A stretch of DNA of 64,000 bases from NCBI RefSeq assembly GCF_900100765.1, contig NZ_FNFO01000005.1, positions 186,001 through 250,000 of the forward strand. The letters are read 5' to 3'. Below the pieces are notes generated by a model. The model did not search any database and was not told the origin of the DNA. It worked only from the letters and a program-made list of their open reading frames with translations. Source of the stretch: Catalinimonas alkaloidigena (GTDB lineage: Bacteria; Bacteroidota; Bacteroidia; Cytophagales; Flexibacteraceae). The position numbers were made by a program, and so were the translations under genes. Below, piece after piece: positions 1-64,000 of the stretch (positions are counted from its first letter, which is position 1; the number at the start of each line of letters is the position of its first letter).

Positions 1-192
1 CACGATGTGAATGTCCTGAATGCCCGGCAGATGTCCGATGCTACGCACGTCGAACTCCTTCTTGCCCGTGCCCACGACGTAGCTAGCGCGCTGCGTGGTC
101 ACTTCGGTGGTTTTGTAGCCGAGGTCGTGAATTTGTTTGAGAATGGCCGCTTTGAGAGGCGACTCAATATCGGGATCTACTTGAATGATCAT
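1..192 (-). CDS. DAHP synthase (type Ib), N-terminal fragment
   Basis: The 64 visible codons start at the ATG read from 192 and run off the left edge, so the C-terminal catalytic barrel is not in the window. The fragment (MIIQVDPDIESPLKAAIL..., later TTQRASYVVGTGKKEFD) resembles the small ferredoxin-like regulatory domain at the start of Thermotoga/Bacillus-type 3-deoxy-7-phosphoheptulonate synthases, which condense PEP and erythrose-4-phosphate in the first step of the shikimate pathway. Its position at the end of the trp operon, on the same strand, fits: it would supply chorismate precursor under tryptophan control. The assignment rests on only a small domain plus context. Confidence 0.65.
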   Translation of the reverse strand, partial: MIIQVDPDIESPLKAAILKQIHDLGYKTTEVTTQRASYVVGTGKKEFDVRSIGHLPGIQDIHIV

Positions 193-246
193 GGTTTAAT
201 AATTTTAGGCTGATGGAGTGAGTAAAACTAAAATCCAACATTATCA

Positions 247-729
247 CTACTGACTCAAATGTCGTTTCGTTTCTTCAATAAGGCGATCAATTTCGCTCAT
301 GAACAGTTTTCGATTCGCATCAATCAATTGCTGGGAGTCTTTTGATAAGTTCACAGGGTTCTCAAGCAAATGTTTCCAATGCTCATGGTCCAATAGTTTA
401 GTTTGCCAATACCACGAGCAATCCTCGCACCCTGCCTTGAACTCTCCATTAGTGTATGAATACACGTTGGGTTGATAAAAAGCTGCTGATAATTCGTATA
501 CCAAGAACCCCGGCGATCTTTCTTCTATTTTATTGGTCATCTCTACTACTTCATAAATACCATCGTAGTTAACATCTTGAAAAAGATAGGTTCGTAGAGA
601 GGCTCCATCATGATCAGGGCTATTCCCTTTAAGTTGTTCAATATAGGCTTCGCCTTTTTCCCAGTAGGACTGCGAAAAGGCCGTTTGTGAAGCAATGATC
701 AACATCCCAACGAAGACAATTTTCAGCAT
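247..729 (-). CDS. Small secreted protein of unknown function
   Basis: 160 residues. The start MLKIVFVGMLIIASQTAFS is a signal peptide, probably cleaved before QSYWEKG. The mature part has acidic and aromatic-rich stretches (for example CEDCSWYWQ, with a CxxC-like pair) and no domain I recognise. It starts 4 bases after the trpA stop, so it is probably co-transcribed with the trp genes, although an exported protein has no obvious role in tryptophan synthesis. Its base composition is clearly more AT-rich than that of trpA or trpB, which suggests recent acquisition. The start is the only sensible one because it gives the signal peptide. Confidence 0.6.
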   Translation of the reverse strand: MLKIVFVGMLIIASQTAFSQSYWEKGEAYIEQLKGNSPDHDGASLRTYLFQDVNYDGIYEVVEMTNKIEERSPGFLVYELSAAFYQPNVYSYTNGEFKAGCEDCSWYWQTKLLDHEHWKHLLENPVNLSKDSQQLIDANRKLFMSEIDRLIEETKRHLSQ

Positions 730-733
730 GACC

Positions 734-1534
734 CTAATCTTCTTTGGATAATTCTACCGCTTCGCCTTTCACATCGTGGACGAACGTGCGGATGTCGTCG
801 GAAAGGTTTTCGCTTTTGTGGAGCAGGTTAATGAACGCACTGCCGATGATGGCACCGCTGGCATGCTGACAAGCACGGGCAAAGGTGTCATGGTTGGAGA
901 TGCCGAAGCCGATGAGCGTCGGATTCTTGAGTTGCATGGCGCGGATGCGCGCGAAATACGCTTCCTGTTCGTCGGAGATGCCCTGACGTGCGCCCGTCGT
1001 GCCGGCTGTCGCGACCATGTAGATGAATCCTTCGGAGGCCTCATCAATCTGACGGATACGCTTTTCCGAGGTTTGCGGCGTAATCAGGAAGATGTTGAGA
1101 AGGCCATGTTGCTTGAAAAGCTCAGCGTATTCTTCCTGAAAAACCGGCAGGGGCAGATCAGGCAGGATCATGCCGTCGATGCCGATGTCCGCACACTTCT
1201 GGCAAAAGGCTTCAACACCGTACTGGATGATCGGATTGACGTACCCCATCAGAATCAGCGGCGTGTCGACTTCGGCGCGGATACCTTCCAGTTGCGCGAA
1301 AAGCGTCTGGAGCGTCATGCCGTTGTCGAGCGCCTGCTGGTTGCTTTGCTGAATGGTCGGACCGTCGGCGACCGGATCGGAAAAGGGAATGCCAATTTCA
1401 ATCACGTCGGCCCCGGCATCAGCGAGGGAGCGGAGCACCGTGCGTGTATCGTCCAAGTGCGGAAAACCGGCCGTGAAATAGACGGAGAGGACGTTTTCGG
1501 TTTTCTCCTGAAAGAGTTGTTGAATGCGATTCAT
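734..1534 (-). CDS. trpA: Tryptophan synthase alpha chain
   Basis: 266 residues, normal for the family. It cleaves indole-3-glycerol phosphate to indole and glyceraldehyde-3-phosphate and passes indole to TrpB. The general acid/base residues correspond to Glu47 in VIEIGIPFSDP and Asp57 in VADGP. Phosphate-binding glycine motifs follow (YMVATAGTTGARQG, LIGFGISNHD). The open frame extends 17 codons further upstream, but the Met of MNRIQQLF at 1534 is where family members begin and is chosen here. It is downstream of trpB in the same orientation and is the last trp gene of the operon. Confidence 0.96.
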   Translation of the reverse strand: MNRIQQLFQEKTENVLSVYFTAGFPHLDDTRTVLRSLADAGADVIEIGIPFSDPVADGPTIQQSNQQALDNGMTLQTLFAQLEGIRAEVDTPLILMGYVNPIIQYGVEAFCQKCADIGIDGMILPDLPLPVFQEEYAELFKQHGLLNIFLITPQTSEKRIRQIDEASEGFIYMVATAGTTGARQGISDEQEAYFARIRAMQLKNPTLIGFGISNHDTFARACQHASGAIIGSAFINLLHKSENLSDDIRTFVHDVKGEAVELSKED

Positions 1535-1601
1535 ATTGCAAAGAGATTTACCACTAAGACACCGCACCAAGGCGGCTAATAACACAAAGGAGCACGAAGG
1601 A
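1535..1601 (-). repeat. Repeat-like filler between trpB and trpA
   Basis: The 67-base gap reads on the minus strand as CTTCGTGCTCCTTTGTG, then a variable part, then CTTAGTGGTAAATC. Such strings of TTxGTG/CTTAGTGG words resemble dispersed intergenic repeats that I associate with many Bacteroidota and other genomes. Only one copy is visible here, so the call is from memory of the pattern and is tentative. Confidence 0.3.
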
Positions 1602-2825
1602 TTATGCGTCGATTTTTCGGTCGGCCAAGCCCATTTTCATATACGTTTCCAGGTCTTTGTCGCCCCGACCGGAGAGGCACATGACCACCACGTCGTTGGG
1701 GCCGTGCTTGCGGTTTTCGAGGTAAGCCAGCGCATGCGCCGATTCCAGCGCCGGAATGATGCCTTCCTGCCGACTCAGCCGCAACACCGCATCCAACGCC
1801 TGATCGTCCGTGGCACTGTAGAACTTCGCCCGTCCCGTCGCAAACAGATGCGCGTGCATGGGTCCGATGCCGGGGTAATCCAGCCCCGCCGAGAGCGAAT
1901 AAGGTTCCGTCACCTGACCGTCTTCCGTTTGCATCAGGATGGTCCGGCTACCGTGCAGTACGCCCGGCTTGCCGAGGGCCGTCGTCGCGGCCGAATGTCC
2001 GCTCGTGATGCCCTGTCCGGCGGCTTCCACCGCGATGAGTTGCACCGACAATTCGTCGAGGAAATGGAAAAACGCACCGGCGGCGTTACTTCCCCCGCCC
2101 ACGCAGGCCACCACCGCATCGGGCAGTTCCCTTCCGATTTTCTCCTTCAGTTGCCACTTGATTTCTTCGCTGATCACCGACTGAAAGCGTGCGACCATGT
2201 CGGGATAGGGATGCGGCCCCACGACCGAACCGATGATGTAGTGCGTATCGGTCGGATGCGAGATCCAGTGCCGCATCGCTTCATTGGTGGCGTCTTTCAG
2301 GGTTTTGCTGCCGCTCGTGGCGGGAATCACCTGTGCCCCCAGCATCCGCATCCGCTCCACGTTGGGGCGCTGGCGCTGCATGTCGAGTTCGCCCATGTAG
2401 ACGATGCACTCAAACCCCATCAGGGCACAGACCGTCGCCGTCGCTACGCCGTGTTGCCCCGCTCCCGTTTCGGCAATGATTTTCTGTTTTCCCAGCCGCT
2501 TGGCGAGCAGAATCTGCCCGATGGTGTTGTTCACTTTGTGCGCCCCGGTGTGGCACAGGTCTTCGCGCTTCAGGTAAATCTGCGTGCCGTAGTGCTCCGA
2601 CAGACGCTTGGCGAAGTAGAGCGGCGTGGCCCGTCCGGCGTAATCGCGCAGTAGTTCCTGAAACTCTTTTTGGAAGGCAGGGTCCTGCATGATCTGCAGG
2701 TAATTCTCCCGCAACTCTTCGACGTTCGGGTAGAGCATCTCGGGGATGAACGCCCCGCCGAAGGAACCGTAATAGCCATTCGGATTGACGGAAAACGAAG
2801 TTTTTTCTTGTATGTTGGTTTCCAT
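1602..2825 (-). CDS. trpB: Tryptophan synthase beta chain
   Basis: 407 residues, full length. PLP-dependent condensation of indole with serine. The PLP lysine is Lys97 in HTGAHKVNN. The phosphate-binding loop is [10 protein letters not shown], and the substrate loop ETGAGQHG is present. The ATG at 2825 gives a typical N-terminus. Upstream lies not trpF directly but a transposase and REP palindromes (2.89-3.5 kb), so translation of trpB depends on read-through across that insertion or on a new promoter there. Confidence 0.97.
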
Positions 2826-2892
2826 AGATGTCTTTTCAGGAAGTTATTTTATTCTATGTTGACACGGTTGTATGTCGGTGTCATTTTATTTT

Positions 2893-2920
2893 GTAGCGAC
2901 GGAATTAATTCCGTCGCTAC
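2893..2920. repeat. REP palindrome, perfect 28-base copy
   Basis: A perfect 28-base palindrome: arms GTAGCGACGGAATT and their exact complement, with no loop. It begins with GTAG, the tetranucleotide known at the foot of REP elements recognised by REP-associated tyrosine transposases. It lies 84 bases beyond the transposase stop codon. Its arm differs by one base from the arm of the copy at 3484-3496, which shows that they are one family. Confidence 0.8.
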
Positions 2921-2989
2921 GAATGAATGCGTCTATTAAGTTATTCTAGTTGTATAGAAAAAGGAAGTTTGGTTTGGCTAAGTTCGCCC

Positions 2990-3009
2990 AATTAATTCCA
3001 TCGCTACGA
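2990..3009 (-). repeat. REP half-copy overlapping the transposase stop
   Basis: On the minus strand this reads CTCGTAGCGATGGAATTAAT, one arm of the same REP family with a C-to-T change. The opposite arm is degraded. The transposase stop codon (3004-3006) lies inside it. Confidence 0.65.
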
Positions 3010-3423
3010 GTTGATCGCAAACCGTTTCCATTCATCAGCAAAGCTTTCTGTTTGATGGTGTTGTTCTTGTTTGTAAATATACTTTCGCACCTTTTCCAAC
3101 TGGGTCGCACTCACCGAAAAGGCACTATATCCTCCTTGCCAAGCAAACAGTCCTTCGATCCAGTGTTTGTCATTTAGCCACCTTGAGGATGCGCCTTTTA
3201 GTCTTTTGATTACTCCCGCTACTGACTGAATGGGGCTGAGGCAAAGGAGACAGTGAACATGGTTTTCTACTCCGTTAACACAATCAAGATAGATATCATT
3301 TTGTCGTGCATATTCTATCATAATTTTGAACAACTTCACACGAAACTGTGGCGTTAAGAGAGGTTCTCTTTCCTTTACAGCCCATACAACATGAATCCAC
3401 AGCTTCGTATAAGTCCTGCCCAT
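3004..3423 (-). CDS. REP-associated tyrosine transposase (RAYT, IS200/Y1-like)
   Basis: 139 residues, a typical length for an IS200/RAYT Y1 transposase. The HUH motif is His55-Val-His57 in ENHVHCLL, and the nucleophile is probably Tyr115 in the YxxxQ motif (KYIYKQEQHH). Both are intact, so the enzyme may be active on single-stranded DNA. REP copies lie on both sides, which is the arrangement of a REPtron rather than a classic IS200 element. The ATG is 4 bases after the trpF stop and on the same strand, so it is probably transcribed as part of the trp operon. GC content is lower than in the neighbouring genes. Confidence 0.88.
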   Translation of the reverse strand: MGRTYTKLWIHVVWAVKEREPLLTPQFRVKLFKIMIEYARQNDIYLDCVNGVENHVHCLLCLSPIQSVAGVIKRLKGASSRWLNDKHWIEGLFAWQGGYSAFSVSATQLEKVRKYIYKQEQHHQTESFADEWKRFAINS

Positions 3424-3427
3424 ATTT

Positions 3428-4114
3428 TCAACTATCTTTTCTCTCGATTCGCAGCGGTGGGGGGACTGCCCCCGCGGTTAAATCCGCCGCTACGAATACC
3501 CAAAACGCTTTTACCTCCTCCACCGCTTTTACGCCCGGCTCCTTCTCAAAGCGGCTGTTCACATCCAGCGCGTAAAGTTGTGGATGCGCAAATGCCTGGA
3601 TCGCCTCCGCTGATTCCGGGCCGATGCCCCCACTCAAAAAGAAGCGCACTGGCCCCTCGTAGTTTTTCAGGATCGACCAGTCGAAGGTGACGCCGTTACC
3701 GCCCCGCTCGGCACCTTTCGTATCGAATAAAAAGAAGTCGCAAAACGGCTCGTAGGCATCCAGTTGGGCGAAATCGAACGTTTCGCCGACGGAAAAGACC
3801 TTCATCACACGGTGGCCAGCAGCCTGCAACTGCCGACATACGTCGGGCGGCTCGTCACCATGGAGTTGCAACAGATCCAGTTGGTACCGGTTGGCCAAAG
3901 CTTGTATCTCCGCCAGCGATTCGTTGACGAAGACCCCCACGCGCTGTGTGGTTGCCGGCAAGACGTCCAGCACCGCCGGATCAAAGTCGTTCCCGACGTA
4001 GCGTTTGGAACGGGGAAAGAAGATGAACCCCACGAAATCGGGCGCGAGCGCGGCCAGTGCCCGAAGGTTTTCCGGGTCGCGCATCCCACAGACTTTTAGT
4101 TTCAGGCCCCTCAC
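3428..4114 (-). CDS. trpF: Phosphoribosylanthranilate isomerase with REP-derived tail
   Basis: 228 residues from the GTG at 4114, two bases after the trpC stop. A CTG three codons later, exactly where the family normally has its Met (LKLKVCGMRD), is an alternative start. The Amadori rearrangement residues are visible: the Cys in KVCGMRD and the Asp in LFDTKG. Phosphate-binding loops SGGIGPE and DVNSRFE are intact. After EEVKAFWV the reading frame enters a REP hairpin (3448-3496), and the last ~20 residues (VAADLTAGAVPPPLRIERKD) are encoded mostly by it. Normal TrpF proteins end about where the REP begins, so the native terminus seems to have been replaced; the catalytic barrel looks complete. 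Confidence 0.93.
   Translation of the reverse strand: MRGLKLKVCGMRDPENLRALAALAPDFVGFIFFPRSKRYVGNDFDPAVLDVLPATTQRVGVFVNESLAEIQALANRYQLDLLQLHGDEPPDVCRQLQAAGHRVMKVFSVGETFDFAQLDAYEPFCDFFLFDTKGAERGGNGVTFDWSILKNYEGPVRFFLSGGIGPESAEAIQAFAHPQLYALDVNSRFEKEPGVKAVEEVKAFWVFVAADLTAGAVPPPLRIERKDS
3448..3496 (-). repeat. REP hairpin inside the 3' end of trpF
   Basis: Outer arms TTCGCAGCGGTGG (3448-3460) and CCGCCGCTACGAA (3484-3496) pair with two mismatches or wobbles. An inner GGGG-x-CCCC stem is also present. The minus-strand arm TTCGTAGCGGCGGA differs at one position from the perfect palindrome at 2893-2920. In this copy the REP is translated as part of TrpF. Confidence 0.78.
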
Positions 4115-4116
4115 GA

Positions 4117-4953
4117 TTACGCTTCGAAATCGCCGATCTTCGCGTTTTCCACGACCTTCTCGCCGCGGGTGTGCAGCCGTTTGATGAAATCGGCACACGC
4201 TTGCTCGGGACGGCTGCTGCGCATGAAGGTTTCGCCGATCAGGAAGCCCCGGTACCCGTACTCACGAAGACGGAGGATGGTCTGCGGATCGGAAATGCCG
4301 CTTTCCGACACTTTCACGAAGGTTTGCGGAATTTGCTCGGCCAGCTCAAGCGACGTCTGGATGGTGGTTTCAAAAGTTTTCAGGTTGCGGTTATTGACGC
4401 CAATCAGGTCGGGACCGATCTCGTGGTAACGCTCCAGTTCCTCGCGATTGTGGACCTCCAGCAACACTTCCATGTTCAAGGCATGAGCTCGATCGGTGAG
4501 TTGCTTGGCTGTCGGCAAATCAAGCGCCGCGGCGATGATCAGGATGGCATCGGCCCCGATCGACTTCGCTTCGAATACCTGATATTCATCCAGCATAAAA
4601 TCTTTCCGCAGAATGGGGCAGAAATTGAATTTCCGGGCGGTTTGCAGGTCTTCGTTTTTTCCTGCGAAGTACTTCGTGTCGGTCAGCACCGAGAGGGCCG
4701 ACGCCCCCGCCTGCATATAGCCGATGGTAGTCCGTTCGACGGGCGCAAACTTGTTGATCATGCCCTTCGAGGGCGATTTCCGTTTGTACTCGGCGATGAT
4801 GCCCGACTTGTCTTCGCGCAGCACATACTTGCGTAGCGAAACCGGCTTGGTCTCGAAGAAAATGCTTTTTTCCAGCAAGGCTACCGGATACAGCGCCTTC
4901 CGCTCTTCCACTTCCTTGCGCCGGTTGGCCATGATTTCATCCAGAATAGACAT
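4117..4953 (-). CDS. trpC: Indole-3-glycerol phosphate synthase
   Basis: 278 residues. It closes the ring of CdRP to indole-3-glycerol phosphate. Signature parts in order: IIAEYKRKSPSKG (catalytic Lys and phosphate loop), ALSVLTDTKYFAG, ILRKDFMLDEYQVFEAKSIGADAILII, LLEVHNREELE, IGVNNRNLKTF, VSESGI and FLIGETFM. Start ATG at 4953. It follows trpD by 76 bases and is nearly fused to trpF, so translational coupling with trpF is likely. Confidence 0.97.
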   Translation of the reverse strand: MSILDEIMANRRKEVEERKALYPVALLEKSIFFETKPVSLRKYVLREDKSGIIAEYKRKSPSKGMINKFAPVERTTIGYMQAGASALSVLTDTKYFAGKNEDLQTARKFNFCPILRKDFMLDEYQVFEAKSIGADAILIIAAALDLPTAKQLTDRAHALNMEVLLEVHNREELERYHEIGPDLIGVNNRNLKTFETTIQTSLELAEQIPQTFVKVSESGISDPQTILRLREYGYRGFLIGETFMRSSRPEQACADFIKRLHTRGEKVVENAKIGDFEA

Positions 4954-5029
4954 GCGATTGGTGTTTGGTTGATCAGTTAATTCATTCGTATTTTTTCAGT
5001 GCCCGCGTAGCTGTTGCGTATGTCCGTGA

Positions 5030-6040
5030 TCAGGACGTTACTTTCTCGCGGCTCAGTTTCATCAGTTGCTCGAAAACCTCGCGCGCTTTGCCCGACTCCA
5101 GCGTGTCGCGTGCCTGTTCCACCGCCAGTTTGAGCGACAGGGCCGGATCGACGCAGTGCAGGGCAAGCCCGGCGTTGGCACACACCGCCGCCGTTTGTGC
5201 CTCGGTACCTTTCCCTTCCAATACGTTCAGGAAGATACCGGCGGCCGACTCGACCGTATCGCCTCCGTGCAGCTCGGCGGGGTCCAGTTGCGGTAGCCCC
5301 AGTTCTTCCGGACGCACCACCCGTTCGCTCTGATGGGTGATCAGCTTGAACGGCCCCGTCAGCGAAATCTCGTCGTAGCCGTCGAGCGAATGGACGATGG
5401 CGAAGTTTTTCCCCGTCTGTTGGTAGAGGTACGCATACAGGCGCCCTAGTTCCAAACTGAAAACCCCGACCATCTGGTTCTGTGGCTGCACCGGATTTAC
5501 CATCGGCCCCAGCATGTTGAAGAAGGTTTTGATGCCCAGCTCGCGACGGATGGGCGCGACATTCTTCATGGCGGGATGGAACAGCGGCGCGTGCAGAAAG
5601 CAAAGGCCGACTTCTTCCAGCTGCTGACGCAGAACGCTGACGTCGTTGGTAAACTGGTAGCCAAAGTGTTGCATGACGTTCGACGAGCCGCAGACCGACG
5701 AGACGCCCGTGTTGCCGTGTTTGGCTACTTTCTGTCCCGTCCCGGCCACCACAAACGCCGAGAGGGTCGAGATGTTGAACGTGTCTTTGCCGTCGCCGCC
5801 GGTGCCGCACACGTCGATGGTGCTGTGGTCGGAGAAATCGACGGGCAGACACAAATCCAGCATCGCATCCCGAAAGCCCGCCAGTTCTTCGACCGTAATG
5901 CTGCGCATCATATAGACCGTAATGAAGGCCGCCATCTGACTCTGGTTGACCTGCCCGGACGTCAGTTCTTTCAGAATGGTGCGGGCTTCGTCGGAGCTAA
6001 GTGTTTGGTACGACAGTAAGCGATTGAGCGTATCTTTCAT
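5030..6040 (-). CDS. trpD: Anthranilate phosphoribosyltransferase
   Basis: 336 residues, full length. It transfers the phosphoribosyl group of PRPP to anthranilate. The PRPP loop CGTGGDGKDTFNIST and the anthranilate-side segment KHGNTGVSSVCGSSN are both present, as is the metal-binding region HSLDGYDEISLTG. Not fused to trpG, which is a separate gene upstream. The start ATG at 6040 gives the usual N-terminus ahead of LTSGQVNQSQMAAFI. Confidence 0.97.
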   Translation of the reverse strand: MKDTLNRLLSYQTLSSDEARTILKELTSGQVNQSQMAAFITVYMMRSITVEELAGFRDAMLDLCLPVDFSDHSTIDVCGTGGDGKDTFNISTLSAFVVAGTGQKVAKHGNTGVSSVCGSSNVMQHFGYQFTNDVSVLRQQLEEVGLCFLHAPLFHPAMKNVAPIRRELGIKTFFNMLGPMVNPVQPQNQMVGVFSLELGRLYAYLYQQTGKNFAIVHSLDGYDEISLTGPFKLITHQSERVVRPEELGLPQLDPAELHGGDTVESAAGIFLNVLEGKGTEAQTAAVCANAGLALHCVDPALSLKLAVEQARDTLESGKAREVFEQLMKLSREKVTS

Positions 6041-6170
6041 GGATGGAGTTTGAGGTTAAAAGTTTTGAAGGTTGAGAAAGTTTTCTCGCTGAGTTTCAGG
6101 GAGTCTTTCGCAGAGTTCCGCAGATCATTTCACTATAACATTAGTAACTTCCCTGTATACATTGTTCTAC
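6041..6170 (-). repeat. Repeat-like spacer between trpG and trpD
   Basis: A 130-base gap, poorer in GC than the genes. Read on the minus strand it contains CTGCGGAACTCTGCG, then ACTCCCTGAAACTCAGCGAG, the kind of CTCTGCG/ACTCAGCG word series that I associate with dispersed intergenic repeats in Bacteroidota and other genomes. Only this copy is visible. No gene or clear promoter seen. Confidence 0.3.
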
Positions 6171-6743
6171 TTAACTCTTCAGCCAGTTGTCGATCATCTG
6201 TTTGCCGCCTTCGGTCAGGACCGACTCGGGATGGAACTGCACGCCCCGGATTTTATACTGCCGGTGTCGGAGGGCCATCACTTCGCCCCGTTCGTCGGTG
6301 GCGGTGATCTCCAGGCTGCCGTTCATTGTGTTTTTGTCGACTGCCCACGAATGGTACCGACCGGCCTGAAAGCGCGGGGGCAAACCCTGAAACAGCAACT
6401 CATCCGATAAAGTCACGTGAGTGGGCAGCGCAATGCCGTGCAAGACGCTCGACAGGTTGATCAGCTTCGAGCCGAACGCTTCGCCGATGGCCTGATGGCC
6501 CAGGCAAACTCCCAGGATGTCTTTGGTCGGAGCAAAGCGGTCGATCAAAGGCAGCAGCAACCCCGCTTCGGACGGAATGCCCGGTCCTGGCGAGAGGAGA
6601 ATTTTATCGAACTTCGCCACGGCGTCCAGCGGAATCTTGTCGTTGCGGTGAACCTCCATCTCTGCTCCATATCCCAATTCCCGAATCAGGTGCACCAGAT
6701 TATAGGTGAAGGAGTCGTAATTGTCAAATACTAGAATTTTCAT
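6171..6743 (-). CDS. trpG: Anthranilate synthase glutamine amidotransferase subunit
   Basis: 190 residues, a class I amidotransferase that supplies ammonia to TrpE. The triad is visible: nucleophile Cys80 in GVCLGHQAIG, and His171/Glu173 in FHPESVLTEGG. The oxyanion loop LLSPGPGIP is intact. Start ATG at 6743, 59 bases after trpE. The family also includes PabA, and in many bacteria one subunit serves both; position in the trp operon favours TrpG. Confidence 0.96.
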   Translation of the reverse strand: MKILVFDNYDSFTYNLVHLIRELGYGAEMEVHRNDKIPLDAVAKFDKILLSPGPGIPSEAGLLLPLIDRFAPTKDILGVCLGHQAIGEAFGSKLINLSSVLHGIALPTHVTLSDELLFQGLPPRFQAGRYHSWAVDKNTMNGSLEITATDERGEVMALRHRQYKIRGVQFHPESVLTEGGKQMIDNWLKS

Positions 6744-6802
6744 CGTTCGTGTTGCGGGTTTAGCGTTCCCTCAATAAATCGCTTCCTTGACCAGCGTATC
6801 GT

Positions 6803-8239
6803 TTAAATCTTTTCGGCTTCGGCGATGGCAGTGCGCAAGGCTTTCAGCTTGTTGTGGACTTCCTGTAATTCGCTTTCTACGTTCGACTTGGCCACCACGC
6901 CTGCACCGGCCTGGTAATACAACACCCCGTCTTTGCTTAAAAAAGAGCGAATCATGATGGCATTGTTGAAGCTTCCGTCAAAGCCCAGAAATCCGATGCA
7001 CCCGCCGTAATAGCCCCGCGCGCCCCGTTCGTACTGATCGATCAGTTGCATGGCCCGGTGTTTCGGCGCGCCGGAAAGCGTGCCCGCCGGAAACGTGTCG
7101 GCGACCAGCTGCAACGTGCGGGTAGTGTCGGTCAGCCGTGCCGTGACCTTCGAAACCAGGTGAATAACGTGCGAGTAGTACTGAATTTCTTTGAATGTTT
7201 CGACGTGTACGTGGTCGCCGTTGCGGCTCAGGTCGTTGCGCGCCAAGTCGACCAACATGACGTGCTCGGCATTTTCCTTGGGATCGTCCAGCAGTTTGCG
7301 GGCCAGTTCGGCGTCGGCCGCGTCGTTGCCGGTGCGAAGAAAAGTGCCCGCAATCGGGTGAATGGCGGCTTCTCCGTTTTTGATGGTGATCTGCGCCTCA
7401 GGCGACGAGCCGAAAATCCGGAAGCTGCCGTAGTCGAAGTAAAACAGGTAAGGCGACGGATTGATGGAGCGGAGCGTGCGGTAGACATTAAACTCGTCGC
7501 CCTGAAAAGGAGTCGCGAACCGCCGCGCCAGCACGATCTGAAACACATCCCCCCGGAAACAGTGCTGCTGCCCCTTGCCAATGGCCTCCAGAAACGCTTC
7601 GTCCGAGAAGTTCGAAGTTTCGGGGCCAGCCGTTTTAAAATGATAGCTGGGAATGTTTTTGTTACTGATCAGCGATAACACTTCTTCCAGCCCTTTGTCG
7701 TCGAAGGCCTCGTTATCGGTGGTATTTTCCACCAGGTATAACTCATTTTTAAAGTGGTCGACGGCGATCAGAAAGCGGAAAAACTGGTAGCGGAATGCGG
7801 GTATGTAGCGCGCTTCTTCCAACGTCTGGGTCAACTCCAGATCTTCGAAGTATTGTACGGCGTCGTAGGCGATGTAACCAAAGAGGCCGTTGGGCAGAAA
7901 CGAAGGCAGATCGGTATCCGCCTTGAACGCTTCCTGGAACTCCGTCAGGGCCTCCAGCACCTGCGACCGCTCGCGCACGTTGGTGCGGATCGTCCGCCCA
8001 TCAGGAAACGACTGCACCACTGCCTTTTCGTGCATTTCGATGCCGGCCAACGGCTGGCAACAGATGATGGAGAAGGCGTTCTCGTGGCCGTGGTAATCCG
8101 AGCTTTCCAGCAAGAGTGTGTTGACGAAGCGGTCGCGCAGTTTCAGAAAGATGCTGACGGGCGTCATGGTATCGGCCAGCAAACGCCGGTAGCGGGTGCG
8201 GACGTGGATGTGAGGGGTAGCCAGTGAAGTTTCGTTCAT
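6803..8239 (-). CDS. trpE: Anthranilate synthase component I
   Basis: 478 residues. It makes anthranilate from chorismate with ammonia from TrpG. Chorismate-binding signatures: FQIVLARRF, IAGTFLRTG, HVMLVDLARNDLSR, FPAGTLSGAPKHRAMQLID and YYGGCIGFLGFDG. The N-terminal part includes LLESSDYHGHENAFSIIC, the region that carries the allosteric Trp site (LLES motif), so feedback inhibition is likely. First gene of the operon. A terminator hairpin ends 19 bases upstream of its ATG, preceded by the Trp-rich leader peptide, so expression is predicted to be attenuated by charged tRNA-Trp. Confidence 0.97.
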   Translation of the reverse strand: MNETSLATPHIHVRTRYRRLLADTMTPVSIFLKLRDRFVNTLLLESSDYHGHENAFSIICCQPLAGIEMHEKAVVQSFPDGRTIRTNVRERSQVLEALTEFQEAFKADTDLPSFLPNGLFGYIAYDAVQYFEDLELTQTLEEARYIPAFRYQFFRFLIAVDHFKNELYLVENTTDNEAFDDKGLEEVLSLISNKNIPSYHFKTAGPETSNFSDEAFLEAIGKGQQHCFRGDVFQIVLARRFATPFQGDEFNVYRTLRSINPSPYLFYFDYGSFRIFGSSPEAQITIKNGEAAIHPIAGTFLRTGNDAADAELARKLLDDPKENAEHVMLVDLARNDLSRNGDHVHVETFKEIQYYSHVIHLVSKVTARLTDTTRTLQLVADTFPAGTLSGAPKHRAMQLIDQYERGARGYYGGCIGFLGFDGSFNNAIMIRSFLSKDGVLYYQAGAGVVAKSNVESELQEVHNKLKALRTAIAEAEKI

Positions 8240-8257
8240 GGTTCGAGACGGTATAGC

Positions 8258-8288
8258 AATAAAAAAGGCTCACCGTGAAAGCGAGCCT
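8258..8288 (-). terminator. trp attenuator (intrinsic terminator before trpE)
   Basis: On the minus strand, stem AGGCTC/GAGCCT (8283-8288 with 8266-8271), extended by partial pairing inside, followed directly by a run of Ts (TTTTTTATT). It lies between the leader peptide stop and the trpE start. This is the arrangement of a ribosome-controlled attenuator. I did not find a fully convincing antiterminator partner by eye. Confidence 0.75.
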
Positions 8289-8310
8289 CTAGTTTATCTG
8301 TTAAGTTAGC

Positions 8311-8370
8311 CTAAGCCATAGAGTGCCGGTTCACGGAGGGAAGTATGCCGCCGTGCCACCACCAATTCAT
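8311..8370 (-). CDS. trpL: trp leader peptide with three Trp codons
   Basis: 19 codons plus stop: MNWWWHGGILPSVNRHSMA. The three consecutive TGG codons lie at 8356-8364. A second in-frame ATG seven codons upstream (8391) could give a longer form. Too short for ordinary gene finding. A ribosome stalled on the Trp codons when tryptophan is scarce would change the folding of the RNA that leads into the terminator at 8258-8288. The run of three Trp codons in a short frame at this exact place is very unlikely by chance. Confidence 0.82.
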   Translation of the reverse strand: MNWWWHGGILPSVNRHSMA

Positions 8371-8410
8371 TACCAGGCCTTGAACTTGCATATGCTGGAA
8401 ATTGCGTTTG

Positions 8411-8441
8411 CAAAGTAAATCACCCTTTTCACAGAAGCAAG
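8411..8441 (-). promoter_or_regulatory. Predicted trp operon promoter
   Basis: On the minus strand, TTG within CTTG (8438-8441), 19 bases, then TTACTTTG (8411-8418), close to the Bacteroidota -7 consensus TAnnTTTG. Transcription would begin near 8405, just upstream of the leader peptide. The same TTACTTTG variant with a TTG 20 bases upstream occurs before the kinase gene at 37302. Confidence 0.5.
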
Positions 8442-8630
8442 CCCGTTTTTTTCTTTTATCCTGAAAGGTCCCATGATTCGACCCTTACAGCGTTAGAATA
8501 TTGACCAAAAAGGGCGCTGACGGCCCAGAAACGCTAATCCGCCTTACATCCTGTCCCTAGAAGCTGGGCACCTGGCGCTCAGAAAGTTGTACAATTCCCG
8601 AATGTTTTTTGAAAATTTTACGAGTAATTA

Positions 8631-8661
8631 TTGTTAATATAATTTAACTAATTTATTTTTG
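8631..8661 (+). promoter_or_regulatory. Predicted promoter for the lipoprotein gene
   Basis: TTG (8631-8633), 20 bases, then TATTTTTG (8654-8661), an exact match to TAnnTTTG with the normal spacing, in an AT-rich tract. Predicted start of transcription near 8668, giving a leader of about 45 bases before the ATG at 8712. Confidence 0.6.
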
Positions 8662-8711
8662 TAATATATATCAACACACACCACCCTTTCACACACGAAT
8701 TACGCTGGCGT

Positions 8712-9923
8712 ATGTTTACCTATCACAAATCAGTTTTCGGAATTATGGCAGCCCTAGGCCTGTTATCGGCATGCAACTCGGATAAAGAAGTATTTATCGA
8801 GCCGCTGCAACTGGAAAAGACCGAAGAGAAGACGGTGATCCAGACCAATGCCATTGAGCAGGACTGGGCAGGCGTCGATGCGCACTACGACATCAAGACG
8901 TCGGTCGTCTCTTTTCGTACCAAAAACCTTGCTGGCAAAACCGTTTCGGCAACGGGTGTAGTCTACATCCCGGTCACCAAGGACACGTTGCCCCTGATGT
9001 TTTACCAACCCAGCTTGCTGGACAATTACGCCGAGCGCCCCTCGACGGGTCAGTACGCGGGCAACTCGCGGGAAGCGATCGCCTTTGCCTCGGCCGGCTA
9101 CATTGTGACCGTGGTCGACTGGGCCGCCAGCCCCGACCTCACGCCTTTTTTCCAGGCCGATGCGGCCGCACAAGCCGGTTACGACCTGCTGACCGCCGCC
9201 TTCGAGATGTGTGATCGGCAGCACATCAAGACCAACAACCAGATTTTCATGGCCGGCTCGGAAGACGGTGCTTATACTATGCTGGCCCTGATGCGCCTGA
9301 TCAAGACCTCTTACGGACACAACAGCCGGTTCGTCGTGGCGGGGGCCACCACCACCGCCGGTTTTATCGATCCGGCCGAATTGATGGAACGCGTTGCCCA
9401 GAAAGACGACGTCAGCAGCAACGAACTGGCCCTCTGCGCTGCGCTGGTGATCCGCTACAACCAGTACTACGGCTGGAATCGTGACTTGTCTCACTACTTC
9501 AAGCAGGCTTACCTGGACGAAGTATCGGCCCTGTGTACGGAGCAGAAGTTTGAAGGCGAGCTGTTCAAAACGAAAATGCCGAAGAAGGCAAGTCAGTTGT
9601 TCACCAGCGAATTCCTCAAAGGCCTGGAAGCCGGCTTCGAAGTAAAATCCAACAAGGGGAAGGGCAAAGGCAATTCGAAGGACGACGAAAGCGAGTTCAT
9701 CGCTGCCTTGCAGGCCAACAGCCTGAAAGACTTTATGCCGCAGACGTATATGCGCATGTTCCAGGAGACCTCCAACCGGTCCATTTCGTGGGAACAAATC
9801 GAGTTGTTTTTCCGCCTGGTGGCTACCGGCGGCATCGGCCACGTCCGCATCTCGCTCTGCACCGACCGCGCACAATACATCAGCAAAAGCCTGGAATGGC
9901 TGGAGCCCATTCGGAAACATTGA
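8712..9923 (+). CDS. Lipoprotein of alpha/beta-hydrolase type, probably lacking the nucleophile
   Basis: 403 residues. Lipobox LLSACNSDK, so a lipid-anchored envelope protein. The middle resembles the secretory lipase/esterase-like hydrolases of Bacteroidota (VSATGVVYIP, LPLMFYQP, EAIAFASAGYIVTVVDW, QIFMAG). At the nucleophile elbow, where relatives have GYSQGG, this protein has GSEDGA (residues 182-187). The serine position is therefore Glu184, and the only nearby Ser (183) is one residue out of register. It may be a non-catalytic binding protein. The stretch SNKGKGKGNSKDDES near residue 315 looks like a flexible linker. It has its own promoter and a strong terminator after it, so it is a single-gene unit. 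Confidence 0.6.
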   Translation: MFTYHKSVFGIMAALGLLSACNSDKEVFIEPLQLEKTEEKTVIQTNAIEQDWAGVDAHYDIKTSVVSFRTKNLAGKTVSATGVVYIPVTKDTLPLMFYQPSLLDNYAERPSTGQYAGNSREAIAFASAGYIVTVVDWAASPDLTPFFQADAAAQAGYDLLTAAFEMCDRQHIKTNNQIFMAGSEDGAYTMLALMRLIKTSYGHNSRFVVAGATTTAGFIDPAELMERVAQKDDVSSNELALCAALVIRYNQYYGWNRDLSHYFKQAYLDEVSALCTEQKFEGELFKTKMPKKASQLFTSEFLKGLEAGFEVKSNKGKGKGNSKDDESEFIAALQANSLKDFMPQTYMRMFQETSNRSISWEQIELFFRLVATGGIGHVRISLCTDRAQYISKSLEWLEPIRKH

Positions 9924-9956
9924 TGCGTGTGTCCTGACAAGCTATTTTCAGTTCCG

Positions 9957-9995
9957 GCCATCCAATAGGCGTTTCACGTCTGGATGGCTTTTTTT
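9957..9995 (+). terminator. Intrinsic terminator
   Basis: Perfect 8-base stem GCCATCCA (9957-9964) / TGGATGGC (9981-9988) followed by seven Ts. It ends the lipoprotein transcript, 33 bases after the stop codon. Confidence 0.85.
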
Positions 9996-10017
9996 CTCCC
10001 ACGTTTACTCTTGCTGA

Positions 10018-10608
10018 ATGCTACGTTGTTTGTTTGCCTTTGCTCTCCTGCTTCTATCGTATACCGCCTATTCCCAATGCGAAATTGAAATTCCGGTTGA
10101 GCACTCGTACCATCTGGGCGTATGGGGACAATTTATCCGGAGCGATGGCGCCGCCGGCCGACGCTTAGCGCAGTGGGATTACGGCTGGAGTGCCGGGGCC
10201 ATGGCGCACGTTTATCCGCAGCGTCGGCTCTCGATGCTGACCGAACCGGGCTACCGGCGGGTGGGGCGGATTGCGCCGGGCGATTCGTCGGTGTATTATC
10301 GTCAGGAGTCGTTTCGGCTGCCCGTTTTGCTTCAGGTGCAGGTAGGCACAATTTACCTGCAGGCGGGGCCCTACGCCGATTACTTATTGGGTATGAGCCG
10401 GCGGACTACCCCCCTCCATCTTTTGAAACAGGGGACCGATGCCCAGCCCCAGCCGCTCTCTCGCCCCCGGACGCACGTAGGCCTGATGGGCGGCATAGCA
10501 TTTCACAGCGACCGCCTGCGCATCAGCGTCCGTTACAGTTACGAACGCAACCGCAAGCAGCGCCTGGATCAGGCGCTGATGCTACAAACCGGCTTTGTAA
10601 TCTGGTAA
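10018..10608 (+). CDS. Small outer-membrane beta-barrel-like protein
   Basis: 196 residues with a signal peptide (MLRCLFAFALLLLSYTAYSQ). The mature part alternates short hydrophobic strands with charged turns (AMAHVYPQRRLSMLTEPGYRR, FRLPVLLQVQVGTIYLQAGPYADYLLGM) and ends in a strand with a terminal Trp (LQTGFVIW), as expected of an 8- to 10-strand barrel of the PorT-like group. No function can be given. It converges on purA with only one base between the stop codons. Confidence 0.6.
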   Translation: MLRCLFAFALLLLSYTAYSQCEIEIPVEHSYHLGVWGQFIRSDGAAGRRLAQWDYGWSAGAMAHVYPQRRLSMLTEPGYRRVGRIAPGDSSVYYRQESFRLPVLLQVQVGTIYLQAGPYADYLLGMSRRTTPLHLLKQGTDAQPQPLSRPRTHVGLMGGIAFHSDRLRISVRYSYERNRKQRLDQALMLQTGFVIW

Positions 10609-10609
10609 T

Positions 10610-11899
10610 TTACCGAACGTCGGCGCTTTCGCGCAGAATGGTCTGAGCACGATCGGGGCCTACCGACACGAGCGTGATCGGCAGGTTGAGGTACGATTCG
10701 ATAAAGGCTACGTACTGCAACAGCGCTTCGGGCAGATCGTCGAACTGATGGCAATCCTGCAACGACTGTTGCCAGCCGGGTAACGTTTCGTACAGCGGCG
10801 TGACCGGCTCGGTGCACAGGTCATACGGCAACTGATCGGTTTCGGTGCCGTCAGCTAGCCGGTAGCGGGTGCAGACGTTGATGGTTTCGAAGCTGTTCAG
10901 CACGTCGGCCTTCATCATCAGCAGTTGCGTCGCGCCGTTGATCATCGCCGCATACTTCAGCGCGGGCAAGTCGAGCCAGCCACACCGCCGCGAACGGCCC
11001 GTGGTTGCGCCGAACTCGTGACCTTCCTGCCGGATGCGCTCTCCGACTTCGTCGTTCAGTTCCGTCGGAAAAGGTCCGCTGCCCACGCGGGTACAGTAGG
11101 CTTTGAAGATGCCGAACACTTCGCCCACACGTGCCGGTGCAATGCCGAGTCCGGTGCAGGCACCGGCCGCCATCGTGCTGGAGGAGGTAACGAAGGGATA
11201 CGAACCAAAGTCGATGTCGAGCAGCGAGCCCTGGGCTCCTTCGGCCAGTACCGTCCGCCCTTCGGTCAACGCGTCGTTGATCAGGTACTCGCTGTTGGTC
11301 AGTTGCAGAGCACGTAGGTAGTCTACCGCCTGGAAAAACTCGGCCTCAGCGTCGGCCAGGGCGCTATAATCAAAGTGGTAATAATCGAGAATCATGCGGT
11401 GGCGGTCCACCAGTTGGTCGTACTTCTGCCGAAAATCGTCCGCCTGGATATCCCCCACGCGCAGGCCAACGCGGGCGTACTTGTCCTGGTAAGTGGGGCC
11501 GATGCCGCGCAGGGTCGAGCCGATTTTTGCGTCGCCTTTGTACTGCTCATAGGCAGCGTCGAGCAGGCGATGCGTCGGCAGAATCAGTTGCGCTTTTTTA
11601 GAGACAAACAGGTTGACGCCGGGGTCGATGCCTTTGTCGCGCAGTCCTTCCAACTCGCGCCGGAAAATGACCGGATCGAGGACCACCCCGTTGCCGACTA
11701 CATTCTGAATATGGGTATGGAAAATTCCGGACGGAACCTGGTGCAGCACATGCTTTTTCCCGTCGATCACGAGGGTATGCCCGGCGTTGGGGCCACCCTG
11801 GAAACGTGCGATTACATCATAACGCGGGGCCATTACGTCGACGATTTTTCCTTTCCCTTCGTCGCCCCATTGCAGTCCTAATAAAACATCTACGGCCAT
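10610..11899 (-). CDS. purA: Adenylosuccinate synthetase
   Basis: 429 residues, full length. GTP-dependent ligation of IMP and aspartate, first step from IMP to AMP. Signatures: GLQWGDEGKGKIVD (GTP/IMP loop), FQGGPNAGHTLV, IGSTLRGIGPTYQDK, EGAQGSLLDIDFGSYPFVTSS, and TGRSRRCGWLDL. It is downstream of the STAS gene on the same strand, but a terminator lies between them (11968-12002), so it may have its own promoter. Confidence 0.97.
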   Translation of the reverse strand: MAVDVLLGLQWGDEGKGKIVDVMAPRYDVIARFQGGPNAGHTLVIDGKKHVLHQVPSGIFHTHIQNVVGNGVVLDPVIFRRELEGLRDKGIDPGVNLFVSKKAQLILPTHRLLDAAYEQYKGDAKIGSTLRGIGPTYQDKYARVGLRVGDIQADDFRQKYDQLVDRHRMILDYYHFDYSALADAEAEFFQAVDYLRALQLTNSEYLINDALTEGRTVLAEGAQGSLLDIDFGSYPFVTSSSTMAAGACTGLGIAPARVGEVFGIFKAYCTRVGSGPFPTELNDEVGERIRQEGHEFGATTGRSRRCGWLDLPALKYAAMINGATQLLMMKADVLNSFETINVCTRYRLADGTETDQLPYDLCTEPVTPLYETLPGWQQSLQDCHQFDDLPEALLQYVAFIESYLNLPITLVSVGPDRAQTILRESADVR

Positions 11900-11967
11900 T
11901 GGCTATTCTCACATTACACACCGACAGCGGCTGCCACCGCCCGGCACTCTTTAATCTTAAAACGAAA

Positions 11968-12002
11968 CAAAAAAGATCAGGCGACAGTGTCCTGCCGCCT
12001 GA
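11968..12002 (-). terminator. Intrinsic terminator after the STAS gene
   Basis: Seven-base stem TCAGGCG (11977-11983) / CGCCTGA (11996-12002), read on the minus strand and followed by a T-rich tract (TCTTTTTTG). It lies 36 bases past the STAS stop codon. Confidence 0.75.
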
Positions 12003-12038
12003 CCGCTAAGTAACCAAGTTTTTAGGAATCTTGCTCGA

Positions 12039-12383
12039 TTATTTCTTATTCAGTTGCGCCATAGCGTCCTCTTCTGAATCGACAATGTCGAAAATAGAGT
12101 TCAGCTTCGTGATGACCAGCAGCTTCTGGATCTGTTGCGACGGATTGATCAAGACCACTTCGCCACCCCGGTTCCGCATTTTGGTGAGCAGATTGATCAG
12201 CACGCCGATGCCGTTACTATTCATGTAACTTACGTTCGACAGATCGACCGCACAGAGATGACGGTCATCCTCGACCCGCGCCGCGACGTCGTCCAGCAGT
12301 TGGTTCGCACTGGTGTCTCCCATCAGGTTCCCTTCTAACCGGACGAGCATGATATTTTCTTTCTCTTCAATGCTGTAATTCAT
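12039..12383 (-). CDS. STAS-domain anti-sigma factor antagonist
   Basis: 114 residues, one STAS domain of the SpoIIAA/RsbV type. The phosphorylated serine is expected at Ser56 in SYMNSNGIGVL, which is intact. Such proteins bind an RsbW-like kinase when unphosphorylated and so release a sigma factor or act in PP2C-type switches. No partner kinase or phosphatase gene is in the window. Lies between the Fur-like gene and purA, same strand. Confidence 0.85.
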   Translation of the reverse strand: MNYSIEEKENIMLVRLEGNLMGDTSANQLLDDVAARVEDDRHLCAVDLSNVSYMNSNGIGVLINLLTKMRNRGGEVVLINPSQQIQKLLVITKLNSIFDIVDSEEDAMAQLNKK

Positions 12384-12448
12384 GAGAATGAGTTGTAGCT
12401 ATGGGTTAAGTGTTGAGTAAAAACGAGAAAACAGGCGAATTGTTTGCC

Positions 12449-12937
12449 TCAGGCATTTCCTTCCTGTTCCTGCAAAGTCGGTTTATTTTCGCAATTCTGC
12501 CGGGTGCAGTTGCCGTATAAGATCAACGAGTGGTGCGATACGTCAAACTTGAGCAGATCGCCCACCATCGTCTGGATGTTGTAGATCCGGGGATCGCAGA
12601 ACTCGATCACGCGGTGGCAGTCGGAACAGATCAGGTGATCGTGCTGCCGATAGCCGTATGACTTCTCGTATTGCGCCAGGTTTTTTCCGAACTGATGCTT
12701 GCTCACCAGGTTGCATTCCACCAACAAATCGAGCGTATTGTAGACGGTAGCGCGGCTCACCCGGTAGTTTTTATTCTTCATGCTGATGTAGAGCGATTCT
12801 ACATCGAAGTGCCCATCACGCGAATAGATTTCTTCCAGGATGGCAAACCGTTCTGGTGTTTTGCGCAATCCCTGGTTCTCCAGATATTCGGTGAAGATTT
12901 GACGGACTTGTTCGTAAACGGTTACATTCAGTGGCAT
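12449..12937 (-). CDS. Fur-family metal-dependent regulator
   Basis: 162 residues from the Met of [10 protein letters not shown] (12937), where relatives start; a Met five codons earlier (12952) is also possible. Winged helix with recognition segment [14 protein letters not shown], then the dimer domain with metal ligands HDHLIC, the CxxC pair in CSDC and the C-x4-C pair in CTRQNC, which hold a structural zinc. I cannot say from sequence whether it senses iron, zinc or peroxide. The gene diverges from a TonB-dependent receptor at 13118, a plausible target. Confidence 0.88.
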
Positions 12938-12969
12938 AAAGAGTAAATTCACCCCCGCATAAAGAAGTT

Positions 12970-12977
12970 CAAAAGTA
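12970..12977 (-). promoter_or_regulatory. Predicted -7 box of the Fur-family gene
   Basis: TACTTTTG on the minus strand matches TAnnTTTG exactly. No good -33 TTG at normal spacing was seen. Predicted transcription start near 12963, which allows either start codon but fits 12937 better. Confidence 0.4.
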
Positions 12978-13117
12978 CAAAATTATTACGTTCGGCAGGG
13001 AGGCCCTTTCGGGGCATCCCTGCGGTGCTTCCTGGCCTCGCTCAAGTGTATATTTCTGCCGGAGATTTCTCTCCATAGGCTTCTTTCCTAGTTTTGCGCC
13101 TCGCTTACCAAAACTTT

Positions 13118-15088
13118 ATGCGCAACGCTTACCCGTTTCTTCTTTCACTCGCAGCTTTATTCCCTACGTCGCTACTGGCCCAGCAAGCCAACGACACGAC
13201 CGTCACGCTGCCGGAAGTGACCGTCCTGGAAAACCGCCTTCAGCTCCCCTTCCGGGAGACGTCTCGCAACATTTCGATCATCTCGGCGCAGGAGCTACAA
13301 CAGACGCCGGCCCAGAGCATTCCGGAGATTCTGAGCTACACGCCCGGCGTCGACATCCGGCAACGGGGCCCGCTCGGGGCGCAGGCCGACCTGAGCATCC
13401 GCGGGGGGACCTTCGACCAGACGCTGGTGCTGATCAACGGCGTCAAGGTGTCCGACCCGCAAACGGGCCACCACCTGCTCAGCCTGCCCCTCAACCTCGA
13501 CAACGTGGCGCAGATCCAGGTGCTGAAAGGACCGGGCGCGCGGCTGTTTGGGCAGAATGCCTTTACCGGAGCTGTCAACATCATTACCCGGGTGCCGGAC
13601 GAGAAAGCGCTCTACGTCAGTGGGTACGCAGGTGGCTTTGGTCCATATACCAACCTTATTAAAGTCTATGACAAATCTGCGCTAATTCTTTTATTTGGCC
13701 CTTTTTCGTACGGCGGCTCGGTGTCGCTATCTCTTCCCACTGGGCCGTATAAACAATACATTTCGGTATCACAGGATGCCTCCGGCGGCTACCAGCCCAA
13801 CTCCGACTACCGCAACTCCAACGTATTTTACCAGGCCGAACTGGACGCCACCGGCGGCAAGTGGAACGTGCTGGGCGGCTTCTCAGATCGGAAACTCGGG
13901 GCCAACGGCTACTACTCGCCCAGCTTCCCCGACCAGTGGGAAGCCATCAAAACCGGACTGGCCAGCGTCGATTATACCTACGAGCGCGGCAACTGGTTCG
14001 TCCGGCCGCGGGTCTACTGGCGCTACAACCAGGACGAGTTTCGCCTGCGCCGCAACGAGCCGCAGTTTTACCGCAACCACCACCTCACCCACGTGCTGGG
14101 TGCGGAAATCAACAGCCGCTATGTCAACAGGTTCGGCACCACGGGCTTCGGGGTGGAAACACGCCGCGAGTCCATCGTCAGCCACAACAATTCGGGCTGG
14201 GCACTGGGCGAACACGACCGCTACCAACTGGGCATTTATGCCGAACACCTGTTTCGTTTCTTCGGGCGGCTGGACGTTACACCCGGTGTGTACGTCAATG
14301 GCTATTCCGACTGGGGCTGGAATGCCTTTCCGGGGCTGGATGCGGGCCTGCTCCTGACTCCCCACCTGCGGCTCTACGCCAATGCCGGAACGGCCTACCG
14401 CATTCCGACCTACACCGACCTGTATTACGTGGATCGCACCAGCGGCAGCAACCCGAATCTGCTTCCTGAAAAAGCCTTTAGCTACGAAGGGGGCCTCCGG
14501 TACCTGAACAGTACGCTGGGCTTAACGGCCGAAGCGAATGTTTTCCGGCGCAACGCGACCGACTTTATCGAACGCGTTCAACTGAAGCCTGCCCGCTACC
14601 AGGAAAATCCCGACCTGTTTGACCCGAACGATACGCTGTTTGTCCCGGTCAACTTCCTGGGCGTCAGCACGCAGGGCCTTGAACTCTCGGCCTCGCTCGA
14701 CGGAAAAGCGCTGAATCTGCCGGTACTGGACCGGTTTTCGGTGAGTTACAACTACCTTCAGTCAGACCTGAGCAAGCAGATCGACACCAGCCTGTACGTA
14801 TCGCGCTACGTGCTGGACCAGTTGCGGCACCAGTTTATCTTTAAGCTGGACCACCAGATTTACCGTAACCTGACGCACCATTTCCGCGCCCGTTGGGTAG
14901 AGCGTGTGAACCGTCCTGCCTATTGGGTGCTCGACTCGCGCGTGATGTGGACGCACCGCCAGGTGCGGCTGTTTGCCGAAATGACGAACCTGACCGATAC
15001 CCACTATGTGGAGTCGGGCTGGGTGCAAATGCCCGGCCGCTGGCTGCGTTTGGGCCTGAACTGGAAGATCAACCTGGAGCGCGAGTAA
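13118..15088 (+). CDS. TonB-dependent outer-membrane receptor
   Basis: 656 residues. Signal peptide MRNAYPFLLSLAALFPTSLLAQ, then a short TonB-contact segment, the plug (PEVTVLENRL, IPEILSYTPGVDIRQRGPLGAQADLSIRGGTFDQTLVLINGVKVSDPQTGHH, VLKGPGARLFGQNAFTGAVNIITR) and a 22-strand-type barrel to the end. It lacks the carboxypeptidase-like N-domain of SusC proteins, so it belongs to the siderophore/cobalamin-type receptors; substrate unknown. An upstream TTG at 13094 extends the frame, but it lies inside a likely -7 box (TAGTTTTG, 13089-13096), so the ATG at 13118 is preferred. Divergent from the Fur-like gene, hence possibly metal-regulated. A short GC-poor stretch (about 13640-13710) adds unusual residues at the start of the barrel. 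Confidence 0.9.
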   Translation: MRNAYPFLLSLAALFPTSLLAQQANDTTVTLPEVTVLENRLQLPFRETSRNISIISAQELQQTPAQSIPEILSYTPGVDIRQRGPLGAQADLSIRGGTFDQTLVLINGVKVSDPQTGHHLLSLPLNLDNVAQIQVLKGPGARLFGQNAFTGAVNIITRVPDEKALYVSGYAGGFGPYTNLIKVYDKSALILLFGPFSYGGSVSLSLPTGPYKQYISVSQDASGGYQPNSDYRNSNVFYQAELDATGGKWNVLGGFSDRKLGANGYYSPSFPDQWEAIKTGLASVDYTYERGNWFVRPRVYWRYNQDEFRLRRNEPQFYRNHHLTHVLGAEINSRYVNRFGTTGFGVETRRESIVSHNNSGWALGEHDRYQLGIYAEHLFRFFGRLDVTPGVYVNGYSDWGWNAFPGLDAGLLLTPHLRLYANAGTAYRIPTYTDLYYVDRTSGSNPNLLPEKAFSYEGGLRYLNSTLGLTAEANVFRRNATDFIERVQLKPARYQENPDLFDPNDTLFVPVNFLGVSTQGLELSASLDGKALNLPVLDRFSVSYNYLQSDLSKQIDTSLYVSRYVLDQLRHQFIFKLDHQIYRNLTHHFRARWVERVNRPAYWVLDSRVMWTHRQVRLFAEMTNLTDTHYVESGWVQMPGRWLRLGLNWKINLERE

Positions 15089-15109
15089 TCTGCTTCGACC
15101 CTCTAGCTG

Positions 15110-15149
15110 CAAAGGGCGCTGCTCGGGAAATCTCCCTCAGCGCCCTTTG
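15110..15149 (+). terminator. Strong hairpin after the TonB-dependent receptor
   Basis: Perfect 12-base stem CAAAGGGCGCTG (15110-15121) / CAGCGCCCTTTG (15138-15149). Only a weak T tract follows (TGCATTTTA), so it may be a terminator or a 3'-end stabilising hairpin. It overlaps the upstream ATG of the next frame, supporting the later start used for that gene. Confidence 0.6.
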
Positions 15150-15202
15150 TGCATTTTACAGATCTGCCCTCCGCACCTTATCTTTCAGGAAAACTTGCTC
15201 TC

Positions 15203-16165
15203 ATGCCCCTCGCCCCTCCGACGTACGAGGTATGTCCCAACTGCGCGACGCCCCTGCCCGACCGGCCCAACTACTGCCCTACCTGCGGCCAGCAAAACCG
15301 CGAACTCCGTGTTTCGTTTCGCGACCTGATCGGCGAATACCTGGGTAGTGCCTTCAACGTAGACGCCAAAGCCGCCCGCACGTTTCGCGACCTGCTGGGA
15401 CGGCCCGGTCATATGATCCGCGCGTTCAACGAAGGCAAGCGCGTGCGGTACGTGCCGCCCGTCCGGTTGTACCTCTTTGTCAGTGCGTTGTTTTTCCTGC
15501 TGACGGCATTGCTGAGCACCGACGACCGTCCCCGCCGGACGCCCATCCGGTTTCAGAGCGATGGCGACTCGATCGGCATCACCACGATGCAGGACCTGGA
15601 CTCCGTCGAATTGCCCCTGCGCGGGAACGATGCCGTTTTTCTACAGTCCGAACTGGCCCAGATCGCCGGGTATTCCAATGAACAGCTCGACTCGCTCCTG
15701 AGCGCCAAGTCGGCGGAACCCACGTTTCTGAATCGGCTGATGGTGCGCCGGGCCGTACGCCTGCTGCATGCCGAACAGCACTCGTTTGTGGACCAGTTTT
15801 TTCAGATCATCTCCGTCGCCATGTTTTTCCTGATGCCCATTTTTGCGTTCTGGCTCTGGCTGCTGTACCGGCGTTCGTCACGCTACTACTTCGAGCACCT
15901 GATTTTTGCCATCTATTTCCACTCCCTCGTCTTTCTACTGATGATTGTGCAGGCGGGTGTTGAACTGATTCCGGCCATCGGCGAGTTGATCAATGCGCTG
16001 ATCGGCCTTCTCATTCTGGTCTATCTGCTGCTGGCTCTCAAACAGGCGTACCAGCAAGGGTGGGGCCGCACAGTGGCGAAGTTTTTCCTGTTGCTGATGG
16101 TGTATGGCCTGACTCTGCTTGTCTCCTTCGCCGTGTCGGGCTTCATGAGTCTGTTGATTTTCTAG
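15203..16165 (+). CDS. DUF3667 membrane protein with zinc ribbon
   Basis: 320 residues from the Met of MPLAPPTYEVCPNC. The N-terminal zinc ribbon uses CPNC and CPTCGQQ. Next comes the segment shared by DUF3667 proteins (ELRVSFRDLIGEYLGSAFNVDAKAARTFRDLLGRPGHMIRAFNEGKR, RYVPPVRLYLFVSALFFL), one membrane helix, a polar domain of about 100 residues, then at least three more hydrophobic helices. Common in Bacteroidota; function unknown. The polar loop probably faces the periplasm. Confidence 0.82.
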   Translation: MPLAPPTYEVCPNCATPLPDRPNYCPTCGQQNRELRVSFRDLIGEYLGSAFNVDAKAARTFRDLLGRPGHMIRAFNEGKRVRYVPPVRLYLFVSALFFLLTALLSTDDRPRRTPIRFQSDGDSIGITTMQDLDSVELPLRGNDAVFLQSELAQIAGYSNEQLDSLLSAKSAEPTFLNRLMVRRAVRLLHAEQHSFVDQFFQIISVAMFFLMPIFAFWLWLLYRRSSRYYFEHLIFAIYFHSLVFLLMIVQAGVELIPAIGELINALIGLLILVYLLLALKQAYQQGWGRTVAKFFLLLMVYGLTLLVSFAVSGFMSLLIF

Positions 16166-16266
16166 AAAATGACGAACGTCATGGTTTAGCGTAAGCGAGA
16201 CCATCGCATTTCTCCCCGCGATTTTACTATTTTGGCCTCGTCATCCATCCTCCGCTTCCTCACCCC

Positions 16267-17103
16267 ATGAAAAAGATCCTGGTCCCTACCGACTTTACCG
16301 ATGTAGCACACCACGCCCTCCACCTGGCCGCGCAGCTTGCACAACAAACCGGCGCGGAAGTAGAGCTTCTGCACGTTTTGGAAACCACCAGCACGGCCCC
16401 CTACGATCTCCCCGAAAAAGTAGTGGGGGCCACGGGCAATACCTTCCTCGATTACCTGGAAGCTTCCGCCCGCGAACAACTGGAGAAAACCGCCCGAGCG
16501 TATGCAGATGTCCCGATTCGGTACCTGGTACGGCAGGGAAGTCCGTTCCGGGCCATCGACCAGCGGGCGTCGGAACAACGGGTCGACCTGATTGTGATGG
16601 GATCGAAGGGCAGTAGCGGCCTCGACGAACTGCTGATCGGCTCCAACGCAGAGCGCGTGGTTCGGTTTGCGCCCTGCCCCGTGCTGGTCGTGAAAGGCAA
16701 CCTGAGCCTGGCCGCCATCAAAAAAGTGGTTTACGTCACCGACTTCGCTCCCGAACAGGCCGAAGCCGTCTCCCATTTCCTGAAGTTTATGAGCCTGCTG
16801 GAGGCCGAAGTGCACCTGCTGTACATCAACACGCCTACCGACTGGATCACCAGCCGCGCGGCCCTCAAGAAGATGGAGGCCTTCAGGGCTCAGCATAACC
16901 TGAACGCCCAGTTTACACTTTACAGCGATGCTACCGAAGAAGAGGGCATTCACCACTTTGTTTCCGACATCGGGGCGCAGCTTGTCGCCATGCCCACCTA
17001 CGGCCGTACGGGCATCACGCGCCTGATTGCCGGCGGCAGCATCACCGAAAACGTACTGAACCACACGCGCGTAGCGCTCTGGACCTACCGGCTGCGCGAA
17101 TAG
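16267..17103 (+). CDS. Universal stress protein, two tandem Usp domains
   Basis: 278 residues. Domain 1 is about residues 1-147, ending in VMGSKGSSGLDELLIGSNAERVVRFAPCPVLVVK, the G-x2-G-x9-G(S) ATP-binding signature. Domain 2 is about 152-278, ending in TYGRTGITRLIAGGSITENVLNHTRVALWT, a more diverged copy. Start ATG at 16267 gives MKKILVPTDFTD. Cytoplasmic; such proteins bind ATP and are induced under stress or growth arrest. Stands alone. Confidence 0.92.
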   Translation: MKKILVPTDFTDVAHHALHLAAQLAQQTGAEVELLHVLETTSTAPYDLPEKVVGATGNTFLDYLEASAREQLEKTARAYADVPIRYLVRQGSPFRAIDQRASEQRVDLIVMGSKGSSGLDELLIGSNAERVVRFAPCPVLVVKGNLSLAAIKKVVYVTDFAPEQAEAVSHFLKFMSLLEAEVHLLYINTPTDWITSRAALKKMEAFRAQHNLNAQFTLYSDATEEEGIHHFVSDIGAQLVAMPTYGRTGITRLIAGGSITENVLNHTRVALWTYRLRE

Positions 17104-17212
17104 CGCAGCCCCTCAACACAGCCTTTCAGCGTTTCTCTCTTCTTCGCGGGCCATTCCGGGCGGAAGTGTGCCGTCAGTTGCACCTTCCTGCAAAATGGTG
17201 TATTTAGCGAGC

Positions 17213-19774
17213 ATGAAACAACGTTGCCTTTTTGCGTGCTTCAGCCTACTTTTTTCGTTCTACGCATTCGCTCAAACTCCACCCACCCTCGACTACTACC
17301 TCCCCGCTGCCACCCGCTACCGCCCCGCCATTCCGACGCCGGAACAAGTTTTGGGGTTCCAGATCGGGACCTGGCATCTGTCGCACGACCAGCAGGTGTG
17401 GTACCTGCGCACGCTGGCCGCCGCCGCTCCCGACCGCATCAAGATCGAGGAATACGGCCGCACGTACGAAGACCGGCCGTTGCAGGTACTGATCATCACC
17501 CATCCGGACAACCACCAGCGGCTCGAAGAAATCCGCCGCCAGCACGTGGCGCTGAACGATCCGGCCCAGGCCGCTTCCTTCAATACCGCCCAGATGCCGA
17601 CGGTACTCTACAACGGGTACAGCATCCACGGCAACGAGCCGAGCGGTGCCAATGCCGCTACGCTGGTGGCCTATTACCTCGCCGCTGCCGAAGGCCCGGA
17701 AGTGGAGCAAATTCTGCGCAACACCGTGATTCTGCTCGACCCCAGCTTCAACCCGGACGGGCTGCAGCGCTTTTCGACCTGGGTCAACGCGCACAAAAGC
17801 ATCACGGAAGTAGCCGATCCCAACGCGCGGGAGTTCAACGAGCCGTTTCCGCGTGGCCGCACCAACCATTACTGGTTTGACCTGAACCGCGACTGGCTTC
17901 CCGCCCAACACCCCGAATCGCAAGGACGGGTGCGGCTGTTTCAGCGGTGGCAACCGAATGTGCTGACCGACCACCACGAAATGGGCACCAACAGTACGTT
18001 CTTTTTTCAGCCGGGCGTTTCGACCCGGGTCAATCCGCTGACGCCGCTGCAAAACCAGGAACTCACGAGCAAAATCGGGCAGTTCCACGCGGCCGCCCTC
18101 GACAGCATCGGCTCGCTGTACTTCACCAAGGAGGGGTACGACGACTTCTACTACGGCAAGGGATCAACTTACCCCGACGTGCAGGGCAGCATCGGCATTT
18201 TGTTCGAACAGGCTTCGTCGCGGGGACACGCGCAGGAGAGCGACCACGGCGTGCTGCGTTTTCCGTTCACCATTCGGAACCAGGTCACCACTGCCCTTTC
18301 TACCCTGCGCGCCCTACAAGCCCTGCGCCCGGAACTTCTCGATTACCAACGCAGCTTTTTTCAGGAAAGCGCCCCCACCACCCGAGGGCGGACTACCGCG
18401 CCGCAAGGCTATGTGTTCAGCCGCACGCGCGATCTGGCACGCGCCTATCACTTCATCGAAATGCTGCGCCGCCACCAGATCGACGTCTACCGGGCGGGCC
18501 AGTCGGTCACGATCAACGGCCAGTCGGTGTCCGCCAACGAAGCCTACGTGGTGCCGCTGGCACAACGGCAACGCCGCCTGATCGAGGCGATTTTCCGCAC
18601 ACAGACGGAGTTTACCGACAGCTTATTTTATGACATCTCGTCGTGGACCTTTCCGCTGGCGTTCAACCTGCCCTACCAGGCGGGTTTGCCGCGCCTCGGC
18701 GAGCGGATTGACAGCCTGCCTTTCCCGGTCGGGCGCGTGCGCGGCCGTACCGACGGGGCAGTCGGCTGGGCGTTTGCGTGGGACGGGTATTACGCTCCCC
18801 GCGCGCTATATCGCCTGCAAAAGGCCGGCGTGCGGACGCTGGTAGCACAGAAACCGTTTTCCCAACAAATCGGGAACGAGACCATCGACTTTTCGTACGG
18901 CACCATCCTGGTGCCCACGTTCAATCAAGAAGTTCCTGCCGATTCCATTGCGGCCCTGATGGAACAGCTGACGACCGACGACGCGCTGGACGTCTACGCC
19001 CTTCCGACCGGTTTGGCGGCCAGCGGTGTCGACCTGGGCAGCCGTTCGCTCGCGCCGGTCCCCCAACCGAAAATCGGGATGTTCATCGGCAGCGGCATCA
19101 GTTCGTATGATGCCGGGGAAATCTGGCACCTGCTCGACCAACGCTATCAGATGCCGCTGACGCTGCTCGACCTCGACGATTGGCGCGGCAGCAACATCGA
19201 CCGTTATACGGTGTTGATCATGCCCGACGGCAATTATCGCCTCAACGACGGTTTCAAAGAAACGCTGGAACGCTGGGTTCGCGCTGGAGGGACGCTGGTG
19301 GCGTTGCAGGGCGCTTTGCGGTGGGTGCAAAGCGTAGGACTGGGCGACTTCAGCTTCAAAACTCCGCCGAAAGATACCAGCTATACCCGCTACGTGGACC
19401 TGCCCGACCGGCGCGGTGCGCAGGAGATCAGCGGGGCCATTTTCCAGGTCGACGTCGACGTGACCCACCCCCTGGCCTTCGGGTATCGGAACGACCGGCT
19501 CGCGGTGTTCAAGCAAGGCGAGTTGTTTCTCAACTCCAGCGCCAATGCGACGCACCTGCCGCTGCGGTATACCGCACAGCCTTTGCTGAGCGGCTACGTA
19601 ACCGCTCCTAACCTGAACGAGTTGCGCAACACACCGGCCGTGGTCGTTTCGCCACAGGGTCGGGGCCGCGTCATCGCGTTTGCCGACAATCCCAATTTCC
19701 GGGCGTTCTGGTACGGTACCAACAAGTTGTTTGCGAACGCGCTCTTTTTCGGAGCCACCCTTCGCAGTTATTAA
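17213..19774 (+). CDS. Exported M14-family zinc carboxypeptidase
   Basis: 853 residues from MKQRCLFACF, which gives a clear signal peptide ending in AFAQ; the frame opens 15 codons earlier. Zinc ligands are His139 and Glu142 in SIHGNEPSG and a His in LTDHHEMG (about 254-255). The catalytic Glu is probably Glu332 in GILFEQASSRG. The C-terminal third (about 620-720: KIGMFIGSGISSYDAGEIWHLLD, YTVLIMPDG, LERWVRAGGTLVALQGA) resembles a class I glutamine amidotransferase-like fold, a combination known in large Bacteroidota M14 peptidases. It probably digests extracellular peptides. The following GH26 gene starts almost at its stop codon. Confidence 0.88.
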   Translation: MKQRCLFACFSLLFSFYAFAQTPPTLDYYLPAATRYRPAIPTPEQVLGFQIGTWHLSHDQQVWYLRTLAAAAPDRIKIEEYGRTYEDRPLQVLIITHPDNHQRLEEIRRQHVALNDPAQAASFNTAQMPTVLYNGYSIHGNEPSGANAATLVAYYLAAAEGPEVEQILRNTVILLDPSFNPDGLQRFSTWVNAHKSITEVADPNAREFNEPFPRGRTNHYWFDLNRDWLPAQHPESQGRVRLFQRWQPNVLTDHHEMGTNSTFFFQPGVSTRVNPLTPLQNQELTSKIGQFHAAALDSIGSLYFTKEGYDDFYYGKGSTYPDVQGSIGILFEQASSRGHAQESDHGVLRFPFTIRNQVTTALSTLRALQALRPELLDYQRSFFQESAPTTRGRTTAPQGYVFSRTRDLARAYHFIEMLRRHQIDVYRAGQSVTINGQSVSANEAYVVPLAQRQRRLIEAIFRTQTEFTDSLFYDISSWTFPLAFNLPYQAGLPRLGERIDSLPFPVGRVRGRTDGAVGWAFAWDGYYAPRALYRLQKAGVRTLVAQKPFSQQIGNETIDFSYGTILVPTFNQEVPADSIAALMEQLTTDDALDVYALPTGLAASGVDLGSRSLAPVPQPKIGMFIGSGISSYDAGEIWHLLDQRYQMPLTLLDLDDWRGSNIDRYTVLIMPDGNYRLNDGFKETLERWVRAGGTLVALQGALRWVQSVGLGDFSFKTPPKDTSYTRYVDLPDRRGAQEISGAIFQVDVDVTHPLAFGYRNDRLAVFKQGELFLNSSANATHLPLRYTAQPLLSGYVTAPNLNELRNTPAVVVSPQGRGRVIAFADNPNFRAFWYGTNKLFANALFFGATLRSY

Positions 19775-19794
19775 TGCCTTCATCTCCCCACCCC

Positions 19795-20952
19795 ATGCTG
19801 CATCGTTTTATGCTCGCGTCCTGCCTTTTGCTGGGCGCCTGCGCTTCGCACGAACAAGCCAGAACCACAACGGGTGCCCCCGCGGCCCTGGTCGATCCAG
19901 ACGCCACGCCCGAAACCGTGGCGTTGTTCCAGCACCTGAAAGCGCTTTCGCAGGAACACATCCTGTTCGGCCACCAACATGCGACGGAATACGGGCACGG
20001 ATGGTACGGTGAGGCCGACCGCTCCGACGTCAAGTCGGTCGTAGGGTCGCACCCGGCCGTAATCGGCGTGGACTTCAGCGGCTTATCGGGACGCACCCCG
20101 GAGGAAATCGCCCGGAACAAGGCTTTGCTTCAGCAACAGATCGTGGATACCTACAACCGAGGCGGCGTGGTGACGGTGGCGTGGCACTTCAACAACCCGA
20201 TCGTCGAAGAAACGGGGTTTTACTGGAACGACTCGCTTTCGGTACGGACCGTGGAGCGGCTGATTCCCGGTGGCGACTACCACGAAGCCTACAAGGCGAT
20301 TTTGCAGACGGTCGGCGCATTGGCCCACGACGTAACCGGTCAAGACGGCACCCTGGCGCCGATGATTTTTCGCCCGTACCACGAATTCGACGGCGGGTGG
20401 TTCTGGTGGGGCGCGCCGCACACCTCACGCGAAGACTTTGTTTCGCTGTGGCAGTTTACCGTGTCGTATTTGCGCGATAGCCTGGACGTCCACAACTTCC
20501 TATACGCCTTCTCGCCCGACGTGCAGTTCAATTCCGAAGCCGACTACCTGGATCGCTACCCCGGCGACGCGTGGGTCGATCTGGTCGGGATGGACGATTA
20601 CCATGATTTTGGCCGCGACGGCCATTACGATCTGGAAGCCGGCGCACAGCGCCTCAAAATTGTTTCCGACTACGCAAAACGGGCGGGTAAACTGGCAGCC
20701 TTCACCGAGACCGGGCTGGAGTCCATTCCCGACAGTACCTGGTGGACCAACCGCCTTCTGAAAACGCTACGGACCGATTCGCTGGCGTTGTGTTACGTGC
20801 TGGTCTGGCGGAACGACGTACGCAGCCCCACGCACTACTACGCGCCGTTTCCGGGGCACCCGAGCGTCCCCGACTTCCAGCGCTTTTACCAAGATCCGTA
20901 CACGTGGTTCGAAACCGACCTGCCCGACCTGTATCACGTGTCCGCTCCCTAA
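19795..20952 (+). CDS. GH26 beta-mannanase-like lipoprotein
   Basis: 385 residues from MLHRFMLASCLLLGAC, a lipoprotein signal; an ATG at 19774 overlapping the preceding stop codon (TAATG) would add seven residues. The GH26 acid/base is Glu197 in RPYHEFDGGWFWWG and the nucleophile Glu305 in AAFTETGLE, both present. Early motif ILFGHQHATEYGHGW and core motif VTVAWHFNNP match the family. Most GH26 enzymes cut beta-1,4-mannans, a few other beta-glucans. Being lipid-anchored, it would act at the cell surface or in the periplasm. No SusC/D pair is adjacent, so it may work alone. Confidence 0.9.
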   Translation: MLHRFMLASCLLLGACASHEQARTTTGAPAALVDPDATPETVALFQHLKALSQEHILFGHQHATEYGHGWYGEADRSDVKSVVGSHPAVIGVDFSGLSGRTPEEIARNKALLQQQIVDTYNRGGVVTVAWHFNNPIVEETGFYWNDSLSVRTVERLIPGGDYHEAYKAILQTVGALAHDVTGQDGTLAPMIFRPYHEFDGGWFWWGAPHTSREDFVSLWQFTVSYLRDSLDVHNFLYAFSPDVQFNSEADYLDRYPGDAWVDLVGMDDYHDFGRDGHYDLEAGAQRLKIVSDYAKRAGKLAAFTETGLESIPDSTWWTNRLLKTLRTDSLALCYVLVWRNDVRSPTHYYAPFPGHPSVPDFQRFYQDPYTWFETDLPDLYHVSAP

Positions 20953-23810
20953 CGCCGGACGGCCTCGGTACGCAGAAACAGCATTGCCTGTTCGCAAAGT
21001 GAAACGAGGGTAGCGCAGGTTGTGGTGATTTCGTCAAGCGTCATGTGTGAGAGGCCGCGCAGCTCCACGTCCGCAATCATGCGGTGGGCGCGTTTCATGC
21101 CAAAAAATCCGACGCTGCTTTTCAGGCTGTGGAGCGACCGGTCGAGTTTTTTCCAATCGCGGTTGTCCAGATCGGTCTGAATGGCGTCCAGGTATTGGGG
21201 CACGTCCGCCAAAAATACCTGCATCAGGTCCTGGAGAAAATCCTCGTCGCCGTCGGCGTACTCGCGCAACGCATTCAGGTCTACTTCGTCGGCAATGTCC
21301 TCGCGCAATACAGGTTCGGGCACGGGCGAATCTGCCCCGGCAGTGGCCGGTGCAGGCGGCGCAACATACTCCTCTTCGTTCAACACACTCAACAGCTTGC
21401 TGTACAACACCTGCGGCTTGAAAGGCTTGGAAATGTAACCGTTCATGCCCTGCCGGATGTACTCGTTCTCTTCGTTCTTCAGGGCATGGGCCGTCATGGC
21501 CAGAATCGGGACGGAACGGTGTGCCGACGGCAGGGCTTTGATTTGCCGAGTCGCTTCGATCCCATCCATTTCCGGCATCTGGATGTCCATCAGAATCAGG
21601 TCGTACGTGCCCCGCTGTGCCAACTCGACCGCTTCGCTTCCGTTGTTCGCCACGTCGATTTCGCACCCCACTTCCGACAGAAATTTACACGCCAGAAGCT
21701 GGTTGTTCCGGTTGTCTTCTGCCAGCAGAATACGCTTTCCCTGCAACTGGTCCAGTGGCAACAGGTCGATCTGATCGGAAAAGTCGGTATTGACCTGCGA
21801 CGCATCGCCGAGTTTGATGGGCAGCACCACCATGAAGGCGGAGCCTTGGCCGACTACGCTCTCGACCCAGACTTCGCCGCCCATCAGCTCGACCAGTTTT
21901 TTCACGATGGTGAGGCCCAGCCCCGTCCCACCAAACCGCCGCGTAACGTCGCCCTGCGCCTGCTCAAAGCTGTTGAAGATCGACCGCTGTTTCTCTTCGG
22001 GAATGCCGATGCCCGTGTCTTCTACACTGAACTGGATGTCGTAATGATCGTCGGCTTTGTTCAGGACCGACGTCGTGACCGTCACGCGTCCTTTGTCCGT
22101 AAACTTGATGGCGTTGCCAATCAGGTTGCTGAGGATCTGGTTGATCCGAACCGGGTCACTGCGCAGCGCCGGAGGCAGGTCCGTATCGGTGTAAAATCCC
22201 AGATGCACAGAGCCTTCTTCGACGCGGACCTGAAACAGTTTGTGCAACATGTCCAACGTACTGCGCAGGTCGAAGTCGACCTCTTCAATGGAAAGTTTGC
22301 CGGCCTCGATCTTCGAGAAATCCAGGATGTCGTTGATCACCACCAGCAGGTTTTCGGCCGAATCGTAGATCGAACGGGCGTACGCGTCCAGTTCCTGGTC
22401 GAGCGTTGCCCGGCACAACAGCCGCGAAAATCCCAGAATGGCGTTCATCGGGGTGCGAATCTCGTGGCTCATGTTGGCCAGAAATTCCTGTTTGAGACGG
22501 GCGGCCTCCTCGGCCACGTCTTTGGCCTGAACCAGTTCGTTGTGCACGATGATTTGCTCAGTAACGTCCTGCACGGTGCAGATCAGTCGTTTGCCGGCCC
22601 CGGGCTGGCGCGGCGGCACCACACTGCCCCGCAGGTGTACGTGTTTCAGGTGGCCGCGGGGCATCAAGAGCCGGAATTCCGTTGAAAACGGCTTGCCACC
22701 TTCCCGAAACTCGGCGCGCAGCACGTCGAACTGATCCCGCTCGGCCGGATGAATGTACTGGCGCACGACGTCCATCGGTTGAGGGCCGTCGCGCACATCG
22801 AGCTCAAAAATCCGAAACAGTTCTTCCGACCATTGCACCCGCTGCGTAGCCAGGTTCAGCTCCCAACTCCCGATTTTCCCCAGGGCCTGGGCTTCTTTCA
22901 GGTTTTCTTCGCTCTCTTTCAACGCTTTTTGCGCCAGAATGGCCTCCGTTACGTCCTGCGCAAAGCCGATGACCTCGTCGCCGTTCAACGTATTTTTGTA
23001 CGACCAATAGCGCACGTGTCCGGCTTTGGTCAGGATGGAAACCACACCCCGGTCCGTTTTCTGCGCGGTGATCCGCTTTAGGTAAGCCTCAAATTCCGGG
23101 TGATAGACGGGCATCATAAACTCCCGGATGTTTCGGCCAACCATTTCCGAATACTGATAATTCAGCTCATCCAGCATGGTTTTGTTGACGTGCACCAAGG
23201 TTCCTTCCAGGTCGTGAATGCCCAGCAGCGCCAGGCCATGTTCGACCACGTTGCGGTACTGCGCCTCGCTTTTCTGAATGGCCCGGAGGTTCTCCTGATT
23301 GGCCAGGATGTTGCTGATCCACGACCCCATGATCCGCATCGTGCGGCGGTCTTCTTCGGTAAACGGATGCTGGCGGGGGCGGGGGCTCGAAAAATTTAGC
23401 GTTCCGAACACTTGGCCGTTCACGTGCAGCGGAATGCCGATGTAGGCCTCCAACCGGAACGTAGTGTAACAAGGATGGGACGCCCACGGCGACTGGGCCA
23501 TCTTCTCGATGGCCTGCACATCGTCGCTGGCCAGGGTGATGTCGCAGTAGGTATTGCGGCGGTCGAACGTCTTTCCCTTCATCGGTACCCCTTCGAAGTG
23601 GTAGCTGTTCAGCACCGTATACTGAGGACCTTCGACCCGGCTGATGATGCCGATGTCCATGTGAAATAAGTTGGTGGCGATCTGCACAATCGCGTCCAAC
23701 TGCGCCTCAGAATCACCGGAGTTGACGGCCGATATCTCGTACAGCATACGAAACCGCTCCGCGTTATCTATCTGAGGACCATGCGTTTGTGGTTCTCCTG
23801 AATTTCTCAT
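20949..23810 (-). CDS. Hybrid sensor histidine kinase (GAF-PAS-PAS-HK-REC-Hpt)
   Basis: 953 residues from MRNSGEPQTH (23810); the frame opens 22 codons earlier. Order: GAF domain about 20-180, PAS about 190-310, PAS with PAC about 315-450, HisKA with phospho-His in LANMSHEIRTPMNAILGF, HATPase (NLIGNAIKFTD, DTGIGIPEE, RRFGGTGLGLTIVKKL), receiver with Asp in LILMDIQMPEMDG, and C-terminal Hpt with His in LHSLKSSVGFFG. No transmembrane segment, so a cytoplasmic sensor. The terminal Hpt implies a phosphorelay to a separate response regulator, which is not nearby. Its stop overlaps the GH26 stop on the opposite strand. Confidence 0.93.
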   Translation of the reverse strand: MRNSGEPQTHGPQIDNAERFRMLYEISAVNSGDSEAQLDAIVQIATNLFHMDIGIISRVEGPQYTVLNSYHFEGVPMKGKTFDRRNTYCDITLASDDVQAIEKMAQSPWASHPCYTTFRLEAYIGIPLHVNGQVFGTLNFSSPRPRQHPFTEEDRRTMRIMGSWISNILANQENLRAIQKSEAQYRNVVEHGLALLGIHDLEGTLVHVNKTMLDELNYQYSEMVGRNIREFMMPVYHPEFEAYLKRITAQKTDRGVVSILTKAGHVRYWSYKNTLNGDEVIGFAQDVTEAILAQKALKESEENLKEAQALGKIGSWELNLATQRVQWSEELFRIFELDVRDGPQPMDVVRQYIHPAERDQFDVLRAEFREGGKPFSTEFRLLMPRGHLKHVHLRGSVVPPRQPGAGKRLICTVQDVTEQIIVHNELVQAKDVAEEAARLKQEFLANMSHEIRTPMNAILGFSRLLCRATLDQELDAYARSIYDSAENLLVVINDILDFSKIEAGKLSIEEVDFDLRSTLDMLHKLFQVRVEEGSVHLGFYTDTDLPPALRSDPVRINQILSNLIGNAIKFTDKGRVTVTTSVLNKADDHYDIQFSVEDTGIGIPEEKQRSIFNSFEQAQGDVTRRFGGTGLGLTIVKKLVELMGGEVWVESVVGQGSAFMVVLPIKLGDASQVNTDFSDQIDLLPLDQLQGKRILLAEDNRNNQLLACKFLSEVGCEIDVANNGSEAVELAQRGTYDLILMDIQMPEMDGIEATRQIKALPSAHRSVPILAMTAHALKNEENEYIRQGMNGYISKPFKPQVLYSKLLSVLNEEEYVAPPAPATAGADSPVPEPVLREDIADEVDLNALREYADGDEDFLQDLMQVFLADVPQYLDAIQTDLDNRDWKKLDRSLHSLKSSVGFFGMKRAHRMIADVELRGLSHMTLDEITTTCATLVSLCEQAMLFLRTEAVRR

Positions 23811-24106
23811 AACGTACTGTTCTCCTCTCTGCAACCCTCTGGACGAAAGCTCTCCACTCCATCGCCTAAGCCACAAGGGTCTTCTTCCTAATGTAAAGGT
23901 TTACCGCCAGGAATTCACCCAAAAACTTCTTAGTTTATATTTTATAACGAATAATCACATCTTTATATCTAGACTATCTTTCGATTAACCGAACCAGGCA
24001 CCCCCAACGGCCTTACTATGTCCTTGCACCTTAGCCCATGCGCTTTGCCGGTCCTCTAGGGTATTCATTACTTTTCGCGCGTTGACCTCTGTTTACTCCT
24101 ACGTTT

Positions 24107-24667
24107 ATGCAAAGACTAGCCACCAGTCTTGCCCGCTACATCCACCCCCAACCGGACGATCTGGAAAAAATCGTCTCCCGTTTCCGGCACAAAGTCCTCA
24201 AGAAAGGTCGTTTTCTGATCCGCGGCGGACAGATCAGCCAGGAGTTTCTGTTCATTGAAACGGGGTGCCTGCGGGTGTTCTGGCAACAGGCTGACCGGGA
24301 AGTAACGGGGTGGTTTGCATTTGAGGACGAATTTTTCTGCGAGCTGAGCAGCTTCCTGCCGCAACGGCCTTCCGTCTACGGCGTGCAGGCGCTGGAAGAC
24401 ACCGCCCTCCTTGTGCTCAGCCGGGCAGAGATGGAGCAACTGTTCCGGGAAGTTCCCGTATTTGAAACGTTCGTGCGCAAATTCTGGGAGCAAATCATTA
24501 CCCATCTGGTGGAGAGCATCATCTCGTTCCAAACCGAAACTGCCGAAAAACGCTACGAAAAAGCGCTGCAGCACCCAAAACTGATCCAGCGCGTTCCCCT
24601 CAAATACCTCTCCTCTTACCTCGGCATTACACCGTCTTCACTCAGCCGCTTGCGCAAGCCCAGGTGA
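24107..24667 (+). CDS. Crp/Fnr-family transcription regulator
   Basis: 186 residues, slightly short for the family. Cyclic-nucleotide-binding-like barrel (KVLKKGRFLIRGGQISQEFLFIETGCLRVFW, VTGWFAFEDEFFCEL), dimer helix, and a C-terminal helix-turn-helix VPLKYLSSYLGITPSSLSRLRKP. The arginine/glutamate pair that binds cAMP in E. coli CRP is not evident, so the ligand is unknown. Six bases past its stop is a palindrome TTGCCATTTGGCAA, the layout of a Crp/Fnr half-site pair, which suggests that it controls the next gene. Confidence 0.88.
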   Translation: MQRLATSLARYIHPQPDDLEKIVSRFRHKVLKKGRFLIRGGQISQEFLFIETGCLRVFWQQADREVTGWFAFEDEFFCELSSFLPQRPSVYGVQALEDTALLVLSRAEMEQLFREVPVFETFVRKFWEQIITHLVESIISFQTETAEKRYEKALQHPKLIQRVPLKYLSSYLGITPSSLSRLRKPR

Positions 24668-24672
24668 CGAAC

Positions 24673-24686
24673 TTGCCATTTGGCAA
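24673..24686 (+). promoter_or_regulatory. Palindromic operator, candidate Crp/Fnr site
   Basis: Perfect 14-base palindrome TTGCCATTTGGCAA, that is TTGCC-N4-GGCAA, the same geometry as FNR-type sites. It sits between the Crp/Fnr gene and the -7 box at 24709 and would centre near -43 relative to the predicted transcription start. Confidence 0.5.
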
Positions 24687-24708
24687 TTTTAAGCGCGCGT
24701 GGGGTCGT

Positions 24709-24716
24709 TACTTTTG
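24709..24716 (+). promoter_or_regulatory. Predicted -7 box for the SnoaL-like gene
   Basis: TACTTTTG, an exact TAnnTTTG match, 43 bases before the chosen start codon. No TTG lies at the usual 19-21 base distance; TTTG at 24679-24682, inside the palindrome, is 26 bases upstream, which fits a promoter that needs an activator. Confidence 0.45.
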
Positions 24717-24759
24717 CCTCGCTATCAACGCCGGTAGCTTCATCACGCAAAAGTCAACC

Positions 24760-25221
24760 ATGAAACACCTGAGTACCCTGCCCCACCCGGAAACGGAGGC
24801 GCTTCTCGCATTGATGGACCAGTTCGTCACCCTCTGGAACCGCAAAGATCCGGCACAGTTCGGCACGCTCTTTACCGAGGAGGCGGAGTTTGTGGACATC
24901 GTGGGGCAGATTGCCCGCGGGCGAGACGCGATTGTGGCGCAGCACCGGTTTCCCTTCGCGGTGGTGAACAAACTGGCGGTACTGCGCCTGCATGAGTTGT
25001 ACATGCGGCCCCTTGCGCCCCACCTCGTGCTGATTTCAGCCCACTGGGTGCTGAACGGGAGCACTACGCCCGACGGCAAACCCCTACCGCCCCGGGCCGG
25101 TGTGCTGCAGGTGATTTGCCGATGCGAACAGGGAGACTGGCAGATTACGCTGGTCCATAACACCGATACCTCCGGGGTGCCCAAAGGCGTCCCCACCACG
25201 GAGCTGCGCTTTTTTGAGTAG
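24760..25221 (+). CDS. SnoaL/DUF4440-like small protein
   Basis: 153 residues from MKHLSTLPHPETEALL; the frame opens 32 codons earlier, overlapping the Crp/Fnr gene, but those codons cover the predicted promoter. Cone-shaped NTF2-like fold suggested by ALMDQFVTLWNRKDPAQFGTLFTEEAEFVDIVGQIARGRDAI and by the C-terminal strands (VLQVICRCEQGDWQITLVHNT). Relatives are annotated as SgcJ/EcaC-type or DUF4440 proteins, whose reactions are mostly unknown. It lies between two regulators and an oxidoreductase. Confidence 0.75.
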   Translation: MKHLSTLPHPETEALLALMDQFVTLWNRKDPAQFGTLFTEEAEFVDIVGQIARGRDAIVAQHRFPFAVVNKLAVLRLHELYMRPLAPHLVLISAHWVLNGSTTPDGKPLPPRAGVLQVICRCEQGDWQITLVHNTDTSGVPKGVPTTELRFFE

Positions 25222-25255
25222 CCGAATCGTCACGCCCCATCTGCTCCGTCGATTC

Positions 25256-25285
25256 GGTTACAACTCCGCTCGTTTTGGTTACAAC
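25256..25285 (+). promoter_or_regulatory. Direct-repeat operator upstream of the dehydrogenase
   Basis: GGTTACAAC occurs at 25256-25264 and again at 25277-25285, exactly 21 bases apart, that is on the same face of the helix, as with AraC-family sites. The second repeat is preceded by TCGTTTTGGT (25270-25279), which recurs inverted as ACCAAAACGA at 25319-25328, just before the start codon. An AraC-type regulator is encoded two genes downstream of the site. Confidence 0.45.
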
Positions 25286-25334
25286 CGGCGATCTGCCCCG
25301 GTGGACCTTTGCTGTGTTACCAAAACGAAATATC

Positions 25335-26222
25335 ATGACACAGCAACAGAACCCTGCGGACACCGGCGCAACGCCCGGAGCCGCTAAGGAGCATAAAGTA
25401 TGGTTCATCACCGGTACCTCGCGCGGGTTTGGCCGGGTCTGGACCGAAGCGGTGCTCAAGCGTGGCGACAAGGTAGCGGCGACCGCCCGTAAGCTGGAGA
25501 GCATCGCCGACTTCAATGAAAAGTACGGCGATCAGGTGCTGACGCTTCCCCTGGACGTCACCCAGCCGGAACAAGTGAACGCAGCCGTGGAACAAGCCTA
25601 CGCTCACTTTGGCAGGCTGGACATCGTGTTGAACAATGCTGGTTACTCGTTGGTGAGCACCATCGAAGAAGCCAGCGCCGACGACGTACGCGCCCTCTAC
25701 GAAACCAATATTTTCGGGCCGCTGGCGGTGATCAAAGCCGCGCTGCCACTTCTGCGCAAGCAGGGCTACGGGCACATTCTGGGCACGTCGAGCAACCTGG
25801 GTCACATCACGTTCCCGGTCATCGGTTACTACTGTTCTTCCAAGTGGGCGTTTGAGGCGATCCACGAAAGCCTCGCGGCCGAAGTCGCCCAATTCGGCAT
25901 TAAGGTGACGATCATTGAACCCGGTGCCTATGCCACGGAGTTTGGAAGTCAGCAGTCGCTGAAATTTGCGGAAGGGCAGGAACTTTATGCCGACTTTAAA
26001 GCGAATTTCTTCAAGCGACTGGGCACAATGGAGCGAGGCGACCCGGAGGCGACGCCGGAAGCGTTGTTCGCGGTGGTCGATGCGGAAAATCCGCCCCTTC
26101 GGTTCCACCTGGGGAGTCACAATCTGCCGGGCGTCCGGGAGGCGTATTCCGAGCGCCTGCACGAATGGGAAGCCTGGGATGCGGTCTCCCGTGCCGCGCA
26201 GGGCGAGCCCGTTCAACATTAA
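25335..26222 (+). CDS. Short-chain dehydrogenase/reductase
   Basis: 295 residues from MTQQQNPADTG; the frame opens 20 codons upstream within the operator region. Rossmann fold: TGTSRGFGR (TGxxxGxG cofactor loop), LDVT, NNAGYS, catalytic Ser near TSSNLGHI and YxxxK as YCSSK, then PGAYATEFG. The residue pattern after the second strand (TARKLESI, with an Arg) suggests NADP. Substrate unknown. Followed 62 bases later by an AraC-type gene, a frequent pairing in which the regulator controls the enzyme. Confidence 0.9.
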   Translation: MTQQQNPADTGATPGAAKEHKVWFITGTSRGFGRVWTEAVLKRGDKVAATARKLESIADFNEKYGDQVLTLPLDVTQPEQVNAAVEQAYAHFGRLDIVLNNAGYSLVSTIEEASADDVRALYETNIFGPLAVIKAALPLLRKQGYGHILGTSSNLGHITFPVIGYYCSSKWAFEAIHESLAAEVAQFGIKVTIIEPGAYATEFGSQQSLKFAEGQELYADFKANFFKRLGTMERGDPEATPEALFAVVDAENPPLRFHLGSHNLPGVREAYSERLHEWEAWDAVSRAAQGEPVQH

Positions 26223-26284
26223 CCGTTTCCAGCGCCAACCGATACGCATTGCGGGTGTCGGTTAGCGCGTTTTACCGTTGCACC

Positions 26285-27208
26285 ATGAAGAAAGAAGAAA
26301 GACGCCCCCACACCTTTGGCTCCATCGCCGATGCACACCGTGTGTTCGGGTTGCCGGAGCCGCAGCACCCCCTCATCAGCCTGATCAACGGCGCGGGGCA
26401 CGACAATCTCCACCCACCGTCCGGCGCGCATGTCCTGAACTTCTACAAGATCTCGTACAAGCCTGAGCAAAGCACCCGGCTGCGGTACGGGCAGGGCTAC
26501 TATGATTTTACGGAAGGGGGCTTACTTTTTGCCTCGCCCCATCAGCTCATCGGTGGGGACGACAACCCGGAGGAGACGGCTACCTGCTCGTTGTACACGT
26601 TGCTGATCCATCCGGATTTTTTCCTCGGCCACGCCATCGCTCAGGACATTAAACAGTACGGTTTCTTTTCGTATGCCACCCACGAGGCATTGCACCTCTC
26701 GCAGGAAGAAAAAGAGACGATCCTTGCCCTTTTCAGGATGGTCGAAACCGAGCTACGCGGCCGCATCGACGATTTCAGCCAGGGGGTCATCCTCTCGCAG
26801 ATCGCCCTGTTGCTGAACTTCGCAAACCGGTTCTACCACCGCCAGTTCATCACCCGCAAGGCGGTCAACCACGACATTCTGCGCACGCTCGAAACGTACC
26901 TGGACGACTACCTGGACCATGAAAAACCCCTGACGCAGGGAATTCCTACCGTGCAGTCGCTGGCCGACCACGTGAGCCTTTCTCCGAGTTACCTCAGCGA
27001 CATGCTGCGCTCCCTCACCGGACGCAATGCCCAGCAGCTCATCCACGACAAACTGATCGAGAAAGCCAAAGAACTCTTGTCCACGACGAATCTGTCGGTT
27101 AGCGAAATCGCCTATCTGCTGGGCTTCGAGTATTCCCAGTCGTTCAATCGCCTGTTCAAAACCAAGACCGACCTGTCGCCCCTGGAATTCAGAAGGTCGT
27201 TCAATTGA
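26285..27208 (+). CDS. AraC-family transcription regulator
   Basis: 307 residues from MKKEERRPHTFG. N-terminal cupin-like sensing domain (VLNFYKISYKPE, YYDFTEGGLLFASPHQLI) and C-terminal double helix-turn-helix (about 215-307): VQSLADHVSLSPSYLSDMLRSLTGRNAQQLIHDKLIEKAKELLSTTNLSVSEIAYLLGFEYSQSFNRLFKTKTDLSPLEFR. The likely targets are the dehydrogenase gene just upstream and itself, through the direct repeats at 25256-25285. Ligand unknown. Confidence 0.93.
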   Translation: MKKEERRPHTFGSIADAHRVFGLPEPQHPLISLINGAGHDNLHPPSGAHVLNFYKISYKPEQSTRLRYGQGYYDFTEGGLLFASPHQLIGGDDNPEETATCSLYTLLIHPDFFLGHAIAQDIKQYGFFSYATHEALHLSQEEKETILALFRMVETELRGRIDDFSQGVILSQIALLLNFANRFYHRQFITRKAVNHDILRTLETYLDDYLDHEKPLTQGIPTVQSLADHVSLSPSYLSDMLRSLTGRNAQQLIHDKLIEKAKELLSTTNLSVSEIAYLLGFEYSQSFNRLFKTKTDLSPLEFRRSFN

Positions 27209-27220
27209 GTGTGTAGTATG

Positions 27221-28405
27221 CTACAACTTGATAAAAATCCGTTTCTGGTAAAGCCAGTAACAGATGTACCACAGGACCATCAGCGTCGCCAGGGAGGTGA
27301 CGATCCATTGCAGCGGCTCCGGGAAGCCGAGGAAGCCGGTCAGGCCGTTCGTGAAGATGCCCACCGTTTGGTTGAGCCACTGGTGCCCGAGGGTTTCGAA
27401 GAGGAGGTAGATGAAGATGGGGTTCATCCCCACAATGATGAAGAAGCGAATCCAGTTCGTTTCCGAGGCGCCCTCCCCCTTCCGTACGTCGATCAACGCG
27501 TAACAGAACGCCATGAGGGCGAAGACCCAGCCGCCCGACGCCAGGACAAACCCGGCGGTGCAGATCCGTTTGATGATCGGCGAAACGCCGGTCCAGTCCA
27601 GCGCGTAGCCCAGCACCAGCCCGACCGCCGCGGCGATCAACAGGAGTTTGATTTTTTCATTTGCAGCGCGGTCGGAGGCCAGCCATTTCCCGGCCACCAC
27701 GCCCCAGATCGTGTGCGCCGCCGTGGGCAGGAAGTTGATGGCGATCCAGTGGCCGTCGTTGATCTTGCCCATCAGCACCAAATCCATCCACGTGCCGAAG
27801 CTGTGGTCGGGCACGAACGGCTGGTTGAAGCCTTCGAGCGGAAAGAAGCGGTAGAGCACATCGGTCAGTAGAATCAGCACAAACGAGACGATCAGTTGCA
27901 TCCGCACCGACTGGCGAATCAGCGCAAAGGCGACGATCAGCGTGACCGACAGTTGCGAGAGCACGTTCCAGAGTTCCCACACCAGTTCGCCCGCGTAGAC
28001 GCAGTGCAGTCCCACGCCGCACGCCAGCAGTTTTAAGCTACGCACGAGCGTATGCCGCCAGAGGTCCCCGAAGCTTTCGCCGCGGGCCAGTCGCTTTTGC
28101 GTGGAAAAGTAGAGCGACGTGCCCGCGATCAGCATGAACGACGGCTGTACCAGATCCCAGAAGTGAAGTCCCTCCCACGGCACGTGGAAAAACTGTTCGA
28201 CCAGCCCGGCCCAGAAGCCCGTTTCACCGGTGACATCGTACAGCCGTTCGTAGAGGAGCGTGCTTTCGGCGGCCAGCAGAAACATGATCACCCCGCGCAT
28301 AAAATCGATCGACACCACACGCCCCGAGGCGGTGCTGGGCTTGTCGCGGTAGACGGGTGGTTTTTCGGACGCGAGGGTGGTAGAAGCGGGTGTGGAGACA
28401 GACAT
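27221..28405 (-). CDS. DUF5009/HGSNAT-like membrane N-acetyltransferase
   Basis: 394 residues, about ten hydrophobic helices. It begins with the family signature VVSIDFMRGVIMFLL and an HxxxWEGLHFWDLVQPSFMLIAGTS block, continuing with GKINDGHWIAINFLPTAAHTIWGVVAGKWL. Relatives include bacterial NagX-like proteins and human HGSNAT, which passes acetyl from cytosolic acetyl-CoA to terminal glucosamine on the other side of the membrane. The equivalent of the acetylated His is not certain here. It is divergent from susC and shares with it a control region carrying two LacI-type operators, which ties it to the amino-sugar locus. Alternative: an acyltransferase of other specificity. Confidence 0.75.
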   Translation of the reverse strand: MSVSTPASTTLASEKPPVYRDKPSTASGRVVSIDFMRGVIMFLLAAESTLLYERLYDVTGETGFWAGLVEQFFHVPWEGLHFWDLVQPSFMLIAGTSLYFSTQKRLARGESFGDLWRHTLVRSLKLLACGVGLHCVYAGELVWELWNVLSQLSVTLIVAFALIRQSVRMQLIVSFVLILLTDVLYRFFPLEGFNQPFVPDHSFGTWMDLVLMGKINDGHWIAINFLPTAAHTIWGVVAGKWLASDRAANEKIKLLLIAAAVGLVLGYALDWTGVSPIIKRICTAGFVLASGGWVFALMAFCYALIDVRKGEGASETNWIRFFIIVGMNPIFIYLLFETLGHQWLNQTVGIFTNGLTGFLGFPEPLQWIVTSLATLMVLWYICYWLYQKRIFIKL

Positions 28406-28427
28406 AGGCAGGCAAGGATCGGGATTC

Positions 28428-28462
28428 CAAATATGGAAAAATCCCCGTGGAAAGCCACCAAA
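28428..28462 (-). promoter_or_regulatory. Possible promoter of the acetyltransferase gene
   Basis: Minus strand CATATTTG (28428-28435), one base off TAnnTTTG, with TTTG (28459-28462) 23 bases upstream. The spacing is slightly long. The LacI-type operators lie upstream of it. Confidence 0.35.
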
Positions 28463-28490
28463 CCGCCGCTTCGGGAACGGTCAACAATTT

Positions 28491-28506
28491 GCACAACCGT
28501 TTGTGC
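28491..28506 (+). promoter_or_regulatory. LacI-type operator O1 (susC/acetyltransferase control region)
   Basis: GCACAACCGTTTGTGC, a near-palindrome centred on CG as in LacI-family operators. An identical 16-base sequence occurs at 37117-37132 beside the lacI-type gene. Two such matches in one window, both in control regions of sugar genes, are not expected by chance. Confidence 0.8.
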
Positions 28507-28511
28507 ATCCG

Positions 28512-28527
28512 GTGCAATCGGTTGTGC
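28512..28527 (-). promoter_or_regulatory. LacI-type operator O2, 21 bases from O1
   Basis: Minus strand GCACAACCGATTGCAC, sharing the left half and the CG centre of O1. The start is exactly 21 bases (two helical turns) from that of O1, suggesting that two dimers bind on the same face. Confidence 0.7.
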
Positions 28528-28560
28528 AGTTTGCGAACCCCCTCCCCTGCTGCCGCCGCG

Positions 28561-28592
28561 TTGACTCGTAGTTTATCGCCCGTCTATATTTG
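28561..28592 (+). promoter_or_regulatory. Predicted susC promoter
   Basis: TTG (28561-28563), 21 bases, TATATTTG (28585-28592), an exact match to the -7 consensus. Predicted transcription start near 28599, leaving a leader of about 120 bases before the ATG at 28721. The operators end 33 bases upstream of the -33 element, so binding there would be upstream of the promoter rather than across it. Confidence 0.6.
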
Positions 28593-28720
28593 ATTCCAAC
28601 CCTTCGAGAGCGCCGAGGCACCACGCTGCCTCCCGATTCGTCAGCCTCCGGCCTGCGAGCGCCGTGCTTTTCCAAGTGTCTGTTTCTTTTTACGCGATTC
28701 CTTAACCACTCCCTGGCTCT

Positions 28721-31700
28721 ATGAAAAACCGCTTACGTTATTCTCTTCTCTTCCTGTGGATGCTGCCGCTGGCCTTCGCCCACGCCCAGACCGTGGTGTC
28801 GGGGCAGGTGACCGACTCGGAAAACAACCAGGGCATTCCCGGGGTGAACGTGCTGATCAAAGGCACCTCGAACGGGACCATCACCGATCTGGACGGCCAC
28901 TACCAACTGACGGCCTCGTCGGAAGACGACGTGCTGGTCTTCAGCTTTATCGGGTACGAGAGCCAGGAAGTCCGCATCGGCAACCAGAGCACGCTCAACG
29001 TGGCGCTCGACCCGTCCCTGACGTCGCTCAACGAGGTGATCATCGTCGGGTACGACGACAAAAAAGAGAGCGAACTGACCAGTTCGGTGACGACCGTTTC
29101 GGCACGGCAACTGAAAGACGTGACGACCAACAACGTCGGCAGCATGTTGCAAGGTAAAGTGGCCGGGTTGCAGGTGGTGAACAGTTCGGGCGTACCGGGG
29201 GCGGCTCCGGAAATTCGACTGCGGGGTGTTTCGTCGATCAATGCGTCGCAAAGCCCGCTGTTTGTGGTGGACGGCATCATCGGCGGGAACTACGACCCGA
29301 ACGACGTGGAGAGCATCACGGTGCTGAAAGACGCCGCGGCCACGGCCATGTACGGCTCGCAGGCCAACGCGGGCGTGATCATCGTAACGACCAAACGGGC
29401 CGCTGCTGGAAAAACCCGCTTCGACGGGAAAGTCACCGTGGGCGTGCGGACGCCTTATTTCGGGACGATGGAGATGATGAACGGCAGCCAGCTCTACAAC
29501 TACCAGAAGGAATTTTACCGCGATTACAACACGGCCGTCACCGACAACTCCTACAAAATCGACCTTCTCAAATTTTACAGCGAACGCCCCCGCACGCTCC
29601 GCGATCAGGATTTCGACTGGCTGCGGACCATCTTCGGGCCCGCTCCGGTGCAGAACTACTACTTCTCGGCCTCCGGCAACACCGAAAAGCACGATTACTA
29701 CGTGGGGATGTCGTACTACCGCGAAAAAGGGACGTTCCTCAACACCGATTACCAGCGCCTGAACCTGCGCGGCAATTCGACTTACCACTTTTCCGACGCC
29801 ATTAGCCTCACCAACAACGTGAACGTGAGCGCCAACCTGGGCAAGAGCTACGACTACATGGACATCTACTATGCCTACCTGAACCTGCCGTGGGACAACC
29901 CTTACGACAGCCTGGGCCACCCGGTGTACGTCGACGGCAACTCGTCGTTCCGCTGGTGGTCGCGCGACAAGGTGAACCCGCTGCACACGATCAACAACTC
30001 GACGCATACCTACAAGGGCGGGGACGTTAACTACGACCTCAACCTGAACGTCGACATCACCCCGTGGCTGACGTTCGCCAGCACCAACCGGGCGGCGATT
30101 GGTTTCAGCAAAGGCCACAACTTCTTCTCGCCGCTGGTGGCGGGGCAATACCACGGCACCGGCTACCTGGCCGAAGACGTCTCGCTCAACTACGGCGGCG
30201 TGTCCAACCAACTCCTGAAATTCAATTTCCAGCTGGGGGATCATAACCTGAACGGGCTGGCGGGCGTCGCCTTCCAGGGCGGGCGGTACGAAACGCTGGG
30301 CCTGGCGGGCCGGGGCCTGCCCCAGGGGCTGCAAACGCCGAACGTGATTTCGAGCAACCAGGTGGTGAGCGGCAATTACCAGAAAGACATTTTGCAGTCG
30401 TTCATCTCGCAGGTCAACTACATGTATCAGGAAAAGTACTTCCTGACCGGCTCGTACCGGATCGACGGTTCGTCGGCCTTCCCGCCCACCAACCGGTCGG
30501 CCGGATTCCCGGCGGTATCGGCCGCGTGGCTGATGAGTAAGGAAGCGTTTCTGCAAAACAGCAACCTGATCGACAACCTGAAGCTGCGCCTCAGCTACGG
30601 CGTAACCGGCACGCAGGACATCGGCGCGTCGCGGTACCTCGGTTTGTTCGCGCTGACCAGTCAGTACAATTCGATGGTGGGCGCCATTCCGCTGCAGTTG
30701 CCCAGCCCCAACCTGACCTGGGAAAGCAAGTACCAGTGGAACGCCGGGATCGACCTGGGCTTGGCGCGACGCGTCAGCCTGACGGCCGACGTCTACCACA
30801 ACGCGACCCGCAACCTGCTGCTGCAAGTCTCGCAACCGCTCTCGGTCGGGTTTGAGCAACGCTGGGACAACGTGGGCGAGGTGATCAACAAGGGCGTGGA
30901 ACTGGGGCTGGCCGTGACGCCGGTGCAGACGCCCGCGTTTGCGTGGAATGCCGACTTCAACATCAACGTCAACAGCAACCGCCTGCAAGGGCTGCCGAGC
31001 GACATCATCCGGACCGGTTCGTGGGGCATTTCGCAGATTTACCGCAACGGCGGCAACCTTTACGAATTCTACATTCCGAAGTGGCTGGGCGTCGATTCCC
31101 AAACGGGCGCGCCGTTGTGGGAGGAAGTGCTGACCGACGAAGCGGGCAACGTGACGGGTCGCCAGCCGACCTCCGATTACGCAAAAGCCACGCCGCAGGA
31201 AGTGGGCTCGGCCCTGCCGAAGTTCCAGGGTGGGTTCAACAACACGTTTAGTTACAAAGGGCTTTCGCTGCGCGTCAATACCTATTTCCTCTCGGGCAAC
31301 AAGGTGTTCAGCAACAACCTGCGCTTCGTGCTGAACGACGGCCACGAGCCCTACTACAACCAGATGGTGCTGCCGGAAGGACGCAGCATCTGGACCCAAC
31401 CCGGCGACCAGGCGACCGAACCCAGCCCGCAGAACGCGGCCAACTCGACCGAAACGTCGTCGCGTTACCTGATGGACGGCAGCTACTTCACGATTCGTAA
31501 CGTGGCGCTGTCGTACGAAATCCCCAAAGCTTTTGTCGAGCGCCTGAAGCTGCAATCGCTGGTGGTGTCGCTCACGGCCGACAACGTCTATACCTTCACG
31601 AACTTTGTCGGACAGGACCCGCAGACGACCATCACGCCGAATGTTTACACCACGCCGGGCGTCTCGGATTTCAAGTATCCGAACAACCAGCAGTTTCTGT

Positions 31701-31723
31701 TCAATCTTCTCTTCAGCTTCTAA
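28721..31723 (+). CDS. SusC-family TonB-dependent oligosaccharide transporter
   Basis: 1000 residues. Signal peptide ending in AFAHAQ, then the carboxypeptidase-like domain (VVSGQVTDSENNQGIPGVNVLIKGTSNGTITDLDGHY), the TonB-box region NEVIIVGYDD, plug (VGSMLQGKVAGLQVVNSSGVPGAAPEIRLRGVSSINASQSPLFVVDGII, VLKDAAATAMYGSQANAGVIIVTTK) and a barrel to the terminal LFNLLFSF. It forms the import channel together with the SusD protein encoded 12 bases later. Shares its control region with the acetyltransferase gene. The ligand cannot be read from sequence; the neighbouring genes point to an amino-sugar oligosaccharide. Confidence 0.95.
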   Translation: MKNRLRYSLLFLWMLPLAFAHAQTVVSGQVTDSENNQGIPGVNVLIKGTSNGTITDLDGHYQLTASSEDDVLVFSFIGYESQEVRIGNQSTLNVALDPSLTSLNEVIIVGYDDKKESELTSSVTTVSARQLKDVTTNNVGSMLQGKVAGLQVVNSSGVPGAAPEIRLRGVSSINASQSPLFVVDGIIGGNYDPNDVESITVLKDAAATAMYGSQANAGVIIVTTKRAAAGKTRFDGKVTVGVRTPYFGTMEMMNGSQLYNYQKEFYRDYNTAVTDNSYKIDLLKFYSERPRTLRDQDFDWLRTIFGPAPVQNYYFSASGNTEKHDYYVGMSYYREKGTFLNTDYQRLNLRGNSTYHFSDAISLTNNVNVSANLGKSYDYMDIYYAYLNLPWDNPYDSLGHPVYVDGNSSFRWWSRDKVNPLHTINNSTHTYKGGDVNYDLNLNVDITPWLTFASTNRAAIGFSKGHNFFSPLVAGQYHGTGYLAEDVSLNYGGVSNQLLKFNFQLGDHNLNGLAGVAFQGGRYETLGLAGRGLPQGLQTPNVISSNQVVSGNYQKDILQSFISQVNYMYQEKYFLTGSYRIDGSSAFPPTNRSAGFPAVSAAWLMSKEAFLQNSNLIDNLKLRLSYGVTGTQDIGASRYLGLFALTSQYNSMVGAIPLQLPSPNLTWESKYQWNAGIDLGLARRVSLTADVYHNATRNLLLQVSQPLSVGFEQRWDNVGEVINKGVELGLAVTPVQTPAFAWNADFNINVNSNRLQGLPSDIIRTGSWGISQIYRNGGNLYEFYIPKWLGVDSQTGAPLWEEVLTDEAGNVTGRQPTSDYAKATPQEVGSALPKFQGGFNNTFSYKGLSLRVNTYFLSGNKVFSNNLRFVLNDGHEPYYNQMVLPEGRSIWTQPGDQATEPSPQNAANSTETSSRYLMDGSYFTIRNVALSYEIPKAFVERLKLQSLVVSLTADNVYTFTNFVGQDPQTTITPNVYTTPGVSDFKYPNNQQFLFNLLFSF

Positions 31724-31735
31724 CCGGACCCGACC

Positions 31736-33256
31736 ATGCGCTATCCTAAATATTCTCTTGTTTTTCTCCTCAGTGGCCTGTGTACGCTCGGCAGTTGCGA
31801 CCTGAACGTGGAACCGTCGGATGCCATCACGACCGCCTCGCTGCCCAATACGTCGGACGGGCTGCAAAATGCCCTGAACGGTGCCTACGCGCTGTTCAAA
31901 GACCACATCGCCTTCAACGGCACCCAGGACGATAACCTGATGTACCTGCGGCAGTACTACCAGTTGTCGGACTTTGCGAGCGACGACATTGTTTGCGGAC
32001 AGGTCACGACCGATCCGCTCTACTACAGCTTCACGCTGAACCACACCGCTACGCAAACCAACACGCGCTACTTCTGGTACGTGTCCTACAAGATCATCAA
32101 CGGCGTCAACACCGTGCTCGACGCCGCCGAGCGCGTGGAAAACCCCGACGCGGCCACGCAACAATTGGTCGGTGAGTGCTACTTTCTGCGCGCCCTGGCC
32201 CACTTCAACCTCGTGCGGATTTACGGTCGGCCTTACAGCCACGACCCGAACGCACCGGGCGTCATCATCCGCCAGTCGCTGGCCGACGAAGCCCAGGAAG
32301 CCCGTGCCACGGTTGGCGAAGTGTACGACGCCATCATCGCCGACGCTGAAAAAGGGGCCGAACTGATGAATCAGCCGAGGGGCGTGCAATACGGCTCGAA
32401 AGAGGCCGCCTGGGCGCTGCTGTCGCGGGTCAATCTGTACAAAGAAGATAACCAAAAGGCCCTCGAGTACGCCGACAAGGTCATCAACTCCGGGCGGTTC
32501 AACCTGACCACGGCCGCCACCTATCCGTCTCTCTTCGCCAACGCCGTTTCGGGCAGCGAAACCATCTTCTGCGTGGCCTTTACGCAAATCGACAACTACG
32601 GCAAGTTCGGTTCCATCGCCTCCATGATCTTCTCGGACGGCAACTCCGGCTGGGGCGAAGAGTTTGCGTCGGCTTCGTTGCGGGAGGTGATGAGCGCGCA
32701 CCCCGAAGACGTCCGCTGGTCGTACATCGTGCCGGACACCAACGACGCCGGGGACGTGCAGAAACTCAACGGCATTGAGAAGTACTACATCTCCAAGTTC
32801 TCGTTTCAGGACGGCTTGCCCAACCTGAGTTCGCCGATTCTGTTTCGCCTGGCCGAAATGTACCTGAACCGTGCCGAAGCCAAAGCCAAACTGGGCGACA
32901 CCAACGGCGCACTCGACGACGTCGACCAGATCCGCCAGAACCGGGGGCTGGACGGCGCACTCTACGCCCAGCAACTCCCGGCGGGCATGACCGCCCTCGA
33001 CGTGGTGTTGCAGGAACGGCGGATGGAACTGGCGTTTGAAGGGCACCGCAACTTCGACGTATACCGCAACAAGCGCGACCTCAACCGGGCTTACTGGGGC
33101 TACCACCTGACGGGGCTACAGGAATCGGACATTGACCTGTCGACCGAGCCGGGCAACTACCCGAATCTGACGACCAGTTGGGAGAGTCCGCGCATCATCT
33201 ACTACATCCCCGTCGACGAGGTGTTGTCCAACCCCGAATGCCAGCAGAATCCGTAA
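31736..33256 (+). CDS. SusD-family surface glycan-binding lipoprotein
   Basis: 506 residues. Lipobox-type start (MRYPKYSLVFLLSGLCTLGSCDLNVEP). TPR-rich N-half (QLVGECYFLRALAHFNLVRIYGRPY, EAAWALLSRVNLYKEDNQKALEYADKVI) and the typical end of RagB/SusD proteins (LFRLAEMYLNRAEAKAKLGDTNGALDDVDQIRQNRGL, LQERRMELAFEGHRNFDVYR, YYIPVDEVLSNPECQQNP). It binds the glycan and closes the SusC channel as a lid. Same operon as susC. Confidence 0.95.
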   Translation: MRYPKYSLVFLLSGLCTLGSCDLNVEPSDAITTASLPNTSDGLQNALNGAYALFKDHIAFNGTQDDNLMYLRQYYQLSDFASDDIVCGQVTTDPLYYSFTLNHTATQTNTRYFWYVSYKIINGVNTVLDAAERVENPDAATQQLVGECYFLRALAHFNLVRIYGRPYSHDPNAPGVIIRQSLADEAQEARATVGEVYDAIIADAEKGAELMNQPRGVQYGSKEAAWALLSRVNLYKEDNQKALEYADKVINSGRFNLTTAATYPSLFANAVSGSETIFCVAFTQIDNYGKFGSIASMIFSDGNSGWGEEFASASLREVMSAHPEDVRWSYIVPDTNDAGDVQKLNGIEKYYISKFSFQDGLPNLSSPILFRLAEMYLNRAEAKAKLGDTNGALDDVDQIRQNRGLDGALYAQQLPAGMTALDVVLQERRMELAFEGHRNFDVYRNKRDLNRAYWGYHLTGLQESDIDLSTEPGNYPNLTTSWESPRIIYYIPVDEVLSNPECQQNP

Positions 33257-33282
33257 GTCCCTCACCTTTTTCCTACAACAAC

Positions 33283-34143
33283 ATGAAACGCATCTTACCT
33301 TATATTCTCTTGCTGGTTCCTGCGGCCGTTTTGGTGCAGGGCTGCTCCCAAGACGAAGCCGCCCCCGATCCGGACATTTTCTACCAGGTAGCGACCAACG
33401 GCATGGAGGTCACGTTCACGAACGAAACCACCGGCGCCACGGCCTACGAATGGGATTTCGGCGATGGCGAGACGTCGACCGAGGCCAGCCCCACCCACAC
33501 CTATCCGGGCAAAGGCAAGTACGTGGTCACGCTGTACGCCACCGCTTCCGACGGCCACCGGGTGGAAGGCTCCACGATCCTGCGGCTGTCGAAAAACTCG
33601 CCGGTCAAGCTGACCGACAACTCGCTCGACGACTGGAACGACGTCGCGACCGTTACGCTCGAAGGCTCGGCCGAAACCGGTGTGTTCAAACGCGCCAAGG
33701 TCGACTACGACAGCGAGAAGATTTACTTCTACCTTGAAATGACCTCGAAGGCCGAAAACGGCGATATTTTCGACTTCTACCTCGACACCGACAACAACGC
33801 CAGCACCGGGCTACTCACCTGGTACTTCCCCGAAGGAGCTTACGACGTGTTGCTGGAAGGTGCCGTACTCGGGGGCTGGTTCGACATGTTTTACCACGTG
33901 GGCGAACAAACTGCCTTCTCGTTCGAAGCGCAGTCGGTTCCCGATTTTTATCAGCTCGGCACGGTCCAACAGGAAGGCAACCTGTTGCGGATGGAAATGG
34001 CCCTGGTTCGCTCCAAAATCAAAGGGCTAGCCGGCAACGCCCTGCGGTTCGGCATCGTGGCCACCAGCAACGACTGGTCGACCGAACTCGGGGTGTTGCC
34101 CACCAAGGCCACCAACGCGGTCATGCTCGACATGAGCGAGTAG
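33283..34143 (+). CDS. PKD-domain surface lipoprotein (SusE/F position)
   Basis: 286 residues from MKRILPYILLLVPAAVLVQGC, a lipoprotein signal; the frame opens earlier, inside susD. One PKD domain near residues 30-105 (YEWDFGDGETSTEASPTHTYPGKGKYVVTLYATASDG), then a beta-rich domain of about 170 residues (WNDVATVTLEGS, IYFYLEMTSKAENGDIFDFYLDTDNNASTG) resembling CBM9-like domains. Third gene of the susC operon, where SusE/SusF-type accessory glycan-binding proteins usually lie. It probably displays a binding module on the surface. Confidence 0.78.
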   Translation: MKRILPYILLLVPAAVLVQGCSQDEAAPDPDIFYQVATNGMEVTFTNETTGATAYEWDFGDGETSTEASPTHTYPGKGKYVVTLYATASDGHRVEGSTILRLSKNSPVKLTDNSLDDWNDVATVTLEGSAETGVFKRAKVDYDSEKIYFYLEMTSKAENGDIFDFYLDTDNNASTGLLTWYFPEGAYDVLLEGAVLGGWFDMFYHVGEQTAFSFEAQSVPDFYQLGTVQQEGNLLRMEMALVRSKIKGLAGNALRFGIVATSNDWSTELGVLPTKATNAVMLDMSE

Positions 34144-34198
34144 ATGAGTAGGCTGAAACCCTTCTCTAGCTTCAGCTTGTAGCTTCCCTGTGTTGATA

Positions 34199-34221
34199 GG
34201 ATTCAGGCATAGCCTGAATCC
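34199..34221. repeat. Perfect hairpin after the PKD lipoprotein gene
   Basis: GGATTCAGGC (34199-34208), loop ATA, GCCTGAATCC (34212-34221): a perfect 10-base stem with no T tract. It could be a REP-like unit or a 3'-end hairpin of the susCD transcript. A second weaker hairpin (34327-34377, GGAAGCCGG/CCGGCTTTCC) follows and runs into a T/C-rich tract, and may be the actual terminator. Confidence 0.45.
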
Positions 34222-34398
34222 AGTGGAGTGGGGTTTGAATTAAGCATCAGCCAACTCAATACCCTAATCACTCAGTCACCGATTCTCTAAATCACTAATC
34301 CTGTAGTAGTTGTTTGAGTGATAGAAGGAAGCCGGGAGGACATTGGCTACCCCCCGCGGGGATCTTTCCGGCTTTCCTTTTCTTCCCCCCTCTACCCC

Positions 34399-35919
34399 AT
34401 GCATAAACTTGTTCTGAGTGTGGCGCTATTCGGCATGGTCGCCTGCGCCAAAAATCCCGCTACCGACCCGACTCCGCAGCTAATCACCACGACCTATACG
34501 GAGAGCGACGAAGACTTTCCTAACCCGGAACGGGGTTTCTACCGCTACTCCGAAACCCACGTCGATGCCTACACCCCGCTCGATGCAACGGAACTGGCGT
34601 CGTACCGCCAGCCGCAAACGGTGAGCGGCGCGCGTTACAGCGTGCCCAGTACGCTGGTGTTTCGGTATTACGTACTCGACGGCTACACGGACCAACCGCT
34701 GCCAGCCGAGTTTCTGAGCCGGATGGAGACCGACTTTGCGGCCGTGCGGCAGGCGGGCGTCAAGCTGATTCCCCGGTTTGCCTACACCGTTGCCGCCCGG
34801 GCGGGCAACTGTCCCGAAGGCTTTGCCTGCCCACCCTACGGCGACGCGCCGAAAGAGGTCGTGCTGAACCACATTGCGCAACTCAAACCGGTGCTGCGCG
34901 CAAACAGCGACGTGATTGCCTGCCTGCAAATGGGCTTTATCGGCATCTGGGGCGAGAATTACTACACCGATTATTTCGGCGATCCCTCGACCAACGCAAC
35001 GCAGGGCAAGTTTCTGGACGAGAACTGGCAGGATCGGACCGAAGTGCTCCAGGCCCTTCTCGACGCGCTGCCCGACGACCGGATGGTGCAGGTACGGACG
35101 CCACAGATGAAACAGCGGGCAGTATACGGCGTCAACGCGCCGGTCTCGGCGGCGGCACTCCAGGAATCGGAAGCGTTCGAAGCCACCGACAAAGCGAGGA
35201 TCGGCTTTCACAACGACTGTTTTCAGGCCAGCGCTACCGACTACGGCACGTTTGAAGATTACGGCAACTCGTCGACGCCCCGCAAGGACGCCAACACCGC
35301 CCTGCGCAATTATGCCAAGATGGACAGCCGCTATACGGTGGTGGGCGGGGAAACGTGCAGCGATGCCTACAGTCCGCAGAACGACTGTGCCCCCGCCGGA
35401 CAGGCCGAAGAGGCGTTTCGGGAGATGCACTACAGCTACCTCAATGCGGCTTACAACGTGGACGTCAATAACGATTGGGTCGACGGCGGTTGCATGGCCA
35501 GCATCCAGCGCAAGCTCGGCTACCGGCTGGTGCTGCGGGAAGCGACCCTGCCCGACCGCGTGGCGAAAGGCGACACGCTGGCCGTTTCGCTTGCGCTGGA
35601 AAACCTCGGGTACGCCTCGCCCTACAACCCGCGGCCGGTGCAGCTGGTCTTGCGTCAGGACGCCACGCAACAGCAATTTTCGTTTCCGTTCGCGACCGAC
35701 ATCCGTCGCTGGTTTACCGGGTCCGTTTCGCTCGATGCCTCGTTTATCGTCCCCGATACCCTCCCGGCCGGCGACTACGAAATGTTCTTACAGTTGCCCG
35801 ACGCCGCCACCGATCTGGCTACCCGCCCGGAATACAGCATTCGCCTGGCCAACGAAAACGTCTGGGAAGCGGCTACCGGCTACAACGCCCTCCAGCACAC
35901 GCTCACCGTAACGGAATGA
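34399..35919 (+). CDS. DUF4874/DUF4832 lipoprotein, candidate glycosidase
   Basis: 506 residues from MHKLVLSVALFGMVACAK (lipobox). The N-terminal part (about 25-300) looks like the TIM-barrel DUF4874: FPNPERGFYRYSETH, FRYYVLDGYTDQPLPAEFL, GVKLIPRFAYTV, IACLQMGFIGIWGENYYTDYFGDPS, VQVRTPQMK, and IGFHNDCFQASATDYGTF. The rest matches DUF4832 (GGETCSDAYSPQNDC, MHYSYLNAAYNVDVNNDWVDGG, then a beta-domain). The conserved Glu of GIWGE and the acidic residues at strand ends look catalytic, but I know of no proven activity, so hydrolase is an inference. It lies between the SusCD operon and the LacI gene, hence probably part of the locus. Confidence 0.72.
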   Translation: MHKLVLSVALFGMVACAKNPATDPTPQLITTTYTESDEDFPNPERGFYRYSETHVDAYTPLDATELASYRQPQTVSGARYSVPSTLVFRYYVLDGYTDQPLPAEFLSRMETDFAAVRQAGVKLIPRFAYTVAARAGNCPEGFACPPYGDAPKEVVLNHIAQLKPVLRANSDVIACLQMGFIGIWGENYYTDYFGDPSTNATQGKFLDENWQDRTEVLQALLDALPDDRMVQVRTPQMKQRAVYGVNAPVSAAALQESEAFEATDKARIGFHNDCFQASATDYGTFEDYGNSSTPRKDANTALRNYAKMDSRYTVVGGETCSDAYSPQNDCAPAGQAEEAFREMHYSYLNAAYNVDVNNDWVDGGCMASIQRKLGYRLVLREATLPDRVAKGDTLAVSLALENLGYASPYNPRPVQLVLRQDATQQQFSFPFATDIRRWFTGSVSLDASFIVPDTLPAGDYEMFLQLPDAATDLATRPEYSIRLANENVWEAATGYNALQHTLTVTE

Positions 35920-35921
35920 AG

Positions 35922-35991
35922 ACAGGGCGTAGGACAAAGAGCAGAGTGCTAAGGGCAGAGCGGGAGGCGTTGGGCGCTAAGCGTTAAGAGC
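35922..35991 (+). repeat. Ten degenerate 7-base repeats
   Basis: The gap between the DUF4832 and lacI-type genes splits into ten consecutive heptamers: ACAGGGC, GTAGGAC, AAAGAGC, AGAGTGC, TAAGGGC, AGAGCGG, GAGGCGT, TGGGCGC, TAAGCGT, TAAGAGC. Loose consensus (T/A)A(A/G)GnGC. The period is exact although the units vary. Its position between two convergent genes leaves it free of coding. Confidence 0.5.
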
Positions 35992-36014
35992 TGCCGACTC
36001 AACGCTCGCCGTGC

Positions 36015-37019
36015 TCACCGCACGACGAGTTGGGGTTGCATGACGACTTCCTGACGCGTTTGCTGGTCGGGGTGTTCGATGGCTTCGATCAGGAGGCTGG
36101 CGGCTTTCTCGCCCATTTCGTAGGGAAATTGCTCGATGGAAGCAATGGGCGGGTGTTCGAGGTAAGAACAGAACGACAGATTGGAAAAACTGACGAAGAA
36201 GATATCCTCGTTGATGCGCAGTCCGCGCTGACGACAGACCTCCATCGCATCGAGGGCGATGTAGTCGTGAAAGGCCAGGATGGCCTGAGGCGGCTCGGGC
36301 AGGTCGAGCAGGGCCGCGGTTTTCTTGAGGGTATCTTCCCGGGTCAGGTTTAACCCGACGATGTAATGACGATTGACCGGAATTTCATGCTTCTGCAACG
36401 CCCGGGCGTAGCCGTTCAGCCGCTCGTCGGTGGCCTGGAGGGTCATGGGGCCGTTGAGCAACGCAATGTTGGTCAGCCCTTTCTGCACCAGGAAATCGAC
36501 CGCTTCGAAGGCGCCGCTCGTGATGTCCGAATAGACGCAACTGCTGTGCAAACGCTTGATCACCCGGTCGAAATAGACAATCGGGATGCCGTGTTCGTTG
36601 GCCCGGTCAAAGTGCCGGTACGTGTGCGTACCCGATGCCACCGACACCACAATGCCGTCGACGCCGTGCCGGATGAGCGACCGGATGGCCGTCCGCTCCC
36701 GCTCGAAATCGTTCCGCGACTGCACCACCAACACGCTGTAGCCTTTGTCGATCGTGGCATCTTCGATGCCCGTAATCGCCAGCGAAAAGAACTGTTCCGT
36801 CAGGTACGGCAACACCACCCCAATGTTGAACGTCCGGCGCTTTTTGAGCGAAATGGCCGTGGAATTGGGAATGTAGTTCAGCCGTTCGGCCAGTTCCTGC
36901 ACCTTTTCGCGCGTGCGCAGCCCGATCCGCGGGTGGTTTTGCAACGCCCGGGAAACGGTGGTAATCGAGATGCCCAACTGGCGGGCAATCTCTTTCATGG
37001 TCGTAGGAGAAGAGGGCAT
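36015..37019 (-). CDS. LacI-family repressor/activator of the amino-sugar locus
   Basis: 334 residues. N-terminal helix-turn-helix TMKEIARQLGISITTVSRALQNHPRIGLRTREKVQELAERLNYIPN and the hinge region ISLKKRRTFNIGVVLP, followed by a periplasmic-binding-protein-like sugar-sensing domain. The Met of MKEIA (36998) is an alternative start. It is divergent from the kinase operon; the shared control region carries two LacI-type operators, one identical to the operator before susC. It most likely responds to a sugar or sugar phosphate derived from the imported glycan and controls both halves of the locus and itself. Confidence 0.93.
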   Translation of the reverse strand: MPSSPTTMKEIARQLGISITTVSRALQNHPRIGLRTREKVQELAERLNYIPNSTAISLKKRRTFNIGVVLPYLTEQFFSLAITGIEDATIDKGYSVLVVQSRNDFERERTAIRSLIRHGVDGIVVSVASGTHTYRHFDRANEHGIPIVYFDRVIKRLHSSCVYSDITSGAFEAVDFLVQKGLTNIALLNGPMTLQATDERLNGYARALQKHEIPVNRHYIVGLNLTREDTLKKTAALLDLPEPPQAILAFHDYIALDAMEVCRQRGLRINEDIFFVSFSNLSFCSYLEHPPIASIEQFPYEMGEKAASLLIEAIEHPDQQTRQEVVMQPQLVVR

Positions 37020-37034
37020 GAGGAGCGCTTCGGA

Positions 37035-37072
37035 TTAACCTGCAATTTACGTCGCGTTAACCTGTAATTTAC
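37035..37072 (-). promoter_or_regulatory. 16-base direct repeat in the lacI-type gene leader
   Basis: TTAACCTGCAATTTAC (37035-37050) and TTAACCTGTAATTTAC (37057-37072), 15 of 16 bases identical and 22 bases apart. They lie between the operators and the lacI-type start codon, so a second control element or a local duplication of its promoter is possible. Confidence 0.5.
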
Positions 37073-37116
37073 AAGATATGTTGAAATGGCCCTGCGATCG
37101 GCGCTTTGCACAAGTT

Positions 37117-37153
37117 GCACAACCGTTTGTGCGTCGTGCGCAACCGATTAAGC
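37117..37153 (+). promoter_or_regulatory. Pair of LacI-type operators between lacI-type gene and kinase operon
   Basis: O3 GCACAACCGTTTGTGC (37117-37132) is identical to O1 at 28491. O4 GCGCAACCGATTAAGC (37138-37153) keeps the CAACCG core of O2. The starts are 21 bases apart, the same spacing as in O1/O2. TTGCACAA also occurs just upstream (37106-37113). The pair lies upstream of the promoter for the kinase gene. Confidence 0.75.
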
Positions 37154-37186
37154 AGCGTTTCCCGTTGCCGCCCCCCCGGCGACGAA

Positions 37187-37217
37187 TTGATTAAACCTAC
37201 GACAGATCGTTACTTTG
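37187..37217 (+). promoter_or_regulatory. Predicted promoter of the kinase operon
   Basis: TTG (37187-37189), 20 bases, TTACTTTG (37210-37217), the same arrangement as in the trp promoter. Predicted transcription start near 37224, leader about 78 bases. Operators O3/O4 end 33 bases upstream of the TTG, the same distance as O1/O2 before the susC promoter. Confidence 0.5.
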
Positions 37218-37301
37218 ACCTAGAATTATGACGATGATCCTGACTCTGCTCTTTTCACAATTACGCTTGCTGCGTTCCGTACGCCCTTCCTTTGCCGTCT
37301 T

Positions 37302-38423
37302 ATGCGCATGACCCCCTCTCCGCTTACCGTCTCGACGCCCGGACGGATCTGCCTCTTTGGCGAACACCAGGATTACCTGGGCCTGCCGGTGATTGCGGCG
37401 GCCATTTCGCGGCGCATCCGGATGACGGGCACACTGCGCCCCGACCGCCGGGTGGTGATCCAACTGCCCGACATCAACGCCCGCGAAACGTTCGAACTGG
37501 CCCCCACGCTGGCGTATGAAAAACCCCGCGACTATTTCCGCAGTGTGGTCAACATCCTGCAACGCGAAGGCGTCGCCATCGACCACGGCGTAGAAGTGAC
37601 GGTGCGCGGCGACATTCCGATCAATTCGGGGACGTCGAGTTCGTCGGCGCTGCTGGTCACGTGGATTCATTTTCTGCTCCGTTGTTTCGACGGCACGCTG
37701 GCGCAATCGCCGGAGGCCATCGGCGACATGACCTACCGGGCGGAAGTGCTGGAATTCGGGGAACCGGGCGGAATGATGGACCACTACTCGACCGCGCTGG
37801 GCAACGTGATGTATTTCGAGTCGCAACCCACGATCCACATCGAGAAATTCCGGCCGAGTCTGGGCACGTTCGTGTTGGGCGATTCGCTGGAACCGAAAGA
37901 TACGATCGGGATTCTGCGTCGGGTGAAGTACGGCATGCTCGAAGCCCTCCGGAAGATTCAGGCCTACGACCCGACGTTCGACCTGCACCACGCGCCCCAG
38001 GAAAGCGCCGCAGCGTACCGCACGATTCTGACGGCCGACGAGCTGCAACTGCTGCAAAGCAACCTGTCGGACCGCGACATTCTGCGCGACGCCAAACAGT
38101 TGCTGGAAAACGAAACCCTTTCCGACGAACGGCGCGGGCTGCACCTGGGTGCGTTGCTCAATCAGCACCAGGATAACCTGCGCGACGCCAAGCGCATTTC
38201 TACCCCGAAAATAGACGCCATGCTCGACGCCGCGCTTCGGGCCGGGGCGGTGGGCGGCAAAATCAACGGTTCGGGCGGCGGCGGCTGCATGTTTGCCTAC
38301 GCCCCCGACCAGCCCGAAGTGGTGGCCGAAGCCGTAGAGCGGGCGGGCGGAAAGGCCTACATCGTGACCGTCGACGAAGGCACCCGCGTCGAATCTCCTA
38401 CCGAAACCTTTGCCGTGAAATGA
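37302..38423 (+). CDS. GHMP-family sugar kinase (galactokinase-like)
   Basis: 373 residues; Met1 or Met3 may be the start. The three GHMP motifs are present: PGRICLFGEHQDYLG near residues 13-27 (galactokinase type, normally GRxNLIGEHTDY), IPINSGTSSSSALL near 110-123 (ATP loop), and KINGSGGGGCMFAYA near 322-336. The catalytic acidic residue may be in GEPGGMMDHYS. These enzymes phosphorylate C1 of a sugar. The Gln in HQDY in place of Thr, the shorter length and the neighbours (GH109, NagB) suggest a substrate other than galactose, perhaps N-acetylgalactosamine as in GALK2. That is an inference. First gene of a four-gene operon. Confidence 0.82.
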   Translation: MRMTPSPLTVSTPGRICLFGEHQDYLGLPVIAAAISRRIRMTGTLRPDRRVVIQLPDINARETFELAPTLAYEKPRDYFRSVVNILQREGVAIDHGVEVTVRGDIPINSGTSSSSALLVTWIHFLLRCFDGTLAQSPEAIGDMTYRAEVLEFGEPGGMMDHYSTALGNVMYFESQPTIHIEKFRPSLGTFVLGDSLEPKDTIGILRRVKYGMLEALRKIQAYDPTFDLHHAPQESAAAYRTILTADELQLLQSNLSDRDILRDAKQLLENETLSDERRGLHLGALLNQHQDNLRDAKRISTPKIDAMLDAALRAGAVGGKINGSGGGGCMFAYAPDQPEVVAEAVERAGGKAYIVTVDEGTRVESPTETFAVK

Positions 38424-39289
38424 AACCACGAATCTTGATCCTTGCCGGGGGGGTGGCCTCCCGCATGAAAAAAGCCGCCGAAGTGCAGGACATCGACCAG
38501 CATCTGCTGGACCAGGCCGACACCGTCAACAAAGGCATGATCGGGCTCGGTTACGCCGGTCGCCCTTTTATCGACTATCTGCTCTACAACGCCTACAAGG
38601 CGGGCATGGAAGAGGTATTGCTGCTGTTGCATCCGCAGGACGACGTAACCCAGCCGTATTACGAACGCATGATGGCCGAAGGCAATGCCTGGGGCCTGCA
38701 AATCCGCTTCGCACGGCAGCACATCGCGCCCGACCGCGCCAAACCGGCCGGCACTGCCGACGCGGTCTACCAGGCGCTGCAACAGCACCCCGACTGGCAT
38801 CAGGGCCGCCTGATTGTGTGCAACAGTGACAATCTTTATTCGATCGAAGCGATGCGGCAGCTCTGGGAGGGCGCGCACGCCAATGCCCTGATCGGCTACG
38901 ACCGCGACGCCCTCGACTTTCCGGAGGAGCGCATCCGCGCCTTCGCCCTGATCAAAAAAAACAAGGACGGTTTTCTGGAAGAGATCACCGAAAAACCTTC
39001 GGACGATGAGGTGGCCGAGGCCGTGCGCACGTGGGGACGCGTGGAAGTGAGCATGAACATCTTCGTTATGGAAGCCGCCGCGATGCTCCCATATTTCGCG
39101 ACGACGCCCTTCCATCCGGTGCGGAACGAAAAAGAGTTGCCCACGACCGTCAACCGATTTGTAAAAGAGCACCCGCTTTCGTTCTTTGTTGTTCCTCGGG
39201 CCGAAAAGGTGCCGGACCTGACCAGCAAGCAGGACATCCGCCTCGTACAGGATTACTTGTTCCACCATTACCAGGATTTTTCAGCATGA
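38420..39289 (+). CDS. Sugar-1-phosphate nucleotidyltransferase
   Basis: 289 residues. The N-terminal LILAGGVASRMKK is a diverged nucleotide-binding loop of NTP transferases. Further signatures are AGRPFIDYLLYNAYKAG, KPAGTADAVYQAL, IVCNSDNLYSIEAM (metal-binding Asp) and VSMNIFVMEAAAM. It would turn the sugar-1-phosphate made by the preceding kinase into an NDP-sugar. Its ATG overlaps the kinase stop (ATGA), so the two are translationally coupled, which supports one pathway. The nucleotide and sugar are not known; UTP plus GalNAc-1-phosphate or a similar pair would fit the locus. Confidence 0.82.
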   Translation: MKPRILILAGGVASRMKKAAEVQDIDQHLLDQADTVNKGMIGLGYAGRPFIDYLLYNAYKAGMEEVLLLLHPQDDVTQPYYERMMAEGNAWGLQIRFARQHIAPDRAKPAGTADAVYQALQQHPDWHQGRLIVCNSDNLYSIEAMRQLWEGAHANALIGYDRDALDFPEERIRAFALIKKNKDGFLEEITEKPSDDEVAEAVRTWGRVEVSMNIFVMEAAAMLPYFATTPFHPVRNEKELPTTVNRFVKEHPLSFFVVPRAEKVPDLTSKQDIRLVQDYLFHHYQDFSA

Positions 39290-40632
39290 ACTACCCCATT
39301 CAGCGGCGCGACTTTCTCCGTCAGTCTTCCGTTGCGGCCGCTGCCGCGGCCCTCTGGCCCCAGTCGCTCTACGCCCAACCCGACAAAAAAGTCCGTCTAG
39401 GCTTCATCGGCGTCGGTTTGCGTGGGCGCAACCACGTCCACAACGCCCTCGGCTTCGCAGACGTGGAAATCCCGGCCATCTGCGACGTTGATCCGGAAGC
39501 CATCGCCGCTACCCAGAAGCTGATTCGGGAATCGGGCCGGAAAGAAGCCGCGGCCTACGCCAAAGGCGACCACGATTTCGAGCGGATGCTGAAGCGCGAC
39601 GACCTCGATGGGGTGATCATCGCGACGCCGTGGGAGTGGCACGTGCCGATGGCGGTCGCAACAATGAAAGCTGGGAAATACGCCGGGGTGGAAGTATCGG
39701 CCACGGTGACGCTACAGGAATCGTGGGATCTGGTCGATACCTACGAAAAAACCGGGGCGCACTGCATGATTCTGGAGAATGTCTGCTACCGTCGCGACGT
39801 GATGGCCGTGCTCAACATGGTGCGCCAGGGCCTGTTCGGCGAGCTGATTCACCTGCAATGCGGCTACCAGCACGACTTGCGGCCGGTCAAGTTCAACAAC
39901 GGCAAACAGCCCTACGGAGGCGGCGTGGAATTCGGGGAGAAGGCGTTCAGCGAAGCCCGCTGGCGGACGCAACACTCGGTCGACCGGAACGGCGACCTGT
40001 ACCCGACACACGGCCTGGGGCCCGTCGCGCAGATGATCGACATCAATCGGGGCAACCAGTTTTTGTACCTAACCTCGATGGCTACCAAAAGCCGGGGGCT
40101 GCACAAATACATCGTCGACAACGGCGGCCCGAACCATCCCAACGCCAAGGTGCAGTTCAAGCTGGGCGACGTGGTGCAGACCATGATCAAATGCGCCAAC
40201 GGCGAAACCATCCTGATTACCCACGACACCAACTCGCCCCGCCCCTATTCGCTGGGCTTCCGGGTACAGGGCACGCAGGGCCTCTGGCTGGACGACGGCG
40301 ACCAGATTTACATCGAAGGCACGACCCAGACCAACGACGAGTGGGAATCGGACGCGGCTTACATGAAAACGTACGACCACCCCTACTGGCAGGCGTCGGC
40401 GTCGGTGGCCGAAGGAGCCGGGCACGGCGGCATGGACTACTTCGTGATCCGCGATTTTATCAACGCCGTGAAGACCCAAACCGCCCCGCCGATCGACGTC
40501 TACGATGCGGCGGCCTGGTCGGCAATCAGCCCGCTTTCCGAGCAATCGATCGCTCAGGGATCGGCTCCAATCGAAATTCCTGACTTCACTCGTGGGAAAT
40601 GGAAGTCAAACCGTCCTATCTTTGGGCTCTAA
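39286..40632 (+). CDS. GH109-type alpha-N-acetylgalactosaminidase (NAD-dependent), Tat-exported
   Basis: 448 residues. Twin-arginine signal MNYPIQRRDFLRQSS with cleavage after LYAQ, so it is exported folded with its cofactor. Rossmann motif LGFIGVGLRGRNHVHNAL and ICDVDPEAIAAT, followed by the GH109 blocks TPWEWHVPMAVATMKAGK, EVSATVTLQESWDLVDT, LENVCYRRDVMAVLNMV, GLFGELIHLQCGYQHDLR, YPTHGLGPVAQMIDINRGN, and GHGGMDYFVIRDFI. GH109 enzymes remove alpha-linked terminal GalNAc by a redox mechanism with tightly bound NAD. The start overlaps the preceding stop (ATGA). Gfo/Idh-type dehydrogenases are the alternative, but these blocks are typical of GH109. Confidence 0.88.
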   Translation: MNYPIQRRDFLRQSSVAAAAAALWPQSLYAQPDKKVRLGFIGVGLRGRNHVHNALGFADVEIPAICDVDPEAIAATQKLIRESGRKEAAAYAKGDHDFERMLKRDDLDGVIIATPWEWHVPMAVATMKAGKYAGVEVSATVTLQESWDLVDTYEKTGAHCMILENVCYRRDVMAVLNMVRQGLFGELIHLQCGYQHDLRPVKFNNGKQPYGGGVEFGEKAFSEARWRTQHSVDRNGDLYPTHGLGPVAQMIDINRGNQFLYLTSMATKSRGLHKYIVDNGGPNHPNAKVQFKLGDVVQTMIKCANGETILITHDTNSPRPYSLGFRVQGTQGLWLDDGDQIYIEGTTQTNDEWESDAAYMKTYDHPYWQASASVAEGAGHGGMDYFVIRDFINAVKTQTAPPIDVYDAAAWSAISPLSEQSIAQGSAPIEIPDFTRGKWKSNRPIFGL

Positions 40633-40656
40633 TCCAATCCATCCATCTGTATTACC

Positions 40657-42588
40657 ATGGAGTTACAACTCGAAAATCTTTTACCCACAGAAAGTGTCTC
40701 GTTCGAGCGGGTGCCGACCAGCGTGTTTCGCAACGCCGACGAAGCGTCGCGGGCGGTAGCGCTGGAAATCGCCCACCTGATTCGCTACAAGCAGGCGGCC
40801 GGGCAACACGTTGTGCTGGGACTGGCTACGGGATCTTCGCCGAAAAAAGTGTACGGCGAGCTGATTCGCCTGCACCGCGAGGAGGGTCTCAGCTTCCGCA
40901 ACGTGATTAGCTTCAACCTGGACGAGTACTATCCGATGAAACCGGACGCCATCCAGAGCTACCACCGGTTTATGCGCGAACAGTTGTTCGACCACATCGA
41001 CATTCAGCCGGAGAATTATCACCTGCCGGACGGCACCCTGCCGCTGGAAGATGTCAGAGCGTTCTGCGAACAGTACGAGCAAAAGATTGAAGCCCTGGGC
41101 GGGTTGGATTTTCAATTACTGGGTATTGGCCGCAACGGTCACATCGGGTTCAACGAACCGGGTTCACACATCTCGTCGCGCACGCGCCTGATGACCCTCG
41201 ACGCCGTGACGCGTCAGGACGCCGGAGGCGATTTCGGCGGCATTGCCAAAGTACCGCGCCGCGCCATCACCCTGGGGGTACGGGCCATCATGAACGCCCG
41301 CCGGGTGGTGCTGATTGCCTGGGGAGAGCACAAGGCCGACATCGTAAAATCAGCCATCGAAGGCCCGATGACGGAGCTGGTACCGGCTTCGTACCTGCAA
41401 ACCCACCAGAACGCCAAGTTTGTGGTCGACGAGGCGTGTGCCTCTGAGCTGACCAGCCGCAAGACGCCGTGGCTGGTACAGGAGGTGAACTGGGACCGGC
41501 CGATGATCAAGAAAGCGGTAACGCAACTGGCGCTGTCGCTGAACAAGCCCGTGCTGCAACTCACCAACCGCGATTACAACGAACACGGCCTGAGCGATCT
41601 GCTGGCCGAATACGGCTCGGCTTACGACATCAACATCGACGTGTTCAACTGGCTTCAGCGGACCATCACGGGCTGGCCCGGTGGCAAACCCAATGCCGAC
41701 GATACGCACCGCCCCGAGCGCGCGCAACCGGCTTCCAAACGCTGCCTGATTTTCAGCCCCCACCCCGACGACGACATCATCTCAATGGGCGGCACGTTTC
41801 AGCGGCTGGTCGACCAGGGACACGACGTCCACGTAGCCTACCAGACGTCCGGGAACATTGCCGTTGCCGACGACGAAGCCCTGCGGTTCATTGACTTTGT
41901 GGTCGACTTCAACAAGGATTTCCAACTGGACGAAGCGCCCGCCAAAGAGATTTTCTTGAAAGCCCAGGCATTTCTGCGTACGAAAGAAGACAGCGAAATC
42001 GACAGCCCGGAAGTGCGTCAGGTGAAAGAACTGATCCGCCGGGGCGAGGCCAAAGCGACCTGCCGGTTCGTGGGCATCCCGGACGAGAACGTCCACTTCC
42101 TGCACATGCCGTTCTACGAAACCGGTACCATTCAGAAAAAACCGCTCGGCGAAGAAGACATTCAACTGACCGTCGACATCATCGCGCAAATTCAACCGCA
42201 CCAGATCTACACCGCCGGTGACCTGGCCGACCCGCACGGGACGCACAAAGTTTGCCTGGACGCCGTGCTCGAGGCGTTGGAGCGTCTGAAGAAAGAACCC
42301 TACATGCAGGATTGCTGGGTGTGGATGTACCGCGGTGCCTGGGCCGAATGGGCCATCCACGAGATCGAAATGGCCGTGCCGATGAGTCCCGATCAGGTGC
42401 TGCAGAAGCGCTACGGCATCTTCAAACACCAGTCACAAAAAGACGGGGTGGTCTTTCAGGGAAGCGATTCGCGCGAGTTCTGGCAACGCGCCGAAGACCG
42501 CAACCACGAAACAGCCGAGTTGTACAACAAGCTGGGCCTGGCCGAATACGCCGCCATGGAGGCGTTTGTGCGGCACCACTTCTTATAG
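40657..42588 (+). CDS. nagB: Fused glucosamine-6-phosphate deaminase and PIG-L-type deacetylase
   Basis: 643 residues, two enzymes in one chain. Residues ~1-300 are NagB: LGLATGSSPKKVYGEL, SFNLDEYYPM (catalytic Asp), LLGIGRNGHIGFNEPGS, and KVPRRAITLGV. Residues ~370-643 are a PIG-L/LmbE zinc deacetylase: LIFSPHPDDDIISMGG (metal ligands) and DLADPHGTHKVCLDAVLEAL. Together they could remove the acetyl group from an N-acetylhexosamine derivative and then convert glucosamine-6-phosphate to fructose-6-phosphate and ammonia. This fusion is known in Bacteroidota. Last gene of the operon, 24 bases after the GH109 gene; a terminator follows. Confidence 0.94.
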   Translation: MELQLENLLPTESVSFERVPTSVFRNADEASRAVALEIAHLIRYKQAAGQHVVLGLATGSSPKKVYGELIRLHREEGLSFRNVISFNLDEYYPMKPDAIQSYHRFMREQLFDHIDIQPENYHLPDGTLPLEDVRAFCEQYEQKIEALGGLDFQLLGIGRNGHIGFNEPGSHISSRTRLMTLDAVTRQDAGGDFGGIAKVPRRAITLGVRAIMNARRVVLIAWGEHKADIVKSAIEGPMTELVPASYLQTHQNAKFVVDEACASELTSRKTPWLVQEVNWDRPMIKKAVTQLALSLNKPVLQLTNRDYNEHGLSDLLAEYGSAYDINIDVFNWLQRTITGWPGGKPNADDTHRPERAQPASKRCLIFSPHPDDDIISMGGTFQRLVDQGHDVHVAYQTSGNIAVADDEALRFIDFVVDFNKDFQLDEAPAKEIFLKAQAFLRTKEDSEIDSPEVRQVKELIRRGEAKATCRFVGIPDENVHFLHMPFYETGTIQKKPLGEEDIQLTVDIIAQIQPHQIYTAGDLADPHGTHKVCLDAVLEALERLKKEPYMQDCWVWMYRGAWAEWAIHEIEMAVPMSPDQVLQKRYGIFKHQSQKDGVVFQGSDSREFWQRAEDRNHETAELYNKLGLAEYAAMEAFVRHHFL

Positions 42589-42612
42589 CAGATCGCTGGT
42601 ACACGCTTTTGC

Positions 42613-42648
42613 AAAACGCCGGGCCCCGCAGGTCCGGCGTTTTTGTTT
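42613..42648 (+). terminator. Intrinsic terminator after nagB
   Basis: Stem AAACGCCGG (42614-42622) / CCGGCGTTT (42634-42642), continuing into TTTTG. Arm bases on the other side are As, so it can act in both directions; the convergent CBM9-like gene ends here too. Confidence 0.8.
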
Positions 42649-43285
42649 AGGGCCGCGGCAAAAACGTGACCTCCCCAAAAAAGCGCGGCTGGTGGAAATC
42701 CGGGCCGGGCGTTTCGATTTTCTGCCACGTCAGGAAGTGGGGCTGTAGCGTGTCGTCCCCGCATTTCTGAAAATTGGCGCGTATGGTGCGTTCGGCTACA
42801 GAAGCCAGGCGATGGTGCTTGAACACCGTCAGCGGAATGGCCAGCGTCAGCTCCCAGCGGCATGGCCCCACGCCTTCCTGTTGCAGGGCGGCGTAAGTTT
42901 TGATTTGCCGGATGATCGCCGGATCGATCGACTCCCGATGGGTGATGTCTTTGCCGTACTGCATCAGGCAGGTACCCAGGCAATTAAACTCCAGGTTGTA
43001 ATAGCCCGCGTTGTCGAACGCGACGAAGAACTCCACGCAACTGTCGCGGTAGACCGGGTCGTTCGGGGCATGAAAGCGCGCCAGGACGTAGGGTTCGCTG
43101 GCGTAAAACTTCACGTAGATCGCCTCTTCGCGATGCGCAATCACGAAAGCAACATCCGGTCTGTAAGGATAGCGATCGAACCAGCCGTGGGTCAATGGCT
43201 GAGGGGTGAGTTGGTCCAGTTGCGCCGCTACGTCTGGTAAGGCAAGGGCGGCATCCGATAAGGGTAAGAAAGGAGCTTGTAACAA
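42647..43285 (-). CDS. CBM9-like carbohydrate-binding domain protein
   Basis: 212 residues from a TTG start; no ATG or GTG is available nearby, and the predicted -7 box at 43309 leaves only a short leader. No signal peptide is seen. The beta-sandwich (YPYRPDVAFVIAHREEAIYVKFYASEP, DPVYRDSCVEFFVAFDNAGYYNLEFNCLGTC, CRWELTLAIPLTVFKHH, ANFQKCGDDTLQPHFLTWQKIETPGPDFHQPRFFGEVTF) matches the family-9-like domain seen in many Bacteroidota proteins. Binding target unknown. Convergent to the nagB operon, so its link to the locus is only positional. Confidence 0.75.
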   Translation of the reverse strand: MLQAPFLPLSDAALALPDVAAQLDQLTPQPLTHGWFDRYPYRPDVAFVIAHREEAIYVKFYASEPYVLARFHAPNDPVYRDSCVEFFVAFDNAGYYNLEFNCLGTCLMQYGKDITHRESIDPAIIRQIKTYAALQQEGVGPCRWELTLAIPLTVFKHHRLASVAERTIRANFQKCGDDTLQPHFLTWQKIETPGPDFHQPRFFGEVTFLPRP

Positions 43286-43308
43286 GGTCGGGGCAGGTAG
43301 ATGAGGGG

Positions 43309-43316
43309 CAAAAGTA
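43309..43316 (-). promoter_or_regulatory. Predicted -7 box of the CBM9-like gene
   Basis: TACTTTTG on the minus strand, an exact consensus match 24 bases upstream of the TTG start codon. No TTG at normal spacing. Confidence 0.4.
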
Positions 43317-43781
43317 GGTACCGGTCCTCTGATTTGGCGAGTACTATGCCAATAATCGGAAAATCATTGCACTCTGGCATATGTACCTACAGGCAATTTA
43401 GTCACTATTTATAACAATAATTACACTAGTAAGGAATTCTAAGGTTCGCCTACTTGTGGTTGTACTTTACCCGCATTTTTGAGCATATTCATATAAATAT
43501 TCCTATTATTTTTTGATTTTTATCGCCCAATCGAACGAAGCAAGCGTCACAAAAGCGTACGGAATCTTCACATTTTCTAGAAAAGCAAACCGATTTATTT
43601 GTTCACTCTAGGCGTCTTACTTGCATCTTCTCGCCTACACCCCGCTCATTTTGCATCCAGTCCTATTTATTCTGATCATTGTACCACAAAACGTTTTTTA
43701 CCTCTCGCCTCCGGCCCCTACTCCGCAGGTGCGTTTTGTACCACCACCTTAGTGCAAACAGATCTAAGGTATAACGGAACC
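43317..43781. other. AT-rich intergenic region
   Basis: 465 bases, much poorer in GC than the flanking genes, with runs such as ATATTCATATAAATATTCC. An open frame from 43599 joins the next gene but its 61 extra codons look non-coding (no signal or domain). It must hold the promoter for the gene at 43782; I saw only imperfect -7 matches (TTTATTTG near 43593-43600). Confidence 0.5.
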
Positions 43782-44393
43782 ATGATGACACGCTTTTTAT
43801 TGATTGGAGCGGCCCTTATTGGCCTGCTTACGACCATCGTCTATATTTTTTGGCACGAAGACCTGCGCTACTCGCAGCCCACGCCACTACCTGCCCATTA
43901 CGAAGCCGTAGCGCCAGGAAGTACGCCGGGCCTGCCCCTACCGACCAACGGCAAACCCACGGTCCTTCATTTCTTCAATCCGGAGTGCCCATGCTCCCGG
44001 TTCAACATCGATCACTTTCGGGCGTTGGTGCGGCGCTACGGCGATGAAGTCAACTTCATTGCGGTGTTGCAGTCCGACCACGAACAGACGGCCCAAGAAA
44101 AGTTTGCCGACTACGATCTGGACGTAGAAGCGGTATGGGATGCTAAAGGCCAGTGGGCAAAGCAGTGCGGCGTATACGCTACGCCGCAGGCCGTGGTGAT
44201 CGACACGGCAGGCACTCTTTTTTATCGCGGTAATTACAACCAGTCACGCTACTGCACGCAACCCAGTACCAACTACGCGCAGCAAGCGATCGAAAGATTG
44301 CTTGGCCAGGGCACCAGCCCCATGCCCCCGCCCCTGTGGCCCCAGACGGCATTGCGTGCCTACGGCTGTCAGTTACCCGCCAACCAACACTAA
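43782..44393 (+). CDS. Membrane-anchored thioredoxin-like protein with CPC motif
   Basis: 203 residues from MMTRFLLIGAALIGLLTTIVYIFW, one N-terminal membrane helix, so the rest faces the periplasm. Thioredoxin-like fold: PTVLHFFNPECPCSRFNIDHF in place of the usual CxxC active site, cis-Pro region YATPQAVVIDTAGTLFYRG. The CPC arrangement (two Cys one residue apart) cannot do standard thioredoxin exchange in the same way, so redox activity is uncertain; such DUF6436-like proteins occur in other bacteria. A C-terminal Cys (YGCQLP) is also present. The next gene starts 21 bases downstream. Confidence 0.75.
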   Translation: MMTRFLLIGAALIGLLTTIVYIFWHEDLRYSQPTPLPAHYEAVAPGSTPGLPLPTNGKPTVLHFFNPECPCSRFNIDHFRALVRRYGDEVNFIAVLQSDHEQTAQEKFADYDLDVEAVWDAKGQWAKQCGVYATPQAVVIDTAGTLFYRGNYNQSRYCTQPSTNYAQQAIERLLGQGTSPMPPPLWPQTALRAYGCQLPANQH

Positions 44394-44414
44394 ACGAACT
44401 TTTATCGACCAGCT

Positions 44415-45794
44415 ATGAAGAATCCTTCAACCCAACCCTCGCTTTCGCCGGCACTGCGCGAAGCGGTGACACAAGAAAAATACAAACAGGCCGAATACAT
44501 CATCCGGTACGTTGTGCTCGGTATGTTTGGCTTCGGTGTCTTTCTGGCGCTCTTTTACGACACCTGGGTGGTAGGCATGGGCGTTGGGACGTGTGCGACC
44601 CTGGCATACGTGCTTACCTACATGACTGCACGTACGTCGGCATTGCACCGCTACGTGACGTCCACCGTGCTCGGTGTGCTGGCTGTGCAGTACATCTACC
44701 AGATGCACGGTCTTTTCGAAATGCACTTTACGTTGTTTGTGGTCGTCACGGTCATGATCCTCTACGAAGACTGGCGTGTGCTGGTGCCCGTTACGCTGGT
44801 GGTCGTAGTACACCACACCACATTTGCGTACCTGCAAAACGTAGGCTACAGCCAGGTGTATTTCTCGCAACTGGACTACGTCGGCCTGCAAACCCTCGTC
44901 TTTCACTACGGTCTGTTTGTGGTGCAGGTAGTGCTCTGTGGCTTCTGGGCCCACCGCAACCACCAGTACAGCCTTACGCAGCGCGTATTGCGCGAAGAAC
45001 AGCGTCGCCTCCAGGAGAAAAACGTGCAGTTTGCAAACGCCATCGCTTCGGGTGAGCTGGAAGTAGCCTACGAACTCGACGAAGAAGATACCCTGGGCAA
45101 AGCGCTGATTTCGATGCGCGACGGCCTCCAACAGGCAGCACGTGCTACAGAACGCCGCAACTGGGCCACGATGGGTCACTCGCGTTTGAACGAAGTGCTC
45201 CGTCAAAACAACCAGAGCGTCGACCAGCTGGCCGACCAGGTCCTGCACGAATTGGTCAGCTACCTGAAGTTGAACCAGGGGGCCATCTTCCTGCTCAACG
45301 ACGACGACGCGGCCCCCCGTCTGATTATGCGGGGATGCTACGCCTACAACCGCAAAAAATACATGCAGATGGAAATCGCGCCGGGCGAAGGTCTGGTGGG
45401 TCAGGTGTACCTGGAAGGCGACCTGACGTACATGACGGAAATTCCTTCGAACTACGTCCGCATTACGTCGGGCCTCGGGGAGGCCACGCCGACCTCGCTC
45501 ATTCTGGTACCGCTGTGCCTCAACGGGCAAACCGTCGGGGTGATGGAACTGGCCTCGTTCCGCGAATACCAACCGCACGAACTGGACTTCCTGAAAAAGA
45601 GCGCGGAGAGCATCGCATCGACGGTTATCTCCGTGCGCACCAATGAACAAACCTCGCGTCTGCTGGAACAGTCGCGCCAACTGACCGAACGGATGCAAGC
45701 TCAGGAAGAAGAGTTGCTCCAGAACTTGGAAGAAATGCAGGCCACGCAGGAAGAGATGATGCGGCAGCGCCAGGAACAGGAGCAGATGGCGTAG
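44415..45794 (+). CDS. Membrane sensor with HAMP and GAF domains, no kinase
   Basis: 459 residues. Residues ~25-185 form about five to six membrane helices (YIIRYVVLGMFGFGVFLALFY ... FHYGLFVVQVVLCGFWAH). Next comes a HAMP-like segment (FANAIASGELEVAYELDEEDTLGKALISMRDGL), a GAF domain about 260-400 (GAIFLLNDDDAAPRLIMRGCYAYNRKKYMQMEIAPGEGLVGQVYLEG, LILVPLCLNGQTVGVMELASF) and a C-terminal coiled coil rich in Glu and Gln (QEEELLQNLEEMQATQEEMMRQRQEQEQ). There is no histidine kinase, cyclase or methyl-accepting output, so the signal must pass through a partner bound to the coiled coil. Probably co-transcribed with the thioredoxin-like gene. Confidence 0.8.
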   Translation: MKNPSTQPSLSPALREAVTQEKYKQAEYIIRYVVLGMFGFGVFLALFYDTWVVGMGVGTCATLAYVLTYMTARTSALHRYVTSTVLGVLAVQYIYQMHGLFEMHFTLFVVVTVMILYEDWRVLVPVTLVVVVHHTTFAYLQNVGYSQVYFSQLDYVGLQTLVFHYGLFVVQVVLCGFWAHRNHQYSLTQRVLREEQRRLQEKNVQFANAIASGELEVAYELDEEDTLGKALISMRDGLQQAARATERRNWATMGHSRLNEVLRQNNQSVDQLADQVLHELVSYLKLNQGAIFLLNDDDAAPRLIMRGCYAYNRKKYMQMEIAPGEGLVGQVYLEGDLTYMTEIPSNYVRITSGLGEATPTSLILVPLCLNGQTVGVMELASFREYQPHELDFLKKSAESIASTVISVRTNEQTSRLLEQSRQLTERMQAQEEELLQNLEEMQATQEEMMRQRQEQEQMA

Positions 45795-45815
45795 GCGCAA
45801 GTGCACACGGAGGGT

Positions 45816-45823
45816 TACTTTTG
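45816..45823 (+). promoter_or_regulatory. Predicted -7 box of nudC
   Basis: TACTTTTG, exact consensus, 41 bases before the ATG at 45865. No clear -33 TTG. Confidence 0.4.
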
Positions 45824-45864
45824 CGCTTTGGGCGGAGCAAGCCGCCCGCTTGTTTAAAGATACT

Positions 45865-46698
45865 ATGCACTTTTTTGTCAGAGACACTCCACCACTCGAT
45901 GCATCGACGCGACGCATCGAGTGGTTCGTTTTTCGGAACCGCGACGTATTGCTAATGCGAGTGGGCGATGCGGTCCGCCTCCCCGGCCCCGCAGAGGTAC
46001 AGCACCTGTCTCTGCCTAACCAGCGTTACCTGGGAAGCCTGGGGGACACCTCTTTTTCGGCCGGGGAAGTAGAGCACGAGGCTGAGGCGCCACCGCAGGC
46101 CGAGTGGGTCAACCTGCGCAAAGTGTACGGGCTTTTGCCCGATGCGCTGTTTCACCTGGCGGGTTATGCCATTCAGGTTCTGGACTGGGATCGGAATTTT
46201 CGCTTCTGTGGTCACTGTGCCACCCCGACCACCGAGCAACCGGGCGAACTGGCCAAACGATGTCCTAATTGCGGGCTGGTCAACTACCCGCGCATCTCAC
46301 CGGCCGTGATCGTGGCCATTACGCGGGGCCATGAGCTTCTGCTCGGACGGGCCAATCGTTTCCCGGCCTACTTTTTTAGTGTGCTGGCGGGGTTTGTCGA
46401 ACCGGGCGAATCGCTGGAAGAGTGTGTACAGCGCGAAGTACACGAAGAGGTAGGTCTCAAGCTCAAAAACATCCGGTATTTCGGTAGCCAGCCGTGGCCC
46501 TTTCCGCACTCGCTGATGGTGGGCTTTACGGCCGAACATGCTTCTGGCGAGATCGAAATTGACCCGAACGAACTGGCCGAGGCGCGTTGGTTCCGTGCCG
46601 ACGAATTGCCCCCCATCCCACCGAAACTCAGCATTGCCCGCCAACTGATCGATTGGTTCGTCGCGCGAGAAACCGGCAAAGTCTTGTCTGATGACTGA
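45865..46698 (+). CDS. nudC: NADH pyrophosphatase
   Basis: 277 residues from MHFFVRDTPP (a TTG five codons earlier is less likely). Zinc ribbon CGHC...CPNC about residues 111-134, then the Nudix domain with the box GFVEPGESLEECVQREVHEEVGL and, after it, SQPWPFPHSLMVGF, the SQPWPFPxS motif that marks NudC. It splits NADH into NMNH and AMP, and related enzymes remove NAD caps from RNA. Cytoplasmic. Has its own predicted promoter and converges on the small gene at 46745. Confidence 0.95.
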   Translation: MHFFVRDTPPLDASTRRIEWFVFRNRDVLLMRVGDAVRLPGPAEVQHLSLPNQRYLGSLGDTSFSAGEVEHEAEAPPQAEWVNLRKVYGLLPDALFHLAGYAIQVLDWDRNFRFCGHCATPTTEQPGELAKRCPNCGLVNYPRISPAVIVAITRGHELLLGRANRFPAYFFSVLAGFVEPGESLEECVQREVHEEVGLKLKNIRYFGSQPWPFPHSLMVGFTAEHASGEIEIDPNELAEARWFRADELPPIPPKLSIARQLIDWFVARETGKVLSDD

Positions 46699-46744
46699 GC
46701 TTCGTCAGCCGGTGCACCTGCGTTCTGCGAAGCGGCCGGGCCCC

Positions 46745-47098
46745 TTACGTGCCGCGCACCTCTTCAATCATCGATTCGCCCTCCGAGGCGTCGCCGCTGG
46801 TCCAGCGCCAACGTTCGTGCAGGCGGAGGCGGCCGTCGGGTAACCACTCCGGGCGCGACTGACAAACGCCGGTCATCAGCTCGCCGGCTGTGTTCATATG
46901 CTGGTAGCGCATGTCGAGATTCCCGGCCGCATCGACCGAAGCGATGAGCGTTCCGAAGCGGATGCCCCCACCCTGATACGTAGCCCACACCAGTGAGCCC
47001 TCTTGTTGGTATTCAAACAGCGTATCGCTGCTGACTTCGCCGTTATCAGAGTTGCTCACCGAACGGAAACGGCGGTTATGGTAATTGATCGAAGACAT
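46745..47098 (-). CDS. Small conserved beta-sheet protein of unknown function
   Basis: 117 residues, no signal peptide, rich in beta strands: INYHNRRFRSVSNSDNGEVSSDTLFEYQQEGSLVWATYQGGGIRFGTLIASVDAAGNLDMRYQHMN, then GELMTGVCQSRPEWLPDGRLRLHERWRWTSGDASEGESMIEE. I recognise the pattern as widespread in bacteria; database names such as N-acetylglutamate synthase for it have no visible basis. Its start overlaps the stop of the ABC-F gene (TAATG), so the two are translationally coupled. Confidence 0.75.
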   Translation of the reverse strand: MSSINYHNRRFRSVSNSDNGEVSSDTLFEYQQEGSLVWATYQGGGIRFGTLIASVDAAGNLDMRYQHMNTAGELMTGVCQSRPEWLPDGRLRLHERWRWTSGDASEGESMIEEVRGT

Positions 47099-48981
47099 TA
47101 TTCGGCACGTTCACTAAGTTCTAACCAGCGGTCTGTTTTCTGCTCCAGTTCTGCGTCGAGCGTTTCGATTTGCTGGGCCCATTGTGTCAGGTCCTCGTGA
47201 TTTTCGCTACCACTGCTCAGCAATTGAATCAATTCGGCCTTGCGACCTTCGAGCGAATCAATTTCGGCTTCCAGACTTTCGTACTCGCGCTGCTCTTTGA
47301 ACGACAGTTTCTTAGCGGATGAGGTTTTTGGAGCGGTCGACGGGGTCGGCGTTGGCCGATTTTTCTCTTCCGCCCACTTCACTTCTGCCGCCGTAGCTTC
47401 CTGCTGTTGGGCAAACGCGCGGTAGTCGGTGTAATTGCCCGGAAAGTTGCGAATCTTTCCGTCCCCTTCAAACACAAACAGGTGCTCCACCAGCCGATCC
47501 ATAAAGTAGCGGTCGTGCGAAACGATGAGGAGACACCCTTCGAAATCGAGCAGGAATTCTTCGAGCAGATTCAGGGTGATCAGGTCCAGATCGTTGGTCG
47601 GTTCGTCCAGGATCAGGAAATTGGGCTGTCGGATCAGGACGCGCAACAGTTGAATCCGGCGCTGCTCCCCACCACTCAATTTGCCGACAGGGGTGTATTG
47701 GCGGGCCGGAGGAAACTGGAAGCGCTGCAACAACTGCGAAGCCGAAACCGTTTCGCCTTTTCCGACCGTCATTACCTCGGCCGTTTCTTTCACCACATCG
47801 ATGACGCGTTTGTCGGCAGGGAGATCGAACACCTCCTGCTCGTAGTATCCAAACACGGTGGTAGAGCCCACATCGACCACGCCGGCATCGGGCGACAACT
47901 GCCCCGTCAGCAGGCGCAGGAAGGTTGTTTTCCCTGTACCGTTCGGCCCGATGATGCCGATCCGGTCTTTCCGTTTAAAGGCGTAAGAAAAGTCGTCGAC
48001 CAGGCGCTTGCCGCCCAGGCTTTTTTGCAGGTCCTCCACCTCCATAATTTTCTTTCCCTGCCGGGCGGTAGGCACGCTGAGGTCCAGGCCGGCTTTCTGC
48101 CCGGGGCCTTGGGCCTTTTTTTCCAGTTCGTAGAACGCATCGATGCGGGCCTGCGACTTGGTACCGCGGGCTTTGGGCTGGCGGCGCATCCACTCCAACT
48201 CGCGCCGCATCAGGTTACGCGCCTTGTCGGTTTCGGACGCCTGCTGTGCTTGCCGTTCCTCCTTTTTCTCCAGAAAGTAAGCGTAATTTCCTTCGTAGCG
48301 ATACAACTGACCTTCGTTCAGTTCCACGATTACGTTGGTGATCCGCTCCAGAAAGTAACGGTCGTGCGTCACCAACAGCAGGGTTTGTTGCCGTGAGGCC
48401 AAATGCCCCTCCAGCCATTCGATGGTAGCCAGGTCCAGGTGGTTGGTCGGCTCGTCCAGGATCAGCAGATCCGGCTCGGAGAGTAACACCCGGGCCAGGT
48501 CGAGGCGCTTCCGCTGACCGCCCGAGAGTTGGCGTACAACCTGGTGCAAGTCGGGCACTCCCAGTTGCGTAAGCGTCTGGCGAATCTGTGTTTCGAATTC
48601 CCAGGCCTGCTGCTCGTCCATGCGCAGAGTAGCCGCTGTTATTTCTGCCGCCTTGCCTCCGGTCAGCGCTTGCTCGTAAGCTTTTACCGCAAGTGCCAGC
48701 GGATGGTCCATCGACAGCACATTGTCGAGCACCGTTGCGTCTTCGTGGAACGTCGGATTCTGGCTCATCATCCCGACCCGTATGCCAGCCGTAACAGCCA
48801 CCTCGCCCTCGTCCGGTGGAATTAACCCGGCCAACACCTTCAGCAACGTGGATTTTCCAGAGCCGTTCACCCCTACCAGCGCGACTTTATCGCCCTGGCT
48901 CACGCCCAGCGACACCCGATGAAACAGCCAGCGGTCTCCGTAGGTCTTAGAAATTTCGTGAGCGGATAGAAATACAGGCAT
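47098..48981 (-). CDS. ABC-F family ATPase (Uup-like)
   Basis: 627 residues, two ABC domains without membrane helices. Domain 1: Walker A GVNGSGKST, signature LSGGQRKRLDLARVLL, Walker B LLILDEPTNHLDL. Linker about 240-300 with a charged helix (KEERQAQQASETDKARNLMRRELEWMRRQPKARGTKSQAR). Domain 2: GPNGTGKTT, LSGGEQRRIQLLRVL, LILDEPTNDLDL. The C-terminal coiled coil (KLSFKEQREYESLEAEIDSLEGRKAELIQLL) is typical of Uup. ABC-F proteins act on ribosomes or, for Uup, on branched DNA and ribosome assembly. Confidence 0.93.
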   Translation of the reverse strand: MPVFLSAHEISKTYGDRWLFHRVSLGVSQGDKVALVGVNGSGKSTLLKVLAGLIPPDEGEVAVTAGIRVGMMSQNPTFHEDATVLDNVLSMDHPLALAVKAYEQALTGGKAAEITAATLRMDEQQAWEFETQIRQTLTQLGVPDLHQVVRQLSGGQRKRLDLARVLLSEPDLLILDEPTNHLDLATIEWLEGHLASRQQTLLLVTHDRYFLERITNVIVELNEGQLYRYEGNYAYFLEKKEERQAQQASETDKARNLMRRELEWMRRQPKARGTKSQARIDAFYELEKKAQGPGQKAGLDLSVPTARQGKKIMEVEDLQKSLGGKRLVDDFSYAFKRKDRIGIIGPNGTGKTTFLRLLTGQLSPDAGVVDVGSTTVFGYYEQEVFDLPADKRVIDVVKETAEVMTVGKGETVSASQLLQRFQFPPARQYTPVGKLSGGEQRRIQLLRVLIRQPNFLILDEPTNDLDLITLNLLEEFLLDFEGCLLIVSHDRYFMDRLVEHLFVFEGDGKIRNFPGNYTDYRAFAQQQEATAAEVKWAEEKNRPTPTPSTAPKTSSAKKLSFKEQREYESLEAEIDSLEGRKAELIQLLSSGSENHEDLTQWAQQIETLDAELEQKTDRWLELSERAE

Positions 48982-49123
48982 ATGGTTTGAAGAATGGATG
49001 CGTACAATCCTCGCAAATATACAACAACGCCCCCCGAGATCAGGGCGTCTTTTGTGAACAGAATGAGTAGGATATAGAGCAATTTCGTTATTAATATAAT
49101 TTTAGATTTTATAATGTTATTCA

Positions 49124-49131
49124 TATATTTG
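49124..49131 (+). promoter_or_regulatory. Predicted -7 box of the second hybrid kinase
   Basis: TATATTTG, exact consensus, in an AT-rich tract. Predicted transcription start near 49138, leader about 120 bases. No TTG at the usual distance; TTTT is present instead. Confidence 0.45.
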
Positions 49132-49259
49132 CATCTAATAACAAAATAAACCGACGTAAAACCTTACAAGGCACCGACGGGCCAAGTAGGAACAGAGGGG
49201 TTCGGAAGATTCGGTGAGGAACTGAATAATTGTTTATTTGCCGCCCCAAACCTGCAAGA

Positions 49260-52142
49260 ATGGCTCTCGATCACCCCTTGATGAAGGAAGTAACGTTGTC
49301 CCAACTTCGTATGACGGCAGCGTATCGAAACGTCAAACTTGCATCACTACAGCAGCATCCCACAGCGGAGACGCTGTTGCTGACCTGCTGTATCAGCATG
49401 CAGGGCATTATCAAAAGCTACGAAGCTGCCGAAGCCAGTATCTGGAGTGAAGAATTCGGCAAGCTGGTAGGGCAGTCCATCTTCTCGCACTTTCCCCTAC
49501 GGCTGATTCGCCGCCTGGCACAGGCTTACGAACTCAGCAAGCAAACAGGGGCTGCGGCGGCTGTCGATTTCGAATACGCGGCTTCCGGCACTTCCTGCCG
49601 ACTCCGGGCCTACGTCACCGCAGACCAACATCGAGACATGCTTATTACGCTATATCCGCAAAGCCCACGCGTTGAACCGGACCCTGCAGCATCGCAAGAG
49701 GCCTATACCACGCACCGGCAGGCTCATAATTTACAGCTCATTCGTACGCTTCAACGCACTCACTACCCGGATCGCGAAAGTATGGTTCAGCACCATGTCC
49801 GCCTGGGCTGTCAGATGCTGGGCATGCGTCACGGCTATTTCACCCGCATGACTCCGGATGGGTTTTGTCCCGAGTTCGTTCACAGTCCCCGCGAGGCGGT
49901 CCGCAGCTTGCTCCAACGCACAACGCAAGATCCCCTCGCGCAAAAAGTGACTTCCCGTCAGGGCAAACTGATGGGACAGGCGCATGCTCCGACCGATACA
50001 CCCGCACCCGAACAATCGCTGTATACCTGGAGTAGCTTTGCGGGCATCCCTGTAACCTGGGGCGGCAGGTCCGAAGGCGTTCTTCTCTTTTTTGATGACC
50101 GACCCGCCCACACAGGCCCGGCACCTCATGAAATGGAGCTTCTGGAGCTGCTAGCCGACAGCATGAGTGACTTTCTGACGACCCCGGCGCCGACCAAACG
50201 GCGGCGCGAGGGGGCAGAACCTTTACCGGACGAGCACCAGTCGTTCATCAACGCCATATCCGATGGCATCGCCCTGCATACAAACGGAAAGATTTTTGAA
50301 GTAAACCAAGCCTTGGCTACCATGCTGGGGTATGCTCCGCAGGAACTAAACGGCAAACGGCTGGACGATGTACTAACCGATACCCTGCCGCTTCCGTCCG
50401 AAGACGGGGGGGCATCTTCGTTCGAGACAAAAGGCATTACGCGCACCGGGCAATTGTTCGACATGTCCGTTACAACCTCGCCGTATCAGCATCAGGGGCA
50501 GATGACCTGGCTGTCCATTTTCCGCAACATCAGCGAGCAGAAACATAACGAAGCCCTGTTACGGCGCAACCAGGAAGCGGCTGAGGCCCTCTTGGAGGCA
50601 AAGGAGCAGTTTGTTTCGATGGTGATTCACGAGTTGCGCACACCGCTCAACACCGTGGTGGGGATGACGCACCTGCTGCTCGATGAAACGCTCACCCCTA
50701 CGCAGCTGGAATATTTGAACGCCATCCGGTTCTCGTCGGGTAACATGCTGTCGCTGATCAACGACATGCTCGACTTCTCCAAAATCGAAGCGGGGAAAAT
50801 CACGTTCGAAAACCACACGTTCCACGTCCACGAACTGTTGCAGGACATCCGGAAAGCGCTCCTTCTCAAAGCGAAAGAAAAGCATCTGGCGCTTACGCTG
50901 CAATGGGACGAGCGCATCCCTTCGTTTTTGGAAGGTGACTCCATGCGCCTCAACCAGGTCCTGACCAACCTGATTAGCAACGCCATCAAGTTCACGGAAG
51001 AAGGCGCCGTCGACATCAAGGTAGAACTCCTGGCCCAGAAAAAGCGCCGCATTGCGTTGCGGTTTAGCGTATGCGATACGGGAATCGGCATTTCGGAAGA
51101 TCAGCTCGACGCCATTTTCGAAAGTTACCAGCAGGCGAGCGCCGACACCAGTCGGAAGTACGGCGGTACGGGTTTGGGCCTGGCGATTTGCCGCAAATTG
51201 GTCGAATTACAGGGCGGTCACATTGGCGTGAAAAGCACCTTCGGGGTTGGCTCTGAGTTCAGCTTCGAGCTTACGTTTACCGTTGCCGAGAATCAGGTAG
51301 CGCCCGCACCTGCAGAAACCACTGGAATTTCGCCGTTGGGCGATGTGCGGGTGTTGATGGTTGAAGACAATCAATTCAACCGCCTGGTGGCCAGCCGCTT
51401 CATGGAAAAATGGCAGGTGCAAGCCGACCTGGCCGAAAACGGATTCGAGGCGCTTGAAAAGCTCCAGACGCAAGTATACGATCTGGTGATGATGGACATC
51501 CACATGCCGGGCATCAACGGATACGAAACGGCTCGCCGCATTCGCCAGCACGAAAACCCTGCTGTCAGTCAAGTACCGATCATCGCCATGTCGGCATCGG
51601 CCACTACCGACATTGAGCAGGACATCCGACAAGTCGGCATGAACGGATGCGTCTCCAAGCCATTCGACCCACGTGAACTGTACGAGACCATTGGCCGGTA
51701 TGCTCCACAAGCCACACCGGCGGCTCTCTCAAACCTCGAACTTATGGAAGAAAAGGGCAGCGCTTCGGCCAACGCCATCGCAGCGGACTTCAGCTACCTG
51801 GAAACCCTCTCCGGCGACAATCCGGATTTTGCCATCCGCGCCCTTGAGATGTTCTCCGACCAGATGCACACGTTCGGCGAACAGTTGGTCATTGCCCGCG
51901 ACCAGGCCGATCGCGACATCTACCGCTTCTACGTGCACAAGCTTAAATCGGCCTACGGCAGCCTGCGCATCAAAGAATACCGCGACATTACCGGCGAACT
52001 GGAAACGGTCGACTTATCGGAAATCGATTTCAAGGTCATCAAGAAAAAAATTGCCCAACTGCTCAATCTCAATAAAAGGGTTATCGTTTTGATCAAGCAA
52101 AAACTGGAAGAACTCAAAAATACGTCGGCCGGTCGGGCATAA
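49260..52142 (+). CDS. Hybrid sensor histidine kinase (GAF/PAS-HK-REC-Hpt)
   Basis: 960 residues from the ATG at 49260; the Met at 49281 is also possible and an upstream TTG (49230) unlikely. No membrane helix. A diverged N-terminal sensor (about 1-160) is followed by a GAF-like domain about 165-310, a PAS domain about 325-440 (AISDGIALHTNGKIFEVNQALATMLGYAPQEL), HisKA with phospho-His near 460 (MVIHELRTPLNTVVGM), HATPase (NLISNAIKFTE, DTGIGISED, RKYGGTGLGLAICRKLVE), a receiver with Asp near 746 (LVMMDIHMPG) and a terminal Hpt with His near 892 (YVHKLKSAYGS). A phosphorelay partner is not nearby. Confidence 0.92.
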   Translation: MALDHPLMKEVTLSQLRMTAAYRNVKLASLQQHPTAETLLLTCCISMQGIIKSYEAAEASIWSEEFGKLVGQSIFSHFPLRLIRRLAQAYELSKQTGAAAAVDFEYAASGTSCRLRAYVTADQHRDMLITLYPQSPRVEPDPAASQEAYTTHRQAHNLQLIRTLQRTHYPDRESMVQHHVRLGCQMLGMRHGYFTRMTPDGFCPEFVHSPREAVRSLLQRTTQDPLAQKVTSRQGKLMGQAHAPTDTPAPEQSLYTWSSFAGIPVTWGGRSEGVLLFFDDRPAHTGPAPHEMELLELLADSMSDFLTTPAPTKRRREGAEPLPDEHQSFINAISDGIALHTNGKIFEVNQALATMLGYAPQELNGKRLDDVLTDTLPLPSEDGGASSFETKGITRTGQLFDMSVTTSPYQHQGQMTWLSIFRNISEQKHNEALLRRNQEAAEALLEAKEQFVSMVIHELRTPLNTVVGMTHLLLDETLTPTQLEYLNAIRFSSGNMLSLINDMLDFSKIEAGKITFENHTFHVHELLQDIRKALLLKAKEKHLALTLQWDERIPSFLEGDSMRLNQVLTNLISNAIKFTEEGAVDIKVELLAQKKRRIALRFSVCDTGIGISEDQLDAIFESYQQASADTSRKYGGTGLGLAICRKLVELQGGHIGVKSTFGVGSEFSFELTFTVAENQVAPAPAETTGISPLGDVRVLMVEDNQFNRLVASRFMEKWQVQADLAENGFEALEKLQTQVYDLVMMDIHMPGINGYETARRIRQHENPAVSQVPIIAMSASATTDIEQDIRQVGMNGCVSKPFDPRELYETIGRYAPQATPAALSNLELMEEKGSASANAIAADFSYLETLSGDNPDFAIRALEMFSDQMHTFGEQLVIARDQADRDIYRFYVHKLKSAYGSLRIKEYRDITGELETVDLSEIDFKVIKKKIAQLLNLNKRVIVLIKQKLEELKNTSAGRA

Positions 52143-52172
52143 AAAAATCACCGAAACCGCGGTTCCGGTGAT
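52141..52172 (-). terminator. Intrinsic terminator of the small gene at 52194
   Basis: Minus strand: ATCACCGGAACC / GGTTTCGGTGAT stem (52147-52172, one mismatch) followed by seven Ts. It starts at the hybrid kinase stop codon, so the two convergent genes share this spacer. Confidence 0.8.
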
Positions 52173-52193
52173 CGTCAACGTGTCGTGTTCTTT

Positions 52194-52487
52194 TTAGTCG
52201 ATGCGCTCCAGACGATACTCTTCGTTGGTAAACACGTCGCCTTCGTCGCGGCGTACCCGGTACGTAATGATGCCCTGCCGCTTCAGAAAAAGCGGTTGCA
52301 CAATGGTTCCGGTACCGAGGAGAACGCCAGCTTGATCGTATATTTTCACGGCATCTCCCGCACGCAGTGTAGCGGTCGTGTAAATAATCTTGTTGACTAC
52401 ATCGGCTCGTTTCTGCATGAATTCCCCGATTTTCCGATCCATCTCTGCAATCAATCGAAGTTTCTCGTCCGATATATCGTGTGTCAT
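52194..52487 (-). CDS. Small cytoplasmic protein of unknown function
   Basis: 97 residues. The N-terminal half is a predicted helix (EKLRLIAEMDRKIGEFMQKRADVVNKI). The second half looks like a small SH3/KOW-like beta domain (LRAGDAVKIYDQAGVLLGTGTIVQPLFLKRQGIITYRVRRDEGDVFTNEEYRLERID). No family recognised. It has a terminator right after it and a -7 box match upstream, so it looks like a real single gene. Confidence 0.65.
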   Translation of the reverse strand: MTHDISDEKLRLIAEMDRKIGEFMQKRADVVNKIIYTTATLRAGDAVKIYDQAGVLLGTGTIVQPLFLKRQGIITYRVRRDEGDVFTNEEYRLERID

Positions 52488-52519
52488 AAGGCAAATGTTA
52501 AAGGCGTGCGACTAGAATT

Positions 52520-52527
52520 CAAAAGTA
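52520..52527 (-). promoter_or_regulatory. Predicted -7 box of the small gene
   Basis: TACTTTTG on the minus strand, 33 bases upstream of the start codon at 52487. No TTG at the usual spacing. Confidence 0.4.
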
Positions 52528-52741
52528 AACTAACTACTTTTTGCCTTGCGTAATTAGCGCCAATTTTTTGGTATAAGTTAGGATTGCGTGTCCAGTATCC
52601 AATAAGGGGCGAAAATTAACGTTTCGTGCCGTATTTCCATAATAAATTTTCGAGACTTACGCCATAAAGCGACATTATGCTTATGTAATATTATGAAAAT
52701 ACTCGGCCAATTGTCGGAGCGCACGTTGCGGACTGCTTCCG

Positions 52742-52749
52742 TATCTTTG
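52742..52749 (+). promoter_or_regulatory. Predicted -7 box of murI
   Basis: TATCTTTG, exact consensus, 21 bases before the TTG start codon; transcription would start near 52756, leaving a very short leader. Confidence 0.45.
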
Positions 52750-52770
52750 CTCCGAAACTGATTTACTTCC

Positions 52771-53592
52771 TTGGAAAACAATTTGTTACGTCCGGAACAA
52801 CCGCTCGGCATTTTTGACAGTGGAATTGGAGGACTTACGGTGGCGCATGCGGTCACCCGATTGCTTCCTTCCGAATCCATCATCTACTTCGGCGACACGG
52901 CCCACCTTCCTTACGGGGATAAGTCGACCGCCGCCATCCAGGCCTACTCCATCAAGATTTGCGACCTTCTGCTGCAACAGGGCGCTAAAGTCATTCTCAT
53001 TGCCTGCAACTCGGCATCGGTGTCGGCCTACGATCTGGTGCGTGAGTACGTCGGGAGCCGCGCGAAAGTACTGAACGTCATCGATCCGGTAGTACACTAC
53101 ATAGGCGAAAATTACGCAAACCGCACGGTGGGCCTTATCGGCACCCGGCGTACGGTAAGTTCCGGGGTCTACCGCCAGAAAATCAAAGCACTACGACGAA
53201 ACATCACCTTAAAATCGCTGGCGACGCCTCTGCTCGTTCCCATGATTGAAGAGGGGTTCGTTCATAACCGGCTGAGTCAATACATCCTGGACATGTACCT
53301 GACTCACAAACAACTAGAGTCGGTCGAAGCGCTTATCTTAGGATGCACACACTACCCGCTTATCCGTCCCGAGGTAGAGGCGTACTATGGCGATCGACTT
53401 GAGGTGATCGACTCGTCCGAGATGGTGGCACGGGCGCTGTACCAACTGCTGGAGGAGCATCACCTGCTCAATCAGTCCGGTGAAGGTACTAAAAGATTTC
53501 TGGTTTCAGACTTCACGCGCACGTTCCAGAGCCAGACGCGCCTGTTTTTTGGGGAAAAGGTAGAGTTGGAAACCTATCCTCTCTGGGAGTAG
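52771..53592 (+). CDS. murI: Glutamate racemase
   Basis: 273 residues from a TTG start; a second TTG four codons later is the only other option before the conserved IFDSGIGGLTV. It makes D-glutamate for peptidoglycan. The two catalytic cysteines are Cys79 in IACNSAS and Cys192 in LGCTHYPL. YFGDTAHLPYGDKS is also typical. Cytoplasmic. Its end nearly meets the opposing secreted-protein gene; a small hairpin (GGAGTA/TACTCC) spans the gap. Confidence 0.95.
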   Translation: MENNLLRPEQPLGIFDSGIGGLTVAHAVTRLLPSESIIYFGDTAHLPYGDKSTAAIQAYSIKICDLLLQQGAKVILIACNSASVSAYDLVREYVGSRAKVLNVIDPVVHYIGENYANRTVGLIGTRRTVSSGVYRQKIKALRRNITLKSLATPLLVPMIEEGFVHNRLSQYILDMYLTHKQLESVEALILGCTHYPLIRPEVEAYYGDRLEVIDSSEMVARALYQLLEEHHLLNQSGEGTKRFLVSDFTRTFQSQTRLFFGEKVELETYPLWE

Positions 53593-53595
53593 CAG

Positions 53596-54531
53596 TTACT
53601 CCACTTTCCAGAGAAAGAGTTCGCGGCCGTTGTTGCTGGTATACAAAAACCCCCTCACGATTTTATCGCCCCGCTCCAGCATCACGAAGTCGCCTAGCTT
53701 TGTTCCGCCCACAAAGAGTTCGTTGCCCTTGATCTTCACTTTCTTGTCGGCTTTGGGGTGACTCCGCCAAGAGTAGCCCGTCCATTCTTTCGGATTGAGG
53801 TAGACGTTGTCCCACTCAATTTTCCAGGCGACCCGCGCGTTGGGGCTGGCAAAGTCGACTCCCTGCCACTCGTACACACCGGCGTATTCGCCCACCGGCC
53901 GCTCGTCCTGCAACAGGCTGTCCAGACGCACCCGCACAATGTCCAACCCCGTCACGCTACGCGCCGGTAGCTCCACCGGGATGTCGGGACCACGCATGTA
54001 CTTGCGCTTTTTCATCACCATCTCGGCATTTTCGGTATTGGCTACGCGATAGCGCTTCCGCGAACGTTCGCGCTCTTCCGAGCCTTCCACCCGTTCTTCG
54101 TCGTCGCCGATGGGGTCCATTTCGATGCCCGCCGATTGACTGGAAGGCGTGTTGGTAAAGACCGGTGCCGGTTCGGCACGGTCGATGTACGGCAACGGCC
54201 GATCGGGCGAAAGCGGCGCATCGAAATCGTCGACCATGCCATTGGGGTACTCAATTTTCCGCACCTTGTCGGTCGACATTTTGAAAATGGCCCCCTGCGG
54301 TGAAGAAAAACGCCGGTATTGTATTTCCGTCGGAGAAATTTCCACCACAATGCTTTCGAGGGTGGTGCCATCAGTTTTATAAATGATGTCGGGCTTTTGA
54401 GAATTATCCGATTGCGCGCGGACCGACACGATTACGCAGCAGTACAACCCTACGAGCAGACAGATCCTTTTCAGGAACCACGCAGCGACAGGGCTTGTCA
54501 AACGCAGGCTATTTTTTGAGTTTAGCTTCAT
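53596..54531 (-). CDS. Exported protein, last gene of a four-gene envelope operon
   Basis: 311 residues with a signal peptide (helix FLKRICLLVGLYCCVIVSVRAQ). Residues ~45-95 (DIIYKTDGTTLESIVVEISPTEIQYRRFSSPQGAIFKMSTDKVRKIEYPNG) form a small beta module also present at the start of the first gene of the operon (58268-59389). A charged low-complexity part follows (DDEERVEGSEERERSRKRYR), then a C-terminal beta domain (YEWQGVDFASPNARVAWKIEWDNVYLNP). No catalytic motif seen. Its start overlaps the end of the TPR gene by 23 bases. Likely periplasmic or surface-associated; role unknown. Confidence 0.65.
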   Translation of the reverse strand: MKLNSKNSLRLTSPVAAWFLKRICLLVGLYCCVIVSVRAQSDNSQKPDIIYKTDGTTLESIVVEISPTEIQYRRFSSPQGAIFKMSTDKVRKIEYPNGMVDDFDAPLSPDRPLPYIDRAEPAPVFTNTPSSQSAGIEMDPIGDDEERVEGSEERERSRKRYRVANTENAEMVMKKRKYMRGPDIPVELPARSVTGLDIVRVRLDSLLQDERPVGEYAGVYEWQGVDFASPNARVAWKIEWDNVYLNPKEWTGYSWRSHPKADKKVKIKGNELFVGGTKLGDFVMLERGDKIVRGFLYTSNNGRELFLWKVE

Positions 54532-57397
54532 AGGCTCTTCTAAGCTTCCGGTATTTTTTAGATTTTTTTAAATCGGCCAGGTAGGTACTCTCCGCTTCGT
54601 CGATCATCGGAACGGTTACCTGCCCCGCATTGAACGCTTTCTCGCACAACGCCAGCGCTTCGTCCGTTTTTGCTTCGCGCGCCACCAGACACGCCTCGCC
54701 CAACCAGGCAGGTCCGTAATTGTCGGCCGCTGCACGCGCACGGGCAAATTGACTTTTAGCATTTTCCGGGTTGTTCAAGTCCAACTGGACCAGCCCCAGG
54801 GTGGTGTGGAACAGCGGCCCCGGCGTAACCACGCGATGTTGGAACGTTTCCAGATCGTGCAGGGCGTCCTGCAAATTATTGGTCTTGCGGCGGTACACCA
54901 TGGCTCGGTACATAAACGCTTCAGGATACTCGGCCGTATCCGACGACTCCATCACCACCCCCAGGTCTTTGATGGCGTTGGGGTAATCGTTGTTGGCCTG
55001 GTAGGTCAGCGCCCGCACAAAACGCACCTCGGGGTTGTCGTACTTGAGCGTAATGGCCTCGCTCAAATCCTTGAGCGCCTTATCGTAATCGCCGGTGATG
55101 TAGTACACCTTCCCGCGGTAAAACAGGGGTGCTCCGGCTTTTTTATCCAGCTTGGTGGCCTCTTCGAACTTTTCCATCGCTTCTTTGTAGTCGGCCAATT
55201 CAATCTTGGCATCGCCTATTCGGACGTAGATATCCGCCAACCGGCTTTGGTAATCATCGATTTTATCTTTTTTCTGCCGATCCCGAATGGTTGCAATGGC
55301 TTTTTCGTATTCGTCAATCGCCTTTCCGAAATCGCGCTGCGCCGCGTAGACATCGCCAAGGCCAACCAGCGCCGGAAAATAGTGCACCTGCAACTGCCGC
55401 ACCCGCAACAGGTCGTTCACGGCCCTGTCGTACGAACGAAGTTTGAGCTGACTCACGCCTCGCTTGTACCACGCCATCCAATTGGTTTCCTCCTGCTCAA
55501 TAATTTGCGTGTAGGCCCCGATCGCGTCTTCGTAGCGCCGCTGCAACTCGTACACCTCACCCAGCTTAAACCAGACGGTTACGTTGGTCGGGTCCAGCAC
55601 GGCAGCGTTGCGCAAGATTTCGAGGGCCGTGTCGTACGCTTTCTGATCGAGCGCCGCCAGCCCCTCGCGGTACAGCTGTTCACTTTCCTGCCGAATGGCT
55701 TTCTGCTCTTCGGTACCCAGCCCTTTCTCCAGCGCCAATGTAAAATCCTGCTGGGCCTCGTTGTAGTTCTGCAGTCGCACCTGGGTCAAACCGCGCTGAA
55801 AGTACATTTTACCGTCATGTGCATCGAGGTGAATGGCGTTTTCCAGGCTGGCCAGCGCCTTGCGGTAGGCCTCCTGTTGATAATGCAGCATGGCTTTCTC
55901 GTAGTAAACCTGACTGCTGGGCGCCAGCGCAATCACTTTCTGATAGTCGTCAATGGCGCCGTCGACCGACCCCATGCGCCGTTTTAGGTTGGCCCGCTCC
56001 GACAGGTAGCGCGGGTCGTCGGGCAGAAAGCTGACGATCACGTCATAATCGGCCACAGCCTGGGCCAATTCGCCGCTTTTGGCGTACAACTGTCCCCGCT
56101 CGCGGTACGCATCCAGGTATTGCGGATCGTAGCTGATGGCATCGGTGAAATCTTTCAGTGCCTGTTTGGTCTTATCTTCTTTCGCATAGCAGATGCCGCG
56201 CATCAGAAACAGCTCCGGAAAGCGCTCCGGGTGGTCGCTGTGCGTACGAATCAGCTTGTTGCAACTCTTCATGGCGGCATCGTAATCGCCGGCCATCATC
56301 TCGTTTTTCGGCAGCGACACTTCCCGGATCGTGCTGGAAATGGCCATGATCTCGTCGTTCAGCTTCCGCTGATCCGGTTGAAGTTCCAGGGCTTTCTGAT
56401 AGAACGTAATGGCGTCCTCGTACTTCCGAATGCTCCGTGCGTGTTTGGCCTTGCGCACAAAATCTTCGTACTGGTTGGAGCGTTCGGTCAGGCGGGCGAT
56501 TTCGTTGAGGCGAACTTTCGGGTGGTATTTGTACGGGTAGATCACAATGGCCGCTTCGTACGCGTCTTTCGCGGCCTGATAACGTTTTTCGGCGTAGGCC
56601 TGGTCCCCCATCTTGATCGCTTCTTCATATTCGTTCTTCTTTTCCGTCTCCTCGGCCGAGCCCACTTCTTTCAGCTTGCGCATCTCTTCGGCGAAGAGGT
56701 TGGCGATTTCCTGTTTGATCATGTCCGCATCGACCGACCGGTTCCGCTCCAGCGACGCGACACTTTTGCCCAGCACATCGTCATCGCCCGCGATCAGCTC
56801 CACGTTGTTTTCCGGGGTGTTCAGGTCCTCTTCCGGTCCGAAGAAGCTGATGCCGATGATCCGCGCCTGCCACTTCCCGTCCACGTTGTCGACCCGCACA
56901 TCGGCCACCCGTGGTACCGTCGCGTACCCTTTGTTTTTCTGCTTGTGCTTGTTCTCGAAGTTCCGTTCGAAGTAGGTGCGAACGTAATAGTAGTCGCTCT
57001 TTTTGACGGGAGAGGTTTTCACGCTGGTGAGCGAAACGCTGGGCTCGGAGCTTTTTTCGTAGTACAGATCCAACGTATTGAGGTACTTCGGCACTTCCGC
57101 ATCCTTGAAATTTTTGAGCGTAGCGTCGGGATCGTCGTCACTTTCGATGATGACTTTCTCGTCGTAGAAGATCTGGTTTTTCGAGCTGGAGTAGCTGTTG
57201 CGGATCAGGTCCTGCGTCATTTTCGACCCGATGTCGGTATTGGTGATGACGTTCAGCAGATCTTCCAGTTCGTAAACGACCAATTCGGCCTGGTGGGTGA
57301 TTTCCGCCCCTTCGCGAATCGTGAGCGTATCCTGAGCCACCGCCGGCCACCACAGGAGCCAGCCCATCGCCCCGATGAGAATTCCGCTCTTTTTCAT
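54509..57397 (-). CDS. Large exported TPR-repeat protein
   Basis: 962 residues from MKKSGILIGAMGWLLWWPAVAQ (signal peptide). An N-terminal domain of about 240 residues contains acidic and beta segments (ITNTDIGSKMTQDLIRNSY, YYEKSSEPSVSLTSVKTS, GYATVPRVADVRVDNVDGKWQARIIGISFFGPEED). From about residue 260 to the end there are some fifteen or more TPR-type repeats (for example SYDPQYLDAYRERGQLYAKSGELAQAVADYD, MYFQRGLTQVRLQNYNEAQQDFTLAL). Such proteins are assembly scaffolds. Third gene of a minus-strand operon of four exported proteins; partners are probably encoded beside it. Confidence 0.82.
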   Translation of the reverse strand: MKKSGILIGAMGWLLWWPAVAQDTLTIREGAEITHQAELVVYELEDLLNVITNTDIGSKMTQDLIRNSYSSSKNQIFYDEKVIIESDDDPDATLKNFKDAEVPKYLNTLDLYYEKSSEPSVSLTSVKTSPVKKSDYYYVRTYFERNFENKHKQKNKGYATVPRVADVRVDNVDGKWQARIIGISFFGPEEDLNTPENNVELIAGDDDVLGKSVASLERNRSVDADMIKQEIANLFAEEMRKLKEVGSAEETEKKNEYEEAIKMGDQAYAEKRYQAAKDAYEAAIVIYPYKYHPKVRLNEIARLTERSNQYEDFVRKAKHARSIRKYEDAITFYQKALELQPDQRKLNDEIMAISSTIREVSLPKNEMMAGDYDAAMKSCNKLIRTHSDHPERFPELFLMRGICYAKEDKTKQALKDFTDAISYDPQYLDAYRERGQLYAKSGELAQAVADYDVIVSFLPDDPRYLSERANLKRRMGSVDGAIDDYQKVIALAPSSQVYYEKAMLHYQQEAYRKALASLENAIHLDAHDGKMYFQRGLTQVRLQNYNEAQQDFTLALEKGLGTEEQKAIRQESEQLYREGLAALDQKAYDTALEILRNAAVLDPTNVTVWFKLGEVYELQRRYEDAIGAYTQIIEQEETNWMAWYKRGVSQLKLRSYDRAVNDLLRVRQLQVHYFPALVGLGDVYAAQRDFGKAIDEYEKAIATIRDRQKKDKIDDYQSRLADIYVRIGDAKIELADYKEAMEKFEEATKLDKKAGAPLFYRGKVYYITGDYDKALKDLSEAITLKYDNPEVRFVRALTYQANNDYPNAIKDLGVVMESSDTAEYPEAFMYRAMVYRRKTNNLQDALHDLETFQHRVVTPGPLFHTTLGLVQLDLNNPENAKSQFARARAAADNYGPAWLGEACLVAREAKTDEALALCEKAFNAGQVTVPMIDEAESTYLADLKKSKKYRKLRRAYEAKLKK

Positions 57398-57441
57398 CTT
57401 GATACTGTTTAGTCGTAAGTTAAGAAAATAGGGCACCGCTC

Positions 57442-58248
57442 CTACTGCAGGGAAAGCACCTCGTGCCGGTAGCGTTGCTTGGCCGCTGCGTCGGCCGGTT
57501 GCAGGCTGCTGATCAGCCAGCCGGAATTTCGGCTCGGCCGGTTGAAATGGTCGACCGTAAAGATCCAGCCTTCGACCTGAAGAAAATGGTAAACGATCCG
57601 GTTTACCTGTTTGAATTCGAGCTGCCCGGTGGCGCTCAGGAACGTAAACACGCTTAGCGTATTGACCTCAAACTCCTGCGGCAAATAATTACGAATGTTT
57701 TGCCGATCGTGCAAGGCCCGGGTCAGGTTCATAAAATCGGTCCCGTGGCTAAAGGGCGTCAGCGAAGTGGTCGAATCGACCGAAGCCGGTACCGTCAGAA
57801 AGTCGGCTTGCGCTCCGGCAATCACCCACCGGGAAGCGTTGATCGGCTCGGCCTGCACCCGAAGCAGCAAATGGACGGTGCGGGGTTTGCCCTGGTACTG
57901 GACCAGGCACTCCAGGTCGGCATACCAGTCATGGTCGTAGTAGTCGAGGTGGGCCGGGCGCAGGCTGTCGTCGACCTGTTCGACAAAGCTCCGTACCTGG
58001 TTCAGGTTCCACGCCTGGTCTTCCTGGTTGAACAGACTCAGGATCATGCGTTGCCGCGAGACCTGCAACGAAGAGTCCATCCGGTTCATCCACGACGTAA
58101 AAAGCGTAGGTTGGTGGTTGAAACGTTCCATGAACTCGTCGACCTGCTTGACGGAGAACAGAAAGTTGATCTCTTCTTCCGACATGCTCGGCCACTGGGC
58201 TTGTGCGCTCACGACGATGCCCGCCCACAGTGCCCAACCCCAGACCAT
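57442..58248 (-). CDS. Exported protein of unknown function
   Basis: 268 residues from the Met of MVWGWALWAGIVVSAQAQ, which gives a signal peptide; longer starts overlap the preceding gene. The mature part alternates helices (SEEEINFLFSVKQVDEFMERFNHQPTLFTSWMNRMDSSLQVSRQRMILSLFNQ) and strands (DYYDHDWYADLECLVQYQGKPRTVHLLLRV), resembling a cystatin/NTF2-like fold, but no family is recognised. It ends VIYHFLQVEGWIFTVDHFNRPSRNSGWLIS. Second gene of the operon, 20 bases after the first. Confidence 0.6.
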   Translation of the reverse strand: MVWGWALWAGIVVSAQAQWPSMSEEEINFLFSVKQVDEFMERFNHQPTLFTSWMNRMDSSLQVSRQRMILSLFNQEDQAWNLNQVRSFVEQVDDSLRPAHLDYYDHDWYADLECLVQYQGKPRTVHLLLRVQAEPINASRWVIAGAQADFLTVPASVDSTTSLTPFSHGTDFMNLTRALHDRQNIRNYLPQEFEVNTLSVFTFLSATGQLEFKQVNRIVYHFLQVEGWIFTVDHFNRPSRNSGWLISSLQPADAAAKQRYRHEVLSLQ

Positions 58249-58267
58249 TCGCCAGCCCCGCACGCCC

Positions 58268-59389
58268 CTAAATTTTTCTGGTTTCGACGACCCCGATGTT
58301 GGACAGAAACACGTCCCAGAGATCCTGCGTAACGCCACCGGCCACTTTCTGGTAGCCTTTCAACACCACTTCGATGTTTTTCTGGGTGATGTCGCTGTAC
58401 ACCAGTTTGCCTTCGGAAAACCCTTCGAACTTCTGTTGTACCGTCACCACGCCGTAGTAGTTGCCGTCGGCGCCTTTGCGTAAGTCACTCACGTAGCTGA
58501 TGTCCGACCAGGAGATTTTGACTTTGTCGTACTGTTCACCCAGCAGCTTCAGCTTGCGCAGGTAATCGCGGATTTTGCGGACAATTTTGTTCGACTTGTC
58601 GTACGCGTTGGTGATTTCTACCTGCGACTCTTCGCTCAGGAACAACCCCACCGCCAGATCGATGGCCTTGTTCGACTCTTCCGACGTAACGTCCTGGGAA
58701 ACGATGGTTTGCATGTAGCCGGCCAGCTCTTCGGTCTTCAGCAGCGCCTTGTTTTTGAACTCTTCGAACTCCACCCGGGTAAACTCGCCGTTCACTTCTT
58801 TGGTGGCGGGTGGGTTCAGCACGTCGGTCTGGCCGTTTGGGGCACCCGGCACTACCTCGGCAATCTGCGCCGACACGCCTTTCAACGCGTCGGATACTAC
58901 CGTAGGGGCGGCCCAGAAACGGTGCTTGCCGTCGTGGTAAATCACGGCCAGCAGTTGATCTTTTGCCACACTCTGGATGCCCGCGTTGACGCCATTCCGG
59001 CCCCGGCGCTCAAAAATCAGTTCCTGTTCGGTGCTGTCGCGGATCGTGCCGGCAATGACCTCTTTCTGCTGCGTCACCATCAGGTCGAACGCATTCGCCG
59101 GTTTGTTGCTCACAAACGCCTCCAGACTCTCGGCGTTGGTGTAATCTTTACCGTCTTGGTCGAATACCACGTAGCTGCCGCTTTCGCTGAACGCCATCAG
59201 CAGACGCGACTTTTCGACCGCGTAGTTGGGGCCGCTCAGGTTGTCGAGTTTTTTGAACTTGATAAAGTCCGGCTCCATGCCCACAATCTGGCAAAGCACC
59301 TTACTTCCGTCGGTTTCGTAGATGACATCCTGGGCTGAAACCGCACCGTAAAAAAGACACAGAAGGCAAAGAGGCAGAAAGCGTCGCAT
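58268..59389 (-). CDS. Exported protein, first gene of the four-gene envelope operon
   Basis: 373 residues, signal peptide MRRFLPLCLLCLFYGAVSAQ. The first ~60 mature residues (DVIYETDGSKVLCQIVGMEPDFIKFKKLDNLSGPNYAVEKSRLLMAFSESG) match the beta module of the operon's last gene; similar DxIY-xDG modules are frequent at the N-terminus of Bacteroidota exported proteins. A related module follows (DLMVTQQKEVIAGTIRDSTEQELIFERRGRNGVN), then a helical region and a final beta part (SWSDISYVSDLRKGADGNYYGVVTVQQKF). Function unknown. Promoter at 59506-59534. Confidence 0.65.
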   Translation of the reverse strand: MRRFLPLCLLCLFYGAVSAQDVIYETDGSKVLCQIVGMEPDFIKFKKLDNLSGPNYAVEKSRLLMAFSESGSYVVFDQDGKDYTNAESLEAFVSNKPANAFDLMVTQQKEVIAGTIRDSTEQELIFERRGRNGVNAGIQSVAKDQLLAVIYHDGKHRFWAAPTVVSDALKGVSAQIAEVVPGAPNGQTDVLNPPATKEVNGEFTRVEFEEFKNKALLKTEELAGYMQTIVSQDVTSEESNKAIDLAVGLFLSEESQVEITNAYDKSNKIVRKIRDYLRKLKLLGEQYDKVKISWSDISYVSDLRKGADGNYYGVVTVQQKFEGFSEGKLVYSDITQKNIEVVLKGYQKVAGGVTQDLWDVFLSNIGVVETRKI

Positions 59390-59454
59390 GGATGAGCACT
59401 GAAATTCAGGTTACAGATTCAGTCGTGCGTCGGGAAGGGAGGTCCCTCATCGTG

Positions 59455-59485
59455 CATAAGGAAATCAGACAATACTTTCCTTATG
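59455..59485. promoter_or_regulatory. Inverted repeat in the leader of the envelope operon
   Basis: CATAAGGAAA (59455-59464), 11 bases, TTTCCTTATG (59476-59485): a perfect 10-base inverted repeat. It lies just downstream of the predicted transcription start (~59499), so it is either an operator placed to block transcription or a hairpin in the 5' leader. Confidence 0.5.
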
Positions 59486-59505
59486 AAATGATGTAATACG
59501 CAAAA

Positions 59506-59534
59506 CAAAAGTAATACTTTTTTTCGGTTCCCAA
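59506..59534 (-). promoter_or_regulatory. Predicted promoter of the envelope operon
   Basis: Minus strand TTG (59532-59534), 18 bases, TACTTTTG (59506-59513), an exact -7 match with near-normal spacing. Leader of about 110 bases to the ATG at 59389. Confidence 0.55.
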
Positions 59535-59673
59535 GCGGCCCTGCCGACGGATTTCCACGAAGTATGCTTTTGTTATGCCTCCTCAGGCAACGCGGGAATG
59601 CTCTGCCCGGCCCACCGATGCCTCCGGTTTGCGCCGATCAATCGTGCCTCGTTCGACGATAGAAGGCTGAGAA

Positions 59674-61158
59674 TCAGCGCCCGTTCGAGAAGAAAAGGGA
59701 ACTGGGGAAAAGTTGCTTTTTCACCGTGAGGCGTACGCCTACGTTGCGGGTGAGTTGCCCCAAGTCGCATCCGATCGCACCCGAAACGGCAAGGCCCAGG
59801 GGTTCGTGCTGATAAGTCACCTCCTGCACGGTGTAACATTGGGTCGTCTGGTAGAAAGGGCTTCGCTCGTTTTGCCCGTAGTTCTGCACCAGCGTCAGCC
59901 GCGTCTGGGCCGTAAACAACGTCCCCAGTCGGTACTGCGCGCCCGTATGAATGCCGGCTACTTTGGGATTCACGATGTTGGCATTGCCGGGCACCACGCC
60001 TCCTGCACCCGACCAGTCGAAGGGCACGAAGGCAGGAAAGTAGTGGCTGGCCCGCATCCGGTTGGTCAACAGCGGATTGCCCAGCACGCGATCTTCGTAC
60101 TCCCACCCGGTACGGTACTTGTGATCGTTGTAGTAAACCCGGTTGGCCATGTGGCGGGTATAGATAAACTCGACTACTACCCGTTTCAGCACCGCATCGG
60201 CCTGGTTGGGAGTAAAACTTACACCCGTCAGTTGATCGGGCGTCAGCAACTTCATGCCCTGGCTCACCTCATAAGGCGTCTGATGGTACAGATGGAACGT
60301 CCCGAAATCGGCTTTGTAATCGCCCCCGAATTCGATGATGGCCCGGTGATCCACCCCGCTTTGAGGGCGGGGAAAAACGGCTACGCCATAGTTGTGTAGC
60401 GTACTATAGCCGGCGGTTGCTTCCTGAGGCTCCGCATCGGCGGCCATCCCGCCCCACAGGGCGTAGTGATGCAAGCCGCCGTACACAGCATAAGTCGGAC
60501 GATTCAGGCGCAAAAAACCGTATTTTTCGTGGAGAAAGGCGTGCTTGTACCAGCGATTTGTTCCCAGCCAGCCGTGGCTGAGGCCGCCCTTGAATTGCAG
60601 CAGACCGCCTGTGTAGGGCACCTCTGTATACTCGACCACTGCCAGGCCCACCTGCGGGACGGGCAGGGCATTCCCGCTGATGTTCAGCGAGCCGCTCGAC
60701 AAGACCGGATCGACTTCGCCGATCGTCTCCCGAAACAACCCGCCGCGTACTTCCCACCGCCGAAAGCTAAGTTTCACGTACGCTTCCTGCAGAAACGTGT
60801 GGCGGAATGCGGCGTTGTTGTATAGGTCCAGCCCGTAGCGCACGGCAAAGCCCTGCTGCGGCGGCCCCCCCCCGATCAGCCCGGTCTGGGTGTTGACTTT
60901 GGAACGGGCCCCGTCGTACCCTCCTAAAAAATGAGCGTTCGTGATGCGCAGATGAGACGACAGATCCAACTGCCGGTCGGCCAGCGCACCGTACTGGTTG
61001 GACACCAGCCACAACGGCTGATAGGCCTGCGTAGCGGCGGTCACGGTCGTGGCCAACGAGACTTGCAATGAGTCCAGGCCCTGGGCCTGCATCCCCCCTA
61101 CCATCCCGAACCATCCTGCCCCCGTGAGAAGCAAGGTACATACCTTTCGAATCAACAT
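59674..61158 (-). CDS. Wzi-family outer-membrane barrel (capsule assembly type), copy 1
   Basis: 494 residues, signal peptide ending near GGMQAQ. Typical Bacteroidota Wzi features: QPLWLVSNQYGALADRQLDLSSHL, then alternating barrel strands with motifs DPVLSSGSLNISGNALPVPQVGLAVVEYTEVP, FKGGLSHGWLGTNRWYKHAFLHEKY, and YGGLHHYALWGG. E. coli Wzi anchors capsular polysaccharide to the outer membrane. Closely related to the next gene over its full length, so a tandem duplication. A -7 box match (TATCTTTG, minus strand, 61347-61354) suggests its own promoter. Confidence 0.82.
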   Translation of the reverse strand: MLIRKVCTLLLTGAGWFGMVGGMQAQGLDSLQVSLATTVTAATQAYQPLWLVSNQYGALADRQLDLSSHLRITNAHFLGGYDGARSKVNTQTGLIGGGPPQQGFAVRYGLDLYNNAAFRHTFLQEAYVKLSFRRWEVRGGLFRETIGEVDPVLSSGSLNISGNALPVPQVGLAVVEYTEVPYTGGLLQFKGGLSHGWLGTNRWYKHAFLHEKYGFLRLNRPTYAVYGGLHHYALWGGMAADAEPQEATAGYSTLHNYGVAVFPRPQSGVDHRAIIEFGGDYKADFGTFHLYHQTPYEVSQGMKLLTPDQLTGVSFTPNQADAVLKRVVVEFIYTRHMANRVYYNDHKYRTGWEYEDRVLGNPLLTNRMRASHYFPAFVPFDWSGAGGVVPGNANIVNPKVAGIHTGAQYRLGTLFTAQTRLTLVQNYGQNERSPFYQTTQCYTVQEVTYQHEPLGLAVSGAIGCDLGQLTRNVGVRLTVKKQLFPSSLFFSNGR

Positions 61159-61578
61159 GCGATGTGTCTAAAATCCCCGATGTGTAGACCTGATCCCGGT
61201 GTGGGTCCGTGGCGATCTGCGGTCGGTGGCGGTGACGCCAACCCAAAGCAAAAAGTAGGGACGTGCCGAGGGCAAGTCAGGTGTACGAGAACAGACCCTT
61301 GCCGTGTAGTGGGCTCTGTGTCAAGCGACTGTTCTCGTTTCGGGGCCAAAGATAAAACCCGACGTTGCGGCGTAGCCCGCATAAATCACGTCACATCACA
61401 CATGTATGATTCAACATATTTTGATGCCAAGAGACAAGCCCCCGCGACCGGTGTAGGTCGTCACGGCGTCGATGGCCAACAGAGGTAACGCCGGTGGAGC
61501 GGACAGCGTACACAAAATGGCCGGTGTTGCAGGAAGAAAGCGGGAGCAGCCACAAGCTGGCTGTGCTAAGTCTCACGC
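61159..61578. other. Intergenic region between the two Wzi-type genes
   Basis: 420 bases. Contains TATCTTTG on the minus strand (61347-61354), a likely -7 box for copy 1 that would give a leader of about 180 bases. No clear -33 TTG and no obvious terminator for copy 2. Short frames here show no codon bias or motif worth calling a gene. Confidence 0.5.
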
Positions 61579-63084
61579 TTATCGGAAGGGGCGGATCTGC
61601 TGCTGTACCGATAGCCGCACGCCGAGGTTGTCGGTCAGCTCGCCCCCGTCGAACCCGATGGCTCCGGAAACCGAGAAGCCGCTGTGCGGAGAACAGTAGG
61701 TGATTTCCTGCAGGTTGTAGCTTTGCATTTTCTGGTAGAAGGGACTCCGTGGATTATTGCCGTAATTCTGCACCAGCGTCAGCACCGTTTTTCCGGTGAA
61801 CAGTGCCCCTAACCGGTAGACGACGCCCAGGTGCCCCCCTGCCACACGCGTATTGACAATGTTGTCATTGCCGGGCACGCCGCCCGACGTGTTTTCCCAC
61901 GAGAAGGGCACAATCGCCGGGAAGTAGTGGTGGGCACGTATCCGGTTGGTTAACAAGGGGGCACCGATCACCCGCTGCTGGTATTCCCAGCCGGTCGCGT
62001 ACTTGTAATCGTTGTAGTAGCGTTCTCCCTGCAGGTAATTCGTATAGATCACCTCCACCACGAGGCGCTGCAGCACCGCATCGGCGTAACGCGGCACGAA
62101 ACTCACGCCGGTCACCTGATCCAGGTTCAACAGTCGGGTGGCCACCGACAGCTCATACGGCGTCTGGTGGTAGAGGCGAAGCATGCCCCACGCCGTTTCG
62201 TACGACAGCCCCCCTTCCACCACCGCCCGCTGGTCGGCCCCGGTACCGCGCCGCAACAGAACAATGCGGGCAAATTCGCGGGTAGACCGATCGGCAGGAG
62301 CCTGTTCACTTCGGCGACCGCCCCAGATCGCGTAATGATGAAAGCCCCCGAACAGACGGAAGCGACGTTTCCCGATCTGCAACAGTGCGTGCTTCTCGTG
62401 CAGGTAGGAGTGCTGGTACCAACGCTGTCGGCCCAGCCAGCCGTGGCTCATTCCCCCTTTGAACTGCAACCAGCCGCCGGTAAAAGGCACCGGCGTAAAC
62501 TCGGTGACCGCTAGGCCTACCTGTGGAATGGGCTGAGCGTTCCCGCTGATGCCCAGAGAACCGCTCGACAGCACCGGATCGACTTCCTCACGTACATCTT
62601 CGAAGGCACCGACCCGCACTTCCCAATGACGATAGCCGGCTTTTGCGAAAGCCTCCTGTACAAACGTCCGTCCGAAACTGCGGTGGTTGTACACGTCGAG
62701 GCCGTAGTTCAGGTAAAGACCTTTCCGCGGGGGCGTCACCTGAATCAGCCCCGTGCGCGGATCGATCAAGTCGCCCTGCGTGTTGTACTCAACATCCACG
62801 TGTGCGTTGCTGAGCCGGACGTGCGTCGCCAGGTCCATCCCCTGATCGGCCAGCGCTCCGAATTGATTGGAGACAAGCCACAACGGCTGGTACGGCTGAG
62901 CCGCCACCGTTCCCACCGCGCCCAACGTAATCTGCAGGGAATCGAGCCCTTGCGCGGAGGCAGCTACCGTTCCTTGCAGAAAAATCAGAAGTCCCCAGAG
63001 CGTCCGGCCACTCAACCAAGTAGTTTGCCTACCAACCTTGCGCTTACACGCACGTCCACAGTACTCTGATAACGTAAGATGCAT
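61579..63084 (-). CDS. Wzi-family outer-membrane barrel (capsule assembly type), copy 2
   Basis: 501 residues. The signal peptide (LWGLLIFLQGTVAASAQ) sits unusually deep, after about 28 basic residues; there is no later ATG, so the true start may be a TTG or GTG closer to it. It shares with copy 1 the blocks QPLWLVSNQFGALADQGMDLATHV, DPVLSSGSLGISGNAQPIPQVGLAVTEFTPVPFTGGWLQFKGGMSHGWLG, and FGGFHHYAIWGG, and the end SVSGAIGFDGGELTDNLGVRLSVQQQ. Downstream of a glycosyltransferase on the same strand, which fits a role in surface polysaccharide attachment or export. Confidence 0.82.
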   Translation of the reverse strand: MHLTLSEYCGRACKRKVGRQTTWLSGRTLWGLLIFLQGTVAASAQGLDSLQITLGAVGTVAAQPYQPLWLVSNQFGALADQGMDLATHVRLSNAHVDVEYNTQGDLIDPRTGLIQVTPPRKGLYLNYGLDVYNHRSFGRTFVQEAFAKAGYRHWEVRVGAFEDVREEVDPVLSSGSLGISGNAQPIPQVGLAVTEFTPVPFTGGWLQFKGGMSHGWLGRQRWYQHSYLHEKHALLQIGKRRFRLFGGFHHYAIWGGRRSEQAPADRSTREFARIVLLRRGTGADQRAVVEGGLSYETAWGMLRLYHQTPYELSVATRLLNLDQVTGVSFVPRYADAVLQRLVVEVIYTNYLQGERYYNDYKYATGWEYQQRVIGAPLLTNRIRAHHYFPAIVPFSWENTSGGVPGNDNIVNTRVAGGHLGVVYRLGALFTGKTVLTLVQNYGNNPRSPFYQKMQSYNLQEITYCSPHSGFSVSGAIGFDGGELTDNLGVRLSVQQQIRPFR

Positions 63085-63176
63085 TTCTCCTGGGGATGCC
63101 CTACCGACAAGTTACACTTGCCTCAACAGGCAGTTTCTAAAAAGCAAAAGTGGGCTGCGTCAATTCCTCAACAGCA

Positions 63177-64000
63177 TCAGTGGGCATGTTGCACTTTGGT
63201 TGCCCCCTCTATAAATGAGGATAACCCCTTCATCACCGTATTGATGTCGAGAAATCGCTCTGCGTATTGCCGGGCTTTCTCCCGCACGTCTTCCTGATCG
63301 GCATAGAGTGCCCGCCTGATGCCCGCATTCAAAGCGTCCTGGTTCTCGGCTGCTACCAAAAGGCCTGCCCCATATTTACGCACCAAGGCGTGTAAACTGG
63401 AGCCCTCATTTGCCGTGATTAACGCCAGTCCGCCTACCGCCAAAATAGTTGTCAGTTTCGACGGCATTACCAGGTCGCTGGCGTTTGCTTTCTGGATGAC
63501 CAGATGCAAATCCGCCATGTTTAAAAACTGCGTAAACTTCTCGAGAGGTTGCAACGGAAAGAACAGCACATTAGGCAACGAGAGCGCTTGTGCCAGTTGT
63601 TGCAGTCGCTCCTGATAAGGGCCCGAACCGCAGATCACGAATTTGACCGTTGCATCGTTCTGCAAGGCCTGAGCTGCGTACAGAATGGATTCAAGGCCCT
63701 GCTTTTCGCCGATCGCTCCCGAGTAGAGTACCACCTGATCGGTAGGCGCAAAGCCGAACATTGTTTTGAGCTGATCCCGGCCAGCAAGAGGGTAAAACCG
63801 CTGGGTGTCTGCCCAGTTCGGTAAAAGAGCAACGGGCTTCTCGGCTTTTGCTTCCACACGCTGCACCATGCCTTCGGAGATGGTACTGATCCGGTCAGAC
63901 TGGCGAAAGATGAACGTTTCTAAGCGAAACATCAGGCGAATGATCAGAGGTGACTTGATCATCTGCAGATCGCGGGCGGCTTCTATCTGCAAATCCTGAA
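63177..64000 (-). CDS. Glycosyltransferase family 4 (WcaI-like), 5' end outside the window
   Basis: The frame is open to the right edge: codons for Q-D precede the TTG at 63992, and relatives carry QDLQ-type sequence in mid-protein, so the N-terminal domain lies beyond the window and 63992 is not the start. Visible parts: linker and C-terminal Rossmann domain with VVLYSGAIGEKQGLESILYAAQ, FVICGSGPYQERLQQLAQ, NVLFFPLQPLEKFTQFLNMADLHLV, and the nucleotide-sugar site ASDLVMPSKLTTILAVGG. Typical of WcaI-type enzymes that add a sugar in exopolysaccharide synthesis. Upstream of the Wzi-type genes on the same strand. Confidence 0.88.
   Translation of the reverse strand, partial: QDLQIEAARDLQMIKSPLIIRLMFRLETFIFRQSDRISTISEGMVQRVEAKAEKPVALLPNWADTQRFYPLAGRDQLKTMFGFAPTDQVVLYSGAIGEKQGLESILYAAQALQNDATVKFVICGSGPYQERLQQLAQALSLPNVLFFPLQPLEKFTQFLNMADLHLVIQKANASDLVMPSKLTTILAVGGLALITANEGSSLHALVRKYGAGLLVAAENQDALNAGIRRALYADQEDVREKARQYAERFLDINTVMKGLSSFIEGATKVQHAH

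Follow-up and report, generated by a model that had tools for sequence, protein, structure and literature searches.

Paired operators for LacI-family regulators are known from RafR of the Enterobacteriales and ScrR of the Burkholderiales, where CG-centred palindromes lie 21–22 bp apart and are taken as obligatory cooperative binding in the available part of the source (PMC4052901). The window analysed here (the whole 64,000-nucleotide stretch of Catalinimonas alkaloidigena DNA, to whose first letter coordinates refer) contains pairs of the same form and spacing; it differs from the RafR and ScrR cases in phylum and regulon, and that part of the paper describes no constant distance to a Bacteroidota -7 box. 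In Bacillus, several genes are activated in a helix-face-dependent manner by the LacI-family protein CcpA from cre sites that lie upstream of the core promoter, as we propose here; in contrast to the window protein, CcpA is a global catabolite regulator that works with HPr-Ser-P on a different promoter type, and fixed twin pairs are not described for it in the available part of PMC3463425. Within the same phylum, Bacteroides KdgR, UxaR, UxmR and UxuR are likewise LacI-family regulators of sugar pathways, yet of uronate pathways; control of Bacteroides glycan loci has been described via hybrid two-component systems (HTCS), SusR-like regulators and ECF sigma factors, and in the available text of this source the word "activator" is absent and the passages on "tandem" concern SusR and HTCS (PMC3878776). 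The GalNAc locus BT4240-50 of B. thetaiotaomicron brings together a GH109 protein, a SusD-like protein and a GalNAc kinase, the last belonging to the APH family; the word LacI is absent from the accessible part of that report (PMC11992087). In comparison, the window locus has GH109 and SusCD, whereas its kinase is of the GHMP type, akin to mevalonate kinases, galactokinases and a GalNAc kinase. Among the literature matches listed, judged by titles and abstract openings, no paper dealt with a LacI regulon from Cytophagales in which the promoter spacing is fixed. Tandem LacI sites (PMC4052901) and LacI-family activators (PMC3463425) are already known separately, to the extent these sources were available; the fixed operator-to-box geometry is new.

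The original prediction had one LacI regulon joining two distant halves of an amino-sugar locus; the two parts are indeed linked by the same operators, but they are not distant, since ten genes within 27221–42588 form one compact locus with the operator pairs 8.6 kb apart. A NagX-like transmembrane amino-sugar acetyltransferase (27221–28405, minus strand) is divergent from susC; it matches NF046061 with an E-value of 5.9e-32 and 111 bits, below the cut-off of 480, and no Pfam family was matched in this protein. An AraC-type gene (26165–27208) is found near the susC end. On the plus strand follow, by domain search, a SusC-type TonB-dependent receptor (28721–31723), a SusD-type lipoprotein (31736–33256), a PKD-domain lipoprotein (33283–34143; PF18911) and a DUF4874/DUF4832 protein (34399–35919), the start codons of the latter two being picked by eye. 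The minus-strand gene at 36015–37019 codes for a LacI-family regulator of 334 aa, the proposed binder of both pairs, with orthologues that have the same operators; its assignment to the LacI/GalR family is based on the N-terminal LacI HTH, PF00356 (52.7 bits against a cut-off of 27; 3.5e-14), and on the C-terminal Peripla_BP domains PF13377 and PF00532, both above cut-off. The plus-strand operon beyond it begins with a GHMP sugar kinase, galactokinase/GalNAc-kinase-like by domain search and PDB matches (37302–38423), for which mevalonate kinases were the best PDB matches (8.5e-21), followed among others by galactokinases and the N-acetylgalactosamine kinase 2a2c (4.8e-15). It continues with a sugar-1-phosphate nucleotidyltransferase-like protein (38420–39289; PF00483, 5.2e-12), a protein of the GH109-type NAD-dependent N-acetylgalactosaminidase family (39286–40632; PF21252, 1.8e-92; start codon picked by eye), and a NagB-PIG-L fusion of a glucosamine-6-phosphate deaminase-like and a deacetylase domain (40657–42588; NF002557, 1071 bits; PF01182, PF02585).

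The operator pairs sit between nagX-like and susC and between lacI and the kinase, as had been predicted; in both cases the flanking genes are divergent, and a pair could also touch the reverse-strand promoter. Operator 1, the CG-centred near-palindrome GCACAACCGTTTGTGC, occupies 28491–28506 at the susC promoter and 37117–37132 at the kinase promoter, both on the plus strand; these are its sole two exact copies in the whole 7.1-Mb genome, the next best match having 2 mismatches. The weaker second copies, forecast at exactly 21 bases, are GTGCAATCGGTTGTGC at 28512–28527 and GCGCAACCGATTAAGC at 37138–37153 (plus strand), each 21 bp after operator 1; the kinase copy is degraded, with AAGC in place of GYGC. 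The genome scan that the original prediction had called for bears out a site confined to two promoters: CAAYCGNTT-N12-CAAYCGNTT without mismatches occurs at the two window operator pairs and nowhere else in 7.1 Mb. With up to 3 mismatches, the window holds 6 matches to GCACAACCGTTTGTGC against 1.06 expected, a count that includes both strands of the same near-palindromes and was reached in 0 of 100 shuffles; genome-wide there is no excess of such loose matches (87, vs 130 for the reversed pattern). The window operators have the form used to recognise LacI-family operators, an even palindrome of 16–22 nt with a central CG. Across 15 promoters CAA.CG.TT is invariant in both operators, and the pair spacing is 21 in seven and 22 in eight, within the 21–22 or 32 bp expected of tandem LacI sites.

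The core promoters lie at a nearly constant distance from these pairs. At the susC promoter, the -7 box TATATTTG (28585–28592, plus strand) begins 94 bases from the start of operator 1; at the kinase promoter, TTACTTTG (37210–37217, plus strand) begins 93 bases from it. The predicted TTG 33 bases after each pair was found on the plus strand at 28561–28563 (susC; spacer of 21 to the -7 box) and 37187–37189 (kinase; spacer of 20), as a candidate -33 element. For every one of the 15 twin promoters attributed to the LacI regulator, operator 1 and the -7 box are 93 or 94 bases apart; the promoters are not independent (the spacers of G378 and L120 are 74% identical, those of L063 and L069 52%), and the offset in G139, which has three sites in a row with spacings of 22 and 21, is anchored on the second site (93; 115 from the first). 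The strict box TANNTTTG occurs 12 times at offsets 38 to 200 in 13 promoters, every time at 93 or 94, and in 2000 shuffles no more than 2 promoters ever fell in a common 2-base window for the box offset; the spacers of these 13 promoters are mostly unrelated DNA (median identity 0.28). TANNTTT also stands at 93 in one and at 94 in the other of two later promoters, which were found by the operator alone and inspected on both strands; in the reverse direction, TANNTTT at 93/94 occurs in 1 of the 13. When the whole genome was searched for the operator combined with a box 80 or 81 bases away, at up to one mismatch, three matches came up (the two window promoters and one other) against five in reversed controls, which shows only the absence of any further good example. 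TTG at a spacer of 17–23 is mildly enriched (6 of 15 promoters; shuffle mean 1.6), which amounts to a weak -33 element. This weakness is no argument for activation, because a -33 element was not identified in Flavobacterium johnsoniae either, according to the available part of PMC7366714; a missing -33 as proof of activation was dropped, given its poor definition in the phylum (PMC7366714) and the mild TTG enrichment.

The pairs recur in related genomes. Allowing up to 3 mismatches, 13 genomes yield 14 twin pairs, against none in reversed-pattern controls; ten precede the kinase, one the window's susC, two the susC-type clusters of G319, and one, in G390, a GH109-like gene, this last pair adjoining a different LacI and lacking the 93/94 box. 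In G319 the kinase is on contig C21 and the two susC-type clusters are on C20, so that the operators again join a kinase operon to susC-type genes. Over 80 kinase loci, twin operators precede the kinase in 5/5 whose LacI reaches 60% identity or more vs 2/75 others, namely 1/11 with a LacI of 40–60% (that LacI having 59.9%) and 1/64 without LacI; Fisher's exact test gives 8.7e-7, a statistic that ignores relatedness. This comparison points to the adjacent lacI-type gene, as originally predicted, as the probable source of the operators' regulator, and the confinement of the paired site to two promoters, its tracking of the lacI orthologue and its recurrence in G319 argue for one LacI regulon over susC and the kinase operon. 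Counted against assignment to the 36015–37019 protein are six other LacI-family genes in the genome and a DNA-recognition segment that related LacI proteins have in common with it. The two closest LacI proteins (71–72%, in G293 and G176) go with single sites instead of twin operators, and neither genome showed a -7 box of the scanned form at 93. L063 and L069 (Dyadobacter) and G139 lack the divergent arrangement of lacI and kinase; their operators are found between the two genes, positioned to serve the kinase. On this ground, and on that of the single reverse 93/94 box, we rejected the idea that the sites chiefly serve auto-regulation of lacI.

We propose, with a probability of roughly two in three, that the LacI-family protein (36015–37019) co-regulates the susC and kinase operons as a cooperatively bound activator via the twin operators. 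Two dimers would occupy each pair, next to each other on the same face of the DNA, with operator centres near -97 and -76 (computed for transcription assumed to start some 11 bases downstream of the first base of the -7 box). Uptake through susCD would thereby come under joint control with cytoplasmic processing (kinase, nucleotidyltransferase, GH109, NagB-PIG-L); the substrate may be a hexosamine-containing glycan, probably with GalNAc, and the effector a sugar or sugar phosphate from the pathway. Binding to the operators, its cooperativity, activation and the effector are all points that we infer from the genomes compared. That bound LacI would activate by contacting RNA polymerase is suggested by the constant gap between the operators and the core promoter: a fixed helical phase upstream of the core promoter, the mark of a CcpA-like activator, recurs in 15/15 (93/94). 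The sign of regulation, which the original prediction had left between activation or cooperative binding and repression, is thereby tilted towards activation. We consider it unlikely that DNA loops between the two pairs: at 334 aa the protein is like the chains of CcpA (332–339) and PurR (340) among its matches and shorter than LacI (360), whose extra tail is the tetramer helix.

RafR and ScrR are repressors, as are most characterised LacI-family proteins. The same regulon under an ordinary repressor, with two dimers blocking transcription by DNA bending or activator exclusion until the inducing sugar appears, is the less probable reading, yet one of real weight: double sites 21–22 bp apart are the only form given for RafR and ScrR in the available part of PMC4052901, an upstream CcpA site can also repress by blocking another activator, as in the lev operon (PMC3463425, in part), which counts against activation here, and in some relatives the pair is close enough to lacI to repress it (in G378, operator 1 is roughly 40–50 bp from the lacI start). 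However, in 15/15 promoters some 55 bases separate the end of the pair from the -7 box, so that the pair does not reach the -33 position, and the operator-to-box distance shifts by a single base although the spacers are mostly unrelated, where a blocking site would allow more variation; this geometry favours an activator over a simple repressor.

That the sites belong to another regulator is very improbable. The AraC-type protein (26165–27208) is encoded near the susC end, and HTCS sites in Bacteroides are direct repeats with an average of 21 bp between repeats, according to the available part of PMC3878776; but the operator units here are CG-centred palindromes, the LacI-family form (PMC4052901, in part), the pair tracks the lacI orthologue from genus to genus, and the LacI proteins linked to these operators have an almost invariant DNA-recognition segment. 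A chance repeat of the 16-mer, or a recent functionless intergenic duplication, is scarcely credible against flanks of the two copies that look unrelated, conservation across genera and a fixed promoter distance.

If the activator reading is true, a LacI activator of uptake and metabolism acting from a strictly spaced pair would extend the known glycan-locus regulators by a simple cytoplasmic sensor, and the rule of an operator pair with a -7 box at 93/94 would let activated promoters be predicted from raw Cytophagales genomes. The ruler may extend beyond the amino-sugar regulon; a Cytophagales class of LacI-type activators with operators 21–22 bp apart and the -7 box at 93/94 from the first, or at 103–105 in a related GH109-serving group, is a tentative proposal that falls slightly short of even odds. 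In 24 other tandem LacI-type pairs of the order (48 strands), TANNTTT lies at 93/94 six times (shuffle mean 0.21; 0/3000 shuffles reach 6), four of the six coming from one genus; it was not found there on either strand in 18/24, and the strict box TANNTTTG at 93/94 in 0/24. At 103–105, one helical turn farther and a window picked after the data were seen, TANNTTT also occurs six times in these pairs; three further tandem pairs have no box at 93/94 and one has it at 104. Pairs beside other LacI types often lack the fixed 93/94 distance, and no such box was found at the Siphonobacter pairs beside LacI proteins of 49–52%. Elsewhere in the window organism's genome, at C8:87832, there is a third complete site, GCACAACCGATTGCGC; it stands singly, with no recognisable second copy beside it, some 530 bp ahead of another susC-type gene.

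The 16-mer GCACAACCGTTTGTGC, predicted as an identical operator at 28491 and 37117, occurs exactly at both positions, and these are its only exact copies in the whole 7,107,765-base genome; the next best match has two mismatches, and matches with at most three mismatches are not in excess genome-wide (87, vs. 130 for the reversed pattern used as a control). A second CG-centred copy begins 21 bases downstream at both sites, and the TTG 33 bases after the end of each pair was likewise recovered. The full pattern CAAYCGNTT-N12-CAAYCGNTT, without mismatches, is found genome-wide only at these two pairs. From the start of the first copy (operator 1) to the start of the -7 box the distance is 94 bases upstream of susC (box at 28585) and 93 bases upstream of the kinase gene (box at 37210). 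Scanning the genome for operator and box at this distance with at most one mismatch recovered both window promoters and a single additional place, whereas the reversed controls gave 1 and 4 matches; the scan therefore adds no significance and indicates no more than that the genome lacks a further good example.

The genes are those of amino-sugar (hexosamine) metabolism, as originally predicted, yet they form one compact locus (27221-42588) instead of two distant halves. A NagX-like acetyltransferase gene on the minus strand, scoring well below the cut-off of its model, comes first and is followed by genes for SusC (28721-31723, plus strand), SusD, a PKD lipoprotein and a DUF4874/DUF4832 protein; lacI (36015-37019, minus strand) separates the latter from a GHMP kinase (37302-38423, plus strand), a nucleotidyltransferase-like protein, GH109, and a NagB-PIG-L fusion, in this order. 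The kinase is similar to mevalonate kinases, galactokinases, and a GalNAc kinase of solved structure; the presence of GH109 in this locus, and of GH123 close to the kinase gene in Larkinella arboricola, points to GalNAc as the probable sugar. The direct repeat TTAACCTGYAATTTAC (37035-37050 and 37057-37072, 22 bases apart), which has no other exact match genome-wide, lies in the interval from the lacI start to the operator pair; the lacI promoter may be located there, or another regulator may bind it.

The twin pair follows the LacI orthologue in related genomes. Among 80 named kinase loci, a pair with at most four mismatches in total to GCRCAANCGNTTGYGC, spaced by 21 or 22 bases and no more than 400 bases ahead of the kinase match, was detected at all 5 loci whose LacI has 60% identity or more, at 1 of 11 whose LacI has 40-60% (the Dyadobacter locus L063, at 59.9%), and at 1 of 64 without LacI (L084). 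Within the limits of sequence evidence, this upholds the attribution to the adjacent LacI-type gene. Of 390 Cytophagales genomes, our own included, 14 have a LacI relative with an E value of 1e-90 or lower; in the 10 other genomes from the family of our genome no such relative occurs, and kinase relatives do not exceed 31% identity. Both the LacI orthologue and a close kinase relative are found in more distant families at about 60-72%, and this distribution, which concerns the region 36015-42588, could reflect horizontal gain or loss in relatives. The genomes with the closest LacI proteins (G293 and G176) have sites that stand singly, one before a susC-type gene and another before GH109 or the kinase.

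Full twin pairs with at most three mismatches, at spacing 21 and spacing 22, were found at 14 places in the 13 genomes scanned (reversed-pattern controls, 0). Ten are kinase promoters and one is the window susC; two lie in genome G319, the first preceding a SusC/SusD-type pair and the second a cluster that encodes FecR, a SusC-type receptor and two sulfatases; the short gene adjoining the operator of this cluster is, by eye, ECF sigma factor-like. The remaining place, in L. arboricola, precedes a gene that appears GH109-like by eye and adjoins a different LacI. Elsewhere in our genome, a third full single operator, GCACAACCGATTGCGC (L007:1501-1516 = C8:87832-87847), precedes another SusC/SusD pair by about 530 bp and is possibly a further target of the regulon; by eye, TATTTTCC follows 92 bases downstream of this operator. 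Another tandem LacI-type pair in our genome (CAAACGTTTG type, 21 bp; L191:1501 = C2:231585) is apparently intergenic.

Within offsets 38-200 from operator 1, 13 twin-operator promoters contain the strict box TANNTTTG 12 times, always at 93 or 94; the thirteenth, the window kinase promoter, carries TTACTTTG at 93. Among 2000 shuffles, never more than two promoters shared a common two-base window. Pairwise identity over the 50 bases preceding the box has a median of 0.28, with maxima of 0.74 (G378/L120) and 0.52 (the Dyadobacter loci L063/L069). Two promoters that were later identified from the operator alone carry TAGATTTA (offset 93) and TAATTTTC (offset 94), so that T[AT]NNTTT stands at 93/94 in all 15. 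This set includes two pairs beyond the three-mismatch threshold, in G139 (four mismatches) and at L060:3844 (six; between lacI and amidohydrolase and polysaccharide lyase genes, 6 kb from the kinase pair); outside it are the G293 and G176 single sites, the L. arboricola GH109-like pair, and the Siphonobacter and Larkinella/Arsenicibacter pairs adjoining LacI proteins of 45-52%, and none of these pairs has a box at 93/94. Since TTG occurs at spacer 17-23 in 6 of 15 promoters (shuffle mean, 1.6), the -33 element, though weak, is not missing altogether. In L063, L069, and G139, the region upstream of the kinase has an ATG 11 bases downstream from the -7 box start; if the kinase starts there, the transcript would be almost leaderless.

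The twin operators are real and conserved, in an arrangement more specific than originally described. Its geometry fits an activator contacting RNA polymerase: two LacI dimers would occupy one DNA face at a fixed distance upstream of the core promoter, never overlapping it, and would touch the polymerase. That the same protein instead acts as a repressor is less likely. Activation from upstream sites has a parallel in Bacillus CcpA, where it depends on the helix face (PMC3463425), and the operator spacing resembles the tandem sites 21-22 bp apart of RafR and ScrR (PMC4052901); among the papers listed in literature searches, titles and abstract openings did not mention tandem LacI sites at a fixed distance to a Bacteroidota -7 box.

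Of the 390 genomes of the order, 25 contain a tandem pair of CAAACGNTTG-type sites spaced by 21-22 bp (reversed pattern, 1). In 24 such pairs (L199 being excluded as part of the regulon under study), the strict box TANNTTTG is never at 93/94; TANNTTT occurs there six times, a count reached by none of 3000 shuffles, with four of the six from one genus and nothing in the other 18 pairs. Six further matches lie at 103-105, one helical turn farther, and serve GH109-type genes in the cases examined (L093, L095, L204). In four Siphonobacter loci (L076, L077, L088, L103), the corresponding position carries the diverged pair CATTCGTTTG and CAAACGAATG; a TANNTTAG box is visible by eye close to offset 105, again one helical turn farther.
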